This document shows positions 1-64,000 of a stretch of 64,000 nt of DNA, one piece after another. The notes below the pieces were generated by a model, which saw only the letters and a program-made list of their open reading frames with translations, was not told where the DNA came from and made no database searches. The translations under genes and the position numbers were made by a program. The DNA comes from Acidobacteriota bacterium (lineage in GTDB: Bacteria; Actinomycetota; Acidimicrobiia; Spongiisociales; UBA5794). The stretch is taken from positions 62,001 to 126,000 of the forward strand of contig JADFQA010000002.1 of the NCBI GenBank assembly GCA_022562055.1. The letters are read 5' to 3'. The number at the start of each line of letters is the position of its first letter. Positions within the stretch are counted from its first letter, which is position 1.

Positions 1-2999
1 GGGCCTGATACCAGCTTCACCGACACCCTGGTTAGTGGCGCAAACGTCTTGAGGTCGTAGATCAGCTGAGCAAGGTCTTCAATAGAGTAAATGTCGTGGT
101 GCGGCGGTGGCGATATCAGAGTGATGCCGGCAAGCGTGTGCCGCAACGCTGCAATATCGGGGGTCACCTTGTGGCCGGGCAACTGCCCACCCTCACCCGG
201 CTTGGACCCCTGGGCCATCTTGATTTGGAACTCCTCGGCTGAACTCAAGTAGCCGGGTGTGACACCGAACCTGCCAGAGGCGACCTGTTTGATCCGGGAG
301 TTCTTGGAAGTCCCATAACGTTCGGGGTCTTCACCACCTTCGCCCGAGTTGGACAGGCCACCGATGTAGTTCATCGCTTCCGCGAGTGTTTCGTGTGTCT
401 CGACCGACAGTGCCCCCAACGACATTGCCGCGGTGGTGAACCGACGCATGATCCGCTCGATCGGTTCGACCTCCTCGATGGGAACGGGAGACCCGACCGG
501 ACGAATTTCGAGAAGGTCTCGGATCTCAAGCACCGGACGCTCATCTTGGACAACGCTGAGGTACTTGTCCCACTGCTCAACGTCGTCCGATCGGACGGCC
601 TTCTGCAACGCGAGCACCGCCCGCGGACCAGCAATATGGTGAGCGCCGCCGCGGCGGTGTTTGTAGTACCCGCCAATCTCTTCGTCCCCGTCTTCGTACT
701 CGTCGTGCCGCACAGCAATGTCTGCTGCAATGCGGTCCCAGCCGAAACCACCGACACGATGTTGCACACGTCGGAACGCCATGTCGATGACTTCATCGTC
801 GAGACCGATCGTCTCGAAAAGTTCGCTCCCCCGATACGACGCAATCGTGCAGATCCCCATTTTTGACATGATCTTCAGGAGTCCGGTTTCGAGCGAACGA
901 CGGTAGTTCTCCTGCGCCTCGATCGGCCCAACGTCGATCGTTCCATCAGCGGCCATGGCGCGCACCTGTTCGATGGCGAGATACGGGTAGACGGCAGAAG
1001 CTCCAACACCGATGAGACATGCAAAGTCGTGCGCGTCGCGTGGCTCGCCCGACACCGCGATGATCGACGCGTGAAGACGCAGCCCTTCAGCAATGAGGCG
1101 GTGATGGACGGCGCCGACAGCAGCAAGAACCGGTACCGGCGCACGGTCGATAGTCACACCCATGTCTGTGACAACAAGAATCGTCGCACCATCGTTCACA
1201 GCATTCGTCGCTGCCTGACAGATATCTTCGAGAGCTTTGACAAGCGCTTCGGATCCGCCGGATGAAAGGTACGTAATGTCGATAACGTGCGACTTGAATT
1301 TCTCGTCAGAGTCGCCGGTCAAGGCCTGCAGCTCAGCATTGCTCAGTACGGAGGAACCGAGTTCGAGCATGTGCGCCTGCTGGGCCGTCTCTTCGAGAAG
1401 CGAACCGCGCCTACCGACGTAGGTGCGCAGAGACATCACGTGTCGCTCGCGAATCGGATCCATCGGTGGATTGGTGACCTGAGCGAACGCTTGGTGAAAA
1501 TACCGTGGCAAACGTTGGGGCAACTCTGATAGCGCCGCCAGCCCGGTGTCATGCCCCATGGATAACATTGGATCGGTTCCCTGCGCCATTGGCTGCAGGA
1601 TGAGACGGCGCTCTTCCGCCGTGTACCCAAACACGCGACTCAGTTTGGTGGCGTCGTAACGCTCGTCCTGTTCAGCGTCGAACGGGTCCTGAACGTAACG
1701 CGTCTCGGTCGTGATCCACTCTGCGTATGGCGCCGCCGCCGCGAGGTGCGCGTGGGTCTCGTCGGCGAACATGACCCGGCCGTCCTCGAGGTCGATCAGC
1801 AGTATGTCACCAGGTCCGAGTTGACCGGTAGCTACCGCCTCGATTTCATCCGCTGGAGACACGCCGGCTTCGGATGCGACGATGATGACGTCTTCAGTCA
1901 AGGTCCACCGAACCGGCCTAAGCCCGTTGCGATCGAGCCCAGCCATCAGCTGGACGCCGTCGCTCGCGGCGATCGCGGCCGGACCATCCCACGGCTCGGT
2001 CAAGAACGCGTGGTACTCATAGAAGGCCCTCATGTCATCCGAGAGGTCAGCAACGTTCTCCCATGCCGCCGGCATCAGCATCTCTTTCGTGTGGGCGATC
2101 GACCGACCAGACCTCACGAGAACTTCCATAGCGTTGTCCAGAGAGGCAGAGTCCGATCCGACAGGTTCGATCAACGGGTTCAGGTCCGCGAGGCGATCAC
2201 CCCACAGCTCGCTAACCAAGTCGTTGCTGCGCGCCGCCATCCAACTGCGGTTCGCCTGCACTGTGTTGATCTCGCCGTTATGCGCGAGCATGCGGAACGG
2301 CTGCGCCATGCTCCAGGCGGGAAAAGTGTTTGTCGAATAGCGCTGGTGGAAAATAGCAAAGTCAGTCTCGTACATCGGATCGACAAGGTCCCAATAGAAC
2401 ATCTCGACCGTTGAAGCAAGAAACAGACCCTTGTAAACCACAGTCCGGCTGGAGGCCGAGCAGATGAACAAGCCATCGGCCTCGGTTTGCTTCGACGCAC
2501 ATCGGCGGGCAAGGTACATCTTGCGTTCGAGTTCGTCGCCCGAAATACCGCGATCGGCAGAAACGAGAAGTTGCTCGATGACTGGTAGGGAAGCACGCGC
2601 CGTCTCGGACAAAATCGTCGTGCCCACGGGGACTTTCCGCCACCCGAGAACGGTAAGTTGCTCGCGCCGCGCTGCCTCCTCAACAACCATCCGCGACGTG
2701 CTGGTGTCTTCGCGGGGCAAGAACACCATGAACACGCCAAGCTGTCCCTCTCCAACTGGGTCGATACCCATGCGCATCAAATCGCGTTCTAACAACTTGA
2801 AGGGGATGCGAGTCATGAGCCCGGCGCCGTCACCCGTCCCGTCGGCAGAGCGCGCCCCGCGGTGATCCAGCGCGTGGAGACATCGGACGGCGGTTTCGAG
2901 AAGTCGATGTGAGCGACGCGCCCGACGGTCGGCGACGAAACCGACGCCGCATGCGTCCCGAACATCCGCAGGGTCATAGAACAGTTCGTGGTCTGTCAT
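1..2999 (-). CDS. gltB: Glutamate synthase large subunit (partial, 3' end outside window)
   Basis: Large subunit of glutamate synthase (GOGAT), which makes two glutamates from glutamine and 2-oxoglutarate. About 999 residues are visible of a family length near 1,500. The start ATG at 2999 has GGAGGTG seven bases upstream. The N-terminus shows the class II amidotransferase nucleophile Cys17 in DACGVGF, after a short leader that family members remove by processing, then DHRGARSADGTGDGAGL. The last visible residues (LTRVSVKLVSG) match the FMN-binding synthase domain. The iron-sulfur cysteines and C-terminal beta-helix lie beyond position 1. No gltD is visible; it may lie downstream, outside the window. 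Confidence 0.95.
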   Translation of the reverse strand, partial: MTDHELFYDPADVRDACGVGFVADRRARRSHRLLETAVRCLHALDHRGARSADGTGDGAGLMTRIPFKLLERDLMRMGIDPVGEGQLGVFMVFLPREDTSTSRMVVEEAARREQLTVLGWRKVPVGTTILSETARASLPVIEQLLVSADRGISGDELERKMYLARRCASKQTEADGLFICSASSRTVVYKGLFLASTVEMFYWDLVDPMYETDFAIFHQRYSTNTFPAWSMAQPFRMLAHNGEINTVQANRSWMAARSNDLVSELWGDRLADLNPLIEPVGSDSASLDNAMEVLVRSGRSIAHTKEMLMPAAWENVADLSDDMRAFYEYHAFLTEPWDGPAAIAASDGVQLMAGLDRNGLRPVRWTLTEDVIIVASEAGVSPADEIEAVATGQLGPGDILLIDLEDGRVMFADETHAHLAAAAPYAEWITTETRYVQDPFDAEQDERYDATKLSRVFGYTAEERRLILQPMAQGTDPMLSMGHDTGLAALSELPQRLPRYFHQAFAQVTNPPMDPIRERHVMSLRTYVGRRGSLLEETAQQAHMLELGSSVLSNAELQALTGDSDEKFKSHVIDITYLSSGGSEALVKALEDICQAATNAVNDGATILVVTDMGVTIDRAPVPVLAAVGAVHHRLIAEGLRLHASIIAVSGEPRDAHDFACLIGVGASAVYPYLAIEQVRAMAADGTIDVGPIEAQENYRRSLETGLLKIMSKMGICTIASYRGSELFETIGLDDEVIDMAFRRVQHRVGGFGWDRIAADIAVRHDEYEDGDEEIGGYYKHRRGGAHHIAGPRAVLALQKAVRSDDVEQWDKYLSVVQDERPVLEIRDLLEIRPVGSPVPIEEVEPIERIMRRFTTAAMSLGALSVETHETLAEAMNYIGGLSNSGEGGEDPERYGTSKNSRIKQVASGRFGVTPGYLSSAEEFQIKMAQGSKPGEGGQLPGHKVTPDIAALRHTLAGITLISPPPHHDIYSIEDLAQLIYDLKTFAPLTRVSVKLVSG

Positions 3000-3049
3000 C
3001 TCGTTTCACCTCCGACGGGTACTGGACGTCGCGCCGACGCGAGGACCCT

Positions 3050-3078
3050 CAACTACCGGCAACTACCGGCAACTACCA
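3050..3078. repeat. Tandem decamer repeat upstream of gltB
   Basis: The decamer CAACTACCGG occurs twice in full and a third time nearly complete, head to tail, about 50-80 bp upstream of the gltB start. It lies outside any gene I can support. It could be a regulator-binding array for gltB or simple slippage; the sequence cannot decide. Confidence 0.7.
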
Positions 3079-3198
3079 ACGTCCTGGGACACGGGAGCAG
3101 TGTCAACTCTGCCCGACAACGCCATTGCACCTTACGGAATGTGGCTGAATGTGCAAAACCGTGCATACGGGGCCGCAACGATGCACCTATGCACCGGT

Positions 3199-3204
3199 TA
3201 CGCT
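3199..3204 (+). promoter_or_regulatory. Leaderless -10 box (TACGCT)
   Basis: TACGCT fits TANNNT and ends 6 nt before the ATG at 3211, which has no Shine-Dalgarno site. The same layout recurs at several other genes in the window. Confidence 0.4.
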
Positions 3205-3210
3205 ACCTCC

Positions 3211-3657
3211 ATGCCGGCAATCGTCATCGGGGCCGACACACCCCAAGGTGTACGCATTCTCGAGGCGCTTGCCAACCGGGAAGGTGACCTGCGAGCCTTC
3301 GTAAGTACACCAGAGGCGCGCGCCGAACTTGTCGCGAAGGGCATACGAGCCGCGAACGGGGACGTGTCCGACGGAACTCACGTTGGCAGCGCCGCGATCG
3401 GAGCGTTCTGCGCCGTGTGCATCTCGACTGCGACTCACGACGACCGTGAACGATCATTCGCATCAACACCGGCCGCGGTTGTCTCCCAATGGGCAGAGGG
3501 TCTCAAGGACGCCGGCGTCCGACGAATCATCTGGGTGTCGTGCGACGACGTGGACGGGTCGCCGCTAAGCCAGATCGGGGCGACCTTCGTGTCCGTCGAC
3601 TTCGACGACACAACGCCGGGGGCAATCCTCGATCTGGTCGACGCCGACACGCTTTGA
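3211..3657 (+). CDS. Small Rossmann-fold NAD(P)-binding protein
   Basis: The 148-residue product starts MPAIVIGADTPQGVRILEAL, a beta strand followed by a glycine-rich turn typical of NmrA-like or atypical short-chain dehydrogenase folds. A later IIWVSCDDVDG segment fits a further Rossmann strand. It is much shorter than full NmrA proteins (about 250-300 aa), and no catalytic YxxxK motif is visible, so a sensor or scaffold role is as likely as catalysis. The frame stays open upstream to an ATG at 3100. I prefer 3211 because it begins exactly at the fold and has a leaderless -10 box. Substrate and partner are unknown. It is transcribed divergently from gltB. Confidence 0.65.
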   Translation: MPAIVIGADTPQGVRILEALANREGDLRAFVSTPEARAELVAKGIRAANGDVSDGTHVGSAAIGAFCAVCISTATHDDRERSFASTPAAVVSQWAEGLKDAGVRRIIWVSCDDVDGSPLSQIGATFVSVDFDDTTPGAILDLVDADTL

Positions 3658-3802
3658 CGGAGCCTGGTTGCGCCGTGCCCGGATAGCGGCAGAGCCTCTG
3701 CGGTCACGTCGTTTTGGGCGACTCAGATGCCATACCGAGTCCGACCCGGCCGCGGGAAGGAAGGCGATCGGGTGCACCGTTAGTCGGTTTGTTAAAACGC
3801 GG

Positions 3803-3808
3803 TAGTGT
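3803..3808 (+). promoter_or_regulatory. Leaderless -10 box (TAGTGT) for leader peptide
   Basis: TAGTGT ends 7 nt before the ATG at 3816, which opens an 8-codon leader reading frame ending in the start codon of the next gene. Confidence 0.4.
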
Positions 3809-3815
3809 CGACGTC

Positions 3816-3842
3816 ATGCCACGAAGGGATGTTTCGCAATGA
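3816..3842 (+). CDS. Possible 8-residue leaderless leader peptide
   Basis: ATG 3816 opens MPRRDVSQ followed by TGA at 3840-3842. That stop overlaps the ATG at 3839 of the oxidoreductase gene in an ATGA arrangement. The TAGTGT box 7 nt upstream fits leaderless translation of this mini-frame, with reinitiation at the main gene helped by AAGGG inside it (3824-3828). It could equally be plain 5' leader, with ribosomes binding directly at AAGGG. Confidence 0.3.
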   Translation: MPRRDVSQ

Positions 3843-4627
3843 ACGATCACGTCGAAATAGCTGTGCAGCTCCATCCGCAGCATGCTGACTACTCCGATAT
3901 CCGAGACGCCGTTGGTCGAGCCGAGGACGCGGGATTCGACATCCTCTACAACTGGGATCACTTCTACCCGCTGTACGGCGACGCTGACGGGAAACACTTC
4001 GAGTGCTGGACGATGCTCGGGGCCTGGGCAGAACAGACCTCCCGCATCAAGATCGGGGCGCTGGTAACGTGCAACTCGTACCGCAACCCAGAACTCCTCG
4101 CAGACATGGCGCGCACCGTCGACCACATGTCGGGCGGGCGACTCGTGTTCGGGATTGGGTCGGGCTGGTTCGAGCGCGACTACGACGAGTTTGGATACGA
4201 ATTCGGGACGGCGGGCGACCGTTTGCGGTCCCTCGACGCTGCATTGCCACGCATCAAGGAACGCTGGTCAAAGTCGAACCCGGCACCGTCGGATATTCCC
4301 ATTCTCATCGGCGGGGGCGGCGAAAAGGTCACCCTGAGAATTGTCGCCGAACATGCCCAGGTGTGGCACTATTTCGGCAGTCCTGACGAAATGAAGCGCA
4401 AGAGCGAGATCCTCGACGAGTGGTGCGCCAAGGTCGGTCGCGACCCGAAAGAGATCCGCCGGGCGGTCTCGACTCAGGGTCCAGAAACACAGATGCTTGA
4501 GGACGCCGACATGTACTACGACCTTGGGTACCGCGAGTTCACGCTCGGTCTCAACGGCCCCGACTACAACATGGACGTCGCAAAAGAGTGGCTCGCCTGG
4601 CGAGACAACAAGAACGCCCAAACATAA
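3839..4627 (+). CDS. LLM-class F420-dependent oxidoreductase
   Basis: A 262-residue single-domain TIM-barrel protein of the bacterial luciferase-like superfamily. These proteins in actinobacteria usually use coenzyme F420 for hydride transfer. Visible family features are the N-terminal EIAVQLHPQ strand, NWDHFYPL, the KIGALVTCNSYRNP block, MSGGRLVFGIGSGWFERDY (the GxGxGW signature) and a C-terminal IPILIGGGGEK strand. Length is normal for the short TIGR-type LLM subgroup. The start ATG overlaps a tiny upstream frame. It converges on a second LLM gene at 4688, with a large palindrome between the two. Substrate is unknown. Confidence 0.85.
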   Translation: MNDHVEIAVQLHPQHADYSDIRDAVGRAEDAGFDILYNWDHFYPLYGDADGKHFECWTMLGAWAEQTSRIKIGALVTCNSYRNPELLADMARTVDHMSGGRLVFGIGSGWFERDYDEFGYEFGTAGDRLRSLDAALPRIKERWSKSNPAPSDIPILIGGGGEKVTLRIVAEHAQVWHYFGSPDEMKRKSEILDEWCAKVGRDPKEIRRAVSTQGPETQMLEDADMYYDLGYREFTLGLNGPDYNMDVAKEWLAWRDNKNAQT

Positions 4628-4642
4628 CCCCACTATCTGTTT

Positions 4643-4682
4643 TGGCATCCAATAGTGCACCATGGTGCACTATTGGATGCCA
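4643..4682. terminator. Perfect 40-bp palindrome, bidirectional terminator candidate
   Basis: The 20-bp arm TGGCATCCAATAGTGCACCA is followed at once by its exact reverse complement. As RNA it would give an 18-bp stem with a CAUG loop. It lies exactly between the convergent genes ending at 4627 and 4688. Neither side has a U-tract, as in the tail-less hairpins common in actinobacteria. A dimeric regulator site is the alternative. Confidence 0.75.
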
Positions 4683-4687
4683 GAAAA

Positions 4688-5671
4688 TCAATACTCTGCC
4701 AGGTAGGCGAGAATATTGACCATTATTTTGCGGTCGCCGGTGAGCAGGTTGATCGCCCCGACCGTGACCCCCGCCTCGGAGAACTCGACGAGCCGGTCGC
4801 GGATCGCACCCATCGGCCCCACAAGAGAAACCGCATCGACTACCTCGTCGGTCAACGCTGCAGCCACTGCTCCTCTGTCCCCCGCCGCAAACCCCTCGGC
4901 AACCTTGCTAGCAGCCTCCTCGAACCCGCACCATGCAAGAAACCTGTTGTAGACGGGCTGGGCAAAATACGGACCAAAAGCTCGACGGATTAGGTCACGC
5001 CCTTCGTCGAGATCGTCGGTCACCACGGTATGGAACCGTGCCATCACACCGAACGAGTCTGGCAAGTCTCGCCCGGTTAACGCGGCGCCCTTCCTAGACA
5101 GCGCGATCTGCTTTGCCACGACATTTGCTGGCATCAGGTTAAGACAGACGCCGTCCCCAACCTCGCCGGAGGTTCTCAACATTCCGGGACCCAGAGCACC
5201 GACATACACATCGCACACACCCACGGCCGGACCCGCAAGACGGAAGCCGGACATCTGCGCCGTGTCCGTCGTTACGCTACGCGCCCCACCGATGGCCTGC
5301 TTCACTCCGTCCACCATGTCGCGCACTCGAGACCGTGGTGGGTCGAACGTACGGTCATGCCATGACTCGACAATCAACTGCGAAGAAGCGCCAATCCCCA
5401 AATGAAACGCCCTGCCTTCGAGCAATTGACTTATGGTGACAGCGCCCATTGCGTGGAGGGCAACGCTGCGATTTGCTGCAGCAACGACTGCGACGCCGAT
5501 CTCCATATATTGCGTTGCACTGGCAATTCCCCCGGCAAGCGAGAACGCCTCCGGGCCGGCGACCTCGGACAGCCACACTTCGCGCACTCCTCGCCGTTCG
5601 ACCTGAACGCACAGCAGCACGGCGTCGGCAGCGCTGAGGGATGGCGCTGTTGGACTCGCAGCGATTCGCAT
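4688..5671 (-). CDS. LLM-class F420-dependent oxidoreductase
   Basis: A 327-residue luciferase-like TIM barrel. The features are VWLSEVAGPEAFSLAGGIA, IGVAVVAAANRS, the GRAFHLGIGASSQ signature near residue 90, and a C-terminal GPMGAIRDRLVEFSEAGV segment typical of F420-dependent members of normal 300-350 aa length. ATG 5671 is preceded by ATGGAGA, an acceptable ribosome site. A strong inverted repeat lies 25-80 bp upstream. It is distinct from the neighbouring LLM gene at 3839 rather than a recent duplicate, since only the fold signatures are shared. Substrate is unknown. Confidence 0.85.
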   Translation of the reverse strand: MRIAASPTAPSLSAADAVLLCVQVERRGVREVWLSEVAGPEAFSLAGGIASATQYMEIGVAVVAAANRSVALHAMGAVTISQLLEGRAFHLGIGASSQLIVESWHDRTFDPPRSRVRDMVDGVKQAIGGARSVTTDTAQMSGFRLAGPAVGVCDVYVGALGPGMLRTSGEVGDGVCLNLMPANVVAKQIALSRKGAALTGRDLPDSFGVMARFHTVVTDDLDEGRDLIRRAFGPYFAQPVYNRFLAWCGFEEAASKVAEGFAAGDRGAVAAALTDEVVDAVSLVGPMGAIRDRLVEFSEAGVTVGAINLLTGDRKIMVNILAYLAEY

Positions 5672-5696
5672 GATTCTCCATCTGGGGGAAACTTCT

Positions 5697-5750
5697 TGGA
5701 TTCTGGCGCTTTGTCATGCGATATACGGGATGAGAAAGCGCCAGAATCCA
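5697..5750. terminator. 16-bp inverted repeat between two minus-strand genes
   Basis: TGGATTCTGGCGCTTT (5697-5712) pairs perfectly with AAAGCGCCAGAATCCA (5735-5750). After one mismatch, TCAT/ATGA adds four more inner pairs. It sits downstream of the ABC exporter stop (5804) and upstream of the LLM start (5671), so it may end the exporter transcript or act as an LLM operator. No U-tract is present. Confidence 0.6.
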
Positions 5751-5803
5751 CGATTTTCGTCTACGTTACTTGGGCGCGCAGAACCTTTGCCGACGGGGGT
5801 ACG

Positions 5804-7564
5804 TCACGACAGCCCGCGCTTCCAGGCGTCCACGAGTTCTTTGTATGGTTCGCTCGATTCGAGGAGCTGCTCGTGGGTCCCGTCCGCAATGATCGCACCC
5901 GCGTCGATCATGATGACCCGGTCGGCCCGTTCGGCGCTGTGAAGTCGGTGTGCAATGACGACCGATGTGCGACCGCTCAACAGCGTGCGCAACGCGGCCT
6001 CGATCTCGAGCTCCTTCTGGGGGTCGAGGTTTGACGTCGCCTCATCAAGCACGATGACAACCGGGTCGACCAGAAGGGCTCTGGCCAGCGCAATGAGCTG
6101 TCGCTCTCCCGACGAAAACCGACTCCCTCGCTCGCGGACCTCGGTGTCGAGACCTTCAGGAAGCATGTGCAGCCACTGCGCAATCCCCATTGTTTCGCAC
6201 ACCGCCAAAATCTGGTCGTCGGTTGCGTCCGGTGCGCCATACCGGAGGTTGTCGCGCAATGTGGCGTTAAAGAGAAAGTCATCTTGAGGAATCAGTGCCA
6301 CCGAAACAGCGCGGCTTGCGTGGGTGAGCGTTCTCAAGTCCTCATTGTCCAGTGCCACCGAGCCGCTGGAGGGGTCGTAAAAGCGCATGAAGAGTTTGGC
6401 TATCGTCGACTTCCCCGCCCCGGTTTGGCCGACTATCGCCAACCGTTGACCGGCAGGAACGACCAGGTCGACACTCTTGAGAACCAACCTCTCCGGTTCG
6501 TAACCAAACGACACTGACGAGAGCGAGAGCCTGCCCTCGACGGGCAGCGCGACGTCAACAGCGTCCGCTGCCTCCACAACCTCAACGGTTGTGTCGACGA
6601 CGGCGAACAGTTTGTGCAGCGCCGCGACCGCGGACTGCCCGAGGTTGTACACGTTTGCGAGGTTGATGATCGGCATGAAGAACCAGTCAACGTACAGCAA
6701 GAACGCGATGAGCGTGCCAAGGGTGAGGCTGCCGTCGATGACACGACTGCCTCCGAAGGCAAGCACCGCGCCGACCGCAAGGCTTCGCAGGAACGCAACC
6801 GTTGGGAAGTAGATCGAGATCGCCCGCGCTGTGCTCATATTTGCTTCGAAGTACTTTTCGTTGATCCTCTGGAACGCCCTTGCCTGACCGGACTCCTGTG
6901 TAAACGCTTGGACGACGCGGACGCCGGTGATCCCCTCTTGGAGAAGGGCGAGCACGCCACCGATCCTTTCACGGACTTGTGCATACGACTCGGCAACCCA
7001 CCGCTGAAACACCGCTGATATTGCGACGAGGACCGCAATGATCCCGAGGATCGGGAGCGCCATCCGTACATCGACAAGGACAAGCGCGACCGCGACACCC
7101 AACACCGTGAGACCGTTCGACAGTGCCATCACAGCCCCCTCGTTCACGAATTCGGTCATCGACTCAATATCAGAAGTCATCCGCGAGACGAGCACCCCGG
7201 CCTTAGTGCGGTCGTAGAACGGCATGTCGAGCGTCATCAGAGTCGAGAACACTTTGCTGCGGAAATGTTCAAGGTAATCCTCACCGAGCCGGGCTACCGC
7301 AAACTGGGCGATTCGCTGAGCGACGTACTGGACGACCAGCAGGCCCAGACCAATCACTGACACGACGGTGATCACGGTGGTGTCGCCCACCTCGATGCCG
7401 TCGTCAACACCGACCCGAACAGCGATCGGGATGAGCAGTCGTGCCACCGTCGCGATAACCGTGAGCCCTATCGCAATCGTGGCGCGCCCCTTGAGATGGG
7501 CACCCATTCGGACCGCACGCCAAATCACACGGTCTCTCACCGAGGCGTCTACCGTGGCGCTCAT
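5804..7564 (-). CDS. Heterodimeric ABC exporter subunit (canonical Walker B)
   Basis: A 586-residue half-transporter: six-helix exporter membrane domain (about residues 20-300) followed by a nucleotide-binding domain. Walker A is VGQTGAGKST, the switch histidine lies in VVIAHRLHS, and Walker B is VVIVLDEATSNLD with catalytic Glu508. The signature is altered from LSGGQ to FSSGE. Its ATG overlaps the stop of the upstream partner gene by 4 nt, so the two are translationally coupled and almost certainly form one heterodimer. In such exporters one ATP site is weak: here it would combine this altered signature with the partner's Walker motifs. Substrate is unknown; lipid or drug export is typical of the family. 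Confidence 0.93.
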   Translation of the reverse strand: MSATVDASVRDRVIWRAVRMGAHLKGRATIAIGLTVIATVARLLIPIAVRVGVDDGIEVGDTTVITVVSVIGLGLLVVQYVAQRIAQFAVARLGEDYLEHFRSKVFSTLMTLDMPFYDRTKAGVLVSRMTSDIESMTEFVNEGAVMALSNGLTVLGVAVALVLVDVRMALPILGIIAVLVAISAVFQRWVAESYAQVRERIGGVLALLQEGITGVRVVQAFTQESGQARAFQRINEKYFEANMSTARAISIYFPTVAFLRSLAVGAVLAFGGSRVIDGSLTLGTLIAFLLYVDWFFMPIINLANVYNLGQSAVAALHKLFAVVDTTVEVVEAADAVDVALPVEGRLSLSSVSFGYEPERLVLKSVDLVVPAGQRLAIVGQTGAGKSTIAKLFMRFYDPSSGSVALDNEDLRTLTHASRAVSVALIPQDDFLFNATLRDNLRYGAPDATDDQILAVCETMGIAQWLHMLPEGLDTEVRERGSRFSSGERQLIALARALLVDPVVIVLDEATSNLDPQKELEIEAALRTLLSGRTSVVIAHRLHSAERADRVIMIDAGAIIADGTHEQLLESSEPYKELVDAWKRGLS

Positions 7565-9348
7565 CGGATTCCTACCCTTGCATTCCCCGCCGCGTCCTCT
7601 GCTGCGAGTACCTCGGCGTACCGAGGGATCGTCGCCATGAGTTCATCATGTGTCCCCGACGCGACAATCCGCCCTTCCTCCAGAAACAGCACCCGATCCA
7701 CAAGCGCGAGAGTCGAAGTGCGGTGTGCGATGATCACCGTAGTCCGCCCCTGCATCACCCGCCGCAACGCCGCCTGAATCTCGGCTTCGACGATTGCGTC
7801 GATCGAAGACGTCGCATCGTCGAGGATCAACACACGGGGATCGCGCAGCACGGCGCGGGCAAGAGCAACTCTCTGTCGCTGCCCGCCAGAGAGTGAATGG
7901 CCCCGCTCGCCGACGACGGTGTCGTAACTATCGGGCATTTCGCATATAAATTCGTGAGCACGTGCTAGTCGGGCCGCGGCACGCACCGAATCGTCCGACG
8001 CACCTGGTGCCCCGAGGGCGATGTTGTCTCGGATGCTTGCGGAGAAGAGGTAGGTGTCCTGGAACACAATCGCAGTCTCGCGCCGAAGATCGTCCAAAGA
8101 GAGACTGCGCACATCCACGCCGTCAATAGACACAGCTCCCTCAGCGACATCATGAAACCGCGGAATCAGGTGCGCCAGCGTCGTCTTACCAGAGCCGGTC
8201 GCACCAACGAGCGCAACCGATTCCCCGCCGCGGATGACAACGTCGACGTTGTGGAGAATCGCGGGTCCGTCTGGGTAAGTAAATGAAACGTTCTTGAATT
8301 CGATACGTCCGGGTCCGTCCGGCAGCCGCTGTGGATTCCGCGGAGCAAGAATCTCGGGTTCTGTTTCCAACAGATTCCGGACCCTGGTCGCAGCCACCGC
8401 TCCCCGAGGCAGGTTCGCAAAGAACCATCCTGTGATCCTGATCGGCATGATCAACACGCCGAGGTATTGGAGAAAGGCGACGAAGTCGCCGAACGAGATC
8501 GCGCCGTTGACTAGGCGCGTCCCACCGAGCCACACGACCACGATTCTGGCTGCCGACGGGATCACCTCAAGGACCGGAGCGTAGACGGAAGCGTATTTCG
8601 CAATGCTCAGCGACGACTCCTTGATGTCGGCGGCGGCGGCCTCAAGACGAGCCTGCTCCTGCGCCTCCTGGCCATAGGCCTTCACGACCTGAATACCACT
8701 CACCGCCTCTTCGACAACTTGTGAATAACCGGCGTGGCGTTCCTGCAATTGCGCAGACAGCGGAAGCACACGGCGCGAGTACTTGGTTACGAACACGAAA
8801 AGCAGTGGGATCATCGCTATGGAGGCGAGTCCCAATATCAAGTCGATCCACAGCAGCACCGCTCCGACAACCACGAACATCCCGAGGTTTGCAATGGTGA
8901 TCGGCGCCATGGCAAAGATGAGCCGTACCTGGGACAGGTCCGACGATGCGCGTGCCATCAACTCGCCAGGACTCGTCACATCGTGAAATCCGAATGTGAG
9001 ACGTTGCATATGTTCGAAGAGGCGATTACGCAGATCAGCTTCGGCGCGATACGAATACAAGAATCCGTAATAGCGGCGGAGTCCAATGCCGACGCTTTGC
9101 AAAAGGCCGGCAGCGACGAACCAGCCAATGATCGGATACAGCCCAGCCACGGACGCCCCGTTGCGCCCAATTTCGTCGATAGCTGCCCGCGTCAGGAGCG
9201 GCATGGCCACGATCATGATCATCCACAACAACGCACCGAGGATCGACTTGGTAGCTTCTCTGCGATAGCGAAAGAGGGTAGAGACAAGGAGCCCCACACC
9301 TGGTCTGGCCGCAGATGAGCGCAGCCCTGCCGTCTCCTTGTTATTCAT
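7561..9348 (-). CDS. Heterodimeric ABC exporter subunit (degenerate Walker B)
   Basis: A 595-residue exporter half with an N-terminal membrane domain and C-terminal ATPase. Walker A is GATGSGKTT and the signature LSGGQRQRVALARA is intact. Walker B reads VLILDDATSSID, so the catalytic Glu is replaced by Asp511. This marks the degenerate-site partner of an asymmetric heterodimer, paired with the gene at 5804. The ATG at 9348 begins MNNKETAG and lies 7 nt after a TACTCT box. A longer in-frame extension to 9744 exists, but it is a poly-valine antisense of the Thr-rich lipoprotein gene and is not believable. It is divergent from that lipoprotein gene. Confidence 0.92.
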   Translation of the reverse strand: MNNKETAGLRSSAARPGVGLLVSTLFRYRREATKSILGALLWMIMIVAMPLLTRAAIDEIGRNGASVAGLYPIIGWFVAAGLLQSVGIGLRRYYGFLYSYRAEADLRNRLFEHMQRLTFGFHDVTSPGELMARASSDLSQVRLIFAMAPITIANLGMFVVVGAVLLWIDLILGLASIAMIPLLFVFVTKYSRRVLPLSAQLQERHAGYSQVVEEAVSGIQVVKAYGQEAQEQARLEAAAADIKESSLSIAKYASVYAPVLEVIPSAARIVVVWLGGTRLVNGAISFGDFVAFLQYLGVLIMPIRITGWFFANLPRGAVAATRVRNLLETEPEILAPRNPQRLPDGPGRIEFKNVSFTYPDGPAILHNVDVVIRGGESVALVGATGSGKTTLAHLIPRFHDVAEGAVSIDGVDVRSLSLDDLRRETAIVFQDTYLFSASIRDNIALGAPGASDDSVRAAARLARAHEFICEMPDSYDTVVGERGHSLSGGQRQRVALARAVLRDPRVLILDDATSSIDAIVEAEIQAALRRVMQGRTTVIIAHRTSTLALVDRVLFLEEGRIVASGTHDELMATIPRYAEVLAAEDAAGNARVGIR

Positions 9349-9355
9349 TGCAACA

Positions 9356-9361
9356 AGAGTA
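9356..9361 (-). promoter_or_regulatory. Leaderless -10 box (TACTCT) of the ABC exporter operon
   Basis: On the minus strand TACTCT is followed by 7 nt and then ATG 9348. No Shine-Dalgarno site is present. This fixes the exporter start well inside the longer open frame. Confidence 0.5.
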
Positions 9362-9420
9362 CCTGGACCGCTGACGCGCCAAGGCGTCGCCAGTTCGACA
9401 GCCGCGGATGCGAATGCGTT

Positions 9421-9426
9421 TACAAT
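9421..9426 (+). promoter_or_regulatory. Leaderless -10 box (TACAAT) of the lipoprotein gene
   Basis: TACAAT is followed by 7 nt (ccccgat) and then GTG 9434, with no Shine-Dalgarno site. It supports GTG as the lipoprotein start. Confidence 0.5.
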
Positions 9427-9433
9427 CCCCGAT

Positions 9434-10996
9434 GTGAACCGCTGGGCACTCGGATGTGGGACCGCATTGCTGCTGGCAGCGTGCACCACGGGATCGGCCG
9501 GTACATCGGTGCCCTCGGACGCTGCCACCAGTCTTCCCCCACAATCAACGACGTCGGCCGCGTCACCGGCGACTCCCCCAACCTCGCCGCCGATCTCCAC
9601 AACAACGAGCACAACCTCCACCACAACAACGAGCACGACTACAACAACGACACGGGCGCCCTTCACCGTCAACGCAGCGAACGTCGGAACGACGTGGGGA
9701 GAGGTCGTCGGGGTAACCATGTTCCGTGGTAATCCGACCCGCACGTTCTACGGAACCGGACCTGTTGCGACAGATCCCGAACCGTTGTGGCGGTATCCAG
9801 ACAGCCCGATGTGCGGTTTTTCTGCCGTGGGAGGCGAAGACAAGTACTGGTGTGGCACCGGGTGGACGGGCCAGCCGGTTATCTGGGAACGCCCCGACGG
9901 CATCACCGAACTGATCTTCGGCGCCTACGACAAACAGGTGCATTTCGTCAATGCCGCCGACGGGACACCGACACGGAACCCATTTTTCATCGGAGACATC
10001 ATCAAGGGTTCGGTCGTACTAGACCCTGACGGATATGCGCTCCTCTATGTGGGCTCGCGGGCCGATCGCTACAGCATCATTGCTTTGGATCGAGAGGACC
10101 CGGTGGAAATTTGGTCGCTGCCGAGCAACTCCGTGAAGGGAAAGTGGAACAACGACTGGGATTCGTCGCCAATCATCATTGATGACTACCTGCTCGAAGG
10201 CGGCGAGAACTCGTGGTGGTTCGCCGTGAAGCTGAACAGGTCGGTCGGCGATGATGGACTCGTAGCCATCGACCCCGAGATTGCTTTCTCGATGCCCGTA
10301 TGGACCGACGAACTCGTAGCCAAGGTTGGTTCGCAACACAGCATTGAAAGCTCAACGGTCATGTCGGGCGGCGTTGCCTACGTGGGCACCGGCGCGGGGC
10401 GCATCATCGGAATCGACATCCCTTCAATCGCAATGGGGGACCCGAAGCTGGTGTTCGACTTTTGGGTGGGTGACGACGTGGATGCCACGATCGTGACCGA
10501 TGCTGCGGGCGCTTTATATGTCGCATCAGAGATCGACCTTGCCACATCTCGCGGTACGGAGCTGGGTCAACTAATGAAACTGGACCCGGCGCTTGATGAT
10601 CCGCTCGTTTGGTCGATTCCTATCCCGGGTTCCGGTGCACGGGCGGGAGGCGTGTGGGCGACGCCGGCACTTGAAAACGACGTGCTGTACGTGGCGACCA
10701 ACACCGGCAACCTACTCGCTGTCGATACGCGTACGGGCGCAATCCTCGACACCGACACGATTGGCGGCCACGCGTGGTCGTCACCAAACATCGTCGACAA
10801 AACGCTGATAGTGGCCATCAACTGCGAATCCGTCCCCGCCCTACGAGCCTACGACCTCACTACGCCCGGAGAGTTAGTGCAGATTTGGGAAATGCCGACC
10901 GGGACAGGCTGCATCGAGTCGACCCCGGTCATTTGGAACGGACGAATGTACGTCGGTTCTCGCGACGGGTTTTTCTACGCGTTCGGCGATCAGTAG
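9434..10996 (+). CDS. PQQ-like beta-propeller lipoprotein
   Basis: A 520-residue exported protein. MNRWALGCGTALLLAAC is a short lipoprotein signal with lipobox LAAC (Cys17), followed by a Thr/Ser/Pro-rich linker of about 55 residues. The rest is a beta-propeller with blade motifs such as GVAYVGTGAGRIIGIDI, NDVLYVATNTGNLLAVDTRTG and NGRMYVGSRDGFFYAF. This is the PQQ-like/BamB-like repeat fold, often an extracellular scaffold or sensor rather than an enzyme. The GTG start is favoured because it places the signal peptide at the N-terminus and has a leaderless -10 box. An upstream ATG at 9338 would add residues that are not signal-like. Ligand is unknown. Confidence 0.85.
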   Translation: MNRWALGCGTALLLAACTTGSAGTSVPSDAATSLPPQSTTSAASPATPPTSPPISTTTSTTSTTTTSTTTTTTRAPFTVNAANVGTTWGEVVGVTMFRGNPTRTFYGTGPVATDPEPLWRYPDSPMCGFSAVGGEDKYWCGTGWTGQPVIWERPDGITELIFGAYDKQVHFVNAADGTPTRNPFFIGDIIKGSVVLDPDGYALLYVGSRADRYSIIALDREDPVEIWSLPSNSVKGKWNNDWDSSPIIIDDYLLEGGENSWWFAVKLNRSVGDDGLVAIDPEIAFSMPVWTDELVAKVGSQHSIESSTVMSGGVAYVGTGAGRIIGIDIPSIAMGDPKLVFDFWVGDDVDATIVTDAAGALYVASEIDLATSRGTELGQLMKLDPALDDPLVWSIPIPGSGARAGGVWATPALENDVLYVATNTGNLLAVDTRTGAILDTDTIGGHAWSSPNIVDKTLIVAINCESVPALRAYDLTTPGELVQIWEMPTGTGCIESTPVIWNGRMYVGSRDGFFYAFGDQ

Positions 10997-11026
10997 CAGA
11001 CCACCAATTGTCCCTTGTCTAGAGGC

Positions 11027-11032
11027 TAACCT
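11027..11032 (+). promoter_or_regulatory. Leaderless -10 box (TAACCT) of the M3 peptidase gene
   Basis: TAACCT plus 7 nt precedes ATG 11040, and no Shine-Dalgarno site is present. It is the same hexamer and spacing as at menD. Confidence 0.5.
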
Positions 11033-11039
11033 CGCGGCC

Positions 11040-12992
11040 ATGTTGCACGACTACACGACCATACAGAAGGGCGACGTTGCTGCGTCCACCGGGGCCGCTC
11101 TAGAAACTGCTGAATCGATCATTGAAGGTCTCGTTTCAGAAACAGGTACCCGCACTTTCGAGAACACGCTGTTTGCGCTTGAGCGTGCAGGAAAGGTCCT
11201 CGCTGACTCGTATGGCATGGGGCCTTTCATGGCCCGCGTCCATCCCGATCCGGATGTTCGTGCTGAGGCGAGTGAATGGGAAGAAAAGGTTTCGAAGTGG
11301 GGCAACGACCTCGTCTTTCGTTCAGATCTCGCGGCCGCTGTGAAGACCTTTGCCGGTACCGAAGAAGCCGGGACACTCACCGGGACGAAACGGCGGCTTC
11401 TTGACGAGTGGTTGCGCGATCTACGCAGGGCGGGCCACGACCTCGACGAGAGTGCACGCACGAAACTCCAGAGCCTGCAGGATCGCTTGATCGAGCTACA
11501 GGTCGCCTTCGAGCGCAACCTAGGCGAGTTTGAAGACGGCATCGACATGACTCGAGACGAGCTAGATGGCATGCAAGACGGGTACGTCGAGGGTCTTGCA
11601 AAGAACGACGACGGCACCTACCAGGTGACCATGGCATACCCGGACTACCTACCGTTTATCGAGCAAGCCAGGAACCGCGAACTTCGCAAGAATCTGCAGT
11701 TCAAGTTTTGGAACATGGCCGCGCCGGACAACAGTGAACTCCTCGCTGAAGCCGTCGGTGTGCGCGCCGACATCGCGGCTATTTTCGGGCACGCCTCGTG
11801 GGCAGACCATGTGCTTGAAGTGAAAATGGCGAAGACGCCCTCGGCGGTCGAGGACTTCTACGAATCGGTTATTCCCGGCCTCACCGTCAAAGCTATCGCC
11901 GAGCGCACGATCCTCGAAACGATGCTCCATAAGGAACACGAAGGGCCACTACAGCCCTGGGATTGGATGTTCTACGCCAACGAACAGCGCAAGGCTGACT
12001 TTGGCATCGATCCGAACGAGGTCGCCGCGTACTTTGCGCTGGACCAGGTCATCGACGGTATGTTCGAGATCACCGGTGACGTATTCGGGCTGGAGTACTC
12101 GAAGGTGGAGACTGCCGATGCGTGGCACGAAGATGTGACGCTATTCGAGATTCGCAACAAGGGCGGCTCGGAGGCGATCGCTTATTTTTACGCCGACCTG
12201 TTCCCGCGCGAGGGGAAGTTCGGTCATGCCGCGGCGTTTCCAATCCTCTACGGCCTCCGACAAGACGACGGTTCATACAGAAAGCCGGTTGCGGCGATCG
12301 TCGCCAATTTCACTAAACCGACCGCGACGCAGCCGGCGCTGCTCAAACACAGCGAAGCGTTGACATTGTTCCACGAGTTCGGCCACATTCTTCACTTCTG
12401 CCTCACTACCGTGGATCTCTTGCGGTTCTCCGGATACGACACCGAAGGCGACTTTGTTGAGGCACCGTCGCAAATCATGGAACATTGGATGTGGCAGCCA
12501 GACGTTCTGAGGCGTTTCGCAAGACATCACGAAACGGGTGAAACGATCCCGGTGGATCTGGTGAATCGACTGGTCGAGGCACGCGATCTCCACATCGGTC
12601 TGCAGATGATGAGACAGGTGTCATTCGGCAAGGCCGACATGATGTTGCACGGCAGCGCCACCAGTGGAGATCTCGAGACAATCAGCCGTGCTGCCAACGA
12701 GTTCACCCAACTGCCGTTTCACGAAGGCACCGACTTCCTTGCGTCTTTCGGCCACCTGATGGGTGGGTACGACGCCGGCTATTACGGCTATTTGTGGTCA
12801 AAGGTATACGGGGATGACATGTTCTCTGAGTTCCAGCGTGTCGGCGTGACCAGCCCCGAGGTTGGCCAACGCTATCGAGACGAGATCCTCGCCGTCGGTG
12901 GTTCTCGCGACGCTATCGATCACTTGAGAGCATTCCTGGGCCGCGAGCCGTCGAGCAACGCGTTCCTCAGGAACCTTGGGCTCGAGGTCTAG
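11040..12992 (+). CDS. M3 family oligopeptidase (thimet/oligopeptidase A type)
   Basis: A 650-residue cytoplasmic zinc metallopeptidase that trims short peptides. The catalytic HEFGH motif is at residues 445-449 (zinc ligands His445 and His449, catalytic Glu446), with the third ligand expected in FVEAPSQIMEHW about 25 residues on. The long helical N-terminal half (residues 1-200) and C-terminal YYGYLWSKVYGDDMF block are typical of M3A enzymes of about 650-700 aa. No signal peptide is visible. The ATG directly follows a leaderless -10 box. No neighbouring peptide gene is co-oriented, so general peptide turnover is the likely role. Confidence 0.93.
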   Translation: MLHDYTTIQKGDVAASTGAALETAESIIEGLVSETGTRTFENTLFALERAGKVLADSYGMGPFMARVHPDPDVRAEASEWEEKVSKWGNDLVFRSDLAAAVKTFAGTEEAGTLTGTKRRLLDEWLRDLRRAGHDLDESARTKLQSLQDRLIELQVAFERNLGEFEDGIDMTRDELDGMQDGYVEGLAKNDDGTYQVTMAYPDYLPFIEQARNRELRKNLQFKFWNMAAPDNSELLAEAVGVRADIAAIFGHASWADHVLEVKMAKTPSAVEDFYESVIPGLTVKAIAERTILETMLHKEHEGPLQPWDWMFYANEQRKADFGIDPNEVAAYFALDQVIDGMFEITGDVFGLEYSKVETADAWHEDVTLFEIRNKGGSEAIAYFYADLFPREGKFGHAAAFPILYGLRQDDGSYRKPVAAIVANFTKPTATQPALLKHSEALTLFHEFGHILHFCLTTVDLLRFSGYDTEGDFVEAPSQIMEHWMWQPDVLRRFARHHETGETIPVDLVNRLVEARDLHIGLQMMRQVSFGKADMMLHGSATSGDLETISRAANEFTQLPFHEGTDFLASFGHLMGGYDAGYYGYLWSKVYGDDMFSEFQRVGVTSPEVGQRYRDEILAVGGSRDAIDHLRAFLGREPSSNAFLRNLGLEV

Positions 12993-13124
12993 TAGTTCGC
13001 AGGCGACGAGACTTTTAGACCGGTTGCGTAGTTGCACGAACCCACACCGTATTGAGCGATGCGTATGGAAGTCGTCCGGTCAAGCGAGCTATGGTCATGG
13101 TGTCCCTAGACAGGGAGGCCGTAC

Positions 13125-13719
13125 ATGACCTGGCTGCTCGTGATCATCGCGCTCATCGTCGGGATCGTTCTTGGACGGCTACTCTCCCGCCGCGAATACA
13201 CGTCTCGCCAACTCCATTCTGAGGCTGCATGGCAGCGTAAGCTTGCTACTGCCGAGACCAAGGCTCCTGAGGCCCAGGCGGATGCCACCACAGCTCAAAC
13301 TGAAACCAACAGCACGCTCGGCGATACAGAACGCGCCCGTACCGAGGCCAATACGGCCCTCGCCGACGTGCAGGACTTGCAATCGAACACCGAACCCGCA
13401 GCGCCTGAGGCAGCAGCGGCGTCTTTTGTTGCGCCAGCTGAGCCGCAGCCGAGAACCGACGTATCAGACGACCTCACGAAGATCGAAGGAATCGGACCAA
13501 AGATCGCCGAGCTTCTCAACGGCAGCGGCGTAACCACGTTCGAGGGATTGGCTGCGAGTTCGGTAGAACGCCTGCGCGAAATCGTTCTTGGGGGCGGCAA
13601 TCGATTCCGAATGCATGACCCTTCTACTTGGCCCGAGCGAGGCCGCGCTCGCCGCCTCGGGGAGTTGGGACGCCCTCGAAGCTTTACAGGATGTTCTCGA
13701 AGGCGGCCGTCGGGTGTGA
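13125..13719 (+). CDS. Helix-hairpin-helix membrane protein with apparent +1 frameshift
   Basis: ATG 13125 has AGGGAGG six bases upstream. Residues 2-20 form one membrane helix, 25-110 an Ala/Thr/Glu-rich stalk, and 115-155 a helix-hairpin-helix (LTKIEGIGPKIAELL). The segment then reads FRMHDPSTWPE, after which the frame turns Arg-rich and runs 140 nt into the opposite gene. Skipping one G at about 13641 restores AALAASGSWDALEALQDVL and a stop at 13717-13719, the C-terminus usual for this family. So the intact product would be 197 residues. The extra base is either a sequencing error in a GC-rich run or a real mutation. Function is unknown; similar proteins are often annotated as ribosomal L21-like or HhH proteins. 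Confidence 0.75.
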
Positions 13720-13748
13720 CCAGTCCCCCGAGGTCTACAGTTCCCGAG

Positions 13749-14531
13749 CTAAACGCCTCGAAGCGCACCGCCGTCGGCTTGCAGCGTGGCGCCGGTGATG
13801 TACGACGCGGCTTCGGACACGAGGAACACAGCGGCAGCCGCGAACTCCTTCGGCTCCCCATAACGGCCGAGCGGGATCGCGTTCGATAACGCAGCAATGA
13901 CTTCTTCAACGGTCACTCCCTTAGCCTCCGCGGCGTAGGCATCCAGGTGGGCGACGCGCTCAGTTGCGATCCTCCCCGGGATAAGGTGATTTACTCGTAT
14001 GCCCGCCGATGCCCACTCGTCAGCCAGCGTCTTGGCGAGCATCGCAACCCCCGCGCGAAACACCCCCGAGAGCACGAGGGGACCATAGGGCTCTTTGGCG
14101 GTCATTGATGTGAGGAACAGGACCGCCCCACCTTGTCCGAGGTGTGGTCGTGCGGAGGATGCAAACACGATTGCGGACTTCAAGGTCAGATGGTACGCCT
14201 CGTCCCACTGTTGCGACGACAGCTCGTCGAAAGATCCGTATGTGGGGCCGCCAGCATTCGGGATAAGGATGTCGATGCCTCCCCAGGTTTCGACGATGTC
14301 TGCAATCCACGACTCGATCTCCGCGGCATTGGACACGTCGACAGATGAGCCAATGATCTCAGCGCCCGTTGTGCGGCGTAACTTCTCAGCCGCCACCTCG
14401 ACGCTGTCGGCGTCTCTGGAACAGATCGCAACACGACAACCCTCGACGGCCAACCGTTCGGCAATCGCGTAACCAAGGCCGGATGATGACGCGGCAACGA
14501 TTGCCCGTTTGCCGGAGAGTCCTAGGTCCAT
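13749..14531 (-). CDS. Atypical SDR-family protein lacking the YxxxK pair
   Basis: A 260-residue short-chain dehydrogenase/reductase fold with KRAIVAASSSGLGYAIA for the cofactor loop and ILIPNAGGPTYG for the NAG strand. The active-site serine region FLTSMTAKEP is present. The position of the catalytic Tyr and Lys reads VLSGVFRAGVAML, so both canonical residues are missing. A known SDR subgroup carries this LSxxxRA variant, so it may still bind NAD(P) with altered chemistry. The C-terminus ITGATLQADGGALRGV is normal. ATG 14531 lies 6 nt after a TAGTCT box. Substrate is unknown. It converges with the frameshifted gene at 13125. Confidence 0.85.
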   Translation of the reverse strand: MDLGLSGKRAIVAASSSGLGYAIAERLAVEGCRVAICSRDADSVEVAAEKLRRTTGAEIIGSSVDVSNAAEIESWIADIVETWGGIDILIPNAGGPTYGSFDELSSQQWDEAYHLTLKSAIVFASSARPHLGQGGAVLFLTSMTAKEPYGPLVLSGVFRAGVAMLAKTLADEWASAGIRVNHLIPGRIATERVAHLDAYAAEAKGVTVEEVIAALSNAIPLGRYGEPKEFAAAAVFLVSEAASYITGATLQADGGALRGV

Positions 14532-14537
14532 GCCAAC

Positions 14538-14543
14538 AGACTA
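14538..14543 (-). promoter_or_regulatory. Leaderless -10 box (TAGTCT) of the SDR gene
   Basis: On the minus strand TAGTCT is followed by 6 nt and ATG 14531, without a Shine-Dalgarno site. Confidence 0.4.
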
Positions 14544-14569
14544 GGCGGCCGAACAGACGCCGATTGCGA

Positions 14570-15970
14570 CTACTCGAAGATATGAGACTCGCGGACAGTT
14601 CGGCGGTCGATCTTCTCGTTTGCAAGCATCGGAAACGCCACAACCTCCCGCAGTCGCTTGGGAACTCTGTGTGCCGAAACGGTTTCTCGCAGTTTGCTCA
14701 GTACAGCGTCGAGGGTTTCGTCATCTCGGAGCGTCACGACACCAACAAGCGCTTGCCCCCAATGCTCGTCGTCGATGCCCCACACAACTGCCCCCGTCGC
14801 ACCACAGCTCCGCAACGCGTTCTCCACTTCTTGGGGGTAAACGTTCTCGCCGCCGGTGATGACGACGTCGTCTGCTCGCCCCAATACTTCAACCGCACCC
14901 GCCGGATCAATTCGTCCCACATCGTTGGTGACGTATCTGCCGTTGAAGCGCTGACCATCTACGGTGCCGATCGCCACCGTGGCACCTGAGATCACGAGTC
15001 GGCCAGTGCCCTCAGAACGAATGTCACCGTCCGACCCGACCACCTCGACGGTGACACCCGGTAGCGCGCGTCCGCGCACAATGCCGTCACCAGTCACCGA
15101 GCCGCCGATTGCGGTCACCGCCTGCGAAGTCGTCTCGGTCATTCCATAGGTGGGAAACACTGCAAGGCCGGCGGCCCGTGCCTCAGCGATCAGGGCAGGA
15201 GCAACCGGTCCCCCACCGATGAGTACAGACACCGAGTGACGCACGTCGAGCCCGTGTACGAGCACCCGCTGGAGCATCGTCGGCACCACGGACAGCCAGG
15301 TGATGGACCCTGCGTTGATGTGGCTAACTGTGGAAGCAACATCAAACGAGTCTGAGTCGAATACGACAGCGCCGCCGATGTGGACCATCCGCCACAGGAC
15401 CGATAGACCGCCGACATGAAACAGCGGCAGCGAACCGAGCCACCGGTCAGCACTCGAAAGAGAAAGATGCTCGGCCGCAGCGCCGGCAGCCGCAGCGGCA
15501 TTCCCGTGGCTCAGCAACACCCCGGTCGGCGACCCAGAGGACCCGGAGGTAAACACCACCGAGTGAACGGAACCGCCGTCAAGAGGCGGTGTGCCCCCAC
15601 CGGCGTTGGCCGTCGACGTAGCGTCATCCCGGTGGACACGGGCCGGCGACGAATCGCCGATCATGACATCGACCACCCCTTCACACATCTTGTCGCGCTC
15701 GGCTTCGGGAGCTTGCGGGTTCAGAGGCACACCGACAAGCCTGGCAACCGCAAGGCCGTGGTGCACGACCACGGTGTTCAGATCGCGATGGGCAAGGTAG
15801 GCGACTCGAGTCCCGGGTGCAATGTCCTTGCGAAACCCAGCCGCGGCATCAGACACAAGCCGCCACAACTCGGAATATGTCGTATCGACGCCGCGATCAG
15901 AAACCGCAAGCGCCTCTGGATGCGTAGAGGCGTGGCGCTGTAACGCTGTGTGGATGAGATCAACTGACAT
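14570..15970 (-). CDS. menE: o-Succinylbenzoate-CoA ligase
   Basis: A 466-residue acyl-adenylating enzyme. It activates o-succinylbenzoate with ATP and CoA for menaquinone ring closure. The P-loop is FTSGSSGSPTGVLLSH, then PTYGMTETTS (A5), GRADDVVITGGENVYPQEVE (A8) and a C-terminal ANEKIDR with the adenylation lysine. Assignment to MenE rather than a generic ligase rests on adjacency to menB, menA and menD. ATG 15970 begins MSVDLIHTALQRHAS; longer upstream frames overlap menB antisense and are ignored. It is divergent from menB across a 52-bp gap. Confidence 0.9.
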   Translation of the reverse strand: MSVDLIHTALQRHASTHPEALAVSDRGVDTTYSELWRLVSDAAAGFRKDIAPGTRVAYLAHRDLNTVVVHHGLAVARLVGVPLNPQAPEAERDKMCEGVVDVMIGDSSPARVHRDDATSTANAGGGTPPLDGGSVHSVVFTSGSSGSPTGVLLSHGNAAAAAGAAAEHLSLSSADRWLGSLPLFHVGGLSVLWRMVHIGGAVVFDSDSFDVASTVSHINAGSITWLSVVPTMLQRVLVHGLDVRHSVSVLIGGGPVAPALIAEARAAGLAVFPTYGMTETTSQAVTAIGGSVTGDGIVRGRALPGVTVEVVGSDGDIRSEGTGRLVISGATVAIGTVDGQRFNGRYVTNDVGRIDPAGAVEVLGRADDVVITGGENVYPQEVENALRSCGATGAVVWGIDDEHWGQALVGVVTLRDDETLDAVLSKLRETVSAHRVPKRLREVVAFPMLANEKIDRRTVRESHIFE

Positions 15971-16022
15971 TGGATCACTACAGTATCCGCACTGGTCCCG
16001 ACACCGCGAACCGGAGGCTCTT
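15971..16022. promoter_or_regulatory. Divergent menE/menB promoter region
   Basis: The 52-bp gap between the two starts must drive both directions. TACAGT at 15979-15984 fits a plus-strand -10, and the overlapping minus-strand TACTGT lies 9 nt before the menE ATG. GGAGG at 16013-16017 is the menB ribosome site. Confidence 0.4.
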
Positions 16023-16913
16023 GTGGTTTCAGATATCTTCGACTCATCTGCGTGGGATGTTGTTGACGGATTCGCCTTCACCGACATCACGTACCACCGG
16101 GCACGCGTCGGCGGGGTCGTTCGCATCGCCTTCGACCGCCCCGAAGTTCGCAACGCGTTTCGCCCCGCCACGGTCGACGAGCTGTATACGGCGCTCGATC
16201 ATGCGCGCACGACGTCGGACGTTGGGTGTGTGCTCCTCACCGGAAACGGCCCGTCCAAGAAGGATGGCGGCTGGGCGTTCTGTTCGGGCGGTGACCAACG
16301 CATCCGGGGCAGGGACGGGTACCAGTACGAGGATGCCGATGGCATCGACCCCGCGCGTCTCGGCAGACTCCACATTCTTGAGGTCCAACGCCTCATCCGC
16401 TTTATGCCGAAGATCGTGATCGCGGTTGTCCCTGGATGGGCGGTCGGCGGCGGACACTCACTGCACGTTGTCTGCGACCTAACGCTTGCCTCCAAGGAAC
16501 ACGCAATCTTCAAGCAGACCGATGCCGATGTGGGCTCATTCGACGGCGGTTACGGCTCAGCGCTGCTCGCAAAACAGGTCGGACAGAAACGAGCCCGGGA
16601 GATATTCTTCCTCGGTCACGACTACACCGCGGAGGATATGGTGCAGATGGGCGCCGTAAACATGGCGGTGGCTCACGCCGACCTCGAGGCGGTTGCATTG
16701 CAGTGGGGGCTGGAGATCGTGAAAAAGAGTCCAACCTCCCAGCGCATGCTCAAATACGCCTTCAACCTCACCGACGACGGCCTTGTCGGTCAGCAGCTCT
16801 TCGCCGGCGAGGCAACCCGCTTGGCTTACGCCGCCGAAGAAGCGATCGAGGGCCGTGACGCTTTTCTCGAAAAACGCAAACCGGAGTTCGAGCGTTTTCC
16901 CTGGCATTTCTAG
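16023..16913 (+). CDS. menB: 1,4-Dihydroxy-2-naphthoyl-CoA synthase
   Basis: A 296-residue crotonase-fold enzyme that cyclises o-succinylbenzoyl-CoA to the naphthoate ring. It has the oxyanion-hole segment GWAFCSGGDQRIRG, the helix AVVPGWAVGGGHSLHVVCDLT, the MenB signature KQTDADVGSFDGGYGS, and the C-terminal FLEKRKPEFERFPWHF, all close to known MenB. GTG 16023 has GGAGG five bases upstream. A longer open frame starting at 15822 lies antisense to menE and is not used. menA starts directly after the stop codon, so menB-menA are co-transcribed. Confidence 0.95.
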   Translation: MVSDIFDSSAWDVVDGFAFTDITYHRARVGGVVRIAFDRPEVRNAFRPATVDELYTALDHARTTSDVGCVLLTGNGPSKKDGGWAFCSGGDQRIRGRDGYQYEDADGIDPARLGRLHILEVQRLIRFMPKIVIAVVPGWAVGGGHSLHVVCDLTLASKEHAIFKQTDADVGSFDGGYGSALLAKQVGQKRAREIFFLGHDYTAEDMVQMGAVNMAVAHADLEAVALQWGLEIVKKSPTSQRMLKYAFNLTDDGLVGQQLFAGEATRLAYAAEEAIEGRDAFLEKRKPEFERFPWHF

Positions 16914-17795
16914 GTGCGCGGACGCATGAACCGCTGGATTCTCGCAGCGAGACCACCGACGCTGTGGGCGGCTGTTGCACCGGTACTTGTCGGTTCGTCG
17001 CTGGCGCTACGCGATGACGTGTTCCGCCTTGATGCCTTTGCCGTGACCACCATTACAGCGGTTCTCATCCAGATCGCCGTCAACTTCTCTAACGATGTTG
17101 GAGACAGCGAAAAGGGCGCCGATACCGCAGACCGGATTGGTCCGCCGCGAGCAGTTGCGCTCGGCCTCATCACTCCCAAAGAGATGTGGCGTGGCATTGG
17201 ACTCGTCCTCGGCTTGGCGGCGCTCGGCGGCGCCTACTTGACGTGGATAGCCGGATGGCCGATCGTCGTCATCGGTGTCGTCTCGATCGCCGCCGCATTT
17301 GGGTACACCAACGGGCCCAAACCCTACGGCTACCTCGGACTCGGAGAGCTGTTTGTGTTCGTTTTCTTTGGCCTCGTCGCCACCGTCGGGGCCCGCTTCG
17401 TCCACGACGCCACCTGGCAGACAGACGCTCTCCCCGGAGCGGTTGCGATGGGATTCCTGGCAACGGCGATCCTCGTCGCCAACAACGTTCGCGACATCCC
17501 CACCGATCAGAAGACAGGAAAGCGGACCCTGGCGGTCCGGCTCGGCCGCCTACGCTCGATCTGGGTGTATACAGCGATGTTCGTCGGCGCCGCAACAAGC
17601 ATCGCTATCGGGATCCAGACTTCGGGGTACCCCCGCGCGGCGTTTGGCTCGTCCCTTTTGGCGTTGGCCGGTGTGTGGCTTGCACACCAACTATCGGCCG
17701 CAACCAACGGAGTCGCGTTCATAGCGGTCCTCAAAGGAACGGCACGTCTCCAACTCGCAGTCGCCGTGACCCTGGCGGCCACGCTTGCGTTGTAG
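16914..17795 (+). CDS. menA: 1,4-Dihydroxy-2-naphthoate polyprenyltransferase
   Basis: A UbiA-superfamily integral membrane enzyme with about eight helices that attaches the isoprenoid chain to dihydroxynaphthoate to give demethylmenaquinone. The two Asp-rich motifs are visible: NFSNDVGDSEKGADT near residue 60, and NNVRDIPTDQKTGKRTLAVRLG near residue 190. Length (293 aa) is normal. GTG 16914 abuts the menB stop. ATG 16926, starting MNRWILAARPPTLW, is an equally likely start because the family N-terminus fits it well. Third in the direction of the men pathway and co-oriented with menD. Confidence 0.94.
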   Translation: MRGRMNRWILAARPPTLWAAVAPVLVGSSLALRDDVFRLDAFAVTTITAVLIQIAVNFSNDVGDSEKGADTADRIGPPRAVALGLITPKEMWRGIGLVLGLAALGGAYLTWIAGWPIVVIGVVSIAAAFGYTNGPKPYGYLGLGELFVFVFFGLVATVGARFVHDATWQTDALPGAVAMGFLATAILVANNVRDIPTDQKTGKRTLAVRLGRLRSIWVYTAMFVGAATSIAIGIQTSGYPRAAFGSSLLALAGVWLAHQLSAATNGVAFIAVLKGTARLQLAVAVTLAATLAL

Positions 17796-17871
17796 CGGCA
17801 CACTCCAACGGTCGGCGGGTATCTGCGCAAGAGATATCCACACCACGAAAGGTCGACGTGGCCTGCCCAGG

Positions 17872-17877
17872 TAACCT
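17872..17877 (+). promoter_or_regulatory. Leaderless -10 box (TAACCT) of menD
   Basis: TAACCT ends exactly 7 nt before ATG 17885, with no Shine-Dalgarno site. This suggests menD has its own promoter in addition to read-through from menA, which ends 89 bp upstream. Confidence 0.5.
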
Positions 17878-17884
17878 GTCGGCG

Positions 17885-19576
17885 ATGAAGATGCAGGACC
17901 GCACCGCTGTCTCGATCGCTTCCACTCTTGCTGGCTGTGGGGTGCGCCACGTTGCGGCTTCGCCGGGGTCGCGTCACACACCACTGCTCCTTGCTCTCGA
18001 TGACCACCCGAAGCTTTCGGTGACGATGCACCACGATGAGCGCTCAGCGGGCTTCGTGGCGCTGGGCATCGGCAAGATAACCGGAACACCCGCGGTTGTG
18101 TTGTGCACATCGGGCTCGGCCGTGACCCACTACCTGCCGGCACTTGTCGAAGCTGATCTGTCGACAACACCGATGATCGTGCTCTCAGCCGACCGCCCTC
18201 ACGAACTCTGGGATACCGGCGCTCCACAGACGATCAATCAACGTGAGATATTCGGCGCAAGAGTGCGAGCATACGCATCCATTGACCCGAACGAGTTCGG
18301 CGACAGCAGCGACCGCGACGTGACGTCATGGCTCGCCACCCATTGGTCCCGTGCAACCAATCCAATCCCCGGACCTGTCCATTTGAACGTGGAGCTGCGC
18401 GAGCCGCTACTTTCGGCTTCGACAGCGACAGCCGCGGATGAGACCAACGATGTCGAACCGGCCCGGCCTGCCCCATCACCTCCGCCCGACGTAACGTTGC
18501 TCGTAGACGCACTTCGTATGTCCGAACGGCCGTTGATCGTTGCGGGGCGACTCTCGCCAGCGGACACCGATGCCGTACGAACCCTGGGAGAACGCCTCAG
18601 CGCACCGATATTTGCTGACCCGCAATCGGGCCTTCGCGGACCCGATGAGCCAGCAACCGTCGCCTACGCCGACGTCCTGGTGGATGCCGGAGGACTTGAT
18701 CGGCACACCCCGGACCTCGTCATACGATGTGGGCCGATACCGACGTCGAAACCGATTTGGGAATGGCTCGGCGCACATGCTGATATCGCCCAGTACGTGA
18801 TCACCACCTCCGGCCACCACGATCCGATGGGTTCCGCAACTGTACGGCTCGTGGGAGGTGTCGCGGCGATCCTCAACGCCGTATCCAGCAATTTCGAGCC
18901 ATCGCCAGTGGGGTTCGCTCGCGCCTGGCAAGAGCTGGATAAGATCGCTTCGGACGCACTCGACGGAGAGCTCACCAGCGGTGACCTCACCGAACCTGCA
19001 GTCGCGGCAGTGTTGGCTGGCACGAGCACAGCCGACGATATTCTCGTCGTCGGTTCATCGATGCCTCTGCGTGACATCGATGCATGGGGCGGTCGGTGGG
19101 ACACCGCGGCCACGATTGCAAATCGAGGTGCGAACGGAATTGACGGGACCATCTCGACAGCACTCGGGGTGGCAGTGGCATCTCGACGTGACACGGTTGC
19201 GTATATCGGCGATGTCACGGCACTCCACGATGTCGGCGCCTTCGCCACCGTCGGCCGCAGCACCGCACACCTCACCATTCTTGTTGTGAACAACGACGGC
19301 GGTGGCATTTTTCATCATCTGCCCCAGGGCGACCCGGCCCAGCTCGATCAGAACCGATTCGAGCGGTTGTTTGGCACACCGCACGGACTCTCCTTCGCCA
19401 CGGTGGGCCAAGCATTCGGCGTCGAAACGACTCCGGCAAGGAGTGTTGGCGAGCTACGCGACCTCCTCGCTGCCAGAGTGAAAGCACCGCGACTCATCGA
19501 GGTACGGACCTCACGGACCGACGCTGTTGTCGAACGGCGGAGACTGCGCTCGTTGGTCCGGGCAGCGCTTATGTAG
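17885..19576 (+). CDS. menD: 2-Succinyl-5-enolpyruvyl-6-hydroxy-3-cyclohexene-1-carboxylate synthase
   Basis: A 563-residue thiamine-diphosphate enzyme adding 2-oxoglutarate to isochorismate, the first committed menaquinone step. The N-terminal domain shows VAASPGSRHTPLLLAL and DERSAGFVALGIGK with the catalytic Glu. The C-terminal ThDP domain shows ANRGANGIDGTISTALG, and VAYIGDVTALHD followed by VVNNDGGGIFHHLP. ATG 17885 follows a leaderless -10 box; the longer frame from 17186 is antisense-free but overlaps menA and is rejected. Its final seven codons, stop and following bases are duplicated at 55100, which places its original neighbour as menF. Confidence 0.95.
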   Translation: MKMQDRTAVSIASTLAGCGVRHVAASPGSRHTPLLLALDDHPKLSVTMHHDERSAGFVALGIGKITGTPAVVLCTSGSAVTHYLPALVEADLSTTPMIVLSADRPHELWDTGAPQTINQREIFGARVRAYASIDPNEFGDSSDRDVTSWLATHWSRATNPIPGPVHLNVELREPLLSASTATAADETNDVEPARPAPSPPPDVTLLVDALRMSERPLIVAGRLSPADTDAVRTLGERLSAPIFADPQSGLRGPDEPATVAYADVLVDAGGLDRHTPDLVIRCGPIPTSKPIWEWLGAHADIAQYVITTSGHHDPMGSATVRLVGGVAAILNAVSSNFEPSPVGFARAWQELDKIASDALDGELTSGDLTEPAVAAVLAGTSTADDILVVGSSMPLRDIDAWGGRWDTAATIANRGANGIDGTISTALGVAVASRRDTVAYIGDVTALHDVGAFATVGRSTAHLTILVVNNDGGGIFHHLPQGDPAQLDQNRFERLFGTPHGLSFATVGQAFGVETTPARSVGELRDLLAARVKAPRLIEVRTSRTDAVVERRRLRSLVRAALM

Positions 19577-19617
19577 CGGACAGAAGGTTCAGCAGGGGGG
19601 CAGTTTGAGACGAGTCT
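19555..19617 (+). repeat. Left direct repeat flanking the inserted island
   Basis: These 63 bp cover the last codons of menD, its TAG, and the reversed end of a menF copy. They match 55100-55163 at every position except one missing base (a C lost after the G-run at about 19599). The first 45 bp are identical. Similarity fades beyond 19617. Confidence 0.95.
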
Positions 19618-19640
19618 GCAGAACTTCCGCGTTGGTCTGA
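19569..19640 (-). pseudogene. Decayed 3' fragment of menF
   Basis: Read on the minus strand, this stretch aligns with the last 20 or so codons of the intact menF at 55114: NAE-VLQTRLKL here against NAEAELLETRLKL there. It has a 6-bp deletion, several substitutions and a 1-bp deletion that shifts the frame just before the conserved LLNLLSAT end. The TAA stop that overlaps menD is kept (19569-19571). Upstream of about 19640 similarity is too weak to claim. It is a relic left at the insertion junction, not a gene. Confidence 0.75.
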
Positions 19641-19810
19641 GGGAACAACTTGGTGAGACCTTCGTCGATGCCCATGAGGAGCAGACCTGGATTATTTTCG
19701 CGGTGCTTCGCGGGGAGATCACGACGACCGAAACGGCCCCCGCGGCGGTCGGCCCTACCTGCGAGTGCGAGGCGGGACGACAGATTTCCTGATGAATCAC
19801 TTCAGTAACG
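19641..19810. other. Left junction sequence without a supported gene
   Basis: A plus-strand frame is open from 19604 to a stop at 19790 but has no credible start. It contains a cupin-like stretch (VDAHEEQTWIIFAVLRGEI) that may be a relic related to the cupin gene that follows. The minus strand is also open but has no recognisable domain. Confidence 0.5.
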
Positions 19811-20716
19811 ATGGGCCACTTCGCTGCCGGGGACCTTGACACTGGGGGTGGCGCGTCGGTAGTGTCGCAAGGTCGCTGTGAAAGGGAGGCGCCTATAGAC
19901 CCCGCGCTCCTCGACCGCCGGATAACTCACCTTCCTGGTATCGACGAGGCCAGGCTTCCCATCCGCGCCATGTCCATCGCGGGGCTCGAAGGCAAGCTGG
20001 CCGCGCGAGTCCTCTCCAAGGACATGTCCGGTCCGACCACCCGAATCGTCAGGTTCGAGCGTGATTGGGGATCAGGTGCCGCGGGGGCGTTCACGGCGGA
20101 CGTCTCGCTCCTGGTAATAAGCGGACGTGTCCGCATCGGCGACCAGGCTCTCGGTCGATACGATTTTGCACACATACCCCGACGCTGCCTGATCCCGAGC
20201 ATCCGCGCAGAGACGGGGACTTTGGGTCTGCTTCTCACCGCGGCGCCGGTCGCCTATGACACTACCTCGGGTGGTGTTGCTGGTGCCGTCAAGACAGTGC
20301 TCTTCAACGACATTGCCTGGAAACCTCAACCCCGCCAGCCCGGACGTTTCTTGAAGCCGCTGGTCTCGACCGGGCACGGCGACTCATGGCTGAGCGCATC
20401 GGTCGAATGGTCCGGAGACGACGGACCGTGGCATCGACATTCGGTCGACGAAGAGGTGTTCATCCTGGATGGCGCGATAGCGATCTCGGAACTCGGCACC
20501 CACGGGGCGAAGACATACACCTACCAGCCTGGCGGCTACCTATGGCGGCCAGCCGGCATCCTGCATGCCGGTCCGGGATCATCGGCCACAGACACGGCGA
20601 TCACCTTCCACCACACATCCGGTGATCTTGCAACAGAGTGGGTCGACAGGCACAGCGTGCTCGTGCCGTCCGGTGATGAGCCGCGCTCGCGGCCCGAGTC
20701 ATTCCCGGAAGGTTGA
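19811..20716 (+). CDS. Cupin-domain protein
   Basis: A protein of up to 301 residues with two beta-barrel halves. The second half has a clear cupin metal site, GPWHRHSVDEEVFILDGAIAI, and a later His in AGILHAGPGSS. The first half looks like a degenerate cupin (TADVSLLVISGRVRIGD). Cupins of this size range from dioxygenases to sugar or acyl isomerases, so the reaction cannot be named. The start is uncertain: ATG 19811 gives the longest form, and GTG 19862 is an alternative leaving 284 residues. It is the first gene inside the island and converges with the E1 operon, overlapping the E1-beta stop by 18 nt. Confidence 0.75.
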   Translation: MGHFAAGDLDTGGGASVVSQGRCEREAPIDPALLDRRITHLPGIDEARLPIRAMSIAGLEGKLAARVLSKDMSGPTTRIVRFERDWGSGAAGAFTADVSLLVISGRVRIGDQALGRYDFAHIPRRCLIPSIRAETGTLGLLLTAAPVAYDTTSGGVAGAVKTVLFNDIAWKPQPRQPGRFLKPLVSTGHGDSWLSASVEWSGDDGPWHRHSVDEEVFILDGAIAISELGTHGAKTYTYQPGGYLWRPAGILHAGPGSSATDTAITFHHTSGDLATEWVDRHSVLVPSGDEPRSRPESFPEG

Positions 20717-21679
20717 CAGCGCTCCCGCGACGATACTAGCGACACCGGGTACCACAGCCGCTTCTAGCGGTGGGCTGAAGGGAATCGGCGCCGACACGGC
20801 ACCCACTCGAGCCACCGGCGCTTTCAGATCATCGAAGAGCTCCTCGGTTATTTGAGCAGCTAGTTCGGCCCCGAAACCACCAAACCGCCACGCCTCGTGA
20901 GCGACCACTGCCCGCCCGGTGGTGCTGACCTCGTCGATCACGGTTGTGAGGTCGAGGGGAACCAAAGAGCGGAGATCGACAACTCCTGCATCGATACCTT
21001 GAGCCGCCAGCTTGACGCAGGCCTCCTCGGCGTGAAGCACCATGCTTGAGTACGTCACGATTGTGACGTCACGACCCGGTCGGCAGACCGCTGCCTTTCC
21101 CAACGGAATCCGGTAGTCGCCATCGGGAACCAACCCTCGCTTCGACGTGATCGACTTGTTCTCAAGGTACACGACCGGGTCATCGTCGTCGATTGCCGAA
21201 CGCAATAGACCCTTGGCGTCTGCGGGGTTCGACGGTGCGACGACCTTGAGGCCTGGCATGTGAGTGAAGATCCCTTCGAGGCTGGACGAGTGCTGTCCCG
21301 CTGAAGAGCGGAGAATGCCGTCCGATATTCGCAGCACGAGCGGTACCGAGATCTGACCACCGAACATGTACCTGAACTTCGCCGCCTGGTTCACAATCTC
21401 GTCCATCGCTCCGAGCGTGAACTCAGCGAAGCTCATGGAGGCAACGGGGCGCAACCCGGTCACAGCCGCGCCGACCGAAACCGCCACGATGATTGCCTCT
21501 GAGATCGGTGTATCGATCACCCGATCCCGACCGAATTCCTCGACAAGGCCTCGAAACTGACCGAAGTTGCCACCCCAACTGATATCCTCACCGATCACGA
21601 AGACGTCGTTGCTCTCGAGCATGGCGTAGCGCATCGCTTCAACCGTCGCCTGCCCGAACGTGACACGTCGCGCGCTCAT
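20699..21679 (-). CDS. 2-Oxoacid (acetoin-type) dehydrogenase E1 component, beta subunit
   Basis: A 326-residue transketolase-like beta subunit that pairs with the adjacent alpha subunit to decarboxylate a 2-oxo acid or cleave acetoin. Visible features: ALRYAM-like helix (MRYAMLESNDVFVIGEDI), GRDRVIDTPISE, SAGQHSSSLEGIFTHMPG, and the C-terminal GRAVVAHEAWRFGGFGAELAAQI. Its ATG overlaps the alpha stop by 4 nt. It is the last gene of a tight minus-strand operon of eight genes. No E2 or E3 gene follows; only a separate lipoyl domain is encoded upstream in the operon. Confidence 0.92.
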   Translation of the reverse strand: MSARRVTFGQATVEAMRYAMLESNDVFVIGEDISWGGNFGQFRGLVEEFGRDRVIDTPISEAIIVAVSVGAAVTGLRPVASMSFAEFTLGAMDEIVNQAAKFRYMFGGQISVPLVLRISDGILRSSAGQHSSSLEGIFTHMPGLKVVAPSNPADAKGLLRSAIDDDDPVVYLENKSITSKRGLVPDGDYRIPLGKAAVCRPGRDVTIVTYSSMVLHAEEACVKLAAQGIDAGVVDLRSLVPLDLTTVIDEVSTTGRAVVAHEAWRFGGFGAELAAQITEELFDDLKAPVARVGAVSAPIPFSPPLEAAVVPGVASIVAGALSTFRE

Positions 21680-22662
21680 GCAGGCTCCTCGGTGAATACC
21701 GCATCGATCGCAGATACCGGATCTGGATACTCGCTGTTCTCGGCGAATTCCTCGGCCGCCGCCACCTCAGCAAGAGCGTCCTCCCATGTGCACTCGCGCA
21801 TGGCCTTGTCGAACCATCCAGCGCTGGCGAGCGCCCCCTCCCATCGTCCGATCGGATCGTCCGCTCGACTCGACTCCACCTCCTTCGCGTCGCGATAGAC
21901 TTCCGCGTCACCGACGTAATGGCCGCCGAAGCGATAGGTGACCATGTTGAGCAGGGTCGGTCCTCGTCCTCCGCGGGCGCGGTCAACTGCTTCCGTGGCG
22001 GCGTTGTAAACAGCTCCCGCGTCGTTGCCATCGAGGGAGCATCCGCTCATCCCATACGCGACCGCGCGCACAGCCAGGTCGTCGACGGATGTGGTTCGCT
22101 CTCGGGCCGTGAACTGTGCGTACTGGTTGTTTTCACACACAAACACCACAGGGAGTGCGTGCACGGCGGAAAAGTTGAGAGCCTCGTGGAAGGTGCCCTT
22201 GTTGATGGCGCCGTCACCGAAGAAGCAAACGGTGACCTGGTCTGTCCCCCGGTATCGCGTGGAAAAGGCGGCCCCGGCCGCGATGCCGAACCCACCGCCA
22301 ACGATCCCGTTCGCTCCCAGCATACCCAGCGAGAAATCGGCGACATGCATCGAGCCTCCCCGTCCGCGACAGACACCGGTCACTTTGCCGTAGAGCTCGG
22401 CCATGAGAACATTCATCGCCATGCCTTTGGCGATAGCATGCCCATGACCGCGGTGAGTCGACGTGAGGTGGTCATCGACACGGAGCACCGCGCAAACGCC
22501 AGCGGCGATGGCCTCCTCCCCCAGATATGTATGAACAAACCCGGGGAGCTTCCCCCCGAGAAACAATTGCTCGACGCGGGTTTCGAACACCCGGATCCGC
22601 ACCATGGTGCGGTGAACCTCAAGAGCAGTGTCCCTTGGGATGTTGTGGATTGTCGCGCTCAT
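21676..22662 (-). CDS. 2-Oxoacid (acetoin-type) dehydrogenase E1 component, alpha subunit
   Basis: A 328-residue ThDP-binding alpha subunit. The cofactor motif runs from FFGDGAINKGTFHEA (about residue 149) to the NN of VCENNQYAQ (about 178-179). STHRGHGHAIAKG and GRGGSMHVAD are close to acetoin/pyruvate E1-alpha sequences. ATG 22662 has GAGGTG six bases upstream; a GTG three codons earlier is less likely. Together with the beta subunit it would form an alpha2-beta2 E1. The acceptor would be the free lipoyl protein from 23445. The true substrate (a 2-oxo acid from transamination, or acetoin) cannot be told from sequence. Confidence 0.92.
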   Translation of the reverse strand: MSATIHNIPRDTALEVHRTMVRIRVFETRVEQLFLGGKLPGFVHTYLGEEAIAAGVCAVLRVDDHLTSTHRGHGHAIAKGMAMNVLMAELYGKVTGVCRGRGGSMHVADFSLGMLGANGIVGGGFGIAAGAAFSTRYRGTDQVTVCFFGDGAINKGTFHEALNFSAVHALPVVFVCENNQYAQFTARERTTSVDDLAVRAVAYGMSGCSLDGNDAGAVYNAATEAVDRARGGRGPTLLNMVTYRFGGHYVGDAEVYRDAKEVESSRADDPIGRWEGALASAGWFDKAMRECTWEDALAEVAAAEEFAENSEYPDPVSAIDAVFTEEPA

Positions 22663-22677
22663 CGAGCACACCTCATT

Positions 22678-23448
22678 TTACTGGGCAACGTAGCCTCCGT
22701 CGACAGTCAAGATGTGACCGGTCACCATCCGCGAGGCATCAGAAGTGAGGAACAAAACGGGGCCAATCAGATCCTCGGGTGTACCTAGTTCTCCGCTGGG
22801 GGTACGGGAGAGAAAGAACCGCTTCAGCTCGGGCTCAGTCTCCCACTGCCTCCTGACAATCGCCGTAGCGATATGCCCGGGCGCTATGGCGTTGACTCGT
22901 ATACCGTGCGGTGCCCATTCCACGGCCAACGAGCGGGTCATCTGCACGACACCGCCCTTGCTGGCCTGGTACCCCACGCTCCCCGGAAACGCGACAAGGC
23001 CGCCGATCGACGCGATATTGACGATGGAACCACCATCACCACTCTGGATCATGAGACGCCCAACGGCTCGGCAGACATAGAACGACCCGGTGAGATTGAC
23101 GTCAAGCACGTTCTGCCAGAGGTCGTCAGCGTAGTCAACAGCCGGACTCCGTCCGCCGATGCCAGCACTGTTGACGAGCACGTCAATACGCCCGGTCATC
23201 TTTGCGACGTCGATGGCCATCGCTTCGACGGCATCCGGGTCCCGTACATCGATGTGCGCTGCCGTCGCTTCGCCACCAAGAGCTTCGGCAACTCGGGCGG
23301 CCGCCTCGCCATCAATGTCCGCACACACAACGACGGCGCCCGCGATTGCCAGGCCTCGGGCCATAGTCTCGCCAAGTCCACTCCCCGCTCCGGTCACGAG
23401 CGCCACCCGACCCAGAAGGGAGAACCTATCTCGATCGAGTGTGGTCAT
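22678..23448 (-). CDS. SDR-family dehydrogenase
   Basis: A 256-residue classical short-chain dehydrogenase. The cofactor loop is VALVTGAGSGLGETMA, the acidic DID after the second strand suggests NAD rather than NADP, then VNSAGIGG, catalytic Ser in NIASIGG, and YQASK as the YxxxK pair. The C-terminus TGHILTVDGGYVAQ is standard. Its ATG overlaps the lipoyl-protein stop region by 4 nt, so it is translationally coupled in the operon. A role oxidising a hydroxy intermediate, or acetoin/diol interconversion next to an acetoin-type E1, is plausible but unproven. Confidence 0.88.
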   Translation of the reverse strand: MTTLDRDRFSLLGRVALVTGAGSGLGETMARGLAIAGAVVVCADIDGEAAARVAEALGGEATAAHIDVRDPDAVEAMAIDVAKMTGRIDVLVNSAGIGGRSPAVDYADDLWQNVLDVNLTGSFYVCRAVGRLMIQSGDGGSIVNIASIGGLVAFPGSVGYQASKGGVVQMTRSLAVEWAPHGIRVNAIAPGHIATAIVRRQWETEPELKRFFLSRTPSGELGTPEDLIGPVLFLTSDASRMVTGHILTVDGGYVAQ

Positions 23449-23690
23449 GGCGTCATCACGTAGGCCAGCACCGCGCCGACCAGAACTTCAATGTCGCTCG
23501 CCGCAACAACGATCTCCAGCGTTCCATCGGCCGGAGCCTCCAGTTCCGTCTGGGCTTTCTCGGTCTCGATGAGGACGACACGATCGCCTCTGACCACCGT
23601 AGCCCCCGATCGCTTAAGCCACTCGAGCACGATGATCTCCTCAACGACACCGAGCTGGGGGACCGAGAGAGCGACACGGACACCCATCAA
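23445..23690 (-). CDS. Stand-alone lipoyl/biotinyl-attachment domain protein
   Basis: Only 81 residues: a single lipoyl-type domain with the attachment lysine in IETEKAQTELEAPADG (about residue 45). It lacks the peripheral-subunit-binding and acyltransferase domains of a normal E2, which has 400 or more residues. It sits between the E1 genes and an aldolase-like gene, overlapping its neighbours by 4 nt on both sides. It presumably accepts the acyl or reducing equivalents from the E1 pair. How the lipoyl group is then unloaded and reoxidised is unexplained, unless E2/E3 from elsewhere in the genome serve it. Confidence 0.88.
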   Translation of the reverse strand: MMGVRVALSVPQLGVVEEIIVLEWLKRSGATVVRGDRVVLIETEKAQTELEAPADGTLEIVVAASDIEVLVGAVLAYVMTP

Positions 23691-24358
23691 ATATGACCGT
23701 GTCGCTCAAGGCTCTCGAGCGGCGACGCGCCTGCCCGCATCTCGTCGCGCACCTTCGCCTCAGCGCCAGCAATCTCCTCCGCCTTCGATAGCACGAGCTC
23801 GGCATCCACCGCAGGGACGACGATGATCCCCTCGAACTCGGCCAGCACCATGTCACCGGGGTCGATGGTGACATCACCGATCGTGACGGGTACTTGCGTC
23901 GCCTCCATCTCCCACCGCCCGATGGCGTTAAGCGGAGATAGATCCCGATAGAAGACTTGGAAACCGATGTCACGCAAACCCTCAATGTCCCGCAGGTTGC
24001 CGTCGAGGATGACCCCGGCGCAGCCGCGCTGGGCCGCCGAGTTTGCGGTAAGTTCACCGAAGTGGCCGACGTAGCTGTGGGGATTTACCGACACCATCAC
24101 GGAGTCAGGCGTCAGCCGCTCGAACACTCGAAGGTAGGATTCGATCCGCTCGATACCGGGATCCCATGCGATGTGGGGATCGATGGCACGCCCGAGCACC
24201 GTGTGCGCAACGCCGGCAATCCGTCGCTCGGAGAACAGCGGCCGGAGGGAACTCGGCAACACTTGTTCCCGCATGCCGAGCGCATACAACGCGTCGCAAA
24301 CGACAGGAACCCACAGCTCGCGATACCTGGCGCATAGCTCAGCTCTCGATAGACTCAC
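23687..24358 (-). CDS. RraA-family (HMG/CHA aldolase-like) protein
   Basis: A 223-residue RraA-fold protein. The conserved metal and substrate site is visible as FGELTANSAAQRGCAGVILDGNLRD. Family members include 4-hydroxy-4-methyl-2-oxoglutarate aldolase and oxaloacetate decarboxylases as well as RNase E inhibitors. The G-x20-R-D pattern (GELTAN...GNLRD) is that of the aldolase branch. Placed in a catabolic operon, cleavage or decarboxylation of a 2-oxo acid is the likely role. ATG overlaps the deacylase stop by 4 nt. Confidence 0.88.
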   Translation of the reverse strand: MSLSRAELCARYRELWVPVVCDALYALGMREQVLPSSLRPLFSERRIAGVAHTVLGRAIDPHIAWDPGIERIESYLRVFERLTPDSVMVSVNPHSYVGHFGELTANSAAQRGCAGVILDGNLRDIEGLRDIGFQVFYRDLSPLNAIGRWEMEATQVPVTIGDVTIDPGDMVLAEFEGIIVVPAVDAELVLSKAEEIAGAEAKVRDEMRAGASPLESLERHGHI

Positions 24359-25602
24359 GATGATCCCTCCAGGTAACTGATCGCCGCCAACCCATACATC
24401 AGGGCCGCCTGAGCCACTCCGGCGGCCGCCATGAACTCATTCGGGCTGTGGGCTCGCGGCAACAACCCGGGACCGAAGGCGGCCACGCACGGGATACCAG
24501 CCGTGAGTTGAAAGTGGGATGCGTCGGTCGCTCCAGGGAAGGCGTCGAGCCGTGGCGTCTCCCCGAGCACGGATTTAGCAGCGCGCTGCAATTCGGCAAC
24601 GATCGGTTCGTCGGGACTGATCTCGGTTGCCGGCACCATGAGATCCCAAACAAGTTCAGCGGCCAGATCAGGTTCGTCGGCCATTGCGTCGTCGAGGAAA
24701 CGTTGGATATCAGCGATGAGCTGGTTCTCGTTCATTCCCGGAATCGTCCGCAGGTCACAAGCAAATTCCGCTTTACCCGGGTAAACGCCGTAGAAGACAC
24801 CCGCCTCTGCCATAACGCCAACGTTGACGGTCGGCCCAGTCGAACAGAGTGGATGGGGATCGAACGTGAGGTAGCCTTTTAGTTCGCGATCCATGCGATC
24901 GATTAGCCGTGCCATCTGCACCGTCGCATTGATGCCCTTGATGCGATCCGAGATGGATGAATGCATCTGCGTACCACTGACCTTCACCTTGAATAGAGCT
25001 GCGCCCCTCGAGATCAGATGGATGGCCTCCCACTCGCGCATGATCCCGCTGGGCTCTCCGATCACGGCAACATCGGCCACGAGCCTCCCCTCCTCAGCCA
25101 GCCACTTCGACCCCATCACGGACCCGGCCTCCTCGTCCGCGGTGAATACGACAATGAGTTCTCCGGGGAAGGTACTGACATCGGCAAGCGCCCCCGCGGC
25201 GTACGTCATTCCTGCAACGGCCGCCTTCATGTCGCCAGAACCCAACCCTATGAGGTCGCCGTCTCGAAGCAACGGATCCCAAGGATCGGTGTCCCAGGCC
25301 TCCATGTCGCCGGCTGGCTTGGTGTCGAGGTGGCCGGAGAGCATCAGCACGCGACCGGGGGATGTGCCCGGAATCCGAGCAATCAAGTTAGGTCGCTCTT
25401 CGCTCGCTCCGACCCGCTCGACGTCCTTTACCCCGAGTTCCGCGAGGCGGCCGGCAACAAGATCTGCCACGGCTCTCTCGTCACCCGGAGGGTTCGGCGA
25501 CGGCGTAGCGATGAGCTCACGCGCGAACTCGAGTACCTCGCCCTCACGGGGGGTGAGGAAGTCACGGACCGCACGCTCTGCGCTTGTTGTTCGGCCCGTC
25601 AC
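24355..25602 (-). CDS. M20-family deacylase (ArgE/DapE type)
   Basis: A 415-residue dinuclear zinc amidohydrolase. It has the GHLDTKPAGD and GLGSGDMKAA metal motifs, TADEEAGS with the catalytic and ligand Glu pair, and a lid domain around residues 190-310. Enzymes of this group remove acyl groups from N-acyl amino acids (ArgE, DapE, aminoacylases) or cut dipeptides. GTG 25602 overlaps the aminotransferase TGA in a GTGA junction, which fixes the start better than the upstream TTG. In the operon it would act just before the aminotransferase, freeing an amino group. Confidence 0.9.
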   Translation of the reverse strand: MTGRTTSAERAVRDFLTPREGEVLEFARELIATPSPNPPGDERAVADLVAGRLAELGVKDVERVGASEERPNLIARIPGTSPGRVLMLSGHLDTKPAGDMEAWDTDPWDPLLRDGDLIGLGSGDMKAAVAGMTYAAGALADVSTFPGELIVVFTADEEAGSVMGSKWLAEEGRLVADVAVIGEPSGIMREWEAIHLISRGAALFKVKVSGTQMHSSISDRIKGINATVQMARLIDRMDRELKGYLTFDPHPLCSTGPTVNVGVMAEAGVFYGVYPGKAEFACDLRTIPGMNENQLIADIQRFLDDAMADEPDLAAELVWDLMVPATEISPDEPIVAELQRAAKSVLGETPRLDAFPGATDASHFQLTAGIPCVAAFGPGLLPRAHSPNEFMAAAGVAQAALMYGLAAISYLEGSS

Positions 25603-26768
25603 GCCCGCACCCCGGTCCAATCCCGAACAGCAGTGGCGATGCGTCGCGTCCCCTCGGCAATGACGTCAGCATCCGCGGCCAGCGATATTCGGACCCACCC
25701 TTCGCCAGCGGGGCCAAAGACGGACCCCGGGGCCACGCTGACGCCACGCTGCTCAAGCAGTCTGAGAGAGAACTCGAAACTCGACACATCCGTCGTTGAG
25801 ACGTCAACGAGCATGTAGATTGTCGCATCGGGTGGTACGACTCGCAGGCCAGACTCGGCGGCCACGTTCACCGCAACCTCCGCCCGACTGCGATACGCGG
25901 CGAGCATCGCATCGATTGGTGCACGGGGTCCTGTGAGCGCTGCCTCAGCTGCCTTCTGCGAGATGGTGCTCGGGCACGACACCTGAGGTTCCTGGAGCGT
26001 GCGAAGTAATGTCGCGAACCTCCTCGGGACGACTGCATAGCCGACCCGCCAACCTGTCATCGCATACACCTTGGAAAAGCTGTACACCGTGAGGACGCGA
26101 CCGTCCTCGTCGAAGAGCGCGGCAGGGGTGTGGACGGTGTGGTGATCCAGAATCAACTCGTCATACACTTCGTCGCTAAGGACCCACAGGTCATGTGCCT
26201 GAGCAAACGCAACAAGCTCTGCCATCAACGCGGTCGGGAACACTGCGCCGGTCGGGTTCGACGGCGAGTTGATAAACAATACCTTGGTTCGGTCGGTCAT
26301 CATCGCCTCAAGGTCCTCGATCTGCGGCAAGAATCCGTTCGCCGCGTCGAGCCTGTAGAAGACCGGGTCGCCGCCAAGCAGCCGCACCATCTCGTCCATG
26401 TTCGGGAAACCGGGGGTGGGCAGCAGGACCTGGTCCCCGGGATCAAGCAGCGCCAGGTAGATTGAGAAGAGTGCATTCATTGCGCCCGGAGTCACGACGA
26501 TCTGCTCGGACTCGACCGCCAGGCCGTTCACCGTCCGAACCTTGTCCGCCACCAGCTCCCGCAGGCTTCGCAAGCCTCCGTTGGGACCATAACCCGTGTA
26601 GCCGTCCGAGGCGGCGGCCGCCGCCGCCTCGATGATGTGCACGGGCGTGGTGAAACTAGGCTCCCCCACCTCAAGTCGGAGGACACCCGGGTACGCGTCG
26701 GCGGCGTCGAATAATACGCGGATTTCCGAGCGGCACAGCGCTGTCGCGCGTTGCGAAGCGGGTTTCAT
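25599..26768 (-). CDS. Class I/II aminotransferase (aspartate aminotransferase fold)
   Basis: A 389-residue PLP enzyme. The lysine that binds PLP is Lys233 in YSFSKVYAMTGWRVGY. Also visible are Asn171 in NSPSNPTG, Asp199/Tyr202 in LSDEVYDE, and the carboxylate-binding Arg in WVRISLA. Length and motifs fit the broad-specificity AAT-I gamma group. ATG 26768 overlaps the upstream PPOX-protein stop by 4 nt. A paralogue of similar organisation lies at 41007 in the same island. It would convert the amino acid released by the neighbouring deacylase into a 2-oxo acid, for which the E1 and aldolase genes provide outlets. Confidence 0.92.
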   Translation of the reverse strand: MKPASQRATALCRSEIRVLFDAADAYPGVLRLEVGEPSFTTPVHIIEAAAAAASDGYTGYGPNGGLRSLRELVADKVRTVNGLAVESEQIVVTPGAMNALFSIYLALLDPGDQVLLPTPGFPNMDEMVRLLGGDPVFYRLDAANGFLPQIEDLEAMMTDRTKVLFINSPSNPTGAVFPTALMAELVAFAQAHDLWVLSDEVYDELILDHHTVHTPAALFDEDGRVLTVYSFSKVYAMTGWRVGYAVVPRRFATLLRTLQEPQVSCPSTISQKAAEAALTGPRAPIDAMLAAYRSRAEVAVNVAAESGLRVVPPDATIYMLVDVSTTDVSSFEFSLRLLEQRGVSVAPGSVFGPAGEGWVRISLAADADVIAEGTRRIATAVRDWTGVRA

Positions 26769-27337
26769 GCCCCACTTTCCTTGCGGTGAGCAGCCTTCTC
26801 CTCGAGATCCGGCCGTTGTCCAGCGTCGAAGTAACTGAGTGCCCAGTCGGCACCTTGCCATGTCGCGAGCCTTCCGTCTCGCGGCACGAGCTTAACCAGA
26901 TAACGCTCCCAGCCATATGAGGGCACGAGTTGCTCGGGTCCGTCGGATCCCGAATACCGGGTCGCCATCTCGTTCGCTACCTCGACCCACTGCGACCCTT
27001 CACCAGGAGCGGGACCTTCGAGTATCTCCGCCGTGCACTGCGCGAGCACCTTGCGGATGCGGGGATGGGCTGTCTCCTCGATGCAGACGGCACACCGCGG
27101 ATCACGCTTCAGATCTGCCACCCACTTCGAACGTTTGCGGCCGACGACATAGAAGGCGTCGCCATCCCACTGGTACCAGAGCGGCACCACCATGGGCCAA
27201 CCGTCCGCTTTATTGAAGGAGAGCTTCAGGAGCCACGTGCTGTCAGGACTACGCAGAAATTCGTCAATCTCTTGATCGAGCATCCTTCCAGCGTCCGAAC
27301 CCTCCTCGTAATACTTGGCCTGTTTGAACTCGGTCAC
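26765..27337 (-). CDS. PPOX-class split-barrel flavin/F420-type protein
   Basis: A 190-residue split-barrel protein of the pyridoxamine-phosphate-oxidase-like superfamily. It resembles the two island proteins at 45064 and 45636: VPLWYQWDGDAFYVVGRKRSKWV here and PLWYHWDGNAFWFV there. Such proteins bind FMN, F420 or haem and many reduce unsaturated compounds. GTG 27337 has GAAGGA five bases upstream. A GTG at 27427 would add an Arg-rich extension with no family match. First gene of the eight-gene minus operon. Confidence 0.8.
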   Translation of the reverse strand: MTEFKQAKYYEEGSDAGRMLDQEIDEFLRSPDSTWLLKLSFNKADGWPMVVPLWYQWDGDAFYVVGRKRSKWVADLKRDPRCAVCIEETAHPRIRKVLAQCTAEILEGPAPGEGSQWVEVANEMATRYSGSDGPEQLVPSYGWERYLVKLVPRDGRLATWQGADWALSYFDAGQRPDLEEKAAHRKESGA

Positions 27338-27450
27338 CACAATCCTTCGACTAGGGCGGAAGCGAATCAGCCGAACCTCGTGCGGTCGACACGGAGCATT
27401 GAGACGGAACCCAGTGGCCGTCTTCACCCCTCCCGCCGATGCGTCACACG

Positions 27451-27465
27451 ATTATATCAAATCCG
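27451..27465 (-). promoter_or_regulatory. AT-rich promoter of the deacylase/E1 operon
   Basis: Minus-strand GGATTTGATATAATC contains a TATAAT -10. The same 15-mer, with one change, occurs at 29484-29498 in front of the EthD-SDR pair. A transcript from here would have about 110 nt of leader before GTG 27337. Confidence 0.55.
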
Positions 27466-27910
27466 CTCGGACCTATCGAATCTCTTGATGAAAGAGACAC
27501 GGACGGAGCACCGAACGCTCAGGCATCAAGAATTTGAGGTCGAGCTTCGAACCTGTGGCTGCGAATGTTCAAGGCCCGCCAATCCGCGACATCGTCTTAG
27601 CAACGGAATCCGCATGACCCATCAGGAGATTGTCGTGCCGCGCCCCCTCAACGGCTCGCGATGCTGGACTCTCGCGGCGGTAGCGGCGAAGCCGCCCATG
27701 CGCTTTCGGATCGGGCGGATGGGTACGTACGCGGTCATCAGATCTCCTGAGTTCCTCGTCGAGATCAATGGTCTCGGGCATGTGCGCCCGCCGAGGAATT
27801 GAGTCAGCCGACAGGCCGCTCCGTAGACGCGACCCCTGTGCAAGAGAACCTCGCTTGCAGAGAGGACACGTTCAAAAGACATGGAGAGGTGAAGCGGAGC
27901 TTGTCACACA
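27466..27910. other. Intergenic region, no supported gene
   Basis: About 445 bp between the operon promoter and the CocE-type gene stop. Short frames exist on both strands, one starting MTAYVPIRPIRKRMGGF on the minus strand, but none has a recognisable domain or a matching ribosome site. It may hold decayed coding DNA. Confidence 0.5.
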
Positions 27911-29446
27911 TCAGGACACCTCGTTCATCGTCAGCCTGCTCGGACCGAGATGAACGGTGCGCCGTCCCGAACGAACGATGTAGCGGGGCCAGGCTGCGCC
28001 GCTGACATCAATACGGATACGGTGCCCACGACCGAACTCGTGACCGATCACACCGAAGTCGACAGTCACACGGCTGCGCCGCGACTCTACGACTCCATCA
28101 CTCACGTTCCATGCGCCACCATCGGGGTGCACGTCGATCAGTGCAGCGACGAATTGCTGCAAGGCCGCGTCACCGGACACCGATAGTGTGAGGGCAGCGG
28201 GTCCGACAGCACGGATAGGCGTATCGAGAGGATCCGACGTGAATGTCAGCACGTCGGATCGCCGTATCCGTGAACTCACGTCGAAGGCGCCACTGCGAAG
28301 CACCGGCGCCCACGGGTAGCAACGACCCCCTACGGCCGGCGTCGGCGCGTCCACCAAGACTTCGAATGAAAGCTCACCTGGCTCAGCTGGCGCATCTCCC
28401 AGGCCTCCCGCACCATCCAGATACCATCGACGCGGGGCCTCGGGCAGCGGCCACGCGTCGAACTGAACCCAGTCGTTCGCTCCCGTGATAAACAGCGATG
28501 CCTTGGGTGGCAGAGACCCCGATCCCCTCAGATGGACGTTGTACCAATCGATCTGGAGCTGATGAAGGTCGACCACGGCTCTACGGCCAAAGTCAAGATT
28601 CCCAATGCACCGGCCGAGGGGTAGACCCGAATGGTCCCATGGGCCTGTCACGATGTGCGACCCATCACCCAGCGCGTCGAAAAGACGAAACGACCCGGCG
28701 GCAAAAATGTCGTACCACCCGGCGACGACTAGCGACGGCGCTGCGACCTGAGCCAAGTCGGTCTCGGTCGGGACCCGCGGGTCGTTCGGATAGGGATCTT
28801 GTGCACCAGCCCAGTCGAAGAACCACGACGCCGCTGGTGTGGCACGCAGCGCCGGTTGGTCGACACCCATGGCAGAGGTCGTCCACGGGTCATCGAGAGC
28901 GGCGAGTAACGCATCGATATTCCGAGACCGTCGGTCGAGAGTCGCAATCGAGTTCAGCGCCCACGACAGATGGAAGCCGATGTCGAGTGCTCCGCCTCGG
29001 CGTATCCAGGTGTCCCGAACGTCGGCAGGGGAAAGCGCAGGAAGGATCGCCGCGAGACCCTCATGACCTGACGTCGCGACGGCAAGCTGGCTGAAGGCGT
29101 TGTAGCTGACGCCTCCCATCGCGACATCCTCGTTGCACCATGGCATGGACCTAACCCATTCCAAGGCAGCTGTCCCATCAGCCTGCTCATTGACGAAAGG
29201 TTCGAAGTCACCCCCCGAAGCGAACCGGCCCCGAACGTCTTGTAGCACCACGGCATACCCAGCACGCGCGAGGCTCAATGCGTGCACCTGGAGGGACACC
29301 GACGCATGCGTCGTCCGGTCATAGGCTGTCCGCATGAGGATGGCAGGGTACCGTCCAGGACCGGCGGGACGGATAACGTCCGTCGCAAGTGTCACACCGC
29401 CGACGGCAGGCACTGCGACATCGGTATCAACAGAGAGAGCGCTCAC
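27911..29446 (-). CDS. CocE/NonD-family hydrolase
   Basis: A 511-residue alpha/beta serine hydrolase with the C-terminal jelly-roll typical of X-Pro dipeptidyl-peptidase-like acylases (cocaine esterase, glutaryl-7-ACA acylase, alpha-amino-acid ester hydrolase). Nucleophile Ser114 lies in AMGGVSYNAFS, the Asp in VAGWYDIFAAG, and the His in TGPWDHSG; LQDVRGRFASGG is the usual oxyanion region. GTG 29446 lies 7 nt after a TAATGT box and has no Shine-Dalgarno site. It has no signal peptide, so it acts on an imported ester or amide. It is divergent from the EthD-SDR pair. Confidence 0.9.
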   Translation of the reverse strand: MSALSVDTDVAVPAVGGVTLATDVIRPAGPGRYPAILMRTAYDRTTHASVSLQVHALSLARAGYAVVLQDVRGRFASGGDFEPFVNEQADGTAALEWVRSMPWCNEDVAMGGVSYNAFSQLAVATSGHEGLAAILPALSPADVRDTWIRRGGALDIGFHLSWALNSIATLDRRSRNIDALLAALDDPWTTSAMGVDQPALRATPAASWFFDWAGAQDPYPNDPRVPTETDLAQVAAPSLVVAGWYDIFAAGSFRLFDALGDGSHIVTGPWDHSGLPLGRCIGNLDFGRRAVVDLHQLQIDWYNVHLRGSGSLPPKASLFITGANDWVQFDAWPLPEAPRRWYLDGAGGLGDAPAEPGELSFEVLVDAPTPAVGGRCYPWAPVLRSGAFDVSSRIRRSDVLTFTSDPLDTPIRAVGPAALTLSVSGDAALQQFVAALIDVHPDGGAWNVSDGVVESRRSRVTVDFGVIGHEFGRGHRIRIDVSGAAWPRYIVRSGRRTVHLGPSRLTMNEVS

Positions 29447-29453
29447 AAGAACT

Positions 29454-29459
29454 ACATTA
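29454..29459 (-). promoter_or_regulatory. Leaderless -10 box (TAATGT) of the CocE-type gene
   Basis: Minus-strand TAATGT plus 7 nt leads directly to GTG 29446. It selects this start over a TTG 12 codons upstream. Confidence 0.5.
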
Positions 29460-29483
29460 CGCGGATTCGAACACGGTGACAAC

Positions 29484-29505
29484 GGATTTGATATTATCTA
29501 CAAAT
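29484..29505 (+). promoter_or_regulatory. AT-rich promoter and operator candidate of EthD-SDR
   Basis: GGATTTGATATTATC (29484-29498) matches the element at 27451 in 14 of 15 positions. Here it forms half of an inverted repeat GATTTG-N10-CAAATC ending near 29506. TATTAT at 29492-29497 is the likely -10. Confidence 0.5.
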
Positions 29506-29525
29506 CACGACGTGGGAGGTACCAG

Positions 29526-29891
29526 ATGATCAAGGCCATCGGCACAGCATACAAGCGCGACGACCTCACCACGGAGGAGTTTTTCGACTACTGGAGAGAG
29601 ACCCACGCTCCGATCTCAGCGAGAGCGCCGGGGCTCCGTGGCTATGTCGTCTCCGAGGTTATCCGCAAGGTCCAAGGCGAACTCGAAGCGGAGGCGTTCG
29701 TCGAGCAGTGGTTCGATGACGAAGAGGCGTTCGAACGGGCCAGCGTCTCACCTGAGATCGCGGCCGCATGGGAAGACGTACCTCGCTACGCCAAGACGTC
29801 GGGAACTTTCTGGATCGTCAAAGAACACGTCATTATACCGCCGCCCGACCGCGGGCCGGGTCTTGCCAGCACATGGAAGGAATGGCCGTGA
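29526..29891 (+). CDS. EthD-family protein
   Basis: A 121-residue ferredoxin-like dimeric alpha/beta-barrel protein. MIKAIGTAYKRDDLTTEEFFDYWRETHAP is the usual EthD N-terminus with the conserved HAP. EthD-type proteins accompany catabolic P450s or act as small lyases, cyclases and decyclases; the reaction here is unknown. ATG 29526 follows GGGAGGT at 29513-29519. Its TGA overlaps the GTG of the SDR gene, so the two are coupled. Confidence 0.82.
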   Translation: MIKAIGTAYKRDDLTTEEFFDYWRETHAPISARAPGLRGYVVSEVIRKVQGELEAEAFVEQWFDDEEAFERASVSPEIAAAWEDVPRYAKTSGTFWIVKEHVIIPPPDRGPGLASTWKEWP

Positions 29892-30676
29892 GCCGTCGCT
29901 TCGAAGGAAAGAACGTCCTCGTCACGGGCGCCGGCAGCGGGTTCGGACGTCGCACCGCACAGCGGTTCGCCGAGGAGGGTGCTAACTACCTCTATCTTGT
30001 CGACTACAACCAGGAGCGACTCGACGCGACAGCTCCGACCATCGAAGAGAGGGGAGGAAAGCCGGTCAAGATCTGCGCCGACCTATCCGAAATGGAGAAC
30101 GCGGCGAACGCCGTTGCCACTGCCCTTGAGGTCGACCCGAAGATCGACGTTCTGGTTTCGAATGCTGCCGCGTGGGTCAACGAGGACTTCATCGATATGA
30201 AGGACGAATCATGGCGGCGGGTTCTGTCGGTGAATCTCGATGCCTACTACGTGCTCGCCCAACGCGCCGCGCGCGCAATGCGGGATACCGGCGGCGGAGT
30301 CATTCTCTTCACCGCATCAATCAGTTCCCTTGGCCATGGCCGAGGTTTCACCGCGTACAGTGTGGCCAAGGCCGGCCTCGTATCTCTCGCAAAGGCAATC
30401 GCCGTCGAGTGTGCGCCGTACAACATCAGGGCGAATTGCGTGAGTCCGGGGCCCGCCGACACCCAGCAATCAGTCGACCTCGCCGGAGCAGAGTTGATGG
30501 CGAAATGGCGGCGGGAGGGATTCCCTGTGGTCCCGTTGAACCGGCTTGCATCCGATACCGACATTGCTAACGCCTTCCTCTACCTCGCTTCCGATGAAGC
30601 GAGGTACGTGACCGGAATCAACCTCGTGGTCGACGGGGGACTGACTGCGCAGATGTACGACGTCCCGAAAAGCTGA
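29888..30676 (+). CDS. SDR-family dehydrogenase
   Basis: A 262-residue classical SDR: NVLVTGAGSGFGRRTA cofactor loop, acidic VDYNQ after strand 2 (NAD preference likely), VSNAAAWVNE, catalytic Ser in FTASISSLG and YSVAK for the YxxxK pair, ending GINLVVDGGLTAQ. GTG 29888 overlaps the EthD stop in a GTGA junction. It probably works with EthD on the same intermediate. Confidence 0.88.
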   Translation: MSRRFEGKNVLVTGAGSGFGRRTAQRFAEEGANYLYLVDYNQERLDATAPTIEERGGKPVKICADLSEMENAANAVATALEVDPKIDVLVSNAAAWVNEDFIDMKDESWRRVLSVNLDAYYVLAQRAARAMRDTGGGVILFTASISSLGHGRGFTAYSVAKAGLVSLAKAIAVECAPYNIRANCVSPGPADTQQSVDLAGAELMAKWRREGFPVVPLNRLASDTDIANAFLYLASDEARYVTGINLVVDGGLTAQMYDVPKS

Positions 30677-30678
30677 GC

Positions 30679-30703
30679 CTGAGCAGAGAAGCGGTGTGCT
30701 CAG
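30679..30703. terminator. Hairpin between convergent genes
   Basis: CTGAGCA (30679-30685) pairs with TGCTCAG (30697-30703) across an 11-nt loop, just after the SDR stop and reaching into the M20 stop at 30700. An alternative GCTGAGC/GCTCAGC pairing overlaps it. There is no U-tract. Confidence 0.4.
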
Positions 30704-31866
30704 CCCGCCAGGTTCACCGCAGTTTGGGCGAGGATTTCGGCGGCGAGCGCCGTGTCTTCGATCCCAACCCACTCCTCATCGGCATGGGCCTGGTCGATGC
30801 TGCCCGGGCCGAAGATCACGCAACCAATGCCCGCGGGATCGAAGAACGAGGCATCAGTCCCGAAGGTGACTCCAATCGGTGACCCGTACTCGCCGAGCAC
30901 GGCCTCGCGGGCGCTGCCGAGCGCCTTGACAACGGGATGGTCGGGGGGCGTGTCGAGTGCCGCCGTCGATAAAAAGAACTCGCGGCGCTCGATCCTATGA
31001 CCCAATGCGCGCACTCCATCGAGCAGCACATCGAACTCGGCGAGCAGGTCGTCAGGATCCTCGCCAGGGACGATGCGCCGTTCCACGCTTATAACCGCGG
31101 TGGCCGGCACCACGTTTTGGCCGCTCCCCCCTTCGATTGCCGAAACATTGAACGTCCCGACTCCAACAAGCGGGTGCTGGACGGCGCCAAGCGCGGGAAT
31201 GTACTCCTCCTCGAGGGCGATGAGCACTTTCGCCATTGCATGAATGGCGTTGACGCCGAGATGCGGTTTCGACGAGTGGGCCGCTACACCGGAGGTTGCT
31301 ATCTCGAAACGGAGCACCCCCTTGTGGGCGATCGCCATCTCAAGACCGGTCGGTTCGCCGACCACAGCCAGGCCTATTTCTGGATGGGCGGCAACCAATG
31401 CCCTCGCTCCGGTGCCGCCGACTTCCTCGTCAATGCCGCCGACGAAGAGCACCGAAGCGCGACGTGAATCATCAGCGGCGAGGAGCGCCATCGCCTCCAC
31501 CATCGCGGCGAGAGATCCTTTCGTGTCACAGGCACCGCGACCAAAGACCAAGCCATTGTTAACCCGTGCTTCGGCTGTGGCGGCACCCGAAAGGCCCACG
31601 GTGTCCAGATGGGCGTGGAACATCACCACCGGCGCTCCGGTCGAACCCTTGAGCAGAACGGCCACATTGTCCCGACCACCAGGGTGCACGACCTCCCGGG
31701 TCGGATCAAACCCTAAAGCACGGAGATCGGCCTCAACTACGTCTGCCAGTGAAGCTTCACCGCGACCACCGTCAAGCGCAGGGTTTACCGAGTGCGTACT
31801 CACGTAACGAACCAGGCGGTCTTCGACTCGCTCCCGATCAACTCTTCCAGAGAACTGCGATGCCAT
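30700..31866 (-). CDS. M20-family deacylase
   Basis: A 388-residue dinuclear zinc peptidase/deacylase of the ArgE/DapE/ACY1 group. It has FHAHLDTVGLSG and GRGACDTKGSLAAM metal motifs, GGIDEEVGGTGA with the Glu pair, GEPTGL, and a dimerisation/lid domain with HSSKPHLGVNAI. It is only distantly similar to the other island M20 enzyme at 24355. ATG 31866 (MASQFSGRV) lies 6 nt after a TACAGT box; longer frames start with unlikely codons. It is divergent from the Ntn acylase, suggesting both act on N-acyl bonds of the same compound class. Confidence 0.9.
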   Translation of the reverse strand: MASQFSGRVDRERVEDRLVRYVSTHSVNPALDGGRGEASLADVVEADLRALGFDPTREVVHPGGRDNVAVLLKGSTGAPVVMFHAHLDTVGLSGAATAEARVNNGLVFGRGACDTKGSLAAMVEAMALLAADDSRRASVLFVGGIDEEVGGTGARALVAAHPEIGLAVVGEPTGLEMAIAHKGVLRFEIATSGVAAHSSKPHLGVNAIHAMAKVLIALEEEYIPALGAVQHPLVGVGTFNVSAIEGGSGQNVVPATAVISVERRIVPGEDPDDLLAEFDVLLDGVRALGHRIERREFFLSTAALDTPPDHPVVKALGSAREAVLGEYGSPIGVTFGTDASFFDPAGIGCVIFGPGSIDQAHADEEWVGIEDTALAAEILAQTAVNLAG

Positions 31867-31872
31867 GGCGGT

Positions 31873-31878
31873 ACTGTA
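31873..31878 (-). promoter_or_regulatory. Leaderless -10 box (TACAGT) of the M20 gene
   Basis: Minus-strand TACAGT followed by 6 nt and ATG 31866, no Shine-Dalgarno site. Confidence 0.45.
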
Positions 31879-31940
31879 CCAACGGGATTTCGCGATCACC
31901 GCAAACGTACACTCACCACATCGTTCGAAGGAAGACGACT

Positions 31941-32744
31941 ATGTGCACCACCGGAGCGATTCGACTAGGCGAAAATGACTACGTCCTCTTCAAGAACAAG
32001 GACTTCGGACGTACGCATTTCGACGATCAAATCGTCGTCGAACGCGGAGTGTTTGGCGTTGAGGGCATCACGACCTGGGCGCAAACCAATCCCGAGCTTG
32101 ACCGCTTCTCGGGTTTCTCGATCGGCGCTAACGACAAGGGCCTCTTTTGCGCGGACTCCAACGTGCAGACACTCGATGGGCACGCCAACTACGACGACCT
32201 CGTCGAAATCGCTCTGCGCGAAGGCACCGATGTGGCGTCTGCGGTCGAAGCTGTTCGCCGCGCCGTGGTCGAGCAACCGTACTTGTGGGGAAATCTCATC
32301 ATGATCGACTCGTCTAGTCAGATAGTGGTAGAGGTTCGAAGTCGAGAAATCGCCGTGCTGCCGTTCGACGGGTCGACAGCGCGCACGAACCATCACACGG
32401 AATTCGGCGCTCATTGGAACGACGATGACAAAGCGACTTCTGAAAAGAGGCTTGTGTCTGCACTGGGTTACGTGAACGCAGCGCGTTCGCTAGACGACGT
32501 CTTTGCATTACAGAAAAGCCACGACGACGGCTCCACCGGTATTTGCAACCACGCGCTCCATCACACCGTCTACAGCTATGTGTTCCGCAACCGTAGGGGA
32601 ATGACGACCCTCTACGTGAGCCAGGGGCGTCCATGCGAGAAGCACCCGCGGTACGAGCTCGAACTCCCGCTTGGAGAGCGTTGGTCACCGTCGGCGGCAA
32701 CCGCCATACGAATCACCTACCCGTCGGATCGCTCGGGGGGCTAG
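31941..32744 (+). CDS. Ntn-hydrolase acylase with N-terminal Cys nucleophile (C45/choloylglycine-type)
   Basis: A 267-residue protein starting MCTTGAIRLGENDYVLFKNK. Cys2 exposed after Met removal, followed by a strand and the FKNKDFGR turn, is the pattern of penicillin V acylase, bile-salt hydrolase and acyl-CoA:6-APA acyltransferase relatives. GFSIGANDKGLFCADSN, NLIMIDSSSQIVVEV and NHALHHTVYSYVF fit the fold's later strands. It is somewhat shorter than choloylglycine hydrolases (about 320 aa). ATG 31941 follows GGAAGGA. It would cut an amide between an acyl group and an amino compound inside the cell. Substrate unknown. Confidence 0.75.
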   Translation: MCTTGAIRLGENDYVLFKNKDFGRTHFDDQIVVERGVFGVEGITTWAQTNPELDRFSGFSIGANDKGLFCADSNVQTLDGHANYDDLVEIALREGTDVASAVEAVRRAVVEQPYLWGNLIMIDSSSQIVVEVRSREIAVLPFDGSTARTNHHTEFGAHWNDDDKATSEKRLVSALGYVNAARSLDDVFALQKSHDDGSTGICNHALHHTVYSYVFRNRRGMTTLYVSQGRPCEKHPRYELELPLGERWSPSAATAIRITYPSDRSGG

Positions 32745-32751
32745 CCGCCGC

Positions 32752-33726
32752 TTACGCAGAGCCTCCAACGAGGCCCGCATCGATGAGGCGAGATAAGTCA
32801 GCGATACAGCCGGCGATGCCCTCGGCAAGGGGGCGGTGCTGCGACGTGCTGTCGAGCAGCCGGTCGATACCGGACCCATCAATCTCATCCGGGAGCGGCA
32901 ACGGGTCGTCGTCGAAGGACACGACCGCACCGGGAACGGCCTCCGTTATCATCGCGGCCACCTCAGCAATCGTTGCGGATGGGCCGCTCATGTTGTGCAC
33001 TGCCGCCGAGTCGAGTTCCAGCCGCGCCGCTGCAACGAAACAAGCCGCAACGTCCGCGGCGTGTTGGAACGTCGAACTCCCACCGAAAGGGATGTGGGAT
33101 GGCTTGCCGACGGCTGCGGCGATCATCGCCTTAGTGGGCGCCGACGTGAGTCCCTGGTCGCGGCCCGGACCATAGACGATACAAGGTCGAAGCCCGACTG
33201 AGCCGACGCCCCAGTCGGCAGCGTACATCCTCGCGGTCCATTCGTTTGCTTGCTTGAACGCTCCGTAGAGCGTTGTTGGGGCCAAGACCGAGTCATCCCC
33301 GGCTACACCCCCGGCGTACATGGCTGCCGGGCCAAAGACGGCAACCGAACTCGCATAGCTGACACCTCGCACGCGACCATCGCTACGACGAGCCGCCTCA
33401 AACACGTTGACAGTGCCTGTAACATTGACCTGTGATCCCAGAACCGGGTCTGCCTGGCAGAACGGTATCTGGAGGGCGGCAAGGTGGAGGATGTGGGTGA
33501 TTCCCTCCTCCTCGACTACCTGCTCCACCGTGGCAGGATCGCGGATATCGCCGCGTCGTGCGACCAGGCCAGCCAGTTCTGCGTCATCGAGCACGAGACG
33601 AAGACGGTGGTCGTCATCACTCACGTCAAACGCGACAACGGCCGTGCCCTCTCGGACTAGTGCGGCTACCGCCCAGGCTCCGATGCAGCCGCCCGACCCG
33701 GTTACAAGGAACCGCTCGTCGCTCAT
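32752..33726 (-). CDS. NAD-dependent epimerase/dehydratase (extended SDR)
   Basis: A 324-residue extended SDR. The cofactor loop is FLVTGSGGCIGAWAV, an acidic Asp ends strand 2 (FDVSDDD, NAD-type), HILHLAALQ follows, catalytic Ser lies in SYASSVAVFG, and the Tyr-Lys pair is YGAFK. The usual C-terminal domain supplies substrate specificity; sugar epimerases, reductases of carbonyl compounds and lactone-forming enzymes share this layout. ATG 33726 is divergent from the ABC transporter operon. It converges with the Ntn acylase with only 7 bp between stops. Confidence 0.87.
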   Translation of the reverse strand: MSDERFLVTGSGGCIGAWAVAALVREGTAVVAFDVSDDDHRLRLVLDDAELAGLVARRGDIRDPATVEQVVEEEGITHILHLAALQIPFCQADPVLGSQVNVTGTVNVFEAARRSDGRVRGVSYASSVAVFGPAAMYAGGVAGDDSVLAPTTLYGAFKQANEWTARMYAADWGVGSVGLRPCIVYGPGRDQGLTSAPTKAMIAAAVGKPSHIPFGGSSTFQHAADVAACFVAAARLELDSAAVHNMSGPSATIAEVAAMITEAVPGAVVSFDDDPLPLPDEIDGSGIDRLLDSTSQHRPLAEGIAGCIADLSRLIDAGLVGGSA

Positions 33727-33770
33727 ATTGCTCCCTTACATGGTGTGAAATACCGGATGGTACCAGAAGC

Positions 33771-33800
33771 TCGACGCGCCATCACCAAATAGTATATAAT
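33771..33800 (+). promoter_or_regulatory. Promoter of the peptide transporter operon
   Basis: TATAAT at 33795-33800 with TCGACG at 33771-33776 as the -35, spaced by 18 bp. This is the clearest consensus -10 in the window and leaves a leader of about 75 nt before ATG 33881. Confidence 0.6.
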
Positions 33801-33807
33801 CCGCAAA

Positions 33808-33842
33808 CACCGGTCGCTCTCCGGTGCTCGCACTCTGGAGAG
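33808..33842 (+). promoter_or_regulatory. Mutually exclusive hairpins in the transporter leader
   Basis: CACCGG (33808-33813) can pair with CCGGTG (33821-33826). Alternatively CTCTCC (33817-33822) pairs with GGAGAG (33837-33842). The two stems share bases, so only one can form at a time. This could be an attenuator or translation switch, or chance. Confidence 0.35.
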
Positions 33843-33880
33843 ATAAGACCACCCAACGAGATCAGAGGGCGGTTTTCAAC

Positions 33881-35704
33881 ATGGACAACTCGTGGATGAG
33901 AGAAGAGTTCGGCCAGGAGGTCGTAGAACTCAGTGAGCAATACAAGGCAAAGAACATCACTCGACGCGGATTCATAAAACAAGCAGCGTTGATGGGGGTC
34001 GGGTTGACGGCTGCGGGAACTATCCTCGCCGCCTGCGGAGGCGACGGCGACGGTACTGCTGCTTCAACGACAGCGGCAGGGGCCATAAGTTCAACGACAG
34101 CGGCAGGGGCCATAAGTTCAACGACAGCGGCAGGGGCCATAAGTTCGACAACTGAAGGTCCGATGCAGCCGGTCACGGGCGGTACCCTGCGCGAGGGCTA
34201 CAACCGCGACGTGTCCAGCCACGATCCGCTCACAACAAACTGGTACGACCCTGCGTACTTCGCGATTTACGAGGCGATTCTCTCGAACGATCCGAGCGGC
34301 GCGACCGTGCCTCAATTCGCCTCGGCGTTCTCCGTGTCGGACGACGGACTCGAATATCGGTTCACGATTCCAGACGGTAAGCGGTCGCACTCTGGTGGGA
34401 CCATCGACGCCGAGATGGTCGCCGAGTTCTATCGCGCAGTACAACAGTACAGCTTCATCGCTGGCCTCGCCGCACCGGTGGACACCTATGTTGCCGAAGG
34501 CAACGACGTCGTGATGAAGATGAAGAACGCCTGGATCGGCGCTCTCGGCCCACACAAGACCGGGTATTGGCGGATTATCAACATAAATACCTGGAAAGAG
34601 GCAAGCATCAACGCGGACGGCACGCTAAACGTCGAGTCGGGCTACGGCACCGAGTTCGCCGACGGCACCGGCCCCTTCACTCATGAAGAATGGGTGCCGG
34701 GCAGCCACGTGCTCGTCAAACGGTGGGAGGACTACCCCGGCTCGCAGACTCCATTCTTCGAGAATAAGGGTAAGGCGTATCTCGACGGCATCCGCTGGAC
34801 CGTCATCACCGAGGCTGGACAGCGCGCGACGCAGCTTGAGAACGGCGACATCGACACCCTGATCGGCCCTGCGCCTCAGGATATCAGCCGGCTCGAGTCG
34901 AACTCCGACTTGACCACTGTGAGGCATCCCGAATGGTCGGGGTACCACCTTGCCATGAACAGAGACTACGACGAGTTCTTCGGCGACGCGCTCACCCGGC
35001 AGGGTCTGTCTCATGCCCTGGACCGCCAGGGCATGGTGGACGCCATCCTCTTCGGCAACGGTGCGCCGACGTTTGGACCATTCCCGACCACCGACCGTCA
35101 GTACGAGCCAGCCGTCGAGCAGTTCAACCAGTTCGATATCGAGCTGTCGAATAAGAAGCTCGACGACGCTGGATGGGTGCTGGGAACCAGTGGGGTTCGG
35201 GAGCGAGGCGGCTTCAAATTCGAGTTCGAGTATCTGGTCGAAGACGAGGCTATACAGAAGGCAGTTGCCGAGGCGGTTGCCCAGCAATTCTCCATCGTCG
35301 GCGTCAAGGCGAACCTGAAGGTCGTGGACAGGGCCGTGGCGTTCGAGCTCCAGAGCGGTGAAGGCCGCGATGCAACACCCATGTCGCTCTTCTTCTGGCT
35401 CTGGCCGATTCCGCTCGACGTACTCATCCTGTTCGGCGGGTCGCAGTTCATCCCCGTGCCAAACTTCTCGCACGCCGTGGAGCCGAGGGTCGATGCGGCG
35501 ATCGAAACATGGCTCAGCTCCGCCACCGAAGCCGAGGCCCAAGCGGCTTCCTCGAACTTCCAGCTCGCGTGGGCGGAGCAGCTGCCGTTCATGCCGATCA
35601 TGAACCAAAACGCCACGTTCGTCCACAACAACAAGGTACACGGGTGGCAGCCATTCGTGTGGAACCTGTACCCGTACTACAACGACACGTGGATCGAGGC
35701 GTAG
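33881..35704 (+). CDS. Peptide-type ABC transporter substrate-binding lipoprotein (Tat-exported)
   Basis: A 607-residue family 5 solute-binding protein. The N-terminus carries a twin-arginine motif (Arg28-Arg29 in TRRGFIKQ), a hydrophobic stretch and lipobox LAAC with Cys52, so it is predicted to be exported folded by Tat and lipid-anchored. Next is a Ser/Thr/Ala linker with three tandem TTAAGAISS copies. The mature domain shows the usual family signatures (YRFTIPDGKRSHSGGTIDAE, ALDRQGMVDAILFGNG). It captures an oligopeptide or similar bulky ligand for the DppC/DppB permease that follows. ATG 33881 gives the complete signal. Confidence 0.92.
   Translation: MDNSWMREEFGQEVVELSEQYKAKNITRRGFIKQAALMGVGLTAAGTILAACGGDGDGTAASTTAAGAISSTTAAGAISSTTAAGAISSTTEGPMQPVTGGTLREGYNRDVSSHDPLTTNWYDPAYFAIYEAILSNDPSGATVPQFASAFSVSDDGLEYRFTIPDGKRSHSGGTIDAEMVAEFYRAVQQYSFIAGLAAPVDTYVAEGNDVVMKMKNAWIGALGPHKTGYWRIININTWKEASINADGTLNVESGYGTEFADGTGPFTHEEWVPGSHVLVKRWEDYPGSQTPFFENKGKAYLDGIRWTVITEAGQRATQLENGDIDTLIGPAPQDISRLESNSDLTTVRHPEWSGYHLAMNRDYDEFFGDALTRQGLSHALDRQGMVDAILFGNGAPTFGPFPTTDRQYEPAVEQFNQFDIELSNKKLDDAGWVLGTSGVRERGGFKFEFEYLVEDEAIQKAVAEAVAQQFSIVGVKANLKVVDRAVAFELQSGEGRDATPMSLFFWLWPIPLDVLILFGGSQFIPVPNFSHAVEPRVDAAIETWLSSATEAEAQAASSNFQLAWAEQLPFMPIMNQNATFVHNNKVHGWQPFVWNLYPYYNDTWIEA
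34063..34143 (+). repeat. Three 27-bp tandem repeats in the lipoprotein linker
   Basis: The unit beginning TTCAACGACAGCGGCAGGGG occurs three times with no differences (34063-34089, 34090-34116, 34117-34143). It encodes TTAAGAISS in the flexible linker after the lipid anchor. Perfect copies imply recent expansion; copy number can change in frame and would alter linker length. Confidence 0.95.
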
Positions 35705-36017
35705 AAGGAAGTCGCGAGGAGAGAACGGTGTCCCTTGAGACACGGTATCTCGGTGCGCGAGAACAGCTTTTCGCACCGGACGTCTCCAGTGCGAGTTGGC
35801 GCCCTACTGTGGAGGCGCGCGATCGGCACCCACAACATCAGACGTCTCGCCGTCAGTGTCGAGACCCGGAGAGGCCACAAAGTGGCCAAGTCCCCCGGCT
35901 TCGTGCTGGCGCTTCCTATCATCTGGATCTCCAGATTCGGTTACGTGACTTCCCGGCCGCGGTTTCTAAATGTCTGAGCGCAGGGTTGCTCAACGCTCAG
36001 CGAGAGGAGGATGCTCG
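35705..36017 (+). other. Spacer between binding protein and permease; doubtful small frame
   Basis: A 313-bp gap inside an otherwise tight operon. GTG 35729, preceded by GAGGAG, opens about 98 codons to a stop at 36022-36024, but the product is polar and Arg/Gln-rich with no family resemblance. It may be a decayed gene, an RNA element or a processing region that sets binding-protein excess. Confidence 0.35.
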
Positions 36018-36959
36018 TTGGTAGCCGAGGGAACGTCCACACACCTCGACGACTGGAACCGGCGGCTCGCAGAATACGAGGAGAGCCAGCACCTCGGCGG
36101 GCGGAGGCGGGTACTGTCGGCGATGCGCAGCAACAAGCTGCTCCTACTCGGCGGCACGCTCGGCCTCGTCGTACTCACTGCCGGCGTTCTTGGCCCGTGG
36201 ATCTCTGGCGTCGACTACACGGCCCAAGACTTCCAAAACACCCATCTCCCGCCAGGGAGCGAAGGTCACATCCTCGGTACTGACGGTCTCGGACGGGACA
36301 TCGCCGTCCGACTTTTCATGGGCCTCCGAGTCAGCCTCATCGTAGCTGCAGGTGTCACTGCGTTGGCTCTTGTCGCCGGAATCATGCTCGGGATGGCGAG
36401 TGGCTTCTTAGGCGGCTGGGTTGACCGTAGCATCCGCGGCGTCGTTGACTTCGTCTGGGGCTTTCCACTGATCCTCGTTGCAGTGCTCTTCGCCGGGGGC
36501 CTGGGAGAAGGGTTATTCCCGGTGATCCTGGCGGTGGGATTGGTCAACACCGCGGCGATCGCCCGCGTGGTGCGTGGCGAGGTGCTCGCGCTGTCCGAAC
36601 AAGAGTTCATCGAAGCCGCCAACGCCGGCGGCCTTTCCACGTTCCGTATCATGTGGCGCCATCTTTTCCCGAACATCCTCGCCGCGGCTTTCGTCCTGGC
36701 CTCCTACTACGTCGCCGTCGCCATCATCGCCGAGGCCGCTCTCTCGTTCATCGGCCTCGGAGCGCAACCGCCAACTCCGAGCCTGGGCCAAATGGTCGCC
36801 GAGGGGCGGAACTTTCTCCGTCTCAATCACTGGGAATCGACCCTTCCCGGCATGACTATCGTCATCCTTGTGCTTTCAGCAAGCCTGATCGGCGATGGCC
36901 TCCGCGATGTCTTTGACCCACGACTCCGCCACGATGCCAACAGAATCGACGAAGAATGA
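36018..36959 (+). CDS. Peptide-type ABC transporter permease (DppC-like)
   Basis: A 313-residue inner-membrane permease. An N-terminal cytoplasmic segment and first helix (LLLLGGTLGLVVLTAGVLGPW) precede HILGTDGLGRDIAVRLFMGLRVSL, the OppC/DppC signature. The EAA loop is FIEAANAGGLSTFRIMWRHLFPN. TTG 36018 is chosen because AGAGGAGG lies seven bases upstream; ATG 35970 has no ribosome site. The stop overlaps the DppB-like start by 4 nt. Gene order C-B is the reverse of the usual B-C. Confidence 0.9.
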   Translation: MVAEGTSTHLDDWNRRLAEYEESQHLGGRRRVLSAMRSNKLLLLGGTLGLVVLTAGVLGPWISGVDYTAQDFQNTHLPPGSEGHILGTDGLGRDIAVRLFMGLRVSLIVAAGVTALALVAGIMLGMASGFLGGWVDRSIRGVVDFVWGFPLILVAVLFAGGLGEGLFPVILAVGLVNTAAIARVVRGEVLALSEQEFIEAANAGGLSTFRIMWRHLFPNILAAAFVLASYYVAVAIIAEAALSFIGLGAQPPTPSLGQMVAEGRNFLRLNHWESTLPGMTIVILVLSASLIGDGLRDVFDPRLRHDANRIDEE

Positions 36960-37873
36960 AGCGGATTGCAGGTCGGACCGTCTACACGCTCATCGTGCTC
37001 ATCCTGTCGTCCGTCGCGGTGTTCTACGCGATTCGGCTGTCCGGTGGCGACGCAACTTCAGCGCGACTCCCAGCCTCAGCCAGCGCTGAGGATCGTGAGA
37101 ACTTCCGCGAGGTACTTGGACTCAACGACCCGGTCTACGAACAGTACTTCCGATACATGGGGCGTGTGCTGACAGGCGATCCTGGCAACTCGCTCACCAA
37201 CAACGCTCGGATCAGCTCGATGCTTGCGGTCCACGGCAAGAACAGCCTGATTCTGGGTGCGGCTGCGTTCTTCCTCGTGTTCACGATCGGGATTCCGTTG
37301 GGAATTCTCGCATCGATACGACGCAACTCGTGGTGGGACGGTGGGATCATGACGTTCTCCGTGGCGGGCATGGCTGTGCCCAATTTCTGGCTCGCCCTCC
37401 TCGCGGTCTGGATGTTTGCCTCAGTCCTGGGCTGGTTCCCGTCGGCCGGCTGTTGTGGACCCAAGCATCTTGTTCTTCCTGCGACCGTGCTTGCCATGGA
37501 AGGCATCGCGCTCACTGTGCGTATGACCCGCTCAGCCATGCTTGAGACCCTCAACCAGGATTTCGTGCGCACGCTGCGCGCAGGGGGGCTATCGGAGATG
37601 CGTGTCGTCAGCAAGCATGTCCTCAGGAACGCACTGGTCCCAATTGTGTCGCTCGCTGGGTTGCGCATCGGACAGATTATCGGATATTCACTGGTCGTAG
37701 AGACGATTTTCGGGTGGCCGGGTATCGGCCAGGTTCTCGTTAATGCGGTGCTCCGGCGCGACTACCCCGTCGCCCAGTTCTTCTCGCTCATACTCATCAC
37801 CATTGTCGTGTTGAGCAATTGGCTTGCCGACGTCGGCTACACGATCGTCAATCCCCGAATGAGAAAAACCTGA
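36956..37873 (+). CDS. Peptide-type ABC transporter permease (DppB-like)
   Basis: A 305-residue permease with the OppB/DppB N-terminus (RTVYTLIVLILSSVAVFYAIRLSGGD), the LGLNDPVYEQYFRYMGRVLTGD segment that binds the partner, and the EAA loop DFVRTLRAGGLSEMRVVSKHVLRN. The C-terminal VVETIFGWPGIGQVLVNAVLRRDYP is diagnostic. ATGA overlap with the preceding permease. The two permeases would form the membrane channel with the ATPases at 37881 and 43868. Confidence 0.93.
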   Translation: MKRIAGRTVYTLIVLILSSVAVFYAIRLSGGDATSARLPASASAEDRENFREVLGLNDPVYEQYFRYMGRVLTGDPGNSLTNNARISSMLAVHGKNSLILGAAAFFLVFTIGIPLGILASIRRNSWWDGGIMTFSVAGMAVPNFWLALLAVWMFASVLGWFPSAGCCGPKHLVLPATVLAMEGIALTVRMTRSAMLETLNQDFVRTLRAGGLSEMRVVSKHVLRNALVPIVSLAGLRIGQIIGYSLVVETIFGWPGIGQVLVNAVLRRDYPVAQFFSLILITIVVLSNWLADVGYTIVNPRMRKT

Positions 37874-37880
37874 TGAGACC

Positions 37881-38915
37881 ATGACCCATATCGTCTCCAC
37901 CGGAGAAGTTCCGCCAGCCACCACAAATGCTGACAATCGTCCGATCCTCGCGATTCGCGACTTAAGTACCTCCATTTCAACGGTCGGGCGCACGTTCGAC
38001 ATCGTACGCCGCGTGAATCTTGAACTGAGACAGCACGAGATCCTCTGCCTCATCGGAGAAAGCGGATGCGGTAAGACCATCACTGCCCTGTCGGTCATGC
38101 GCCTTCTTCCAACTCCGCCGGTCAAGGTTCGCGAGGGTCAAATCATCTACCGGGGCCATGACCTGCTCAGATTATCTGACAAGGCAATGCGCAAGATTCG
38201 GGCGAACAGTATCTCGATGATCTTCCAGGATCCGCTGACGTCGCTCGATCCGATGTTCACCGTCGGCTCCTTGCTGACAGAGGTCATCCGCTCCCATCGC
38301 GATGTCGACCGGGCGACCGCAACAGACATGAGTATCGCCATCCTGCACGAAGTAGGGTTCCCAGATCCCGCGCGTCGACTCTCGTCCTATGCGCACGAGC
38401 TCTCCGGTGGCATGCGCCAGCGGGTGGTCATCGCGCTTGCACTGGTGCTCAGCCCGGACGTCCTAATCGCCGATGAACCCACCGCTGCGCTCGACGTGAC
38501 GGTCCAGGCCCAGATCCTCGACAAGCTCCTCAAGGAGCAACAGGAACGCAACATGTCGATACTGCTTATCACCCACGACCTTGCCGTCGTAGCCGCGGTC
38601 GGTGACCGGATGGCCGTGATGTACGCAGGCGAGATCGTGGAGCAAGGTCCGGTCGAAGAGCTATTCGAGGATCCGAAGCATCCGTACACTCAGGGTCTCC
38701 TGCGAGCACTTCCCCGCGCGAGCGTCAAGAAGGAGAATCTTATCCCGATTCCCGGCGTTGTGCCTCCGCCACAGATGATGCCCCCCGGTTGCCATTTCGC
38801 GCCGCGATGCCCGCACGCACTATCCCTGTGTTGGGAAGCACATCCCGAACTCGAAACGATTCACGGTCGCAGCTTCCGCTGCTTCAACCCTCAAGTCTTT
38901 GAGCCCTCCCGATGA
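37881..38915 (+). CDS. Peptide-type ABC transporter ATPase (DppD-like)
   Basis: A 344-residue ATPase. Walker A is GESGCGKT, the Q-loop region is [12 protein letters not shown], the signature is LSGGMRQRV and Walker B is [12 protein letters not shown]. The C-terminal oligopeptide-transporter domain follows, with clustered cysteines ([16 protein letters not shown]) that bind an iron-sulfur cluster in some relatives. Position 7 bp after dppB and a 4-nt overlap with the next gene place it in the transporter operon. Its DppF partner is not here but at 43868 on the other strand. Confidence 0.94.
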
Positions 38916-39619
38916 CACCGAGTCCTATTCCGATCGCCATAGGACTTCGTAATGGCGTGACGTTGCGGGGCCATGAATGGTCCGTCGACGGCCCCCCGGT
39001 CGTGTTCGTTCACGATCTTGGCCACGACCTGGATGCATGGGGCCAAACCACATCGACGGTAGCGCGCAGCGGGTTTCGCGTTATCAGCCTGGAGTTACGA
39101 GGACACGGGCTCTCCGACGGCGATCCTGATCCATCGGCGGCTCTGGAGGATCTGAGACTCATGCTCTCCGAAGTCGTTCCATCGTTCGGTCCAGTGGGGT
39201 TGGTGTCATACGGGTCGTCGTCGGAGGCTCTCCTCTCCCTCGACGGCGAAGACGGGGCCCCGGTGCAGGTGATCATCTCTCCCAAGCAGCTCGATCCCGA
39301 CGGATTCGACCGGGCGGGGGCGAAGCGCGCCGTGCGCCTCGTCATCGGAGGATCGCTGGACGAGGAGGCTCAAGCATTCTTGGGGAAGACCTATCTCAAC
39401 ATGCTCGGCGAGAAGCTTTGGGTATCGGTAGCCACCGCTAAACATGGACCCGCCCTCCTGATCGATCAACCCAGCTCGCTCGAGCATCTGACGATATTTC
39501 TTCGTCGCTACCTCACCGGATATCATCTTTCGTGGATCAAGGAACACGACGGCCTAATACGCGCTGCGGCGGAATCTCGCGGTCCAGACAACGAGCCAGC
39601 AAGCCAGAAAGAGGAGTAG
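38912..39619 (+). CDS. Alpha/beta-hydrolase-fold protein
   Basis: A 235-residue protein. PPVVFVHDLGHDLDAWGQT is the HG-type oxyanion loop with Asp instead of Gly after His, and ISLELRGHGLSDGD is the usual strand-4 region. The nucleophile elbow reads LVSYGSSSEA, fitting x-x-Ser-x-Gly with Leu in place of the first Gly. A clear catalytic acid is not obvious. It could be an esterase, a lactonase or a decayed hydrolase. It overlaps dppD by 4 nt and is followed by an amidohydrolase, so it is probably co-transcribed with the transporter. Confidence 0.75.
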   Translation: MTPSPIPIAIGLRNGVTLRGHEWSVDGPPVVFVHDLGHDLDAWGQTTSTVARSGFRVISLELRGHGLSDGDPDPSAALEDLRLMLSEVVPSFGPVGLVSYGSSSEALLSLDGEDGAPVQVIISPKQLDPDGFDRAGAKRAVRLVIGGSLDEEAQAFLGKTYLNMLGEKLWVSVATAKHGPALLIDQPSSLEHLTIFLRRYLTGYHLSWIKEHDGLIRAAAESRGPDNEPASQKEE

Positions 39620-39621
39620 AC

Positions 39622-40491
39622 ATGGATGTTGTAGATGCTCATCTCCATCTCTTCAAGAGTGTCAGCGACGAGTACCCCCGTGACGTATTCGAGGGTATGA
39701 CTCCTCCCGAGCGCGAGGAACGGGTTGAGGACTTTCTTGAGGCGATGGACGCTGCCGGCGTGGACCGAGCTATCGTGGTTCCGCTCTCGAAACATGACCG
39801 ATACCTGGGTGATATCCTCCGGGCCGATCCCGGCAAATTCGTCGGGATCGGCGTCTTCGATGTCGAGGATAACGACCCGATTCCTCAAATCATCCGTCGC
39901 GCAGACTCGATCGGGATGCAAGGATTTCGGTTCTACGGTTTCAACGGACAGCCCGGCTCCGACCCGAGCTCACTTGCAGCCTTCCCGGCGCTGGAGGTGA
40001 TGCAGGAAAGGGGTCTGAAAGTGTGGTTCTACGGGTCACCGGTCCAGGTCGCGTTGCTTGACGGCGTAATGGAGCTCCTTCCCGACCTTAAGGTGGTACT
40101 CAACCATCTCGGCTTCTGCCCTGACATGGAGATGGAACTCACAATCGACGAGGACCGCAGACCGCGGTTCACCATCCCCCTACCTCCCGACTCGCTTGAA
40201 CTCATCGAGAAGGTCGCTGCTAAGCACTCGAACCTGTACATACATGTGGCAGGTCAGTACGCCTTCACCAATACACCGTACCCCTATCCGGACATCCAGG
40301 AAGTTGTGAGCCGGGTCTACGCTGCATTTGGCGCCGATCGCATGTTGATGGCATCGGACTGGCCGTGGATCCAGAGCAACCCTGGTTACGAGCAGGTAAT
40401 CGCGCTCGTTGACCACTATTTGCCGAACCTATCAACTGACGAGCGCGACGCAGTACGAGGTGGGACGGCTATGTCGCTTTTCCACTTCTAG
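39622..40491 (+). CDS. Amidohydrolase-2 family metal hydrolase/decarboxylase
   Basis: A 289-residue TIM-barrel metal enzyme of the ACMSD-like amidohydrolase-2 family. VVDAHLHLF holds the HxH pair (His7, His9), VVLNHLGFCPD has the central His, and LMASDWPWIQSNPGYE has the conserved Asp. Relatives hydrolyse lactones and cyclic amides or decarboxylate. ATG 39622 has GAGGAG five bases upstream and starts just after the preceding stop. It ends the six-gene transporter operon. Confidence 0.87.
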   Translation: MDVVDAHLHLFKSVSDEYPRDVFEGMTPPEREERVEDFLEAMDAAGVDRAIVVPLSKHDRYLGDILRADPGKFVGIGVFDVEDNDPIPQIIRRADSIGMQGFRFYGFNGQPGSDPSSLAAFPALEVMQERGLKVWFYGSPVQVALLDGVMELLPDLKVVLNHLGFCPDMEMELTIDEDRRPRFTIPLPPDSLELIEKVAAKHSNLYIHVAGQYAFTNTPYPYPDIQEVVSRVYAAFGADRMLMASDWPWIQSNPGYEQVIALVDHYLPNLSTDERDAVRGGTAMSLFHF

Positions 40492-40523
40492 CCGGAAGTT
40501 GGGAGGTTCCTAGGTCTGGTTCG

Positions 40524-40544
40524 GTGTTGCCACACCGCCAACAC
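40524..40544 (+). terminator. Weak hairpin after the transporter operon
   Basis: GTGTTG (40524-40529) and CAACAC (40539-40544) can form a 6-bp stem with a 9-nt loop, about 30 bp after the last stop of the plus-strand operon. There is no U-tract. Confidence 0.3.
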
Positions 40545-41006
40545 ATGGCGTTCGAGATTCATCGAAAATGAGTCCGGTTGATCGATAGTGGGGTTGTCAC
40601 GGGGACCCTGTCGACGTGCGTGCACCTTCATAACGGAGTTTCCCGGTGGAGCCGTCCATGCGTGGACTCGACCACGGTGTCGCAGAGTCCCTAAGAAGAT
40701 CCGCCGGATCCCCAAGACGCAGAGCACCCAATGTTCTCGGCCTCGCGACTTCCGTCGAGCGTCCTGAGTCGTAACTTCGATCTGATCGCCTGCACAACTC
40801 GGCCTCCGAGGCGAGGATGCATGGCCTTGGAAGAACAAGCAACGCCGACGCATCAATACCTGTGGTACGACGGGGGGTGCCGGCGAGCCAGGAGAGTCAA
40901 TACTCGAACGCCGATGAGACCCTGGTCAGGAACGGTAAGCTGCAACACTAGTCGCGGCTCGCAAAAGATTCCGACCCTGTTAACAGGCCAGGGTTCAACG
41001 ACTCGT
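40545..41006. other. Intergenic region, no supported gene
   Basis: About 460 bp between convergent operons. Frames on both strands are short and show no recognisable domain or ribosome site. Its coding-like base pattern suggests decayed DNA, but I cannot name a parent gene. Confidence 0.5.
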
Positions 41007-42164
41007 TCAGTGGTCAGATCCCCACTCGACAACGGCGTCAGCCATGCGACCCACCCCCTCAAGTAGCTGATCGGTCGCGGTAGCGAGCGAGATGCGAACG
41101 AACGTTCCTGAGTTGGGGCCGAACGCGGTCCCTGGAACAACTGCGACTCCCTTGTCGCTCACCAGGCGCCGACAAAAGCCGATATCTGACATCCCGGAAC
41201 CGCTGATGTCCGCCATCAGGTAAAACGCCCCATTTGGCCGAACATACGGCACCGTCTGCTTGTCAAGGAGGTTCATCACGAGGTCGCGCCGCTCGTGATA
41301 GGCAGCCCGCATGTCGTCCACGCAGGCCTGTGAACCCGTGATCGCCGCGATTGCCGCCTTCTGAGCAGGAGCATTGACGCACGAGGTAATGGGTTCCTGT
41401 GCCTTAACGATTGATGCAACGACCGTCGGCGGCGCCACGAGGTAACCGACCCGCCAGCCGGTCATCGCATACGTCTTCGACAGGCTGAAGAATGTAATGA
41501 CCCGACCATCCGTGTCGAGCGGCGCCGCCGACGCAGGAGGGCCGTCGAACCACATCTCGTCGTACACCTCGTCGGAGAGCACCCATAAGTCGTGAGCACG
41601 AGCCAACTCCATGAGTTCACGGAGTACCTCCGGCGGCGTAATCGCTCCGGAAGGGTTCGCTGGCGAGTTGAGGATGATCGCCCTAGTACGTTCCGTAATC
41701 ATTGACTCAATGTCAGCAGCTCGCGGCACCATGCCTTGCTCTGGATGCACAGGAAAGTGCACCGGGGTTATCCCCAAGAGCCGCATCATCAAGCTGTAGT
41801 TGGGCCAGCTGGGATCGCCGAGCAGTACTTCGGACCCGGGATCCACCAATGCAGCGAGGGAGCTGTAGATTCCAGCCACCGCACCCGGTGTCACGACAAT
41901 CTGCTCACGCGCCACATCGATTCCATTCCGCCGCTGGACTTTCTCAGCCAGAACCTCCCGGAGCGGCTCAATTCCGGCATTTGGGGTGTATTTGGTGAAC
42001 CCGACAGCGGCGGCGGCCGCTGCTGCCTCACAGATATGGTCCGGCGTTGGAAAGTTGGGTTCACCTACCTCAAGATGAATGGCGTCGGGAACGCTCCACG
42101 CTAGCTCCATGATTTCTCTGATACCGGATCGGGGAAGTGACTCGATAGCGGCGGACGTTCTCAT
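41007..42164 (-). CDS. Class I/II aminotransferase
   Basis: A 385-residue PLP aminotransferase paralogous to the one at 25599. Lys230 in FFSLSKTYAMTGWRVGYL binds PLP; NSPANPSGAITPPE, LSDEVYDEMWFDG and TFVRISLATA supply the other active-site residues. The start ATG shares its A with the last base of the formamidase TAA stop, so translation is coupled. Last gene of a four-gene minus operon (dppF, HpaI-type aldolase, formamidase-like, aminotransferase). Two aminotransferases in one island suggests two amino intermediates or stereoisomers. Confidence 0.92.
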   Translation of the reverse strand: MRTSAAIESLPRSGIREIMELAWSVPDAIHLEVGEPNFPTPDHICEAAAAAAAVGFTKYTPNAGIEPLREVLAEKVQRRNGIDVAREQIVVTPGAVAGIYSSLAALVDPGSEVLLGDPSWPNYSLMMRLLGITPVHFPVHPEQGMVPRAADIESMITERTRAIILNSPANPSGAITPPEVLRELMELARAHDLWVLSDEVYDEMWFDGPPASAAPLDTDGRVITFFSLSKTYAMTGWRVGYLVAPPTVVASIVKAQEPITSCVNAPAQKAAIAAITGSQACVDDMRAAYHERRDLVMNLLDKQTVPYVRPNGAFYLMADISGSGMSDIGFCRRLVSDKGVAVVPGTAFGPNSGTFVRISLATATDQLLEGVGRMADAVVEWGSDH

Positions 42165-43057
42165 TACTGCTCACTTTCCTGAACGAACCGTCGCTCAATC
42201 TTGGCCATGGCCGAGTACAAAGGGGGAACCACCTGCCCGATGCGCACAGTACCAACGGCGCCGAGCAGCCGATACGCATCCGGCAATGTGAAGCCATAGG
42301 CGAGGTTGATCCGGGATGCAAGATCGTCGTAGGCCGCCCTCACCAAGTCCTCGAGGTGGCCGGGTCCGGGCGCCACGCTTCCGAGCTCGGCGGCTGTGTT
42401 GATCTGCGGCAAGCCGCTGTAGGCGACCTCCTCAGGACTCCGTCTCCGGACGGTCATTTCGACATCGGCCTGGGACTCTATTGCAGACCTGTGAATCTCG
42501 GCATCACCCTGGGCAAGGTGAGCATCGCCGAGGGAGATCAGCGCACCGTCTACGTTGGCTCGGATGACAACCGTCGCCCCGGTTGTCACCTCCGGGAGAT
42601 CCACATTGCCCATGATTTCCGCGCCCTGGAGGAAGGACTCGATCGGTTCGGCGGCGGGCGCAACCCCGAGGGTCCCGACGAATGGTCGATATGGAATCAA
42701 CACAGGACCCCGGACAGTCGGAACTTCGACCTGGTCGCCCCTGCGGCGACAGATCACCGTCTCCGCTCTGAAATCAGGATGCAACGTCGGGGTCGTAGTC
42801 ATGTAACCGAACCCGGAGACAGGTGCGCCATCGACGCCACCTATCTCGATCTCGACGCAGTCGCCAGCGCGCACACCTTCCACGTATATCGGTCCCGTAA
42901 CCGGATTCACGCCACCAATACGCTCCAACGCCTCCTCAAGCGTCCGGTAAACAACCTCGGGTCCGGTGATTGTGCCGCAATGGGCATCCTCGGTCTCGAC
43001 GATGAAGGTCTCACCCTGACAGACGATCAGCGCGGGTTCCGCGCCGGGATCGAACAC
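42164..43057 (-). CDS. Acetamidase/formamidase family protein
   Basis: A 297-residue beta-rich amidase of the FmdA/AmdA family, which hydrolyses small amides such as formamide to acid and ammonia. FIVETEDAHCGTITG, VNPVTGPIYVEGVRAGDCVEIEI, GDAHLAQGDAEIHRSAIESQADV and YGFTLPDAYRLLGAVG are the expected blocks. GTG 43057 gives a start shorter than the usual family N-terminus; the frame is open a little upstream, and GGAGGTG lies before a non-standard codon there, so the true start may differ. A formyl or acetyl amide arising from the substrate is a plausible target. Confidence 0.87.
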   Translation of the reverse strand: MFDPGAEPALIVCQGETFIVETEDAHCGTITGPEVVYRTLEEALERIGGVNPVTGPIYVEGVRAGDCVEIEIGGVDGAPVSGFGYMTTTPTLHPDFRAETVICRRRGDQVEVPTVRGPVLIPYRPFVGTLGVAPAAEPIESFLQGAEIMGNVDLPEVTTGATVVIRANVDGALISLGDAHLAQGDAEIHRSAIESQADVEMTVRRRSPEEVAYSGLPQINTAAELGSVAPGPGHLEDLVRAAYDDLASRINLAYGFTLPDAYRLLGAVGTVRIGQVVPPLYSAMAKIERRFVQESEQ

Positions 43058-43077
43058 GAAGCTGGTTCGTTCGCGGC

Positions 43078-43866
43078 CTAGTCGCTTGATCGCTTCACCT
43101 CCCGGACGAAGTCCTGCATTGCGCGGCCGAAGATCCCAACGTCACCGGTCGCGATGAACCGAGCCCCGCGCCCCACGTAGTCCTTGGCAAGTTCGACAGT
43201 CGGAGTCGGAAGCCCAAAGGCGACGCCGCTTGCCACACACGCTTGAATAACACGCTCGGCATGCTCCACAAGGCGGGGGTGGTACCAGTCGCCAGGAACG
43301 CCAAGATCTACAGAGAGATCGGAGAGGCCGAGGAAGACGCAGTCGAGACCCTCGACGGCGGCGATCTCTTCAACGTTTGACACGGCGACCGCCGATTCGA
43401 CTTGGACCGAGACGAAAACACTGCTGTTGGCTGCGACAACGTACTCATCAAGCGGAATACGGAGGCCATAACCTGATCTGCGGTTGCTCGCCGTCCCCCT
43501 AGTCCCGCCCGGTGGGTACTGGGTTGCCGCGACGACAGACCGAGTCACGATTGCTGTCTCGACCTGTGGGATCATCACGCCGTGGGCGCCAGCGTCGAGA
43601 GCACGCGTGATGAGATCTCGCGACCAGGTCGATACTCGCAGCAGCGGGACCGTGCCGGCAGATTCGGCCGCAATAACCATCGCGGCCGCCCGCTCCCATG
43701 TCACCGGAGCATGTTCCATATCAATGATGACGAAATCGCATCCCGCGTGGGCGCATGCCTCGGCCACCTCGACCGACGACATGCGAACGAAAGAGCCAAC
43801 GGCGGTTTCCCCGTTCAGAAGCGTGTCCTTTAGAGGATTGCCGTCACGAAGGTCGTTCCACCCCAT
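43078..43866 (-). CDS. HpcH/HpaI-family aldolase
   Basis: A 262-residue TIM-barrel class II aldolase related to 4-hydroxy-2-oxoheptanedioate aldolase. FVIIDMEHAPVTWERA, LLRVSTWSRDLITRALDAGAHGVMIPQVE (metal Glu), VFVSVQVESAVAVSN, and VFLGLSDLSVDLGVPG (metal Asp) are all present. It would split a 4-hydroxy-2-oxo acid into pyruvate plus an aldehyde. ATG 43866 begins 1 bp after the DppF stop. It lies in the operon with formamidase and aminotransferase. Confidence 0.9.
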   Translation of the reverse strand: MGWNDLRDGNPLKDTLLNGETAVGSFVRMSSVEVAEACAHAGCDFVIIDMEHAPVTWERAAAMVIAAESAGTVPLLRVSTWSRDLITRALDAGAHGVMIPQVETAIVTRSVVAATQYPPGGTRGTASNRRSGYGLRIPLDEYVVAANSSVFVSVQVESAVAVSNVEEIAAVEGLDCVFLGLSDLSVDLGVPGDWYHPRLVEHAERVIQACVASGVAFGLPTPTVELAKDYVGRGARFIATGDVGIFGRAMQDFVREVKRSSD

Positions 43867-43867
43867 G

Positions 43868-44956
43868 TCAGAGAACCTGCTTGGCTTCCGGGAAATGGCA
43901 CGCGACGTAATGCCCCGGTAACAGCTCGCGCAGCGGGGGCTCCTGCGTCTTGCAGATCTCCTTGTCCTTACCGACCGAGCACCTTGTGTGAAAACGGCAC
44001 CCCGTCGGTGGATTCAGCGCACTCGGCACATCGCCTTCGAGCAGAATGCGCGAGCGCTGTCTCTCGAGTTTCGGATCGGGCACGGGAACCGCGGAAAGCA
44101 ACGCGTGGGTGTACGGATGCATCGGCTTCGAGAACAGCGCGTCCGTCGTGGTCGCCTCGACGATCTTGCCCAAGTACATGACTGCTGTCTCGTCACAGAT
44201 GTGCCGCACCACCGCGAGGTCGTGTGCGATAAAGAGGTAGGTGAGGCCGAGGTTCTGCTGCAATTCCTCCAGAAGATTCAGGATCTGCGCCTGAATGGAC
44301 ACATCGAGGGCAGAAACGGGTTCGTCGAGAATAAGAAAATCCGGACGCAGCACGAGCGCCCTGGCAATTCCGATCCGTTGGCGCTGCCCACCGGAAAACT
44401 CGTGGGGGTATCGCTCCGCAGCCTTCGGACTCATGCCGACAAGCTGCAGGAGATCTCCGGTGCGGGTAACTCGATCATCACGGCTCATGTCGGTGTGTAC
44501 GATGAGAAGCTCGCCGATTGAACTACCCACCGTCATCCTGGGGTCGAGGGACGCATATGGATCTTGGAAGACGATTTGCATGCGGCGCCGCAGAGTGCGG
44601 AGCTGCTTCTTGTCGGCGGCGACGATGTCGATCGTTGCGTACCCCCCGTCCTCGAGAGTCTGCCGGAGGAAGATATCACCGGACGTTGGCTCAATCAGCC
44701 GGAGTATGCAACGGGCAGTCGTGGACTTGCCGCAACCCGACTCGCCGACGAGACCCATCGTCCTACCGAAAGCAATATCGAACGACACACCGGCGACGGC
44801 AGAAACTTCACCCGTGTCGCGGGCGAGGAAACCGCCACCAAAATGAAAGGTCTTGACCAGATCCTTAACGGAGAGAGCGCTCTCCCCGCTCCGCCCACCG
44901 ATCCCTTCTGGAGCCCTGTCATCATCCACATTCACTCCCACTTCGTCGGCAGACAT
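43868..44956 (-). CDS. Peptide-type ABC transporter ATPase (DppF-like)
   Basis: A 362-residue ATPase: Walker A GESGCGKST, signature FSGGQRQRIGIARAL, Walker B FLILDEPVSALDVS, and a C-terminal PTGCRFHTRCSVGKDKEIC segment. It is the DppF-type partner of the DppD-like protein at 37881, encoded apart from the rest of the transporter as the first gene of a catabolic operon. ATG 44956 (MSADEVGVNV) is chosen; a TTG at 44992 would extend it by 12 residues. Confidence 0.92.
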   Translation of the reverse strand: MSADEVGVNVDDDRAPEGIGGRSGESALSVKDLVKTFHFGGGFLARDTGEVSAVAGVSFDIAFGRTMGLVGESGCGKSTTARCILRLIEPTSGDIFLRQTLEDGGYATIDIVAADKKQLRTLRRRMQIVFQDPYASLDPRMTVGSSIGELLIVHTDMSRDDRVTRTGDLLQLVGMSPKAAERYPHEFSGGQRQRIGIARALVLRPDFLILDEPVSALDVSIQAQILNLLEELQQNLGLTYLFIAHDLAVVRHICDETAVMYLGKIVEATTTDALFSKPMHPYTHALLSAVPVPDPKLERQRSRILLEGDVPSALNPPTGCRFHTRCSVGKDKEICKTQEPPLRELLPGHYVACHFPEAKQVL

Positions 44957-44972
44957 CGGCGAGACTGATCCT

Positions 44973-45005
44973 TTGGAGTCCCACAACGGCAAGTGTATAT
45001 TATAC
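44973..45005 (+). promoter_or_regulatory. Divergent promoter with palindromic -10 (TTGGAG/TATATT)
   Basis: TTGGAG (44973-44978) and TATATT (44996-45001) are spaced by 17 bp, facing the PPOX gene. The 11-bp palindrome GTATATTATAC (44995-45005) covers the -10, so it may be an operator. A second TATAAT follows at 45006-45011. Confidence 0.5.
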
Positions 45006-45063
45006 TATAATGGTGTCGTTGGTCGATCATCTCGAACGGCCGTGATCGAAGAGGAACCTCAAC

Positions 45064-45606
45064 GTGGCCAAGGATTGGCGGGGAAAAATTGGTGGGATGG
45101 ACGAGGAGCGCATGAGTCTCTACCTCTCCGGTAGCACACTGGCACGGGTTGCCATGACCGATGACGGGGGCCGACCCTACGTGATGCCTCTTTGGTACCA
45201 CTGGGATGGCAACGCTTTCTGGTTCGTAATCCGGGAACGCTCCGCCATTGCTCGTTTCATGAGGGATCGACCGGACGTTAGCATCGTAGTCGACGACATG
45301 GGAAGGGTCGACGATCCCGAACGCGGCCGTCACTTCGAGGCGCCCAAGGTGTTTGCGCAGGGAACCGCCGAGATCGTCGAAGAACCTAACATAGGTGGGC
45401 AGTGGGTCGCCGTCGCCGAGGAGATGGCAAAGCGGTATCTTGGACCAAATGGCCCCGCGTATATCAAACCGACGATTCAGCAACCTCGCTGGCTGATCAA
45501 GGTGACGCCAGACAATGTGAAGACGTGGGAGGGCCTTGGCTGGGCGAAGAAGTATTGGGTCGAGAGCGACACAAGCGTGAGTCACCAGGACGCGCACGCC
45601 TCTTAA
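45064..45606 (+). CDS. PPOX-class split-barrel protein, tandem copy 1
   Basis: A 180-residue split-barrel protein: LARVAMTDDGGRPYVMPLWYHWDGNAFWFV, a flavin/F420-type barrel start, then GTAEIVEEPNIGGQW and RYLGPNGPAY. It is closely similar to the next gene along its whole length, so the two arose by duplication. GTG 45064 follows AGAGGA. Family members bind FMN, F420 or haem; the substrate is unknown. It is divergent from the dppF operon. Confidence 0.8.
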   Translation: MAKDWRGKIGGMDEERMSLYLSGSTLARVAMTDDGGRPYVMPLWYHWDGNAFWFVIRERSAIARFMRDRPDVSIVVDDMGRVDDPERGRHFEAPKVFAQGTAEIVEEPNIGGQWVAVAEEMAKRYLGPNGPAYIKPTIQQPRWLIKVTPDNVKTWEGLGWAKKYWVESDTSVSHQDAHAS

Positions 45607-45635
45607 CCCCAGAACGACATAGCAAAGGATCAACC

Positions 45636-46175
45636 ATGGCGAAGGACTTCCGCGGAACGCTCGGCGGATTGGATGCGGAACTACTTGAGACGTTCCTCGG
45701 CCACAACGCCCTTGCCCGTCTCGCATGCCTGAAGCCGGACGGTTCGCCGTACGTCGTACCGGTGTGGTACCACTGGGATGGCGAAGCTCTGTGGTTCGTC
45801 GGCCGCCAGCGCTCGGCATGGTGCAAATATATCCAGAATGATGGCCGTGTTTCCGTTGTCATAGACTCCGAGCACAGCCCTCCAGACGAATCGGGACAGC
45901 GTACCGAGATCCCTAAAGTGATGATGGAGGGGATCGCCGAGATCATCGAGGAACCCAATGTCGGTGGCAAGTGGGTGCAGATCGCCGAGAAGATGTCGTA
46001 CCGCTACCTTGGCCCCAACGGCCCTGAGTACCTCACCGGCACCATAAACCAGCCTCGGTGGCTCATCAAGATGACCCCGTCGAAGGTGAAGACATGGCAG
46101 GGGGTCGGATGGGCCCGCCGCTATTGGGTCGAAGGTCAAGGTGGTGCCACGTACGAGGAGGCCCACGGCGAATAA
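45636..46175 (+). CDS. PPOX-class split-barrel protein, tandem copy 2
   Basis: A 179-residue paralogue of the preceding gene: MAKDFRGTLGGLD, YVVPVWYHWDGEALWFVGRQ, IAEIIEEPNVGGKW and RYLGPNGPEY line up without gaps except in one loop near residue 90. Two co-transcribed paralogues could form a heterodimer, since split-barrel proteins are obligate dimers with the cofactor at the interface. ATG 45636 begins 30 bp after copy 1. Confidence 0.82.
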   Translation: MAKDFRGTLGGLDAELLETFLGHNALARLACLKPDGSPYVVPVWYHWDGEALWFVGRQRSAWCKYIQNDGRVSVVIDSEHSPPDESGQRTEIPKVMMEGIAEIIEEPNVGGKWVQIAEKMSYRYLGPNGPEYLTGTINQPRWLIKMTPSKVKTWQGVGWARRYWVEGQGGATYEEAHGE

Positions 46176-46941
46176 CCCTCTCGATCTCTTCCGACTCGAC
46201 GGTCGGGTTGCTCTCGTGACGGGCGGTTCGCGGGGGCTTGGCGCTGCCATCGGTGAGGCATTGTCCTGGGCCGGTGCATCCGTGGCGTTGACGAGCCGTT
46301 CGGCGTCCGAGGTGTCATCCCGAGCCCGGAAAATCGCGGCGGTCACCCGTGGCCGCGTCGTAGGCATCGAGGCAGACGTCTCGGATGAGTCCGCAGTCGA
46401 CCATGCCATCGAGAGCACGGTCGAACAGCTGGGCGGACTCGACATCCTTGTCAACAACGCCGGGATCAACGTTCGTGGATCCATCGCCGAGTTGAACCGT
46501 GAAGATTTTGATCGGTCGCTGGCAGTTAACGTCACGGGTCCCTGGATGATGTGTCGCGCTGCCGCACCTCATTTGAGATCGTCGAGCCATGCCCGAGTCA
46601 TCAACATCTCATCAACGTTCGGCCTGGTCGCAGCGGCGAATAGGACCGCCTACACAACGTCAAAGGGTGCCACCATCCAGCTCACGCGGGCGCTAGCACT
46701 GGAGTGGGCAGACGACGGGATTATGGTCAACGCGATTGCTCCCGGCCCATTCCTCACCGAGATGAACATCCCATTCCAGAACACCGAACACGCCATCTCT
46801 ATCATCTCCGAGGAAGTCGCCCTCAAACGCTGGGGGAAACTGCACGAGGTCCAGGGTGCGGCACTCTTGCTTGCGTCCGATGCTTCGAGCTACATGACGG
46901 GATCAGTCTTGGTCGTCGACGGCGGTTGGACAGCCCACTGA
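46141..46941 (+). CDS. SDR-family dehydrogenase
   Basis: A 266-residue classical SDR: VALVTGGSRGLGAAIG, VNNAGINVRG, catalytic Ser in INISSTFG, YTTSK for the YxxxK pair, and YMTGSVLVVDGGWTAH. GTG 46141 overlaps the end of the PPOX copy 2 gene by 35 bp; adjacent GTG 46144 is equally possible. GAGGAGG at about 46156 lies inside the frame and could serve a shorter start. It forms a three-gene plus-strand operon with the two PPOX genes. Its 3' end overlaps the opposite alpha/beta hydrolase gene by 52 bp. Confidence 0.87.
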   Translation: MVPRTRRPTANNPLDLFRLDGRVALVTGGSRGLGAAIGEALSWAGASVALTSRSASEVSSRARKIAAVTRGRVVGIEADVSDESAVDHAIESTVEQLGGLDILVNNAGINVRGSIAELNREDFDRSLAVNVTGPWMMCRAAAPHLRSSSHARVINISSTFGLVAAANRTAYTTSKGATIQLTRALALEWADDGIMVNAIAPGPFLTEMNIPFQNTEHAISIISEEVALKRWGKLHEVQGAALLLASDASSYMTGSVLVVDGGWTAH

Positions 46942-47765
46942 GTACTTGTGGCCTGCCGCTTCAGCCAGGCCAGAGTGAAAGTATTCCAGTCTTCCGTCAT
47001 CTCGATGAATGCGATATGGCTCGACGCCGATCCTGTGAACACCTGTATCGTCGAACCCGGGATACGACGCTGGACCTCCAGGCCATAGCGGGTCGGCACC
47101 TGCCAGTCGAGTTCACCGGACGTGATAAGCGTCGGCACACAGATCTGATGGAGGCGGTCCAGGGCATCGTGGGTCTGATCGGCGTGGAAGTGTCCCATCA
47201 TCCCGTGCTTCGACGGCGGGTGCGGATTCTCCAGGATAAAGGCGCGTTCGAATGCCTCCGCTTCCTCCGATTGCTCGTTGATGAACTGCGGACTTGCTAA
47301 CCACAACAGCGCCGTGCGTATGTACGCGGCGAAGTCGCCGAGCGACACCGGAAGTGCGTTGGTGTCGATCATGCGATTGAACCACTCATCGGAGCGGCCC
47401 CATGTACCGTGGAGCTGCAGAGTTGCCACCTTGTCGGGGTAGTTGATAGCCAGCTCCTGTGCCGTCGCACTGCCCAGCGATAGCCCAGAGACGTGGGCTC
47501 TTGCGATGCCAAGATAGTCAAGCAGTGCAGCCGCGTCGTCCGCGAGAATCCGCATCGAGTAATCCTCGACCGCTTCGGGATGCGTCGACCGCCCGGTTCC
47601 GCGAGCATCGTAGGTGACCACCATGAAGTCGCCTTTGTACGCCTCCACTTGTGCCTCCCAAGTGGAATGGTCGGCGCCCGTGCCCATAATCAAGAGCAAC
47701 GGATCTCCGGTCCCCGCGACTTGGTAATACATGTCGATGCCCGTAGGCAGGATCGTGATCGGCAT
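46890..47765 (-). CDS. Alpha/beta hydrolase
   Basis: A 291-residue hydrolase with the full set of motifs: LLIMGTGADHSTWEAQ (oxyanion loop), VTYDARGTGRST, the nucleophile elbow HVSGLSLGSATAQ with Ser96, ITSGELDWQVP with the Asp and ASSHIAFIE with the His. Related enzymes hydrolyse esters, lactones or C-C bonds (meta-cleavage type), so no substrate can be given. ATG 47765 has GGAAGGA upstream. The last 17 or so residues (after LKRQA) extend past the usual fold end and overlap the opposing SDR gene. Confidence 0.87.
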   Translation of the reverse strand: MPITILPTGIDMYYQVAGTGDPLLLIMGTGADHSTWEAQVEAYKGDFMVVTYDARGTGRSTHPEAVEDYSMRILADDAAALLDYLGIARAHVSGLSLGSATAQELAINYPDKVATLQLHGTWGRSDEWFNRMIDTNALPVSLGDFAAYIRTALLWLASPQFINEQSEEAEAFERAFILENPHPPSKHGMMGHFHADQTHDALDRLHQICVPTLITSGELDWQVPTRYGLEVQRRIPGSTIQVFTGSASSHIAFIEMTEDWNTFTLAWLKRQATSTQWAVQPPSTTKTDPVM

Positions 47766-48038
47766 CAGTAGGGTCCTTCCCGGAACCTCGGCGCAATCGT
47801 CTCGGTCGATGCCACAATCATAACGCTTCCCAACAGCGCTGACGGTGTCAATATCGAGCCGGAGATGAGGATCGCAAAGACCCAGGGCCAAGACGCAGCC
47901 CTGAGAGCTGTGACACCCTAGTCGCCGCGAACGGTGGTCCTGGAATACAAGACATTGCAAAGGTTATTGGACAGAGCGCGACAACGCGGGTCGACGGAGG
48001 ATACTGCGGAGACCGGATGTCGACACGGGATTCGACCT
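47766..48038. other. Intergenic region, no supported gene
   Basis: About 270 bp between the alpha/beta hydrolase start and the alcohol dehydrogenase stop. I see no gene, strong hairpin or repeat. Confidence 0.5.
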
Positions 48039-49052
48039 TCACGGGGCCGTCGCTCCAGTACTGATCATGATCTTGACATCTCGACGGGCTCCGCTCGCCA
48101 AGGCCTCGAATGTGGTACCGATATCCTCGAACGGTTCCTGACTCCCGATGAGCACCCCCAGGTCGAGCCGCCCTGCTGCGATGTGACTGACGGCGTCGCG
48201 AAACACCTCGTGCGTGTAGCAGAAGGAACCGACGATCTGGCGCTCCGAAACGACGATGTCGAAGAGCGGTACGGTAACTTCGGGCGTTCCGAGACCCACG
48301 AAGCAGACGGTGGCGCCCTTACCTACAGCCCTGATGGCTGCCGCCGCCGTCGCCGAGATACCTACCGCGTCTATGGCGATGTCGAAGTGACTTAGGTTCT
48401 CCACGTCCTCCGGAGCGACGGTGCGGAAACCAGCGGCGGTTGCCACCTCCCGACGCTCTGCCATCGCATCGGACACGACGACCTCTGTGGCGCCGTCGAG
48501 GCGCGCCGCTTGCGCGACACACTGACCGATCATACCTCCACCGATCACCAGTACAGAGGCGCCGGCCGCGACTCCCGCGCGGCGGGACGTCTGGAGCGCG
48601 ACTGCCATGGGTTCGATACCTGCGCCCCACTCGGTTGACATCTCGCCGAGCCGTACGGCTCGGACCGCTTGAACTACGATGGCGTCGGCGAACGCGCCCT
48701 GGATTTCCGGTGTGACCCCGATCACCCGTAACCGGGCGCACTGGTTCTCGACATCATGACCGCAACTCCCATCACAGGGGAGGGCAGGATTGAACGTCAC
48801 CGCATCGCCCACTGCCAGACCCGATACCGCAGAACCCATGGCTTCGATCCAGCCGCTGGCCTCGTGACCCATAACCATTCCAGGGACTCGTCTGCCGGAC
48901 TCTCCCGTGTAGCCATGGAGGTCGGATCCACAGATGCCGATGTGTGCGATACGAATCCGAACGTCGTCAGGACCCGGCTCTGGCCTGGACCGGGTCTCAA
49001 TGTGCGAGGCGTGCGGACCGTCATAGACCCAAACTCGCATTGTATCGTTCAT
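48039..49052 (-). CDS. Zinc-type medium-chain alcohol dehydrogenase
   Basis: A 337-residue MDR dehydrogenase. IGICGSDLHGY holds the catalytic zinc Cys, GMVMGHEASGWI the His/Glu pair, VLVIGGGMIGQCVAQAA the NAD-binding loop, and VVSDAM the acidic strand end favouring NAD. The structural-zinc lobe is unusual: PCDGSCGHDVENQC keeps three of the normal four cysteines. ATG 49052 follows GAGGGGG; a Met four codons later is possible. It oxidises an alcohol or polyol intermediate. It follows the deacylase gene at 49253 on the same strand, with a 200-bp gap. Confidence 0.87.
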   Translation of the reverse strand: MNDTMRVWVYDGPHASHIETRSRPEPGPDDVRIRIAHIGICGSDLHGYTGESGRRVPGMVMGHEASGWIEAMGSAVSGLAVGDAVTFNPALPCDGSCGHDVENQCARLRVIGVTPEIQGAFADAIVVQAVRAVRLGEMSTEWGAGIEPMAVALQTSRRAGVAAGASVLVIGGGMIGQCVAQAARLDGATEVVVSDAMAERREVATAAGFRTVAPEDVENLSHFDIAIDAVGISATAAAAIRAVGKGATVCFVGLGTPEVTVPLFDIVVSERQIVGSFCYTHEVFRDAVSHIAAGRLDLGVLIGSQEPFEDIGTTFEALASGARRDVKIMISTGATAP

Positions 49053-49252
49053 CTGACCCCCTCGACGCAGACCGGGCGGTTCAGAACGCATCGGTTGGCG
49101 GCTTGTTCGTGGGTAGATTCAACGCGCAGGACTATAGCTTCGTCGCACACGCGACCGACGAGTGGGCGGTCGATCGCGGTCGCGATCACCACAGCGCACC
49201 CATTTCGATCGCCTTCACGCCGCTTTGCCTCTCGTTTGTTGTCTGCAGATAG

Positions 49253-50851
49253 TCATGACCGGGTGTGTAGGAAGCGGCCGGGTCGAGCACCCGTGTCCTG
49301 TTCATCAAGGATCACCGCAACGCCGTTGACGACGACATGGCGAACATGCGAAGGCGCCGCTAGCGGCTCAGCATAGGTTGCGTTGTCCATGATCAGGTCG
49401 GGGTCGAAAACCACAGCATCACCGGCGGACCCGGGTCGCAAATATCCGCGGCCTCTGAGCCCGAACCGGCCTGCCGCAAGCGATGTCATCTTGCGAATTG
49501 CCTCCCCTAAACTCAAGAGCCCGTCATCTCGGACATACCGACCGAGGACCCGTGCAAATGACCCGGCCCACCGAGGATGAGGTTTACCGGGAATTGGAAT
49601 GCCGTCGGAACCGATCATCGCGTGGGGCCACACCAGACACGTTTCCATGTCATCGGAGGCTGCCATCTCGACGATGACCGTGACCGCTCCCCCGTCGTCG
49701 ATGAGAAGATCGCAGACGGTGTCAATCTCGTCGAGTCCTCCATGGGCGGCGACAGCGGCCACTGTCGAACCTTCGACCTCCGGACGGGTGGACGAAGAGG
49801 CGATGGTGACATCCGCCCACGAACCGCCTGCAAGAAAGTTCTGCCAGGATGCCGGCGGATCAGCGAACTCCGAGCGGATCCTTTCGCGGACTGCTGGCTG
49901 GCGGATCCGATCGATCGTCCGTACGATTCCACCCTCGGTCGCCCAAGGAGGAAGCAATGCCGCAAGCACCGTGCTCCCCGCGGTGTAGGGATAGATGTCA
50001 GCTGTAACATCAAAACCTGCGCTACGGGCCTCTTCGAGAAGGGCTATCAGCTCCGGGAGTTTCCCGTGGTTCCTCCGACCTCCGGCCTTGAGATGCGATA
50101 TATGTACCGCCGCGCCCGCGGTGGCACCGATGGCGAGCGCCTCCTCCACCGCAGCGACAACTTCGTCCATCTCGTTTCTGATATGCGAGACGTAGGGACG
50201 CCCGTAGCGGGCAGCGACCGCTGCCAGCGCGACGATTTCGTCCGTCGAGGCATACGACCCCGGGGGGTACAGCAAGCCGGTCGAAAGGCCTGCACACCCG
50301 CCCTCAAACGCAGTATCTGTAAGGGCGACCATCTGGCTTACCTCTTCAGCAGTCGCAGGGCGATGGTCGAACCCGACGACGGCAGCTCGTAGGGTGCCTT
50401 GTCCCACCAGCGATACAAGGTTTGCCGCCATCGGCATATTTCTCAACGCACTCGCATAGTCTGCGAACGAGACGGCGGTGCGCATTCCTGCCCCGAAGAG
50501 CGGTTCAAGGTGGCGGGCCACAGCCATACCCGCCTCGCCAGCCGGCGCCGGGAAGAGACTGAATCCACAATTACCGACGACCTCTGTGGTGACACCCTGG
50601 CGCACGCTCCCAAGACGGAGATCGTCGTGCTCGCTGCCCAGAAACGGCAAAACGTCCGAATGCGTATGTGTATCAATGAACCCGGGAGCCACGATGAGTC
50701 CTGAGGCGTCAAGCACATCACCGGTCGCCCTCACCCCCGTCGGCCCGACCGACACAACAACACCGTCGACAATGTGAACGTCGGCTTCAACAATCTCTGC
50801 AGCGGAACCATCAGCCACGAGACCGCCCCGGATAACAAGGCTGAAGGTCAT
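49253..50851 (-). CDS. N-acyl-D-amino-acid deacylase (D-aminoacylase)
   Basis: A 532-residue amidohydrolase-fold deacylase. GFIDTHTHSD carries the HxH pair (His62, His64), VVGNCGFSLFPA the Cys95 ligand of D-aminoacylases, then YVSHIRNE, VHISHLKAGG, and IGSDGIPI with the catalytic Asp. The C-terminal small beta-domain (GSAGDAVVFDPDLIMD) completes it. Length is typical. These enzymes release D-amino acids from N-acyl derivatives, and related members act on N-acylated D-peptides. ATG 50851 is divergent from the FAH-type gene. Confidence 0.9.
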   Translation of the reverse strand: MTFSLVIRGGLVADGSAAEIVEADVHIVDGVVVSVGPTGVRATGDVLDASGLIVAPGFIDTHTHSDVLPFLGSEHDDLRLGSVRQGVTTEVVGNCGFSLFPAPAGEAGMAVARHLEPLFGAGMRTAVSFADYASALRNMPMAANLVSLVGQGTLRAAVVGFDHRPATAEEVSQMVALTDTAFEGGCAGLSTGLLYPPGSYASTDEIVALAAVAARYGRPYVSHIRNEMDEVVAAVEEALAIGATAGAAVHISHLKAGGRRNHGKLPELIALLEEARSAGFDVTADIYPYTAGSTVLAALLPPWATEGGIVRTIDRIRQPAVRERIRSEFADPPASWQNFLAGGSWADVTIASSSTRPEVEGSTVAAVAAHGGLDEIDTVCDLLIDDGGAVTVIVEMAASDDMETCLVWPHAMIGSDGIPIPGKPHPRWAGSFARVLGRYVRDDGLLSLGEAIRKMTSLAAGRFGLRGRGYLRPGSAGDAVVFDPDLIMDNATYAEPLAAPSHVRHVVVNGVAVILDEQDTGARPGRFLHTRS

Positions 50852-50941
50852 GGCGCTCGCGACTGCAGATCGCGAAGCACTGGTCGGCCCGACATCCGCC
50901 GCTTCCACCCTTCAGAATAGGGAATCGCTGAGTTCAGATGA

Positions 50942-50952
50942 TAATATACAAT
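50942..50952 (+). promoter_or_regulatory. AT-rich -10 region of the FAH-type gene
   Basis: TAATAT (50942-50947) and TACAAT (50947-50952) overlap in the divergent gap before ATG 50991. TAAT/ATTA arms around them form a small inverted repeat. A -35 is not obvious. Confidence 0.4.
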
Positions 50953-50990
50953 TACCTGGCGACCAAGAAGACCAAGAAGGTGAGGAACAG

Positions 50991-51830
50991 ATGCGGATCA
51001 CCCGATTCGAACGTTCCGGCACGATCGAATGGGGCTTCGTCGACGGCTCGACGGTGTTCCCAGCACGAGCCGGGTCCGGCTCAATCCTCGATGCGCTGAG
51101 TCGGCCACCCGCGAACCTCGCGGACCTCCGTGACAGAGCCCGCTACCCCATCGGACTCGAAGACGTGAGGCTACTCGCACCCATTCCAAATCCGCCACAG
51201 TTCATCGGAGTGGGTCTCAACTACAAGGACCACGCTGCGGAATCAGGTCTCACCCTTCCAGAATCGCCCGTGACGTTTGGGTTCCTCCCGAGCGCCGTAA
51301 CCAATCCCGGTGACCCAATCGAAATACCAACCTTCACCGATGAGGTCGACTGGGAGGTCGAACTCGGTATCGTCATCGGGACCGGCGGGCGTGACATCCC
51401 CCGAAGCGAGGCTATTGATCGGGTCGCTGGATACGTTCTCATCAACGACGTTTCCGCGCGAGACATCCAGATGGCGGACGGCCAGTGGAGTCGAGCGAAG
51501 TCCTTCGACACGTTCAAACCTATGGGTCCATGGATAACGACTACGGACGAGCTCGGCGCAGCGGACAATCTCGCGATCAAGCTTTGGGTGAACGGCGAGT
51601 TAAAACAGTCCTCGGTGACGAATCAGCTCATTTTCGATGTCGCCTACCTGGTGAGCTTTCTGAGCCGATCGATCACGCTGCAGACAGGTGCAGTAATCAG
51701 TACGGGAACGCCCGCTGGCGTCGGGTTCGCCCGTGATCCTCAGGAGTACCTACGGCCCGGAGACTCCGTGAGAATGGAAATCGAGGGAATCGGGCACATG
51801 ACCAACCCGGTAATCGCAGCGGCTTCATAG
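50991..51830 (+). CDS. Fumarylacetoacetate hydrolase family protein
   Basis: A 279-residue FAH-fold enzyme. FIGVGLNYKDHAAESG, DEVDWEVELGIVIG (metal Glu), YVLINDVSARDIQ and TGTPAGVGFARDPQEYL are the family motifs. Members hydrolyse acylpyruvates, decarboxylate oxaloacetate-like acids or hydrate 2-oxo-pent-4-enoates. ATG 50991 has GAGGAAC just upstream. It probably processes a 2-oxo acid produced by the island's aldolases or aminotransferases. Confidence 0.9.
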   Translation: MRITRFERSGTIEWGFVDGSTVFPARAGSGSILDALSRPPANLADLRDRARYPIGLEDVRLLAPIPNPPQFIGVGLNYKDHAAESGLTLPESPVTFGFLPSAVTNPGDPIEIPTFTDEVDWEVELGIVIGTGGRDIPRSEAIDRVAGYVLINDVSARDIQMADGQWSRAKSFDTFKPMGPWITTTDELGAADNLAIKLWVNGELKQSSVTNQLIFDVAYLVSFLSRSITLQTGAVISTGTPAGVGFARDPQEYLRPGDSVRMEIEGIGHMTNPVIAAAS

Positions 51831-51862
51831 CCGTCGCACAATAACCCTACAATCCCACTTCC

Positions 51863-52711
51863 TCAGCCGGACGGCGTCGCGTCGACGCGTCGTAGGAAGG
51901 GAACAATGGCGGCGATACACTCGTCCGGGTGCTCCATCAGGTTGCCGTGAGCGCTTCTCGCGAGTTCCACATACTCCTTGAACGGGACGCCGGTCAACCC
52001 CTCGAAGATGAACCGTGCTCCCGCCCCTTTCGGCCCCTGTACTGGGGGTGTGAGCATGTCCACGCCGCCCGCGATGATCAACGTGGGCGCGCGAACATCA
52101 GCCAAATCGCCGGTCACGTCCACGGTGATCAACGCATCGCATGCATCGCAGAAAACTTTTGGCGACACAAAGCGCCCGGCGAGATCGGCGATGGCGTCGA
52201 TCAGAGTCTCTCCCCCATCCGGGCCGTCGAAAAAGTCCCGACTGACGGCCTTCGAGGCGAGCTCGCAAGCGAGTTCTCGGCTGTCCGTGCCATAAGCCCG
52301 GGCGAGGCTCTTCCACACTTCGTACTGGGCGACCGCCATAGAGTCCGACTTAGCAGCGCATCCGCTTAGGACCAGACCGCGTACCCGCTGTGGGTATCGT
52401 GCAGCAAAGTAGAGAGCAAGGGTGCTCCCCATCGAACCGCCGTGCAGATGCGTAGCCTCGACATCGAGGGCATCGAGTAGTCCTACCATGTCGTCCGCCC
52501 AGACCTCGAAGGTGTAACGCTGGTCCGGCTTGTCACTCGAGCCGTACCCTCGCGGGTCATAGTCAAGTACGCGATAGTGCTTTGCCATTGCGGGGGTAAC
52601 GGACCCGTATCCCTCGTGACCCGATACGGCGCCGGGCACCTGAAACAGCCACGGGCCCTCACCGTTGATTTCGTAGTAAAGGCTCACGCCGTTGACCTGG
52701 GCGGTGGCCAT
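51863..52711 (-). CDS. Alpha/beta hydrolase
   Basis: A 282-residue hydrolase: LFQVPGAVSGHEGYGSV oxyanion region, LDYDPRGYGSSDKPD, the nucleophile elbow LHGGSMGSTLAL with Ser93, LIIAGGVDMLTPP with the Asp, and ARSAHGNLMEHPD with the His. It resembles 3-oxoadipate enol-lactonase and related esterases in layout, but that is not enough to name a reaction. ATG 52711 has GGAGGGAAC upstream (reverse strand). Confidence 0.88.
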   Translation of the reverse strand: MATAQVNGVSLYYEINGEGPWLFQVPGAVSGHEGYGSVTPAMAKHYRVLDYDPRGYGSSDKPDQRYTFEVWADDMVGLLDALDVEATHLHGGSMGSTLALYFAARYPQRVRGLVLSGCAAKSDSMAVAQYEVWKSLARAYGTDSRELACELASKAVSRDFFDGPDGGETLIDAIADLAGRFVSPKVFCDACDALITVDVTGDLADVRAPTLIIAGGVDMLTPPVQGPKGAGARFIFEGLTGVPFKEYVELARSAHGNLMEHPDECIAAIVPFLRRVDATPSG

Positions 52712-53035
52712 GAGTTCCCTCCTCAGCGGGTACCGGTGCCGGAACCTACGATATCAACTCGAAAGCACGATATCGAATACGTCGAGGAGTCACGCGGCCG
52801 GAGCACACGGATGCGCACCGAGAGAGGCCGCCAAAAAGCTACTCTCGAAAACGATCTCCCGATGTCATGAAACGGGAGGACATGGCGTTCGAGGCGTCAT
52901 ACCGCGTGACACCTGCCTGGCGCCAGGCTCGAAAGCTTCGAAGGCGGCGGTCGCCACATAGGGCAGGATGATGAGTCGATCAGGGTTTTCTTCGATTTTC
53001 CCGAGTCGCGAAGAAGCCACCGCGGTGTTGGCGGA
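52712..53035. other. Intergenic region with operator-like sites
   Basis: 324 bp without a gene. Two CGATATC copies (52749-52755 and 52768-52774) lie 19 bp apart, about 40-60 bp before the hydrolase start, each built on the palindrome GATATC. Farther on, GCCTGGCGCCAGGC (52915-52928) is a perfect 14-bp palindrome below the GntR stop. The first pair may be regulator sites; the second may be an operator or part of a terminator. Confidence 0.4.
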
Positions 53036-53740
53036 TTACTTCTCGGCGGTCCGCAGGACCGTGCCGATACTGTACGCTTCTTCGACCAATCGAGCGGTGG
53101 ACTCCAAATGCGTCTGTAATGACCTAGCGGCGCCCTCGTTGTCTCCCTTCTCGAGTGCGCGAAGCACCCGCAGGTGCTCAGCATCGGCCCCATCGTGCCG
53201 GAAGGGTATCGAGAGCCGCTGGTACCGCTCCGTGTGGTTCCACAGGATGTCGATCAAATAGGACAGCCACGGCGAAGTCGTTTGCGCGTAGAGTCCGAAA
53301 TGGAATTGGCGATGAAGTCGCAGCATCGTGTCGAAATCAGCCGCTTCGTGCGCGGCCTTCATCGCCGCAAGCGTCTGTCTGAGTTCAGCGGCAGCGTCCC
53401 CGCTCAACGGCCGAGCAGAGCGCAGTGCGGCAGTCTCGAGCAGAATCCTCGTTGCGTAAAGATCCCTCATGTCTTCGACCGATAGGTCCGCGACCCTCGA
53501 CCCTTTGTTCGCAACGGAAACAACGAGTCGCTCAGCCTCGAGGATCCGCAGCGCCTCACGGACCGGGATCAGGCTGACACCAGCCTCGCCTGCAAGCTTT
53601 TGAAGGCGAAGACGCGCTCCAGGCTCGTACTCCCCGCTGAGGATTCGTTCTCTCGTGATTGTGACCACACGGTCGACGAGACTGACGTCGGACCCGTCCG
53701 TTCTATCCGTTGTCATTCGCTCGTTACCCCTCGTACTCAT
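53036..53740 (-). CDS. GntR-family regulator with FCD ligand domain
   Basis: A 234-residue regulator. The N-terminal winged helix (RERILSGEYEPGARLRLQKLAGEAGVSLIPVREALRILEAE, given as positions 29-69) is GntR-type. The C-terminal all-helical FCD domain carries the metal/ligand residues in RLHRQFHFGLYA and HLRVLRALEKGDNEGA. FCD regulators usually sense a small carboxylic acid from the pathway they control, and this is the only regulator gene in the island. ATG 53740 or the Met eight codons on (53716) may be the start. Confidence 0.92.
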   Translation of the reverse strand: MSTRGNERMTTDRTDGSDVSLVDRVVTITRERILSGEYEPGARLRLQKLAGEAGVSLIPVREALRILEAERLVVSVANKGSRVADLSVEDMRDLYATRILLETAALRSARPLSGDAAAELRQTLAAMKAAHEAADFDTMLRLHRQFHFGLYAQTTSPWLSYLIDILWNHTERYQRLSIPFRHDGADAEHLRVLRALEKGDNEGAARSLQTHLESTARLVEEAYSIGTVLRTAEK

Positions 53741-53881
53741 CCTATGGCTGTGTCGACGGCGAAACTCTCGTCGCCGGTGTCTCGCTACGCCGCATAGGCT
53801 CGCAATGAGCGCCAGCCGGCAGGGATACTAGCGCTCACCCGCTGAACCAATCCGCGATCCCGCATTGTACACGCTTCGAAC

Positions 53882-54631
53882 TCAAACGATGCTCTTTGGG
53901 ATGGCGAGCTTATCGATCTCAGCCTGCGCCATCCGCGGATGCATGCTTCCTCCGCTGACAGTGATGGCGCCGTGACCCGGGAAGAAGGCTTCGAACTCCA
54001 GTACAGCGAGCCGACCGATCGACGCGTGCGACGCCTGGAGGTCACAGTCAGGCACCGCTTGCAGGAGGATGCGTCCCGCCCAGAACACCGCATCGCCCGC
54101 GAAGAGGGCATCGTGACCGACACCGGAGAGGAGATAGGAGCCGTGGCCGGCACAGTGACCAGGGGTAGCGATGAATTGAATGCGAGCGTCACCAACCCGC
54201 AGCTCGTCGCCGTCGACCAACTGTTCGTCGACCGGCGTCGGTATCATGGTGGCGTCTCGCGGAAACACTCCGGCGTCTCGAGCAGCGGCGAGTCCGCTGG
54301 CATCCTCGTCGCCCGCCTCGATGACCGCAGCAGCATCAACAGAGATCGCGATCCGAGCGTCAAAGCGCTCCCGGGCGAGATGCACCCCGCCCGCGTGGTC
54401 AGCGTGGTAGTGCGTAACAAAGACGGTGGAGATATCCCTCGGATCGAAACCGGCAGCGGCGATATTCGCCTCAAGTTCCGCAAAAGAGCCGGAGAGTCCG
54501 AGGCCACAGTCGATAAGCGCGATCTCCGAGCCGCCATCCACAAGATACACATGCGAATCAGGCGCAGAAGTCAACCCGAACCCAGAGAACGGTCCTCCTC
54601 CAACAAGATGCACGGTGTCTGTAAGTCTCAT
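53882..54631 (-). CDS. Metallo-beta-lactamase-fold hydrolase
   Basis: A 249-residue MBL-fold enzyme. VFVTHYHADHAGG holds His74, His76, Asp78 and His79; PGHCAGHGSYLL has the next His, ALFAGDAVF the bridging Asp, and FFPGHGAITV the last His. There is no signal peptide, so it acts in the cytosol. The fold covers lactonases, thioesterases and glyoxalase II-like enzymes; its island setting suggests lactone or amide hydrolysis. ATG 54631 has AGGAG ten bases upstream. It is the last gene before the right boundary. Confidence 0.88.
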   Translation of the reverse strand: MRLTDTVHLVGGGPFSGFGLTSAPDSHVYLVDGGSEIALIDCGLGLSGSFAELEANIAAAGFDPRDISTVFVTHYHADHAGGVHLARERFDARIAISVDAAAVIEAGDEDASGLAAARDAGVFPRDATMIPTPVDEQLVDGDELRVGDARIQFIATPGHCAGHGSYLLSGVGHDALFAGDAVFWAGRILLQAVPDCDLQASHASIGRLAVLEFEAFFPGHGAITVSGGSMHPRMAQAEIDKLAIPKSIV

Positions 54632-55099
54632 GGCATCTTCGCTCCTAGTGTCGTTCCTCAGTCACATTACCGATCGTCTCCGAACCAATCCACTCACCAC
54701 TGTGACGGGCTAGTGCGTTCGAACTTTTGATCGTCACGACAGGCAGTGCGGCAGCCGTGTTCGCGTTTGCAGCACGCGCGATCTTTGAACGATTCTCGTG
54801 AGCGGGCACTTGGCGCTATACGCCAGGAGAACCGAACACACGCCCCGCGGCCTGGCTCATAGCGACATGAAGACCGTCGGATAATCTATCGTCTCGTCGA
54901 CGCCATTCAGCAAGTCGTAAACACATCACCGCTGCTGCACTGGCAGGAGATCCAACCAGGCACCGAGCCGGCCGTTCTGGACGCTTCCGGCGATTCCGCC
55001 TGCCCGGCAGCGTAGCCTGGCGGCGTATCGGCGATCGACCGTCTGGGCATTCCTACCACCACATACATGTCCGCGGCTGCCGACTGCCATGGATGGGTC
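54632..55099. other. Right junction sequence without a supported gene
   Basis: 468 bp between the MBL gene start and the right repeat. It contains a small TGGCG/CGCCA hairpin (54811-54825) but no coding frame with a domain. If the island came by site-specific recombination, attachment-site arms or a deleted integrase would be expected here; I see no clear remnant. Confidence 0.5.
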
Positions 55100-55163
55100 G
55101 GTCCGGGCAGCGCTTATGTAGCGGACAGAAGGTTCAGCAGGGGGCGCAGTTTGAGACGAGTCT
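55100..55163 (+). repeat. Right direct repeat flanking the inserted island
   Basis: 64 bp matching 19555-19617 except for one extra base. The first 22 bp are the final codons and stop of menD, which is otherwise absent here; the rest is the 3' end of the intact menF. It is in direct orientation relative to the left copy. Confidence 0.95.
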
Positions 55164-56433
55164 CGAGAAGTTCGGCCTCAGCGTTTGAGCCGGCAACAAT
55201 ACCGGTCCCCGCATATACATGAGCCTCGTTGCCCCGAACCAGGGCGCACCGTAAACCCAGAGCGACACTTCCGTCGCCGCTCGTGTCGACCCAGCCGATT
55301 CCACCCGAATACCAGCCGCGGTCGAGTTGTTCGATTTTGTCGATCAGGACCTGCGCCTGCTGGCGCGGTGAACCACCGACGGCCGGTGTCGGGTAGATCG
55401 ATGCGATGACGTCGTGAAGCGACACCCCGCTGCGCAACGTCCCGGTAATTCTCGTCGAGAGGTGTTGCACAGCAGCGGTTCTGAGCAGCGAAGGCTCCGT
55501 GGGAATCGTTAGGTTCTCGGTCAGCCCGTCGAGACGTTCAGCGACGTCATCCACGACGAAGGCGTGCTCGGATCGGTTCTTCGATGATGCCATCAGTTCG
55601 TCGCCGATCGCTTGGTCGGACTGGTCACTCGATCCGCGCCGAGCAGAACCTGCGAGAGGGTTCGATACAACCTGCCTGCCGTCCTTTGCTAACAGCAACT
55701 CCGGCGTGGCACCAAGGAACACGGCATCACCAACCTGCCAGCCGAAAACATAACAACCGACATGTACCGCACCGAGATGATGCACAAGGTCGAACGGAGG
55801 GATGGGCGCCTCGGACTTCACGACAACCGACCTGCTAAGCACCACTTTGTGGACGACTCCTGCGCGGATCGCATCGACCGCGTCTTCAACCTCTTGCTGC
55901 CACGCCAGCGTCGACGGATGTGCTTCAACCGTGTGATCACCGGGCTGCGGCGGCCGCGGACGTTCAGGTTCGACCAAACTCGCCAGGGTCGAGAGCGCAA
56001 GTTCTGATGTTTGACCGGCGGCTACCGAAACGCGCAACACCCGTTCGCCCTCTACGGATTCCACTATCGACAGCAACGGCACACATGCTTCGGCAGCCAG
56101 AAAGGAGTCCCACTGACTCTCACGCGGGCCGTCGTCGGAGAACGAAAATCCCATCGCTGCCCGAACCCCCGAGGGCAGCCCGGCGGATCCCAATGTTGCA
56201 CCGAGGAGCGAGAAGCGTTCGGTGCCACTTGCGGCGCCGTGCCAGACACTCCCCAGCCCCCCAAACGTCGTCCCGGCCGGCTCGGAGTAGAAGAACGCTC
56301 GCTGGAATAGATGGGCACCGGACCGTACGAGCGTGAGGGGATGCAGCGAGGTCGGCACAACGGCCGTCCGAATTGTTGATGGGTCGCCTGAGAGACCCTC
56401 CCTGAGGACGCGTATGTCGTGCGATGAAATCAT
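55114..56433 (-). CDS. menF: Isochorismate synthase
   Basis: A 439-residue chorismate-utilising enzyme that converts chorismate to isochorismate, the substrate of MenD. Motifs: AGVVHKVVLSRSVVV with the general-base Lys, GATPELLL, LAGSARRG, NRSEHAFVVDDV, YPTPAVGGSP, WYSGGIGW and AGTGIVAGSNAEAELLETR. The TAA stop at 55114-55116 lies inside the duplicated menD tail, showing that menF once ended 8 nt inside menD. It is now 35.5 kb from menD. Start ATG 56433 has no clear ribosome site; TATCAT lies 11 nt upstream. Confidence 0.95.
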   Translation of the reverse strand: MISSHDIRVLREGLSGDPSTIRTAVVPTSLHPLTLVRSGAHLFQRAFFYSEPAGTTFGGLGSVWHGAASGTERFSLLGATLGSAGLPSGVRAAMGFSFSDDGPRESQWDSFLAAEACVPLLSIVESVEGERVLRVSVAAGQTSELALSTLASLVEPERPRPPQPGDHTVEAHPSTLAWQQEVEDAVDAIRAGVVHKVVLSRSVVVKSEAPIPPFDLVHHLGAVHVGCYVFGWQVGDAVFLGATPELLLAKDGRQVVSNPLAGSARRGSSDQSDQAIGDELMASSKNRSEHAFVVDDVAERLDGLTENLTIPTEPSLLRTAAVQHLSTRITGTLRSGVSLHDVIASIYPTPAVGGSPRQQAQVLIDKIEQLDRGWYSGGIGWVDTSGDGSVALGLRCALVRGNEAHVYAGTGIVAGSNAEAELLETRLKLRPLLNLLSAT

Positions 56434-56518
56434 TGCGGCGCGCCATGATAATGAGCGCCAACCACGACAAAGTGGCGCGACGCAGCAACCCTGTCAATAG
56501 CGCACATTGGCCAGTCTG

Positions 56519-56536
56519 AGCACACCCTGATGTGCT
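56519..56536 (-). terminator. Hairpin at the end of the alpha/beta hydrolase gene
   Basis: AGCACA (56519-56524) pairs with TGTGCT (56531-56536) around a 6-nt loop and overlaps the stop codon of the gene ending at 56535. A second weak dyad, GCGCCA/TGGCGC, lies closer to menF. There is no U-tract. Confidence 0.4.
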
Positions 56537-57404
56537 ATAAACCCGCGGTGTCGCCAAGTTGGCGAATGACAACATCGGCCATGACGCCAGGATCCTCCAT
56601 TGGGACGAGATGGCCGAGTCCCATGAGGATCTCGCTTGTTGCGTTCAGCCTCTGTCTTTGGATCTCGATGAAATCGGCAGAGTGCGAGTCAGACAACTCG
56701 CCTGCCACAACGTGCGTCTGCGCAGTAACCTCACCCATGCGATCCCAACCGCCATGAAGGGTCGCAGATGAGTAAAACTCGGCCTCGTGGCGGGAGTCGC
56801 ACGCAAGCCGTACAGATCCGTCGGGATGGTCAACGAATCCTGCCTTCATGTACTCCTCAAAAACACGTTCGTCCCATCCGGCAAACGTGCCTCGGCCGTG
56901 GAAGTTGGCGTACACGGCGGCAGGGGAATCGAATCTTGTCTTGCGACGACGGGTGCCTCGCACCAACGGATGATCGTCGATCGACACGTACGGCGGCGGG
57001 AAGACGATAGGTTCGACAAGAACCAGACGGTGGGTTAGGCGGGGGTCAATCAAAGCCCCGAGCATCGCCGCACCTGCACCGGAACTGTGGCCGACGACCA
57101 TGTCGAACGGCTCACCGTCGGCTAGTTGCACGATGTCCTTCCCGTTCTGCCACCAGTCGACGGCCACGTCCCAGTTTCGAGTTGAAGCACCGTGACCCAT
57201 CTGGTCAAGAGCGGTCGCAGAAAACTCCAGACCACGTTCGGCGAGTTCGTCCACCGTTGGCCGCCACACCTCCTTGCAAAACCCGGTGGCGTGGACGAAC
57301 AGCAGCCTGAGGGTGTGACGGGGAGTTTCCCATCGCAGCCAAGCAATGGTGTGACCGACCGAGACCTCAAACGACCCGTTCGTTTGGGTCAAATCAGACA
57401 CTAC
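56535..57404 (-). CDS. Alpha/beta hydrolase
   Basis: A 289-residue hydrolase: LLFVHATGFCKEVWRPTVDEL oxyanion loop, ALDQMGHGAST, the nucleophile elbow VVGHSSGAGAAML, THVVAGELSDSHSADF and GLGHLVPMEDP with the catalytic His. It lies next to menF, so a MenH-like role was considered, but MenH signatures are not evident and the length and motifs fit general hydrolases. GTG 57404 overlaps the CBS-BON gene end by 11 nt, so it is co-transcribed with it. Confidence 0.85.
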   Translation of the reverse strand, partial: VVSDLTQTNGSFEVSVGHTIAWLRWETPRHTLRLLFVHATGFCKEVWRPTVDELAERGLEFSATALDQMGHGASTRNWDVAVDWWQNGKDIVQLADGEPFDMVVGHSSGAGAAMLGALIDPRLTHRLVLVEPIVFPPPYVSIDDHPLVRGTRRRKTRFDSPAAVYANFHGRGTFAGWDERVFEEYMKAGFVDHPDGSVRLACDSRHEAEFYSSATLHGGWDRMGEVTAQTHVVAGELSDSHSADFIEIQRQRLNATSEILMGLGHLVPMEDPGVMADVVIRQLGDTAGL

Positions 57405-57999
57405 GCAGCGGCCACGACAGCTCTGAGACAACCTTGAGGACCCCGTCAAGTCGGCGGGCCATCTCAGCCAGCATCCTGGCCTCGGCCTCTGTCACCATGG
57501 CGCCGCGCAGGTAGACGACACCCTCTCTCACAGTGACATCGAGTTTGCTCGGCTCGAGTCCGAGTACGCGGCGAACAATGTCCTCGCGGATCTCATCCTC
57601 GATAACTTCATCGGGCCGGGTGAATGCATTGACGACGTCCATCCGCGAGATTATGCCGACCAAGCGATCCGAGTCGTCCACGACAGGCAGCCGCTTGACC
57701 TCGCGCACGACCATGACCTTCGCAGCTTCGACAAGGGGGGTGTTTGGCCCGATCGTTTCCACCGCCCGCGTCATGATGTCGCCGACAGACTCCACGGCAG
57801 CCGGGTTATCCGACTCGAATCGACTTAGTTCGAGGCGAAGAAAATCAGCCTCGGTGATGATGCCAACCAACAAGCCGTCATCGTCGGTTACCGGAAGACC
57901 ACTGACTTGCGAACGGAACATCTCTCGCGCGGCGTCACGCAACGACGTATCCGGGGTCACTGTGGAGACACCGGTGGTCATAAGATCGACAACGTTCAT
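57394..57999 (-). CDS. CBS-pair plus BON-domain protein
   Basis: A 201-residue cytoplasmic protein. CBS1 covers about residues 6-60 (MTTGVSTVTPDTSLRDAA, GLLVGIITEADF), CBS2 about 72-125 (IMTRAVETIGPNTPLVEAA, RLVGIISRMDV), and a BON domain about 135-195 (LDVTVREGVVYLRGAMVTEAEA). CBS pairs bind adenine nucleotides; BON domains bind membranes or other proteins. This architecture is common in actinobacteria, often linked to stress or energy sensing. It precedes the acyl-CoA synthetase fusion's stop by 9 bp on the same strand. Confidence 0.93.
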   Translation of the reverse strand: MNVVDLMTTGVSTVTPDTSLRDAAREMFRSQVSGLPVTDDDGLLVGIITEADFLRLELSRFESDNPAAVESVGDIMTRAVETIGPNTPLVEAAKVMVVREVKRLPVVDDSDRLVGIISRMDVVNAFTRPDEVIEDEIREDIVRRVLGLEPSKLDVTVREGVVYLRGAMVTEAEARMLAEMARRLDGVLKVVSELSWPLRSV

Positions 58000-58008
58000 G
58001 CGTGTACC

Positions 58009-60768
58009 TTAGATCTCTGAGGGAACGTCGCGCCGGTTTGGTACCCACCGGTCTCCTATTGGGCACACCCGAATCCGGGCATCAACTACGGAGATGCCCT
58101 CGCCGGGGCGTCGCACTTTGACCGGATTCAGATCCATCTCGACAACTTCAGGGAGGTCCTGCACAAGAGCTGATATCCGCAGGATGGCATCTTCCACAGC
58201 AGGAATGTCGCCGGCGTCTCCGCCTCGATACCCACGGAGAAGACGTGCCGCCTTCACTTCTGACACCATGTTGTGCGCATCGACGTCGGTGACAGGATGA
58301 ATACGAAACGACACGTCACCGATCAACTCGACAAACACGCCACCGAGGCCAAACACGATCAGGGGGCCGAAATTCGGGTCCTCGGTCATTCCGATGAGGA
58401 CCTCGTGTCCCCCAGCAAGGAACTCCTGTACGAGAACTCCCTCAGCGTCGTCGGCGACGGACATCACTTGATCAAACGCACTCCGCACAGCTTGCGCATC
58501 GTTGAGATCAAGAACGATCCCGCCGATGTCGGACTTGTGCAACGCTGAAGGAGCAACCACCTTCAGCACAACCGGGCGGCCCAGCTTCGACCACTCAACA
58601 ACAGCCTGCTCAGCGGTGGTCACCACTTTCGAGAACGGAAGCGAAAGCCCATACGCGCTGAGAACTCCCTCGACCTCATCCGGATCGAGCCACAGCCCTT
58701 CGTCTTCGGAAGCGCCAGCCGTTGCCCTCGATACCGCCGCGTCGACTATCGCCCGGGCACTTAAGGGGTCGACATCCTCAAATTGGACCACGGCCCCCGG
58801 GTCCGCTTCGCGCCATTGTGCATATCCGAGCGCTTTCGCCAACGCACGGGCGGCTTGCTCGGGAAACGGATAAGTGGGAAGTCTGTTGCGACCGGTGGAC
58901 AGTTCGTCGGGGGCGCCACCCGACGACATGTAGACCGCCAGCAACGTTTTGTCGCCGTCGTATTTGTCACCCGTGTCGCGAATTGCTTGGGCTGTCTCTA
59001 TCGCTCCGTCGGCTGACGTCGGGATGAGAATGACAAGCACAGCGTCGATCTCATCCGACTCAAGGAGGAGCGAAAAACACGCTGCGTACTGCTCGGGGCC
59101 CGCAGATGCGATCATGTCGACCGGGTTAATTACCGAAGCGTCTGGCGAAAGAACCTTTTGCAGCCCCGCTCGTAGCCCCGCCGAAAACTCGACTACTTCG
59201 AGTCCTTGAGCTTCCAATGCGTCTACGGCGAGGATCGCGGGGCCGCCGGCGTTCGTGAGTACTGCAACTCGGGGACCCTTGGGAAGAGGTTGATTCGCCA
59301 GCAACGACGTCACGTCGAACATCGATTCCAGGGTATCAAGGCGAATAACACCCGATTGATGGAAAAGCGCATCGACAGCGGCGTCGGCACTTGCGAGCGA
59401 ACCGGTATGGCTGCTTGCAGCTCGAGCCCCAGCCGCGCTGCGCCCAGATTTCACAACCACGATCGGCTTTTTCCTCCCGATGCGCTTCGCGATGCGGCCG
59501 AAGCGACGCGGGTTCCCAAACGACTCGAGATACAACAATATGACGTCGGTCGCCGGGTCATCTTCCCAGAACAGCAGCAGGTCGTTGCCGGAGACATCGA
59601 CCTTGTTACCGACGGACACGAAGCTGGAGATCCCGATATTGAGACGTTTGGCGTAATCGAGGATCGCAATCCCCAGCGCACCACTTTGCGAGGACATGGC
59701 GACGTTACCGCGTGGCGGGGCAACCGGTCCGAACTGGCCGTCCATTGAGACAACGGGGTCCGTGTTCAACAGCCCCATGCAATTCGGACCGACCATACGC
59801 ATACCGCTCGAACGCACGACCGCTAGGAGCGCTCGCTCCCGTGCGCGTCCCTCAGAACCTGTCTCACCAAACCCGGCCGAGATCACCACAATGCCTCTGA
59901 CGCCTTTTTCGGCGCACTCTTTCACTACGGCGAGAACATGCTCGGCTGGTACTGAGATGAAGGCGAGATCGATGGGATCGGGAACGTCGAGCACCGACGG
60001 GTACGCCTTCACGCTTTGCACAACCGACGCACTCGGATTGACCGGGAAAACGGGGCCGGTGAACTCTCCTCTGAGGAGGTTCCTAAACAAGCGCCCGCCG
60101 ATCGACATCGCGTTGCGGCCGGCGCCGATCACCGCAACCGAATGCGGATAGAAGATCGGCATCATCGAGGCAGTAATGGCGCGACGTTCCCGTTGAATTT
60201 CGATCGCCAGACGCTCCTCGGATTCCTCCGTAGGAAACTTCACGACGTACATGCCATCCTCAAAGGAGCGTTCCATTGCAAATCCCGCATTGCGAAACAC
60301 GCGCATCATCGCATGGTTTTCTGCGAGGACGAAGGCGTTGAACCGGTCGATGTCTTGGGTACGGGCGTACCGAGTCAGATGTTCAATCAGAAGCGACGCA
60401 ACCCCGCGCTGACGATGGCCCTCGGCGACCGCGAAAGCGACCTCAGCCTCGTTCCCTTCCCCTTGCCGATCGTACCGGCCGACACCAATGAGCTCACCGG
60501 AAGCTATCGCGACGAAGGCCATGCGAGCTGCGTAATCGAGAACAGTGAATTGCTCAATCTCGTCGTCAGTGAGGCTGTTCTTGACGCGAAAGAATCGGAA
60601 ATAGGCGCTCTGCGACGACATGCCCTGAACCAGGTCCTGAAGACCCTCTCCGTCCGAGGCCAGGATCGGTCGAACTCGAACGGTCTTGCCATCCTTGAGG
60701 ACAGCGTCAAACTGCCACGCGACGGGGTACCCGTCAGGAGCGTCGCTGACGACAACGTCTGCGTTCAT
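58009..60768 (-). CDS. GNAT acetyltransferase fused to ADP-forming acyl-CoA synthetase
   Basis: A 919-residue multidomain protein. Residues 30-190 form a GNAT domain (VAEGHRQRGVASLLIEHL acetyl-CoA loop). Residues 205-330 are a CoA-binding Rossmann domain (SVAVIGAGRNAMSIGG). About 340-660 are succinyl-CoA-ligase-like domains (VGPNCMGLLN, SHTGSLASADAA). The C-terminal 220 residues are an ATP-grasp domain (VVLKVVAPSALHKSDIGGIVLDL). Such fusions are known either as acyl-CoA synthetases or as protein lysine acetyltransferases that silence acetyl-CoA synthetase. ATG 60768 begins MNADVVVSDAPDG; longer frames run antisense to the AAA gene. Confidence 0.92.
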   Translation of the reverse strand: MNADVVVSDAPDGYPVAWQFDAVLKDGKTVRVRPILASDGEGLQDLVQGMSSQSAYFRFFRVKNSLTDDEIEQFTVLDYAARMAFVAIASGELIGVGRYDRQGEGNEAEVAFAVAEGHRQRGVASLLIEHLTRYARTQDIDRFNAFVLAENHAMMRVFRNAGFAMERSFEDGMYVVKFPTEESEERLAIEIQRERRAITASMMPIFYPHSVAVIGAGRNAMSIGGRLFRNLLRGEFTGPVFPVNPSASVVQSVKAYPSVLDVPDPIDLAFISVPAEHVLAVVKECAEKGVRGIVVISAGFGETGSEGRARERALLAVVRSSGMRMVGPNCMGLLNTDPVVSMDGQFGPVAPPRGNVAMSSQSGALGIAILDYAKRLNIGISSFVSVGNKVDVSGNDLLLFWEDDPATDVILLYLESFGNPRRFGRIAKRIGRKKPIVVVKSGRSAAGARAASSHTGSLASADAAVDALFHQSGVIRLDTLESMFDVTSLLANQPLPKGPRVAVLTNAGGPAILAVDALEAQGLEVVEFSAGLRAGLQKVLSPDASVINPVDMIASAGPEQYAACFSLLLESDEIDAVLVILIPTSADGAIETAQAIRDTGDKYDGDKTLLAVYMSSGGAPDELSTGRNRLPTYPFPEQAARALAKALGYAQWREADPGAVVQFEDVDPLSARAIVDAAVSRATAGASEDEGLWLDPDEVEGVLSAYGLSLPFSKVVTTAEQAVVEWSKLGRPVVLKVVAPSALHKSDIGGIVLDLNDAQAVRSAFDQVMSVADDAEGVLVQEFLAGGHEVLIGMTEDPNFGPLIVFGLGGVFVELIGDVSFRIHPVTDVDAHNMVSEVKAARLLRGYRGGDAGDIPAVEDAILRISALVQDLPEVVEMDLNPVKVRRPGEGISVVDARIRVCPIGDRWVPNRRDVPSEI

Positions 60769-60859
60769 GCGGTGATACCTTCTGCTGGAACCGGCGGTAC
60801 CGCCGCATTGTCCCACAGAGATCGTTTCGGGAGTGATCGCGTTGCACCGATGACACCGC
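60769..60859. promoter_or_regulatory. Divergent promoter gap
   Basis: 91 bp separate the two divergent starts. AAGGTAT precedes the minus-strand ATG 60768. No clear -10 or operator could be chosen. Confidence 0.3.
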
Positions 60860-62353
60860 ATGGACTCAATGCAAGATCTCACGGCGCTGCTCCGCTCACG
60901 CCATCCGCTGTTGAGCGTCCAAACCTTTGAAGAATCAAGGTTCTTACGACTCCTCACCCGAGTCGCAAACAACCTGTCGCTGCCAGTCTGGACGTGGTCG
61001 GCCACGAGAGGTTTGGCCAGGGCCGGTCATGACGGACAGTACGGTACGCAAAAGCCGATCGTCGCCCTTGAATTCACCGCCGAGATCAAAACGCCGGCAG
61101 TGTTCGTGTTTGCGGACCTGCACCCGTTCTTCACGGATCCTACGGTCGTGAGAGGGTTGAAGGAAGCCACCGCACAAGCAGCGGAAGGGCAGACGTACAT
61201 CGTCACCGGACCCGACTTCAAGATGCCAGACGAACTTCGGGAACAGGCCAGGCAGTGGCGACTGCAACGTCCAAGCGAATCGGAAATCGCCGACCTTGTC
61301 GATACGTTGCTGCGTGAATTTACCCGCAGGGGTCTGGCGGTCGATCTCGACTTGGACGACCGGGAGCAGACGGTGTCGGCCTTGAAGGGACTCAACCTGA
61401 CCGAGGCTGGCCGCCTACTGCAGAAAACGTGGCTCGACGAGACAGTGATCGACGAGACCGATATTCCGAAACTTCGAGTGGCCAAGGCCGCGCTACTCGC
61501 CGACGACGGCGTGCTTGAACTGATCGAGCAAAATCTCGGGAACCTCGACCAAGTCGGCGGCCTTGAAGGCCTCAAGCGTTGGTTGTCCTTACGCGAGCGC
61601 GCGCTAGCCCAGGACCTCGCTGAACAGCTTGGAATCGGTACGCCGAGAGGGATCCTCGTGACGGAAATTCCCGGATGTGGGAAATCCCTGATCGCAAAAA
61701 CGCTAGCCGCCACGTGGCAAAGACCGCTTGTGCTCCTCGATCCGGCACGGCTTTACTCAAAGTACATTGGGGAAACCGAGAAACGGCTCATCAATTCTCT
61801 AACCTCCATCGAGACCATGGCCCCGGTTGTGTTATGGATTGACGAAATCGAAAAAGGTTTCGCCACTTCGGGCGACGGCGACGGAGGTGTGAGTCGACGA
61901 ATCCTCGGAACGCTGCTTCGTCGGATGCAAGACCACAACGCCGACGTCTTCATCGTTGCGACCGCAAACGATGTCACCTCGCTACCGCCCGAGTTTCTAC
62001 GCCGCGGGCGTTTCGACGAGATCTTCTTCGTCGATCTGCCAGACGAGGACGCAAGACGTGCGATCTTTGAACTTCATTTGGAACGCCGCAAGCTCGACAT
62101 TGCTGACTTCGCAATCGAAGATCTCGTGGCAGCCGCGAAAGAGTTCTCCGGTGCTGAAATCGAGGCGGCAATTGTCGGTGCGCTGTACCGATCGCTCGAC
62201 GACGCCGCACCGCTGAGTACGTCGCACATCCTGCAAGAGATCGCCGCAACGGTACCTCTTTCTCAATCTCGACCGGAAGATATCGATCGCCTCCGGGCAT
62301 GCGCGCGTGACCGAGCCGTCCCGGCGGCGGGAACTCGCGAAGCTGCTCGGTAG
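60860..62353 (+). CDS. AAA-family ATPase (Ycf46-like)
   Basis: A 497-residue protein with a long N-terminal domain (about 1-225, including VFVFADLHPFF, TYIVTGPDF) followed by an AAA core. Walker A is PGCGKS (271-276), Walker B LWIDEIEKGF (Asp328-Glu329), the second-region arginine lies in LRRGRFDEIFFVDLP, and a C-terminal lid follows. This domain order matches cyanobacterial/chloroplast Ycf46-type ATPases, whose role is linked to regulating inorganic carbon or photosynthesis in cyanobacteria but is unknown in actinobacteria. ATG 60860 or 60869 may start it. Confidence 0.88.
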   Translation: MDSMQDLTALLRSRHPLLSVQTFEESRFLRLLTRVANNLSLPVWTWSATRGLARAGHDGQYGTQKPIVALEFTAEIKTPAVFVFADLHPFFTDPTVVRGLKEATAQAAEGQTYIVTGPDFKMPDELREQARQWRLQRPSESEIADLVDTLLREFTRRGLAVDLDLDDREQTVSALKGLNLTEAGRLLQKTWLDETVIDETDIPKLRVAKAALLADDGVLELIEQNLGNLDQVGGLEGLKRWLSLRERALAQDLAEQLGIGTPRGILVTEIPGCGKSLIAKTLAATWQRPLVLLDPARLYSKYIGETEKRLINSLTSIETMAPVVLWIDEIEKGFATSGDGDGGVSRRILGTLLRRMQDHNADVFIVATANDVTSLPPEFLRRGRFDEIFFVDLPDEDARRAIFELHLERRKLDIADFAIEDLVAAAKEFSGAEIEAAIVGALYRSLDDAAPLSTSHILQEIAATVPLSQSRPEDIDRLRACARDRAVPAAGTREAAR

Positions 62354-62363
62354 AGCTAGATCG

Positions 62364-63686
62364 TCACGTCGACCCGGCAACGATCGGGAACGACACCTCG
62401 ACTCGGGCCCCACCTGACGCGCCGCGCCGCACCAGCACAGTGCCCGCCCCCCTTTCGGCAGTGCGTCTCACAATGTCGAGACCGAGGCCGGTGCCACCAG
62501 CGCCAGACACACCACGCTCCATGACCTCTTCCTGGACGTACCCAGATCCCTCGTCTTCGACGACCAGCACCGCGTCGCCACGCGGAGTCCGGTGAGACAT
62601 CAGCGTGTATCCACTGCCCGACGGCGTGTGAGAAAAGACGTTCTCGAGCAAGGTGTCGATGATGACACCTAGATCATCGGACGACAGACCGATGACGAGG
62701 TCCCCACCAGACGTCACAATCGTTGTCGGCCGTCCCTGCTCGTCGGCGAGCACCTTCCAAAACGGGCCGCGATGACGCACTACATCGGACATATCGCAGC
62801 GATGGCCTTGCTCGTCCGTATCGGGACGACGGACCTGTTCGATGAGCGAGTCCACCGCGGTTTCAACTGCCTCGATGTCCTTGAAGATCGCGCTCGCCTC
62901 CTCCTTGTCTGACAACGTCCCCGCCTGAAGACGGAGCGCCGTCAGTGGCGTGCGCAGCATGTGCGACAAGTCTGCAAGTGACTCACGTTCCGCATAGAGG
63001 AGATCTCCAAGCTGGCGTGCCAGAGCGTTGAACGCCACTCCAACCTCGGCGATCTCCGCGGGACCATCTGGTTCGACCCGGGTGTCGAGATTACCAGCGC
63101 CTAGTTGACGCGCAGCCTCGGACAGGGCAGTCACCGGACGCACCACCGATCTTCCGAAACGGTCCGCAGCCCAGACAGCGACTAGCAGCAAGAAGACGCC
63201 GAGACCGCCGAGCATGAACCAGGCAACCACGACGCCGCGAGTGAGTTCTTCCGTCGACACAAACGACCGAACAACAACAGCCGCGGTACTGCTCGCTGGA
63301 AAGTCGGCGACCAACACTGGAACGAGAACTTCCACCCCTTCTGGAATACGGGCCGTGAACGCACTACCTGACCGGGCCCGATCCAAGTTCACTCCCGAAG
63401 TGGAACCCTCGCCAACGATTTCGTCCGAGGGCAAAATGACCGAAAGCCCTGGCGGCGATCCAAAGCTCTCAAGCACCGCAGTGACCAATGTCAGGTCGTC
63501 AGGTGCCGCTTCTGGCTCGGATGCGAGCACAGCTACGGTCGCAGCAATGGATTTTGCCTCGCGTTCGGCGCGTGAGATGGCACGGTCCTGTGCCTGGTTT
63601 CGAACCAACACCGCAAGCGGGATAAGGAATGAGACGACAACGAGTGCCACAACGGCGAGCGACACAAGGGCGAGTCTGCGTCTCAC
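62364..63686 (-). CDS. Sensor histidine kinase
   Basis: A 440-residue membrane kinase. Membrane helices at about 7-30 and 151-173 flank an extracytoplasmic sensor of 120 residues. A HAMP segment follows (about 174-230), the phosphoacceptor His242 in ADLSHMLRTPLTAL, and an HATPase domain with LLENVFSHTPSGSG (N-box), VEDEGSGY (G1) and GGTGLGLDIV (G2). The residue after His242 is Met rather than the usual Glu/Asp. ATG 63686 overlaps the response-regulator stop by 4 nt, so the pair is co-expressed. Stimulus unknown. Confidence 0.93.
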   Translation of the reverse strand: MRRRLALVSLAVVALVVVSFLIPLAVLVRNQAQDRAISRAEREAKSIAATVAVLASEPEAAPDDLTLVTAVLESFGSPPGLSVILPSDEIVGEGSTSGVNLDRARSGSAFTARIPEGVEVLVPVLVADFPASSTAAVVVRSFVSTEELTRGVVVAWFMLGGLGVFLLLVAVWAADRFGRSVVRPVTALSEAARQLGAGNLDTRVEPDGPAEIAEVGVAFNALARQLGDLLYAERESLADLSHMLRTPLTALRLQAGTLSDKEEASAIFKDIEAVETAVDSLIEQVRRPDTDEQGHRCDMSDVVRHRGPFWKVLADEQGRPTTIVTSGGDLVIGLSSDDLGVIIDTLLENVFSHTPSGSGYTLMSHRTPRGDAVLVVEDEGSGYVQEEVMERGVSGAGGTGLGLDIVRRTAERGAGTVLVRRGASGGARVEVSFPIVAGST

Positions 63687-64000
63687 TCTCCGGGATCGAC
63701 CAGCTTCACTCCGACCCCGAACACGGTCTGGAGATACTTCGACTCAGCGCCGGACTCGCCGAGTTTCTTACGAAGCCATGAGATGTGGACGTCAACAGTC
63801 TTCTCCGACCCGCCGTACGGTTGACGCCACACTTCAGCGAGGATCTCACGCTTCGAGATGACCTCGCCCACGCGTTCAGAAAGGAACCTCAGTAAATCGA
63901 ACTCCTTGGGACTCAGTTCGAGGGTCACACCGTCCAAACTGACAGATCGCGCAGCTGCATTGATCTCTATTCCACCGACGACGATCGGTTGGCCACGGCG
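63683..64000 (-). CDS. OmpR/PhoB-family response regulator (partial, 5' end outside window)
   Basis: Only the C-terminal 105 residues are visible: a winged-helix DNA-binding domain with ELSPKEFDLLRFLSERVGEV, ILAEVWRQPYGGSEKTVDVHISWLRKKL (recognition helix) and TVFGVGVKLVDP. The receiver domain lies beyond the window. The frame is open through position 64000, so GTG 63937 is not the real start. It is the cognate partner of the kinase whose start it overlaps. Confidence 0.92.
   Translation of the reverse strand, partial: RRGQPIVVGGIEINAAARSVSLDGVTLELSPKEFDLLRFLSERVGEVISKREILAEVWRQPYGGSEKTVDVHISWLRKKLGESGAESKYLQTVFGVGVKLVDPGE

Follow-up and report, generated by a model that had tools for sequence, protein, structure and literature searches.

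Gene content of the island and the element shared by two promoters

The window (the whole 64,000-nucleotide stretch of DNA analysed here) harbors an island of transport and breakdown genes. Genes were called with a home-made coding score with a minimum length of about 80-90 residues, so that small genes can be missed, and the Pfam scan covered the region from 19.8 to 54.6 kb, with its 34 called genes. It left out a small lipoyl-domain ORF (about 23441-23690), which was recognised by eye from its translation; if this ORF is counted, the first minus-strand operon comprises eight genes, as originally predicted. The putative targets and the proposed binder are listed below.

20699..27337, minus strand: putative target operon 1 (PNPOx-like protein, aminotransferase, M20, RraA-like aldolase, lipoyl domain, SDR, E1 alpha, E1 beta)
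27911..29446, minus strand: putative target, CocE/X-Pro peptidase-like hydrolase, divergent from EthD
29526..30676, plus strand: putative target, EthD-domain protein and SDR
32752..33726, minus strand: putative target, epimerase-family protein, divergent from the transporter
33881..40491, plus strand: putative target, SBP_bac_5, two permeases, ABC ATPase, hydrolase and amidohydrolase
41007..44956, minus strand: putative target, ABC ATPase, HpcH/HpaI aldolase, acetamidase/formamidase and aminotransferase
45064..46941, plus strand: putative target, two PNPOx-like proteins and SDR, divergent from the ATPase operon
49253..51830, both strands: putative targets, divergent amidohydrolase (minus) and FAH-family hydrolase (plus)
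53036..53740, minus strand: GntR/FCD (FadR-subfamily) regulator by Pfam, proposed binder

The product of 53036-53740 was the sole DNA-binding protein recognised by Pfam among the 34 called genes. It combines an N-terminal GntR winged helix-turn-helix (PF00392, 5.4e-15, 55.2 bits, cut-off 27) with a C-terminal FCD domain (PF07729, 7.5e-21, 75.3 bits, cut-off 24.3), and its nearest solved chain is 3c7j, of the GntR family (4.2e-25). At least one more protein of the GntR/FCD type, sharing 29% identity with it, is encoded in the genome of origin.

A 15-bp element is present at the two promoters named in the original prediction: GGATTTGATATAATC on the minus strand at 27450-27464 (copy 1, one position off the predicted 27451-27465) and GGATTTGATATTATC on the plus strand at 29484-29498 (copy 2), with 14 of 15 positions identical. 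The predicted overlap with the -10 region was borne out at both promoters by the hexamers TATAAT and TATTAT inside the copies, each forming part of a textbook extended -10 (TGA-TATAAT in copy 1 and TGA-TATTAT in copy 2). Both copies thus contain the TGn-TATAAT-like element upstream of a start codon that is expected of an ordinary extended -10 promoter. The EthD start codon lies 27 nt downstream of copy 2, and that of the PNPOx-like gene about 112 nt downstream of copy 1, the latter start being taken as 27337 because the G031 orthologue suggests so.

The original prediction depended on the 15-mer being rare elsewhere in the genome, and no further match with two or fewer mismatches was found in the genome of origin (2,928,660 bases in 83 contigs, 97% complete). 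Shuffling of the window gave 0.57 matches to the 15-mer at up to 3 mismatches, with 13 of 100 shuffles reaching 2; taken alone, this window-level test is weak. The motif GATTTGATANNNT was found in the same genome at the two promoter sites and once inside an open frame. TTTGATANNNT was considered as a general housekeeping promoter and rejected: it matches the genome 23 times and its reversed control 12 times, and the majority of its matches fall within open frames. By eye, a GATTCGA-like word was also seen 19-21 bp upstream of each GATTTGA (27450-27485 and 29463-29498), which could be an extra half-site.

A palindrome over the -10 box at five island promoters

Related AT-rich -10 boxes were seen at other island promoters. 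Motif discovery over the island promoter gaps had been proposed along with the original prediction. When carried out by EM on 35 such gaps from three genomes, it returned the palindromic motif GATTnTATAnAATC, or CGGATTnTATAnAATCCG in its 18-bp form, lying over the -10 box; its half-site is RATNNTA, and one half-site is the -10 box itself (TATNAT). The log-likelihood of the 14-bp palindrome was 74.6 in the 35 real gaps, in comparison with 21.5-39.4 in 15 draws of 35 gaps from 153 other gaps of the genome of origin and 21.1-32.8 in 15 shuffles, the real gaps being partly orthologous among the three genomes, and so not independent, and the control gaps coming from one genome. These values were obtained at equal effort for the 14-bp palindromic case (150 EM starts each, 15 + 15 controls); a first EM run had used 250 starts for the real set vs 120 for the controls.

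Five promoters per island carry the palindrome at corresponding places in the genome of origin, G064 and G031, namely those of the catabolic operon, EthD/CocE, the transporter, the ABC ATPase operon and amidohydrolase/FAH. The sites in the window are given here with their scores and window ranks after training without the genome of origin.

27448..27465, minus strand: putative operator 1, before the eight-gene catabolic operon; -10 TATAAT at 27456-27451 within the extended -10; 19.4 bits, rank 3; orthologous sites in G031 and G064
29483..29500, plus strand: putative operator 2, between the divergent CocE-like hydrolase and EthD-SDR; -10 TATTAT at 29492-29497; 20.2 bits, rank 2; orthologous sites in G031, G064 and G102
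33786..33803, plus strand: putative operator 3, between the epimerase gene (minus) and the peptide-type ABC transporter operon (plus); 21.7 bits, rank 1; orthologous sites in G031 and G064
44994..45011, no strand assigned: putative operator 4, the weakest, between the ABC ATPase/HpcH/acetamidase/aminotransferase operon (minus) and the PNPOx-like/SDR genes (plus); 13.2 bits, rank 5; orthologous sites in G031 and G064
50938..50955, minus strand: putative operator 5, between the amidohydrolase (minus) and the FAH-family hydrolase (plus); 16.5 bits, rank 4; orthologous sites in G031 and G064

In a leave-one-genome-out analysis, all 15 sites ranked 1-5 in their own 64, 57 or 43.5 kb; as the sites had been registered in the joint search, this test is not fully independent. 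With a nine-site model built from the other two genomes only, the sites at 33788, 29485, 27450 and 50940 were the top four in 464 kb of the genome of origin, and the one at 44996 scored 12.2 bits, below six intragenic matches of the same 464 kb. Operator 4 had an EM posterior of 0.34, and its G064 counterpart (29252), which lies inside a gene as called here, was added only after a scan with a model trained on the genome of origin. A second register of the palindrome overlaps operator 4 at 44991-45004. Overlapping registers with a 5-bp offset were observed at 44991-45011 and 50935-50955, and also in G064 (12512/12517) and at locus L098 (17896/17901).

The palindrome changes the picture of the element in two respects. 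The inverted repeat GATTTG-N10-CAAATC, originally predicted around copy 2, is literally present there, and it is absent at copy 1 and at the orthologous copies in G031, G064 and G102, so we do not take it for the operator; what is conserved is a shorter dyad of 14-18 bp over the -10. The related sequence TTGATATC near 52750, also part of the prediction, exists in the window and was rejected as a site: it reached 5.7 bits against the island motif, vs 17.1-22.6 bits for the five sites, which belong to the training set of that model. In substance the original prediction was right, but it recognised two of the five sites and picked the wrong dyad.

Alternatively, the sites might be nothing more than strong extended -10 elements (TnTGn-TANNNT) that the promoters share by chance or on account of their strength, with no regulator involved. 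The textbook extended -10 of both copies fits such a view, as does the fact that AT-rich -10 boxes are near-palindromic by nature. Against it, 4 of the 10 TATNAT hexamers that lie upstream of island genes have the left arm RAT beyond the -10, compared with 0 of 6 elsewhere, and TATNATC (six occurrences) and GTATANNAT (four) are confined to the window among 227 sampled upstream regions, counted on the transcribed strand. No palindrome of at least 12 bits was found in the 153 control promoter gaps. In the 400 kb outside the window a single match reached 14 bits and none 15, and RATNKKATATWATC, written from four of the sites, matched exactly those four in 2.93 Mb, with one more at one mismatch. 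An ordinary extended -10 does not explain why there is a left half-site or why the sites are concentrated in the island, and we regard this explanation as very improbable.

Divergent genes flank four of the five sites, an arrangement in which one site can serve both sides. It is the point in favor of an activator, or of a regulator whose action depends on the side of the gap, in place of a simple repressor at the -10. The site, however, covers the -10 hexamer itself, and a protein site over this hexamer usually blocks the polymerase. Activation or side-dependent action thus seems quite unlikely to us, and a repressor site is the reading we retain.

Occurrence of the motif in relatives with and without the regulator

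In G031 the element reads GGATTTGATATTGT before the orthologous operon and GGATTTGATATCTT before EthD; in G064 it reads GATTTGATAATAT before the operon, which there begins with an M20 gene, and GATTTGATAAAAT before EthD; and in G102 GGATTTGATATTTT precedes EthD. At the G064 operon (L020, about 5246-6527) the operator was kept while the first genes changed, an M20 amidohydrolase replacing the PNPOx-like gene. Exactly two matches to GATTTGATANNNT were found in G031 (60% complete) and two in G064, only at the operon and EthD promoters. Among the 16 genomes searched, there were also two matches in G102, two in G099 and one in G061, and none in the other 11. The second G102 match (L114) was discounted, as it falls in an AT-rich stretch containing a long T run. 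Those of G099 and G061, two genomes without an orthologue of the regulator, lie outside any such island and were not taken as island sites. One of the G099 sequences, GATTTGATAGTTT (L108:1513), precedes a start codon that has a good ribosome site, at an unrelated gene with no island context. With the palindrome, two sites were found in G102, the first at EthD and the second some 1 kb away from the regulator (L100:537); a search for an operon-1 site in this genome found none.

Regulator matches at 1e-33 or better were restricted to 9 of 395 genomes drawn from the class, the genome of origin included. Orthologues with at least 48% identity over at least 149 residues were present in the genome of origin, G102, G064, G031 (two), G077 and G095, with identities of 77% for G102, 60% for G064 and 55% for G031. 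A 48% match in G092 was rejected as an orthologue, since it extends over no more than about 80 residues in the DNA-binding part and has SRIP in the helix, and G092 was counted among the genomes without one.

Occurrence of the palindrome follows that of the island and the regulator across genomes. In six held-out loci, from contigs or genomes with an orthologue, 7 distinct sites of at least 14 bits were found in 60,959 bases (about 2 kb of them counted twice), in comparison with 0 in 134,855 bases from 14 loci of relatives without an orthologue. The latter count leaves out L062, L063, L066, L082, L083 and L085, whose best scores were 1.4-13.8, the 13.8-bit match being at L083, an EthD locus of an Acidobacteria MAG. 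Sites of at least 14 bits accompany an orthologue or paralogue on the same contig or genome in G031:C70, G077, G095 and G102; no EthD match was found in G077 and G095.

The EthD promoters separate the two halves of the palindrome. In genomes without an orthologue, 11 of 11 keep TTGATA-N3-T and score 0.9-7.1 bits, whereas those of the four genomes with an orthologue score 13.9-21.5 bits, only L087 (17.7) lying outside the training set. The survival of the extended -10 in all 11 promoters is the further point in favor of a promoter element with no regulator. As these promoters retain the extended -10 and not the operator, only the -10 half is kept where the regulator is absent. The EthD promoters of the f6 genomes, which lack the regulator, had been considered as an argument against its involvement; the argument is reversed by the absence of the left half-site there.

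The element was read as the operator of the 53036 protein because no other regulator was recognised there among the island genes. The results near regulator genes are less specific. Within about 1.5 kb of the regulator gene, a match of at least 14 bits was found at 2 of 7 orthologue loci (24,935 bases); for other GntR/FCD genes the figure is 5 of 20 loci (69,314 bases). As proximity does not separate orthologues from other FCD genes, another FCD protein could bind the motif. The flanks of the regulator gene itself contain no site here (best score 9.0 bits), in G064 (11.4) or in G031:C9 (7.8). The island copy of the gene in G031 is split over two frames (G031:C9, 34476-35089; error or decay), and an intact paralogue, 50% identical, is present on G031:C70, where the gap directly before it contains the palindrome, one of the seven held-out sites. 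Moreover, site and regulator share one island, so their co-occurrence is confounded and cannot alone prove the pair.

The similar operators near other FCD genes, the lack of a site in the flanks of 53036 and the split G031 copy would fit a real operator bound by a regulator encoded elsewhere, either another GntR/FCD protein or a member of an unrelated family. The position of 53036 as the island's only recognised regulator and the presence of sites with its orthologue or paralogue in four other contigs or genomes argue in the opposite direction, and a binder encoded elsewhere appears unlikely. The motif was assigned to the FCD type because similar operators lie near other FCD genes and because of its 2-nt spacing. 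The model is partly a family-level motif, good for this call and weaker for naming the protein, and we lowered our confidence in the full reading because the motif near regulator genes does not single out orthologues.

Altogether, comparison of sequences suggests that the operator set is real and of a known kind, with the 53036 protein as its probable binder. The original prediction of a repressor site for the island GntR/FCD protein stands insofar as the element is regulatory and this protein is the best candidate; it gives way to a different dyad and to five promoters instead of two. We thus favor, with reasonable confidence, a five-site operator private to the island, probably bound by the GntR/FCD dimer from 53036 and most likely repressing. 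Such a dimer would bind the palindrome, one half of which is the -10 box, covering the -10 and blocking RNA polymerase, and initiation would be prevented at up to nine transcription units. A small molecule, the island substrate or an intermediate, would bind the FCD domain and release the dimer, which would switch on transport and breakdown together.

The proposed regulator and known FadR-subfamily systems

According to PMC4494728, FadR-subfamily operators are palindromes with 2- or 3-nt spacing between GT and AC and with TKGT/ACMA boxes; the arginine of the recognition helix (HTH position 38, Arg-45 in FadR) provides the principal base-specific contact, which is to G, and a proline at position 40 avoids G/C. 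The island palindrome, a dyad of 14-18 bp in the palindromic model, falls in the 2-nt class. Its half-site RATNNTA lacks the TKGT/ACMA boxes, the G position being A in 39%, T in 39% and G in 21%, and GTATAC is at the centre of none of the 15 island sites.

The helix departs from the subfamily at the corresponding place. In all 6 orthologues whose available sequence includes it, position 38 is leucine (SLIPVREA), in comparison with Arg 11, Ser 4, Pro 2, Phe 2 and Met 1 in 20 other GntR/FCD proteins, none of which has leucine; a further fragment, G092:C6, has arginine. Numbering follows Table 1 of PMC4494728, with the alignment made by eye. Membership in the subfamily was maintained because the arginine is usual and not defining. 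The proline at position 40 is found in the orthologues and also in most other FCD proteins, so that it does not discriminate. The leucine agrees with an A/T-rich operator, for few sites and an alignment by eye.

Near other FCD genes, GTATAC centres were found at L077:1420, L079:2102, L081:1405, L101:1366, L102:2204 and L103:1309, that is, at 6 of the 11 loci with Arg in the helix (SRIP), and TTTGATCAAAT was found near 2 of the 4 loci with Ser (SSVP; L074:1286 and L075:2238). Helix residue 38 and the operator centre may change together. It is conceivable, as a tentative scenario, that one FCD lineage exchanged the G-reading arginine for leucine while its operators moved from TNGTATACNA to an A/T-rich palindrome with one half-site serving as the -10, and that where the regulator was lost only the -10 half remained.

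If this scenario is true, operator and core promoter would be one element evolving under both constraints, and if the exchange of leucine for arginine explains the lost G contact, the island would be a natural experiment in repressor-operator co-evolution with the -10 box as operator. On the favored reading of the sites, a 15-bp coincidence becomes a defined five-promoter regulon of a transport-and-breakdown island in an uncultured lineage, with a candidate protein and base pairs named. A literature search, of limited coverage and with most subscription literature outside it, found no prior description of the regulon, and a search with the recognition-helix letters, a weak test, found no match.

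Comparison with known systems places the sites within the family and apart from its best-known members. They resemble the 2-nt operators of the FadR subfamily in being A/T-rich palindromes with the same half-site spacing, as single sites in divergent gaps, and differ from them in that the GT/AC of the boxes is conserved there and not in the island. BioR and NanR are given as exceptions to the subfamily consensus in PMC4494728, which quotes TTATMKATAA as the BioR operator of alpha-proteobacteria. Like the proposed regulator, BioR belongs to the FadR subfamily and uses a palindrome without the GT box; it differs in taxon and target genes, and the island motif extends to the RAT arms and coincides with the -10, this comparison being one of operators. 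For the mode of action, the closest precedent is DgoR of E. coli, a FadR-family repressor described in PMC7674646 as binding inverted repeats that overlap its catabolic operon promoter, which further argues against an activator at the island sites. DgoR differs in ligand and genes and serves only as an analogy in arrangement.
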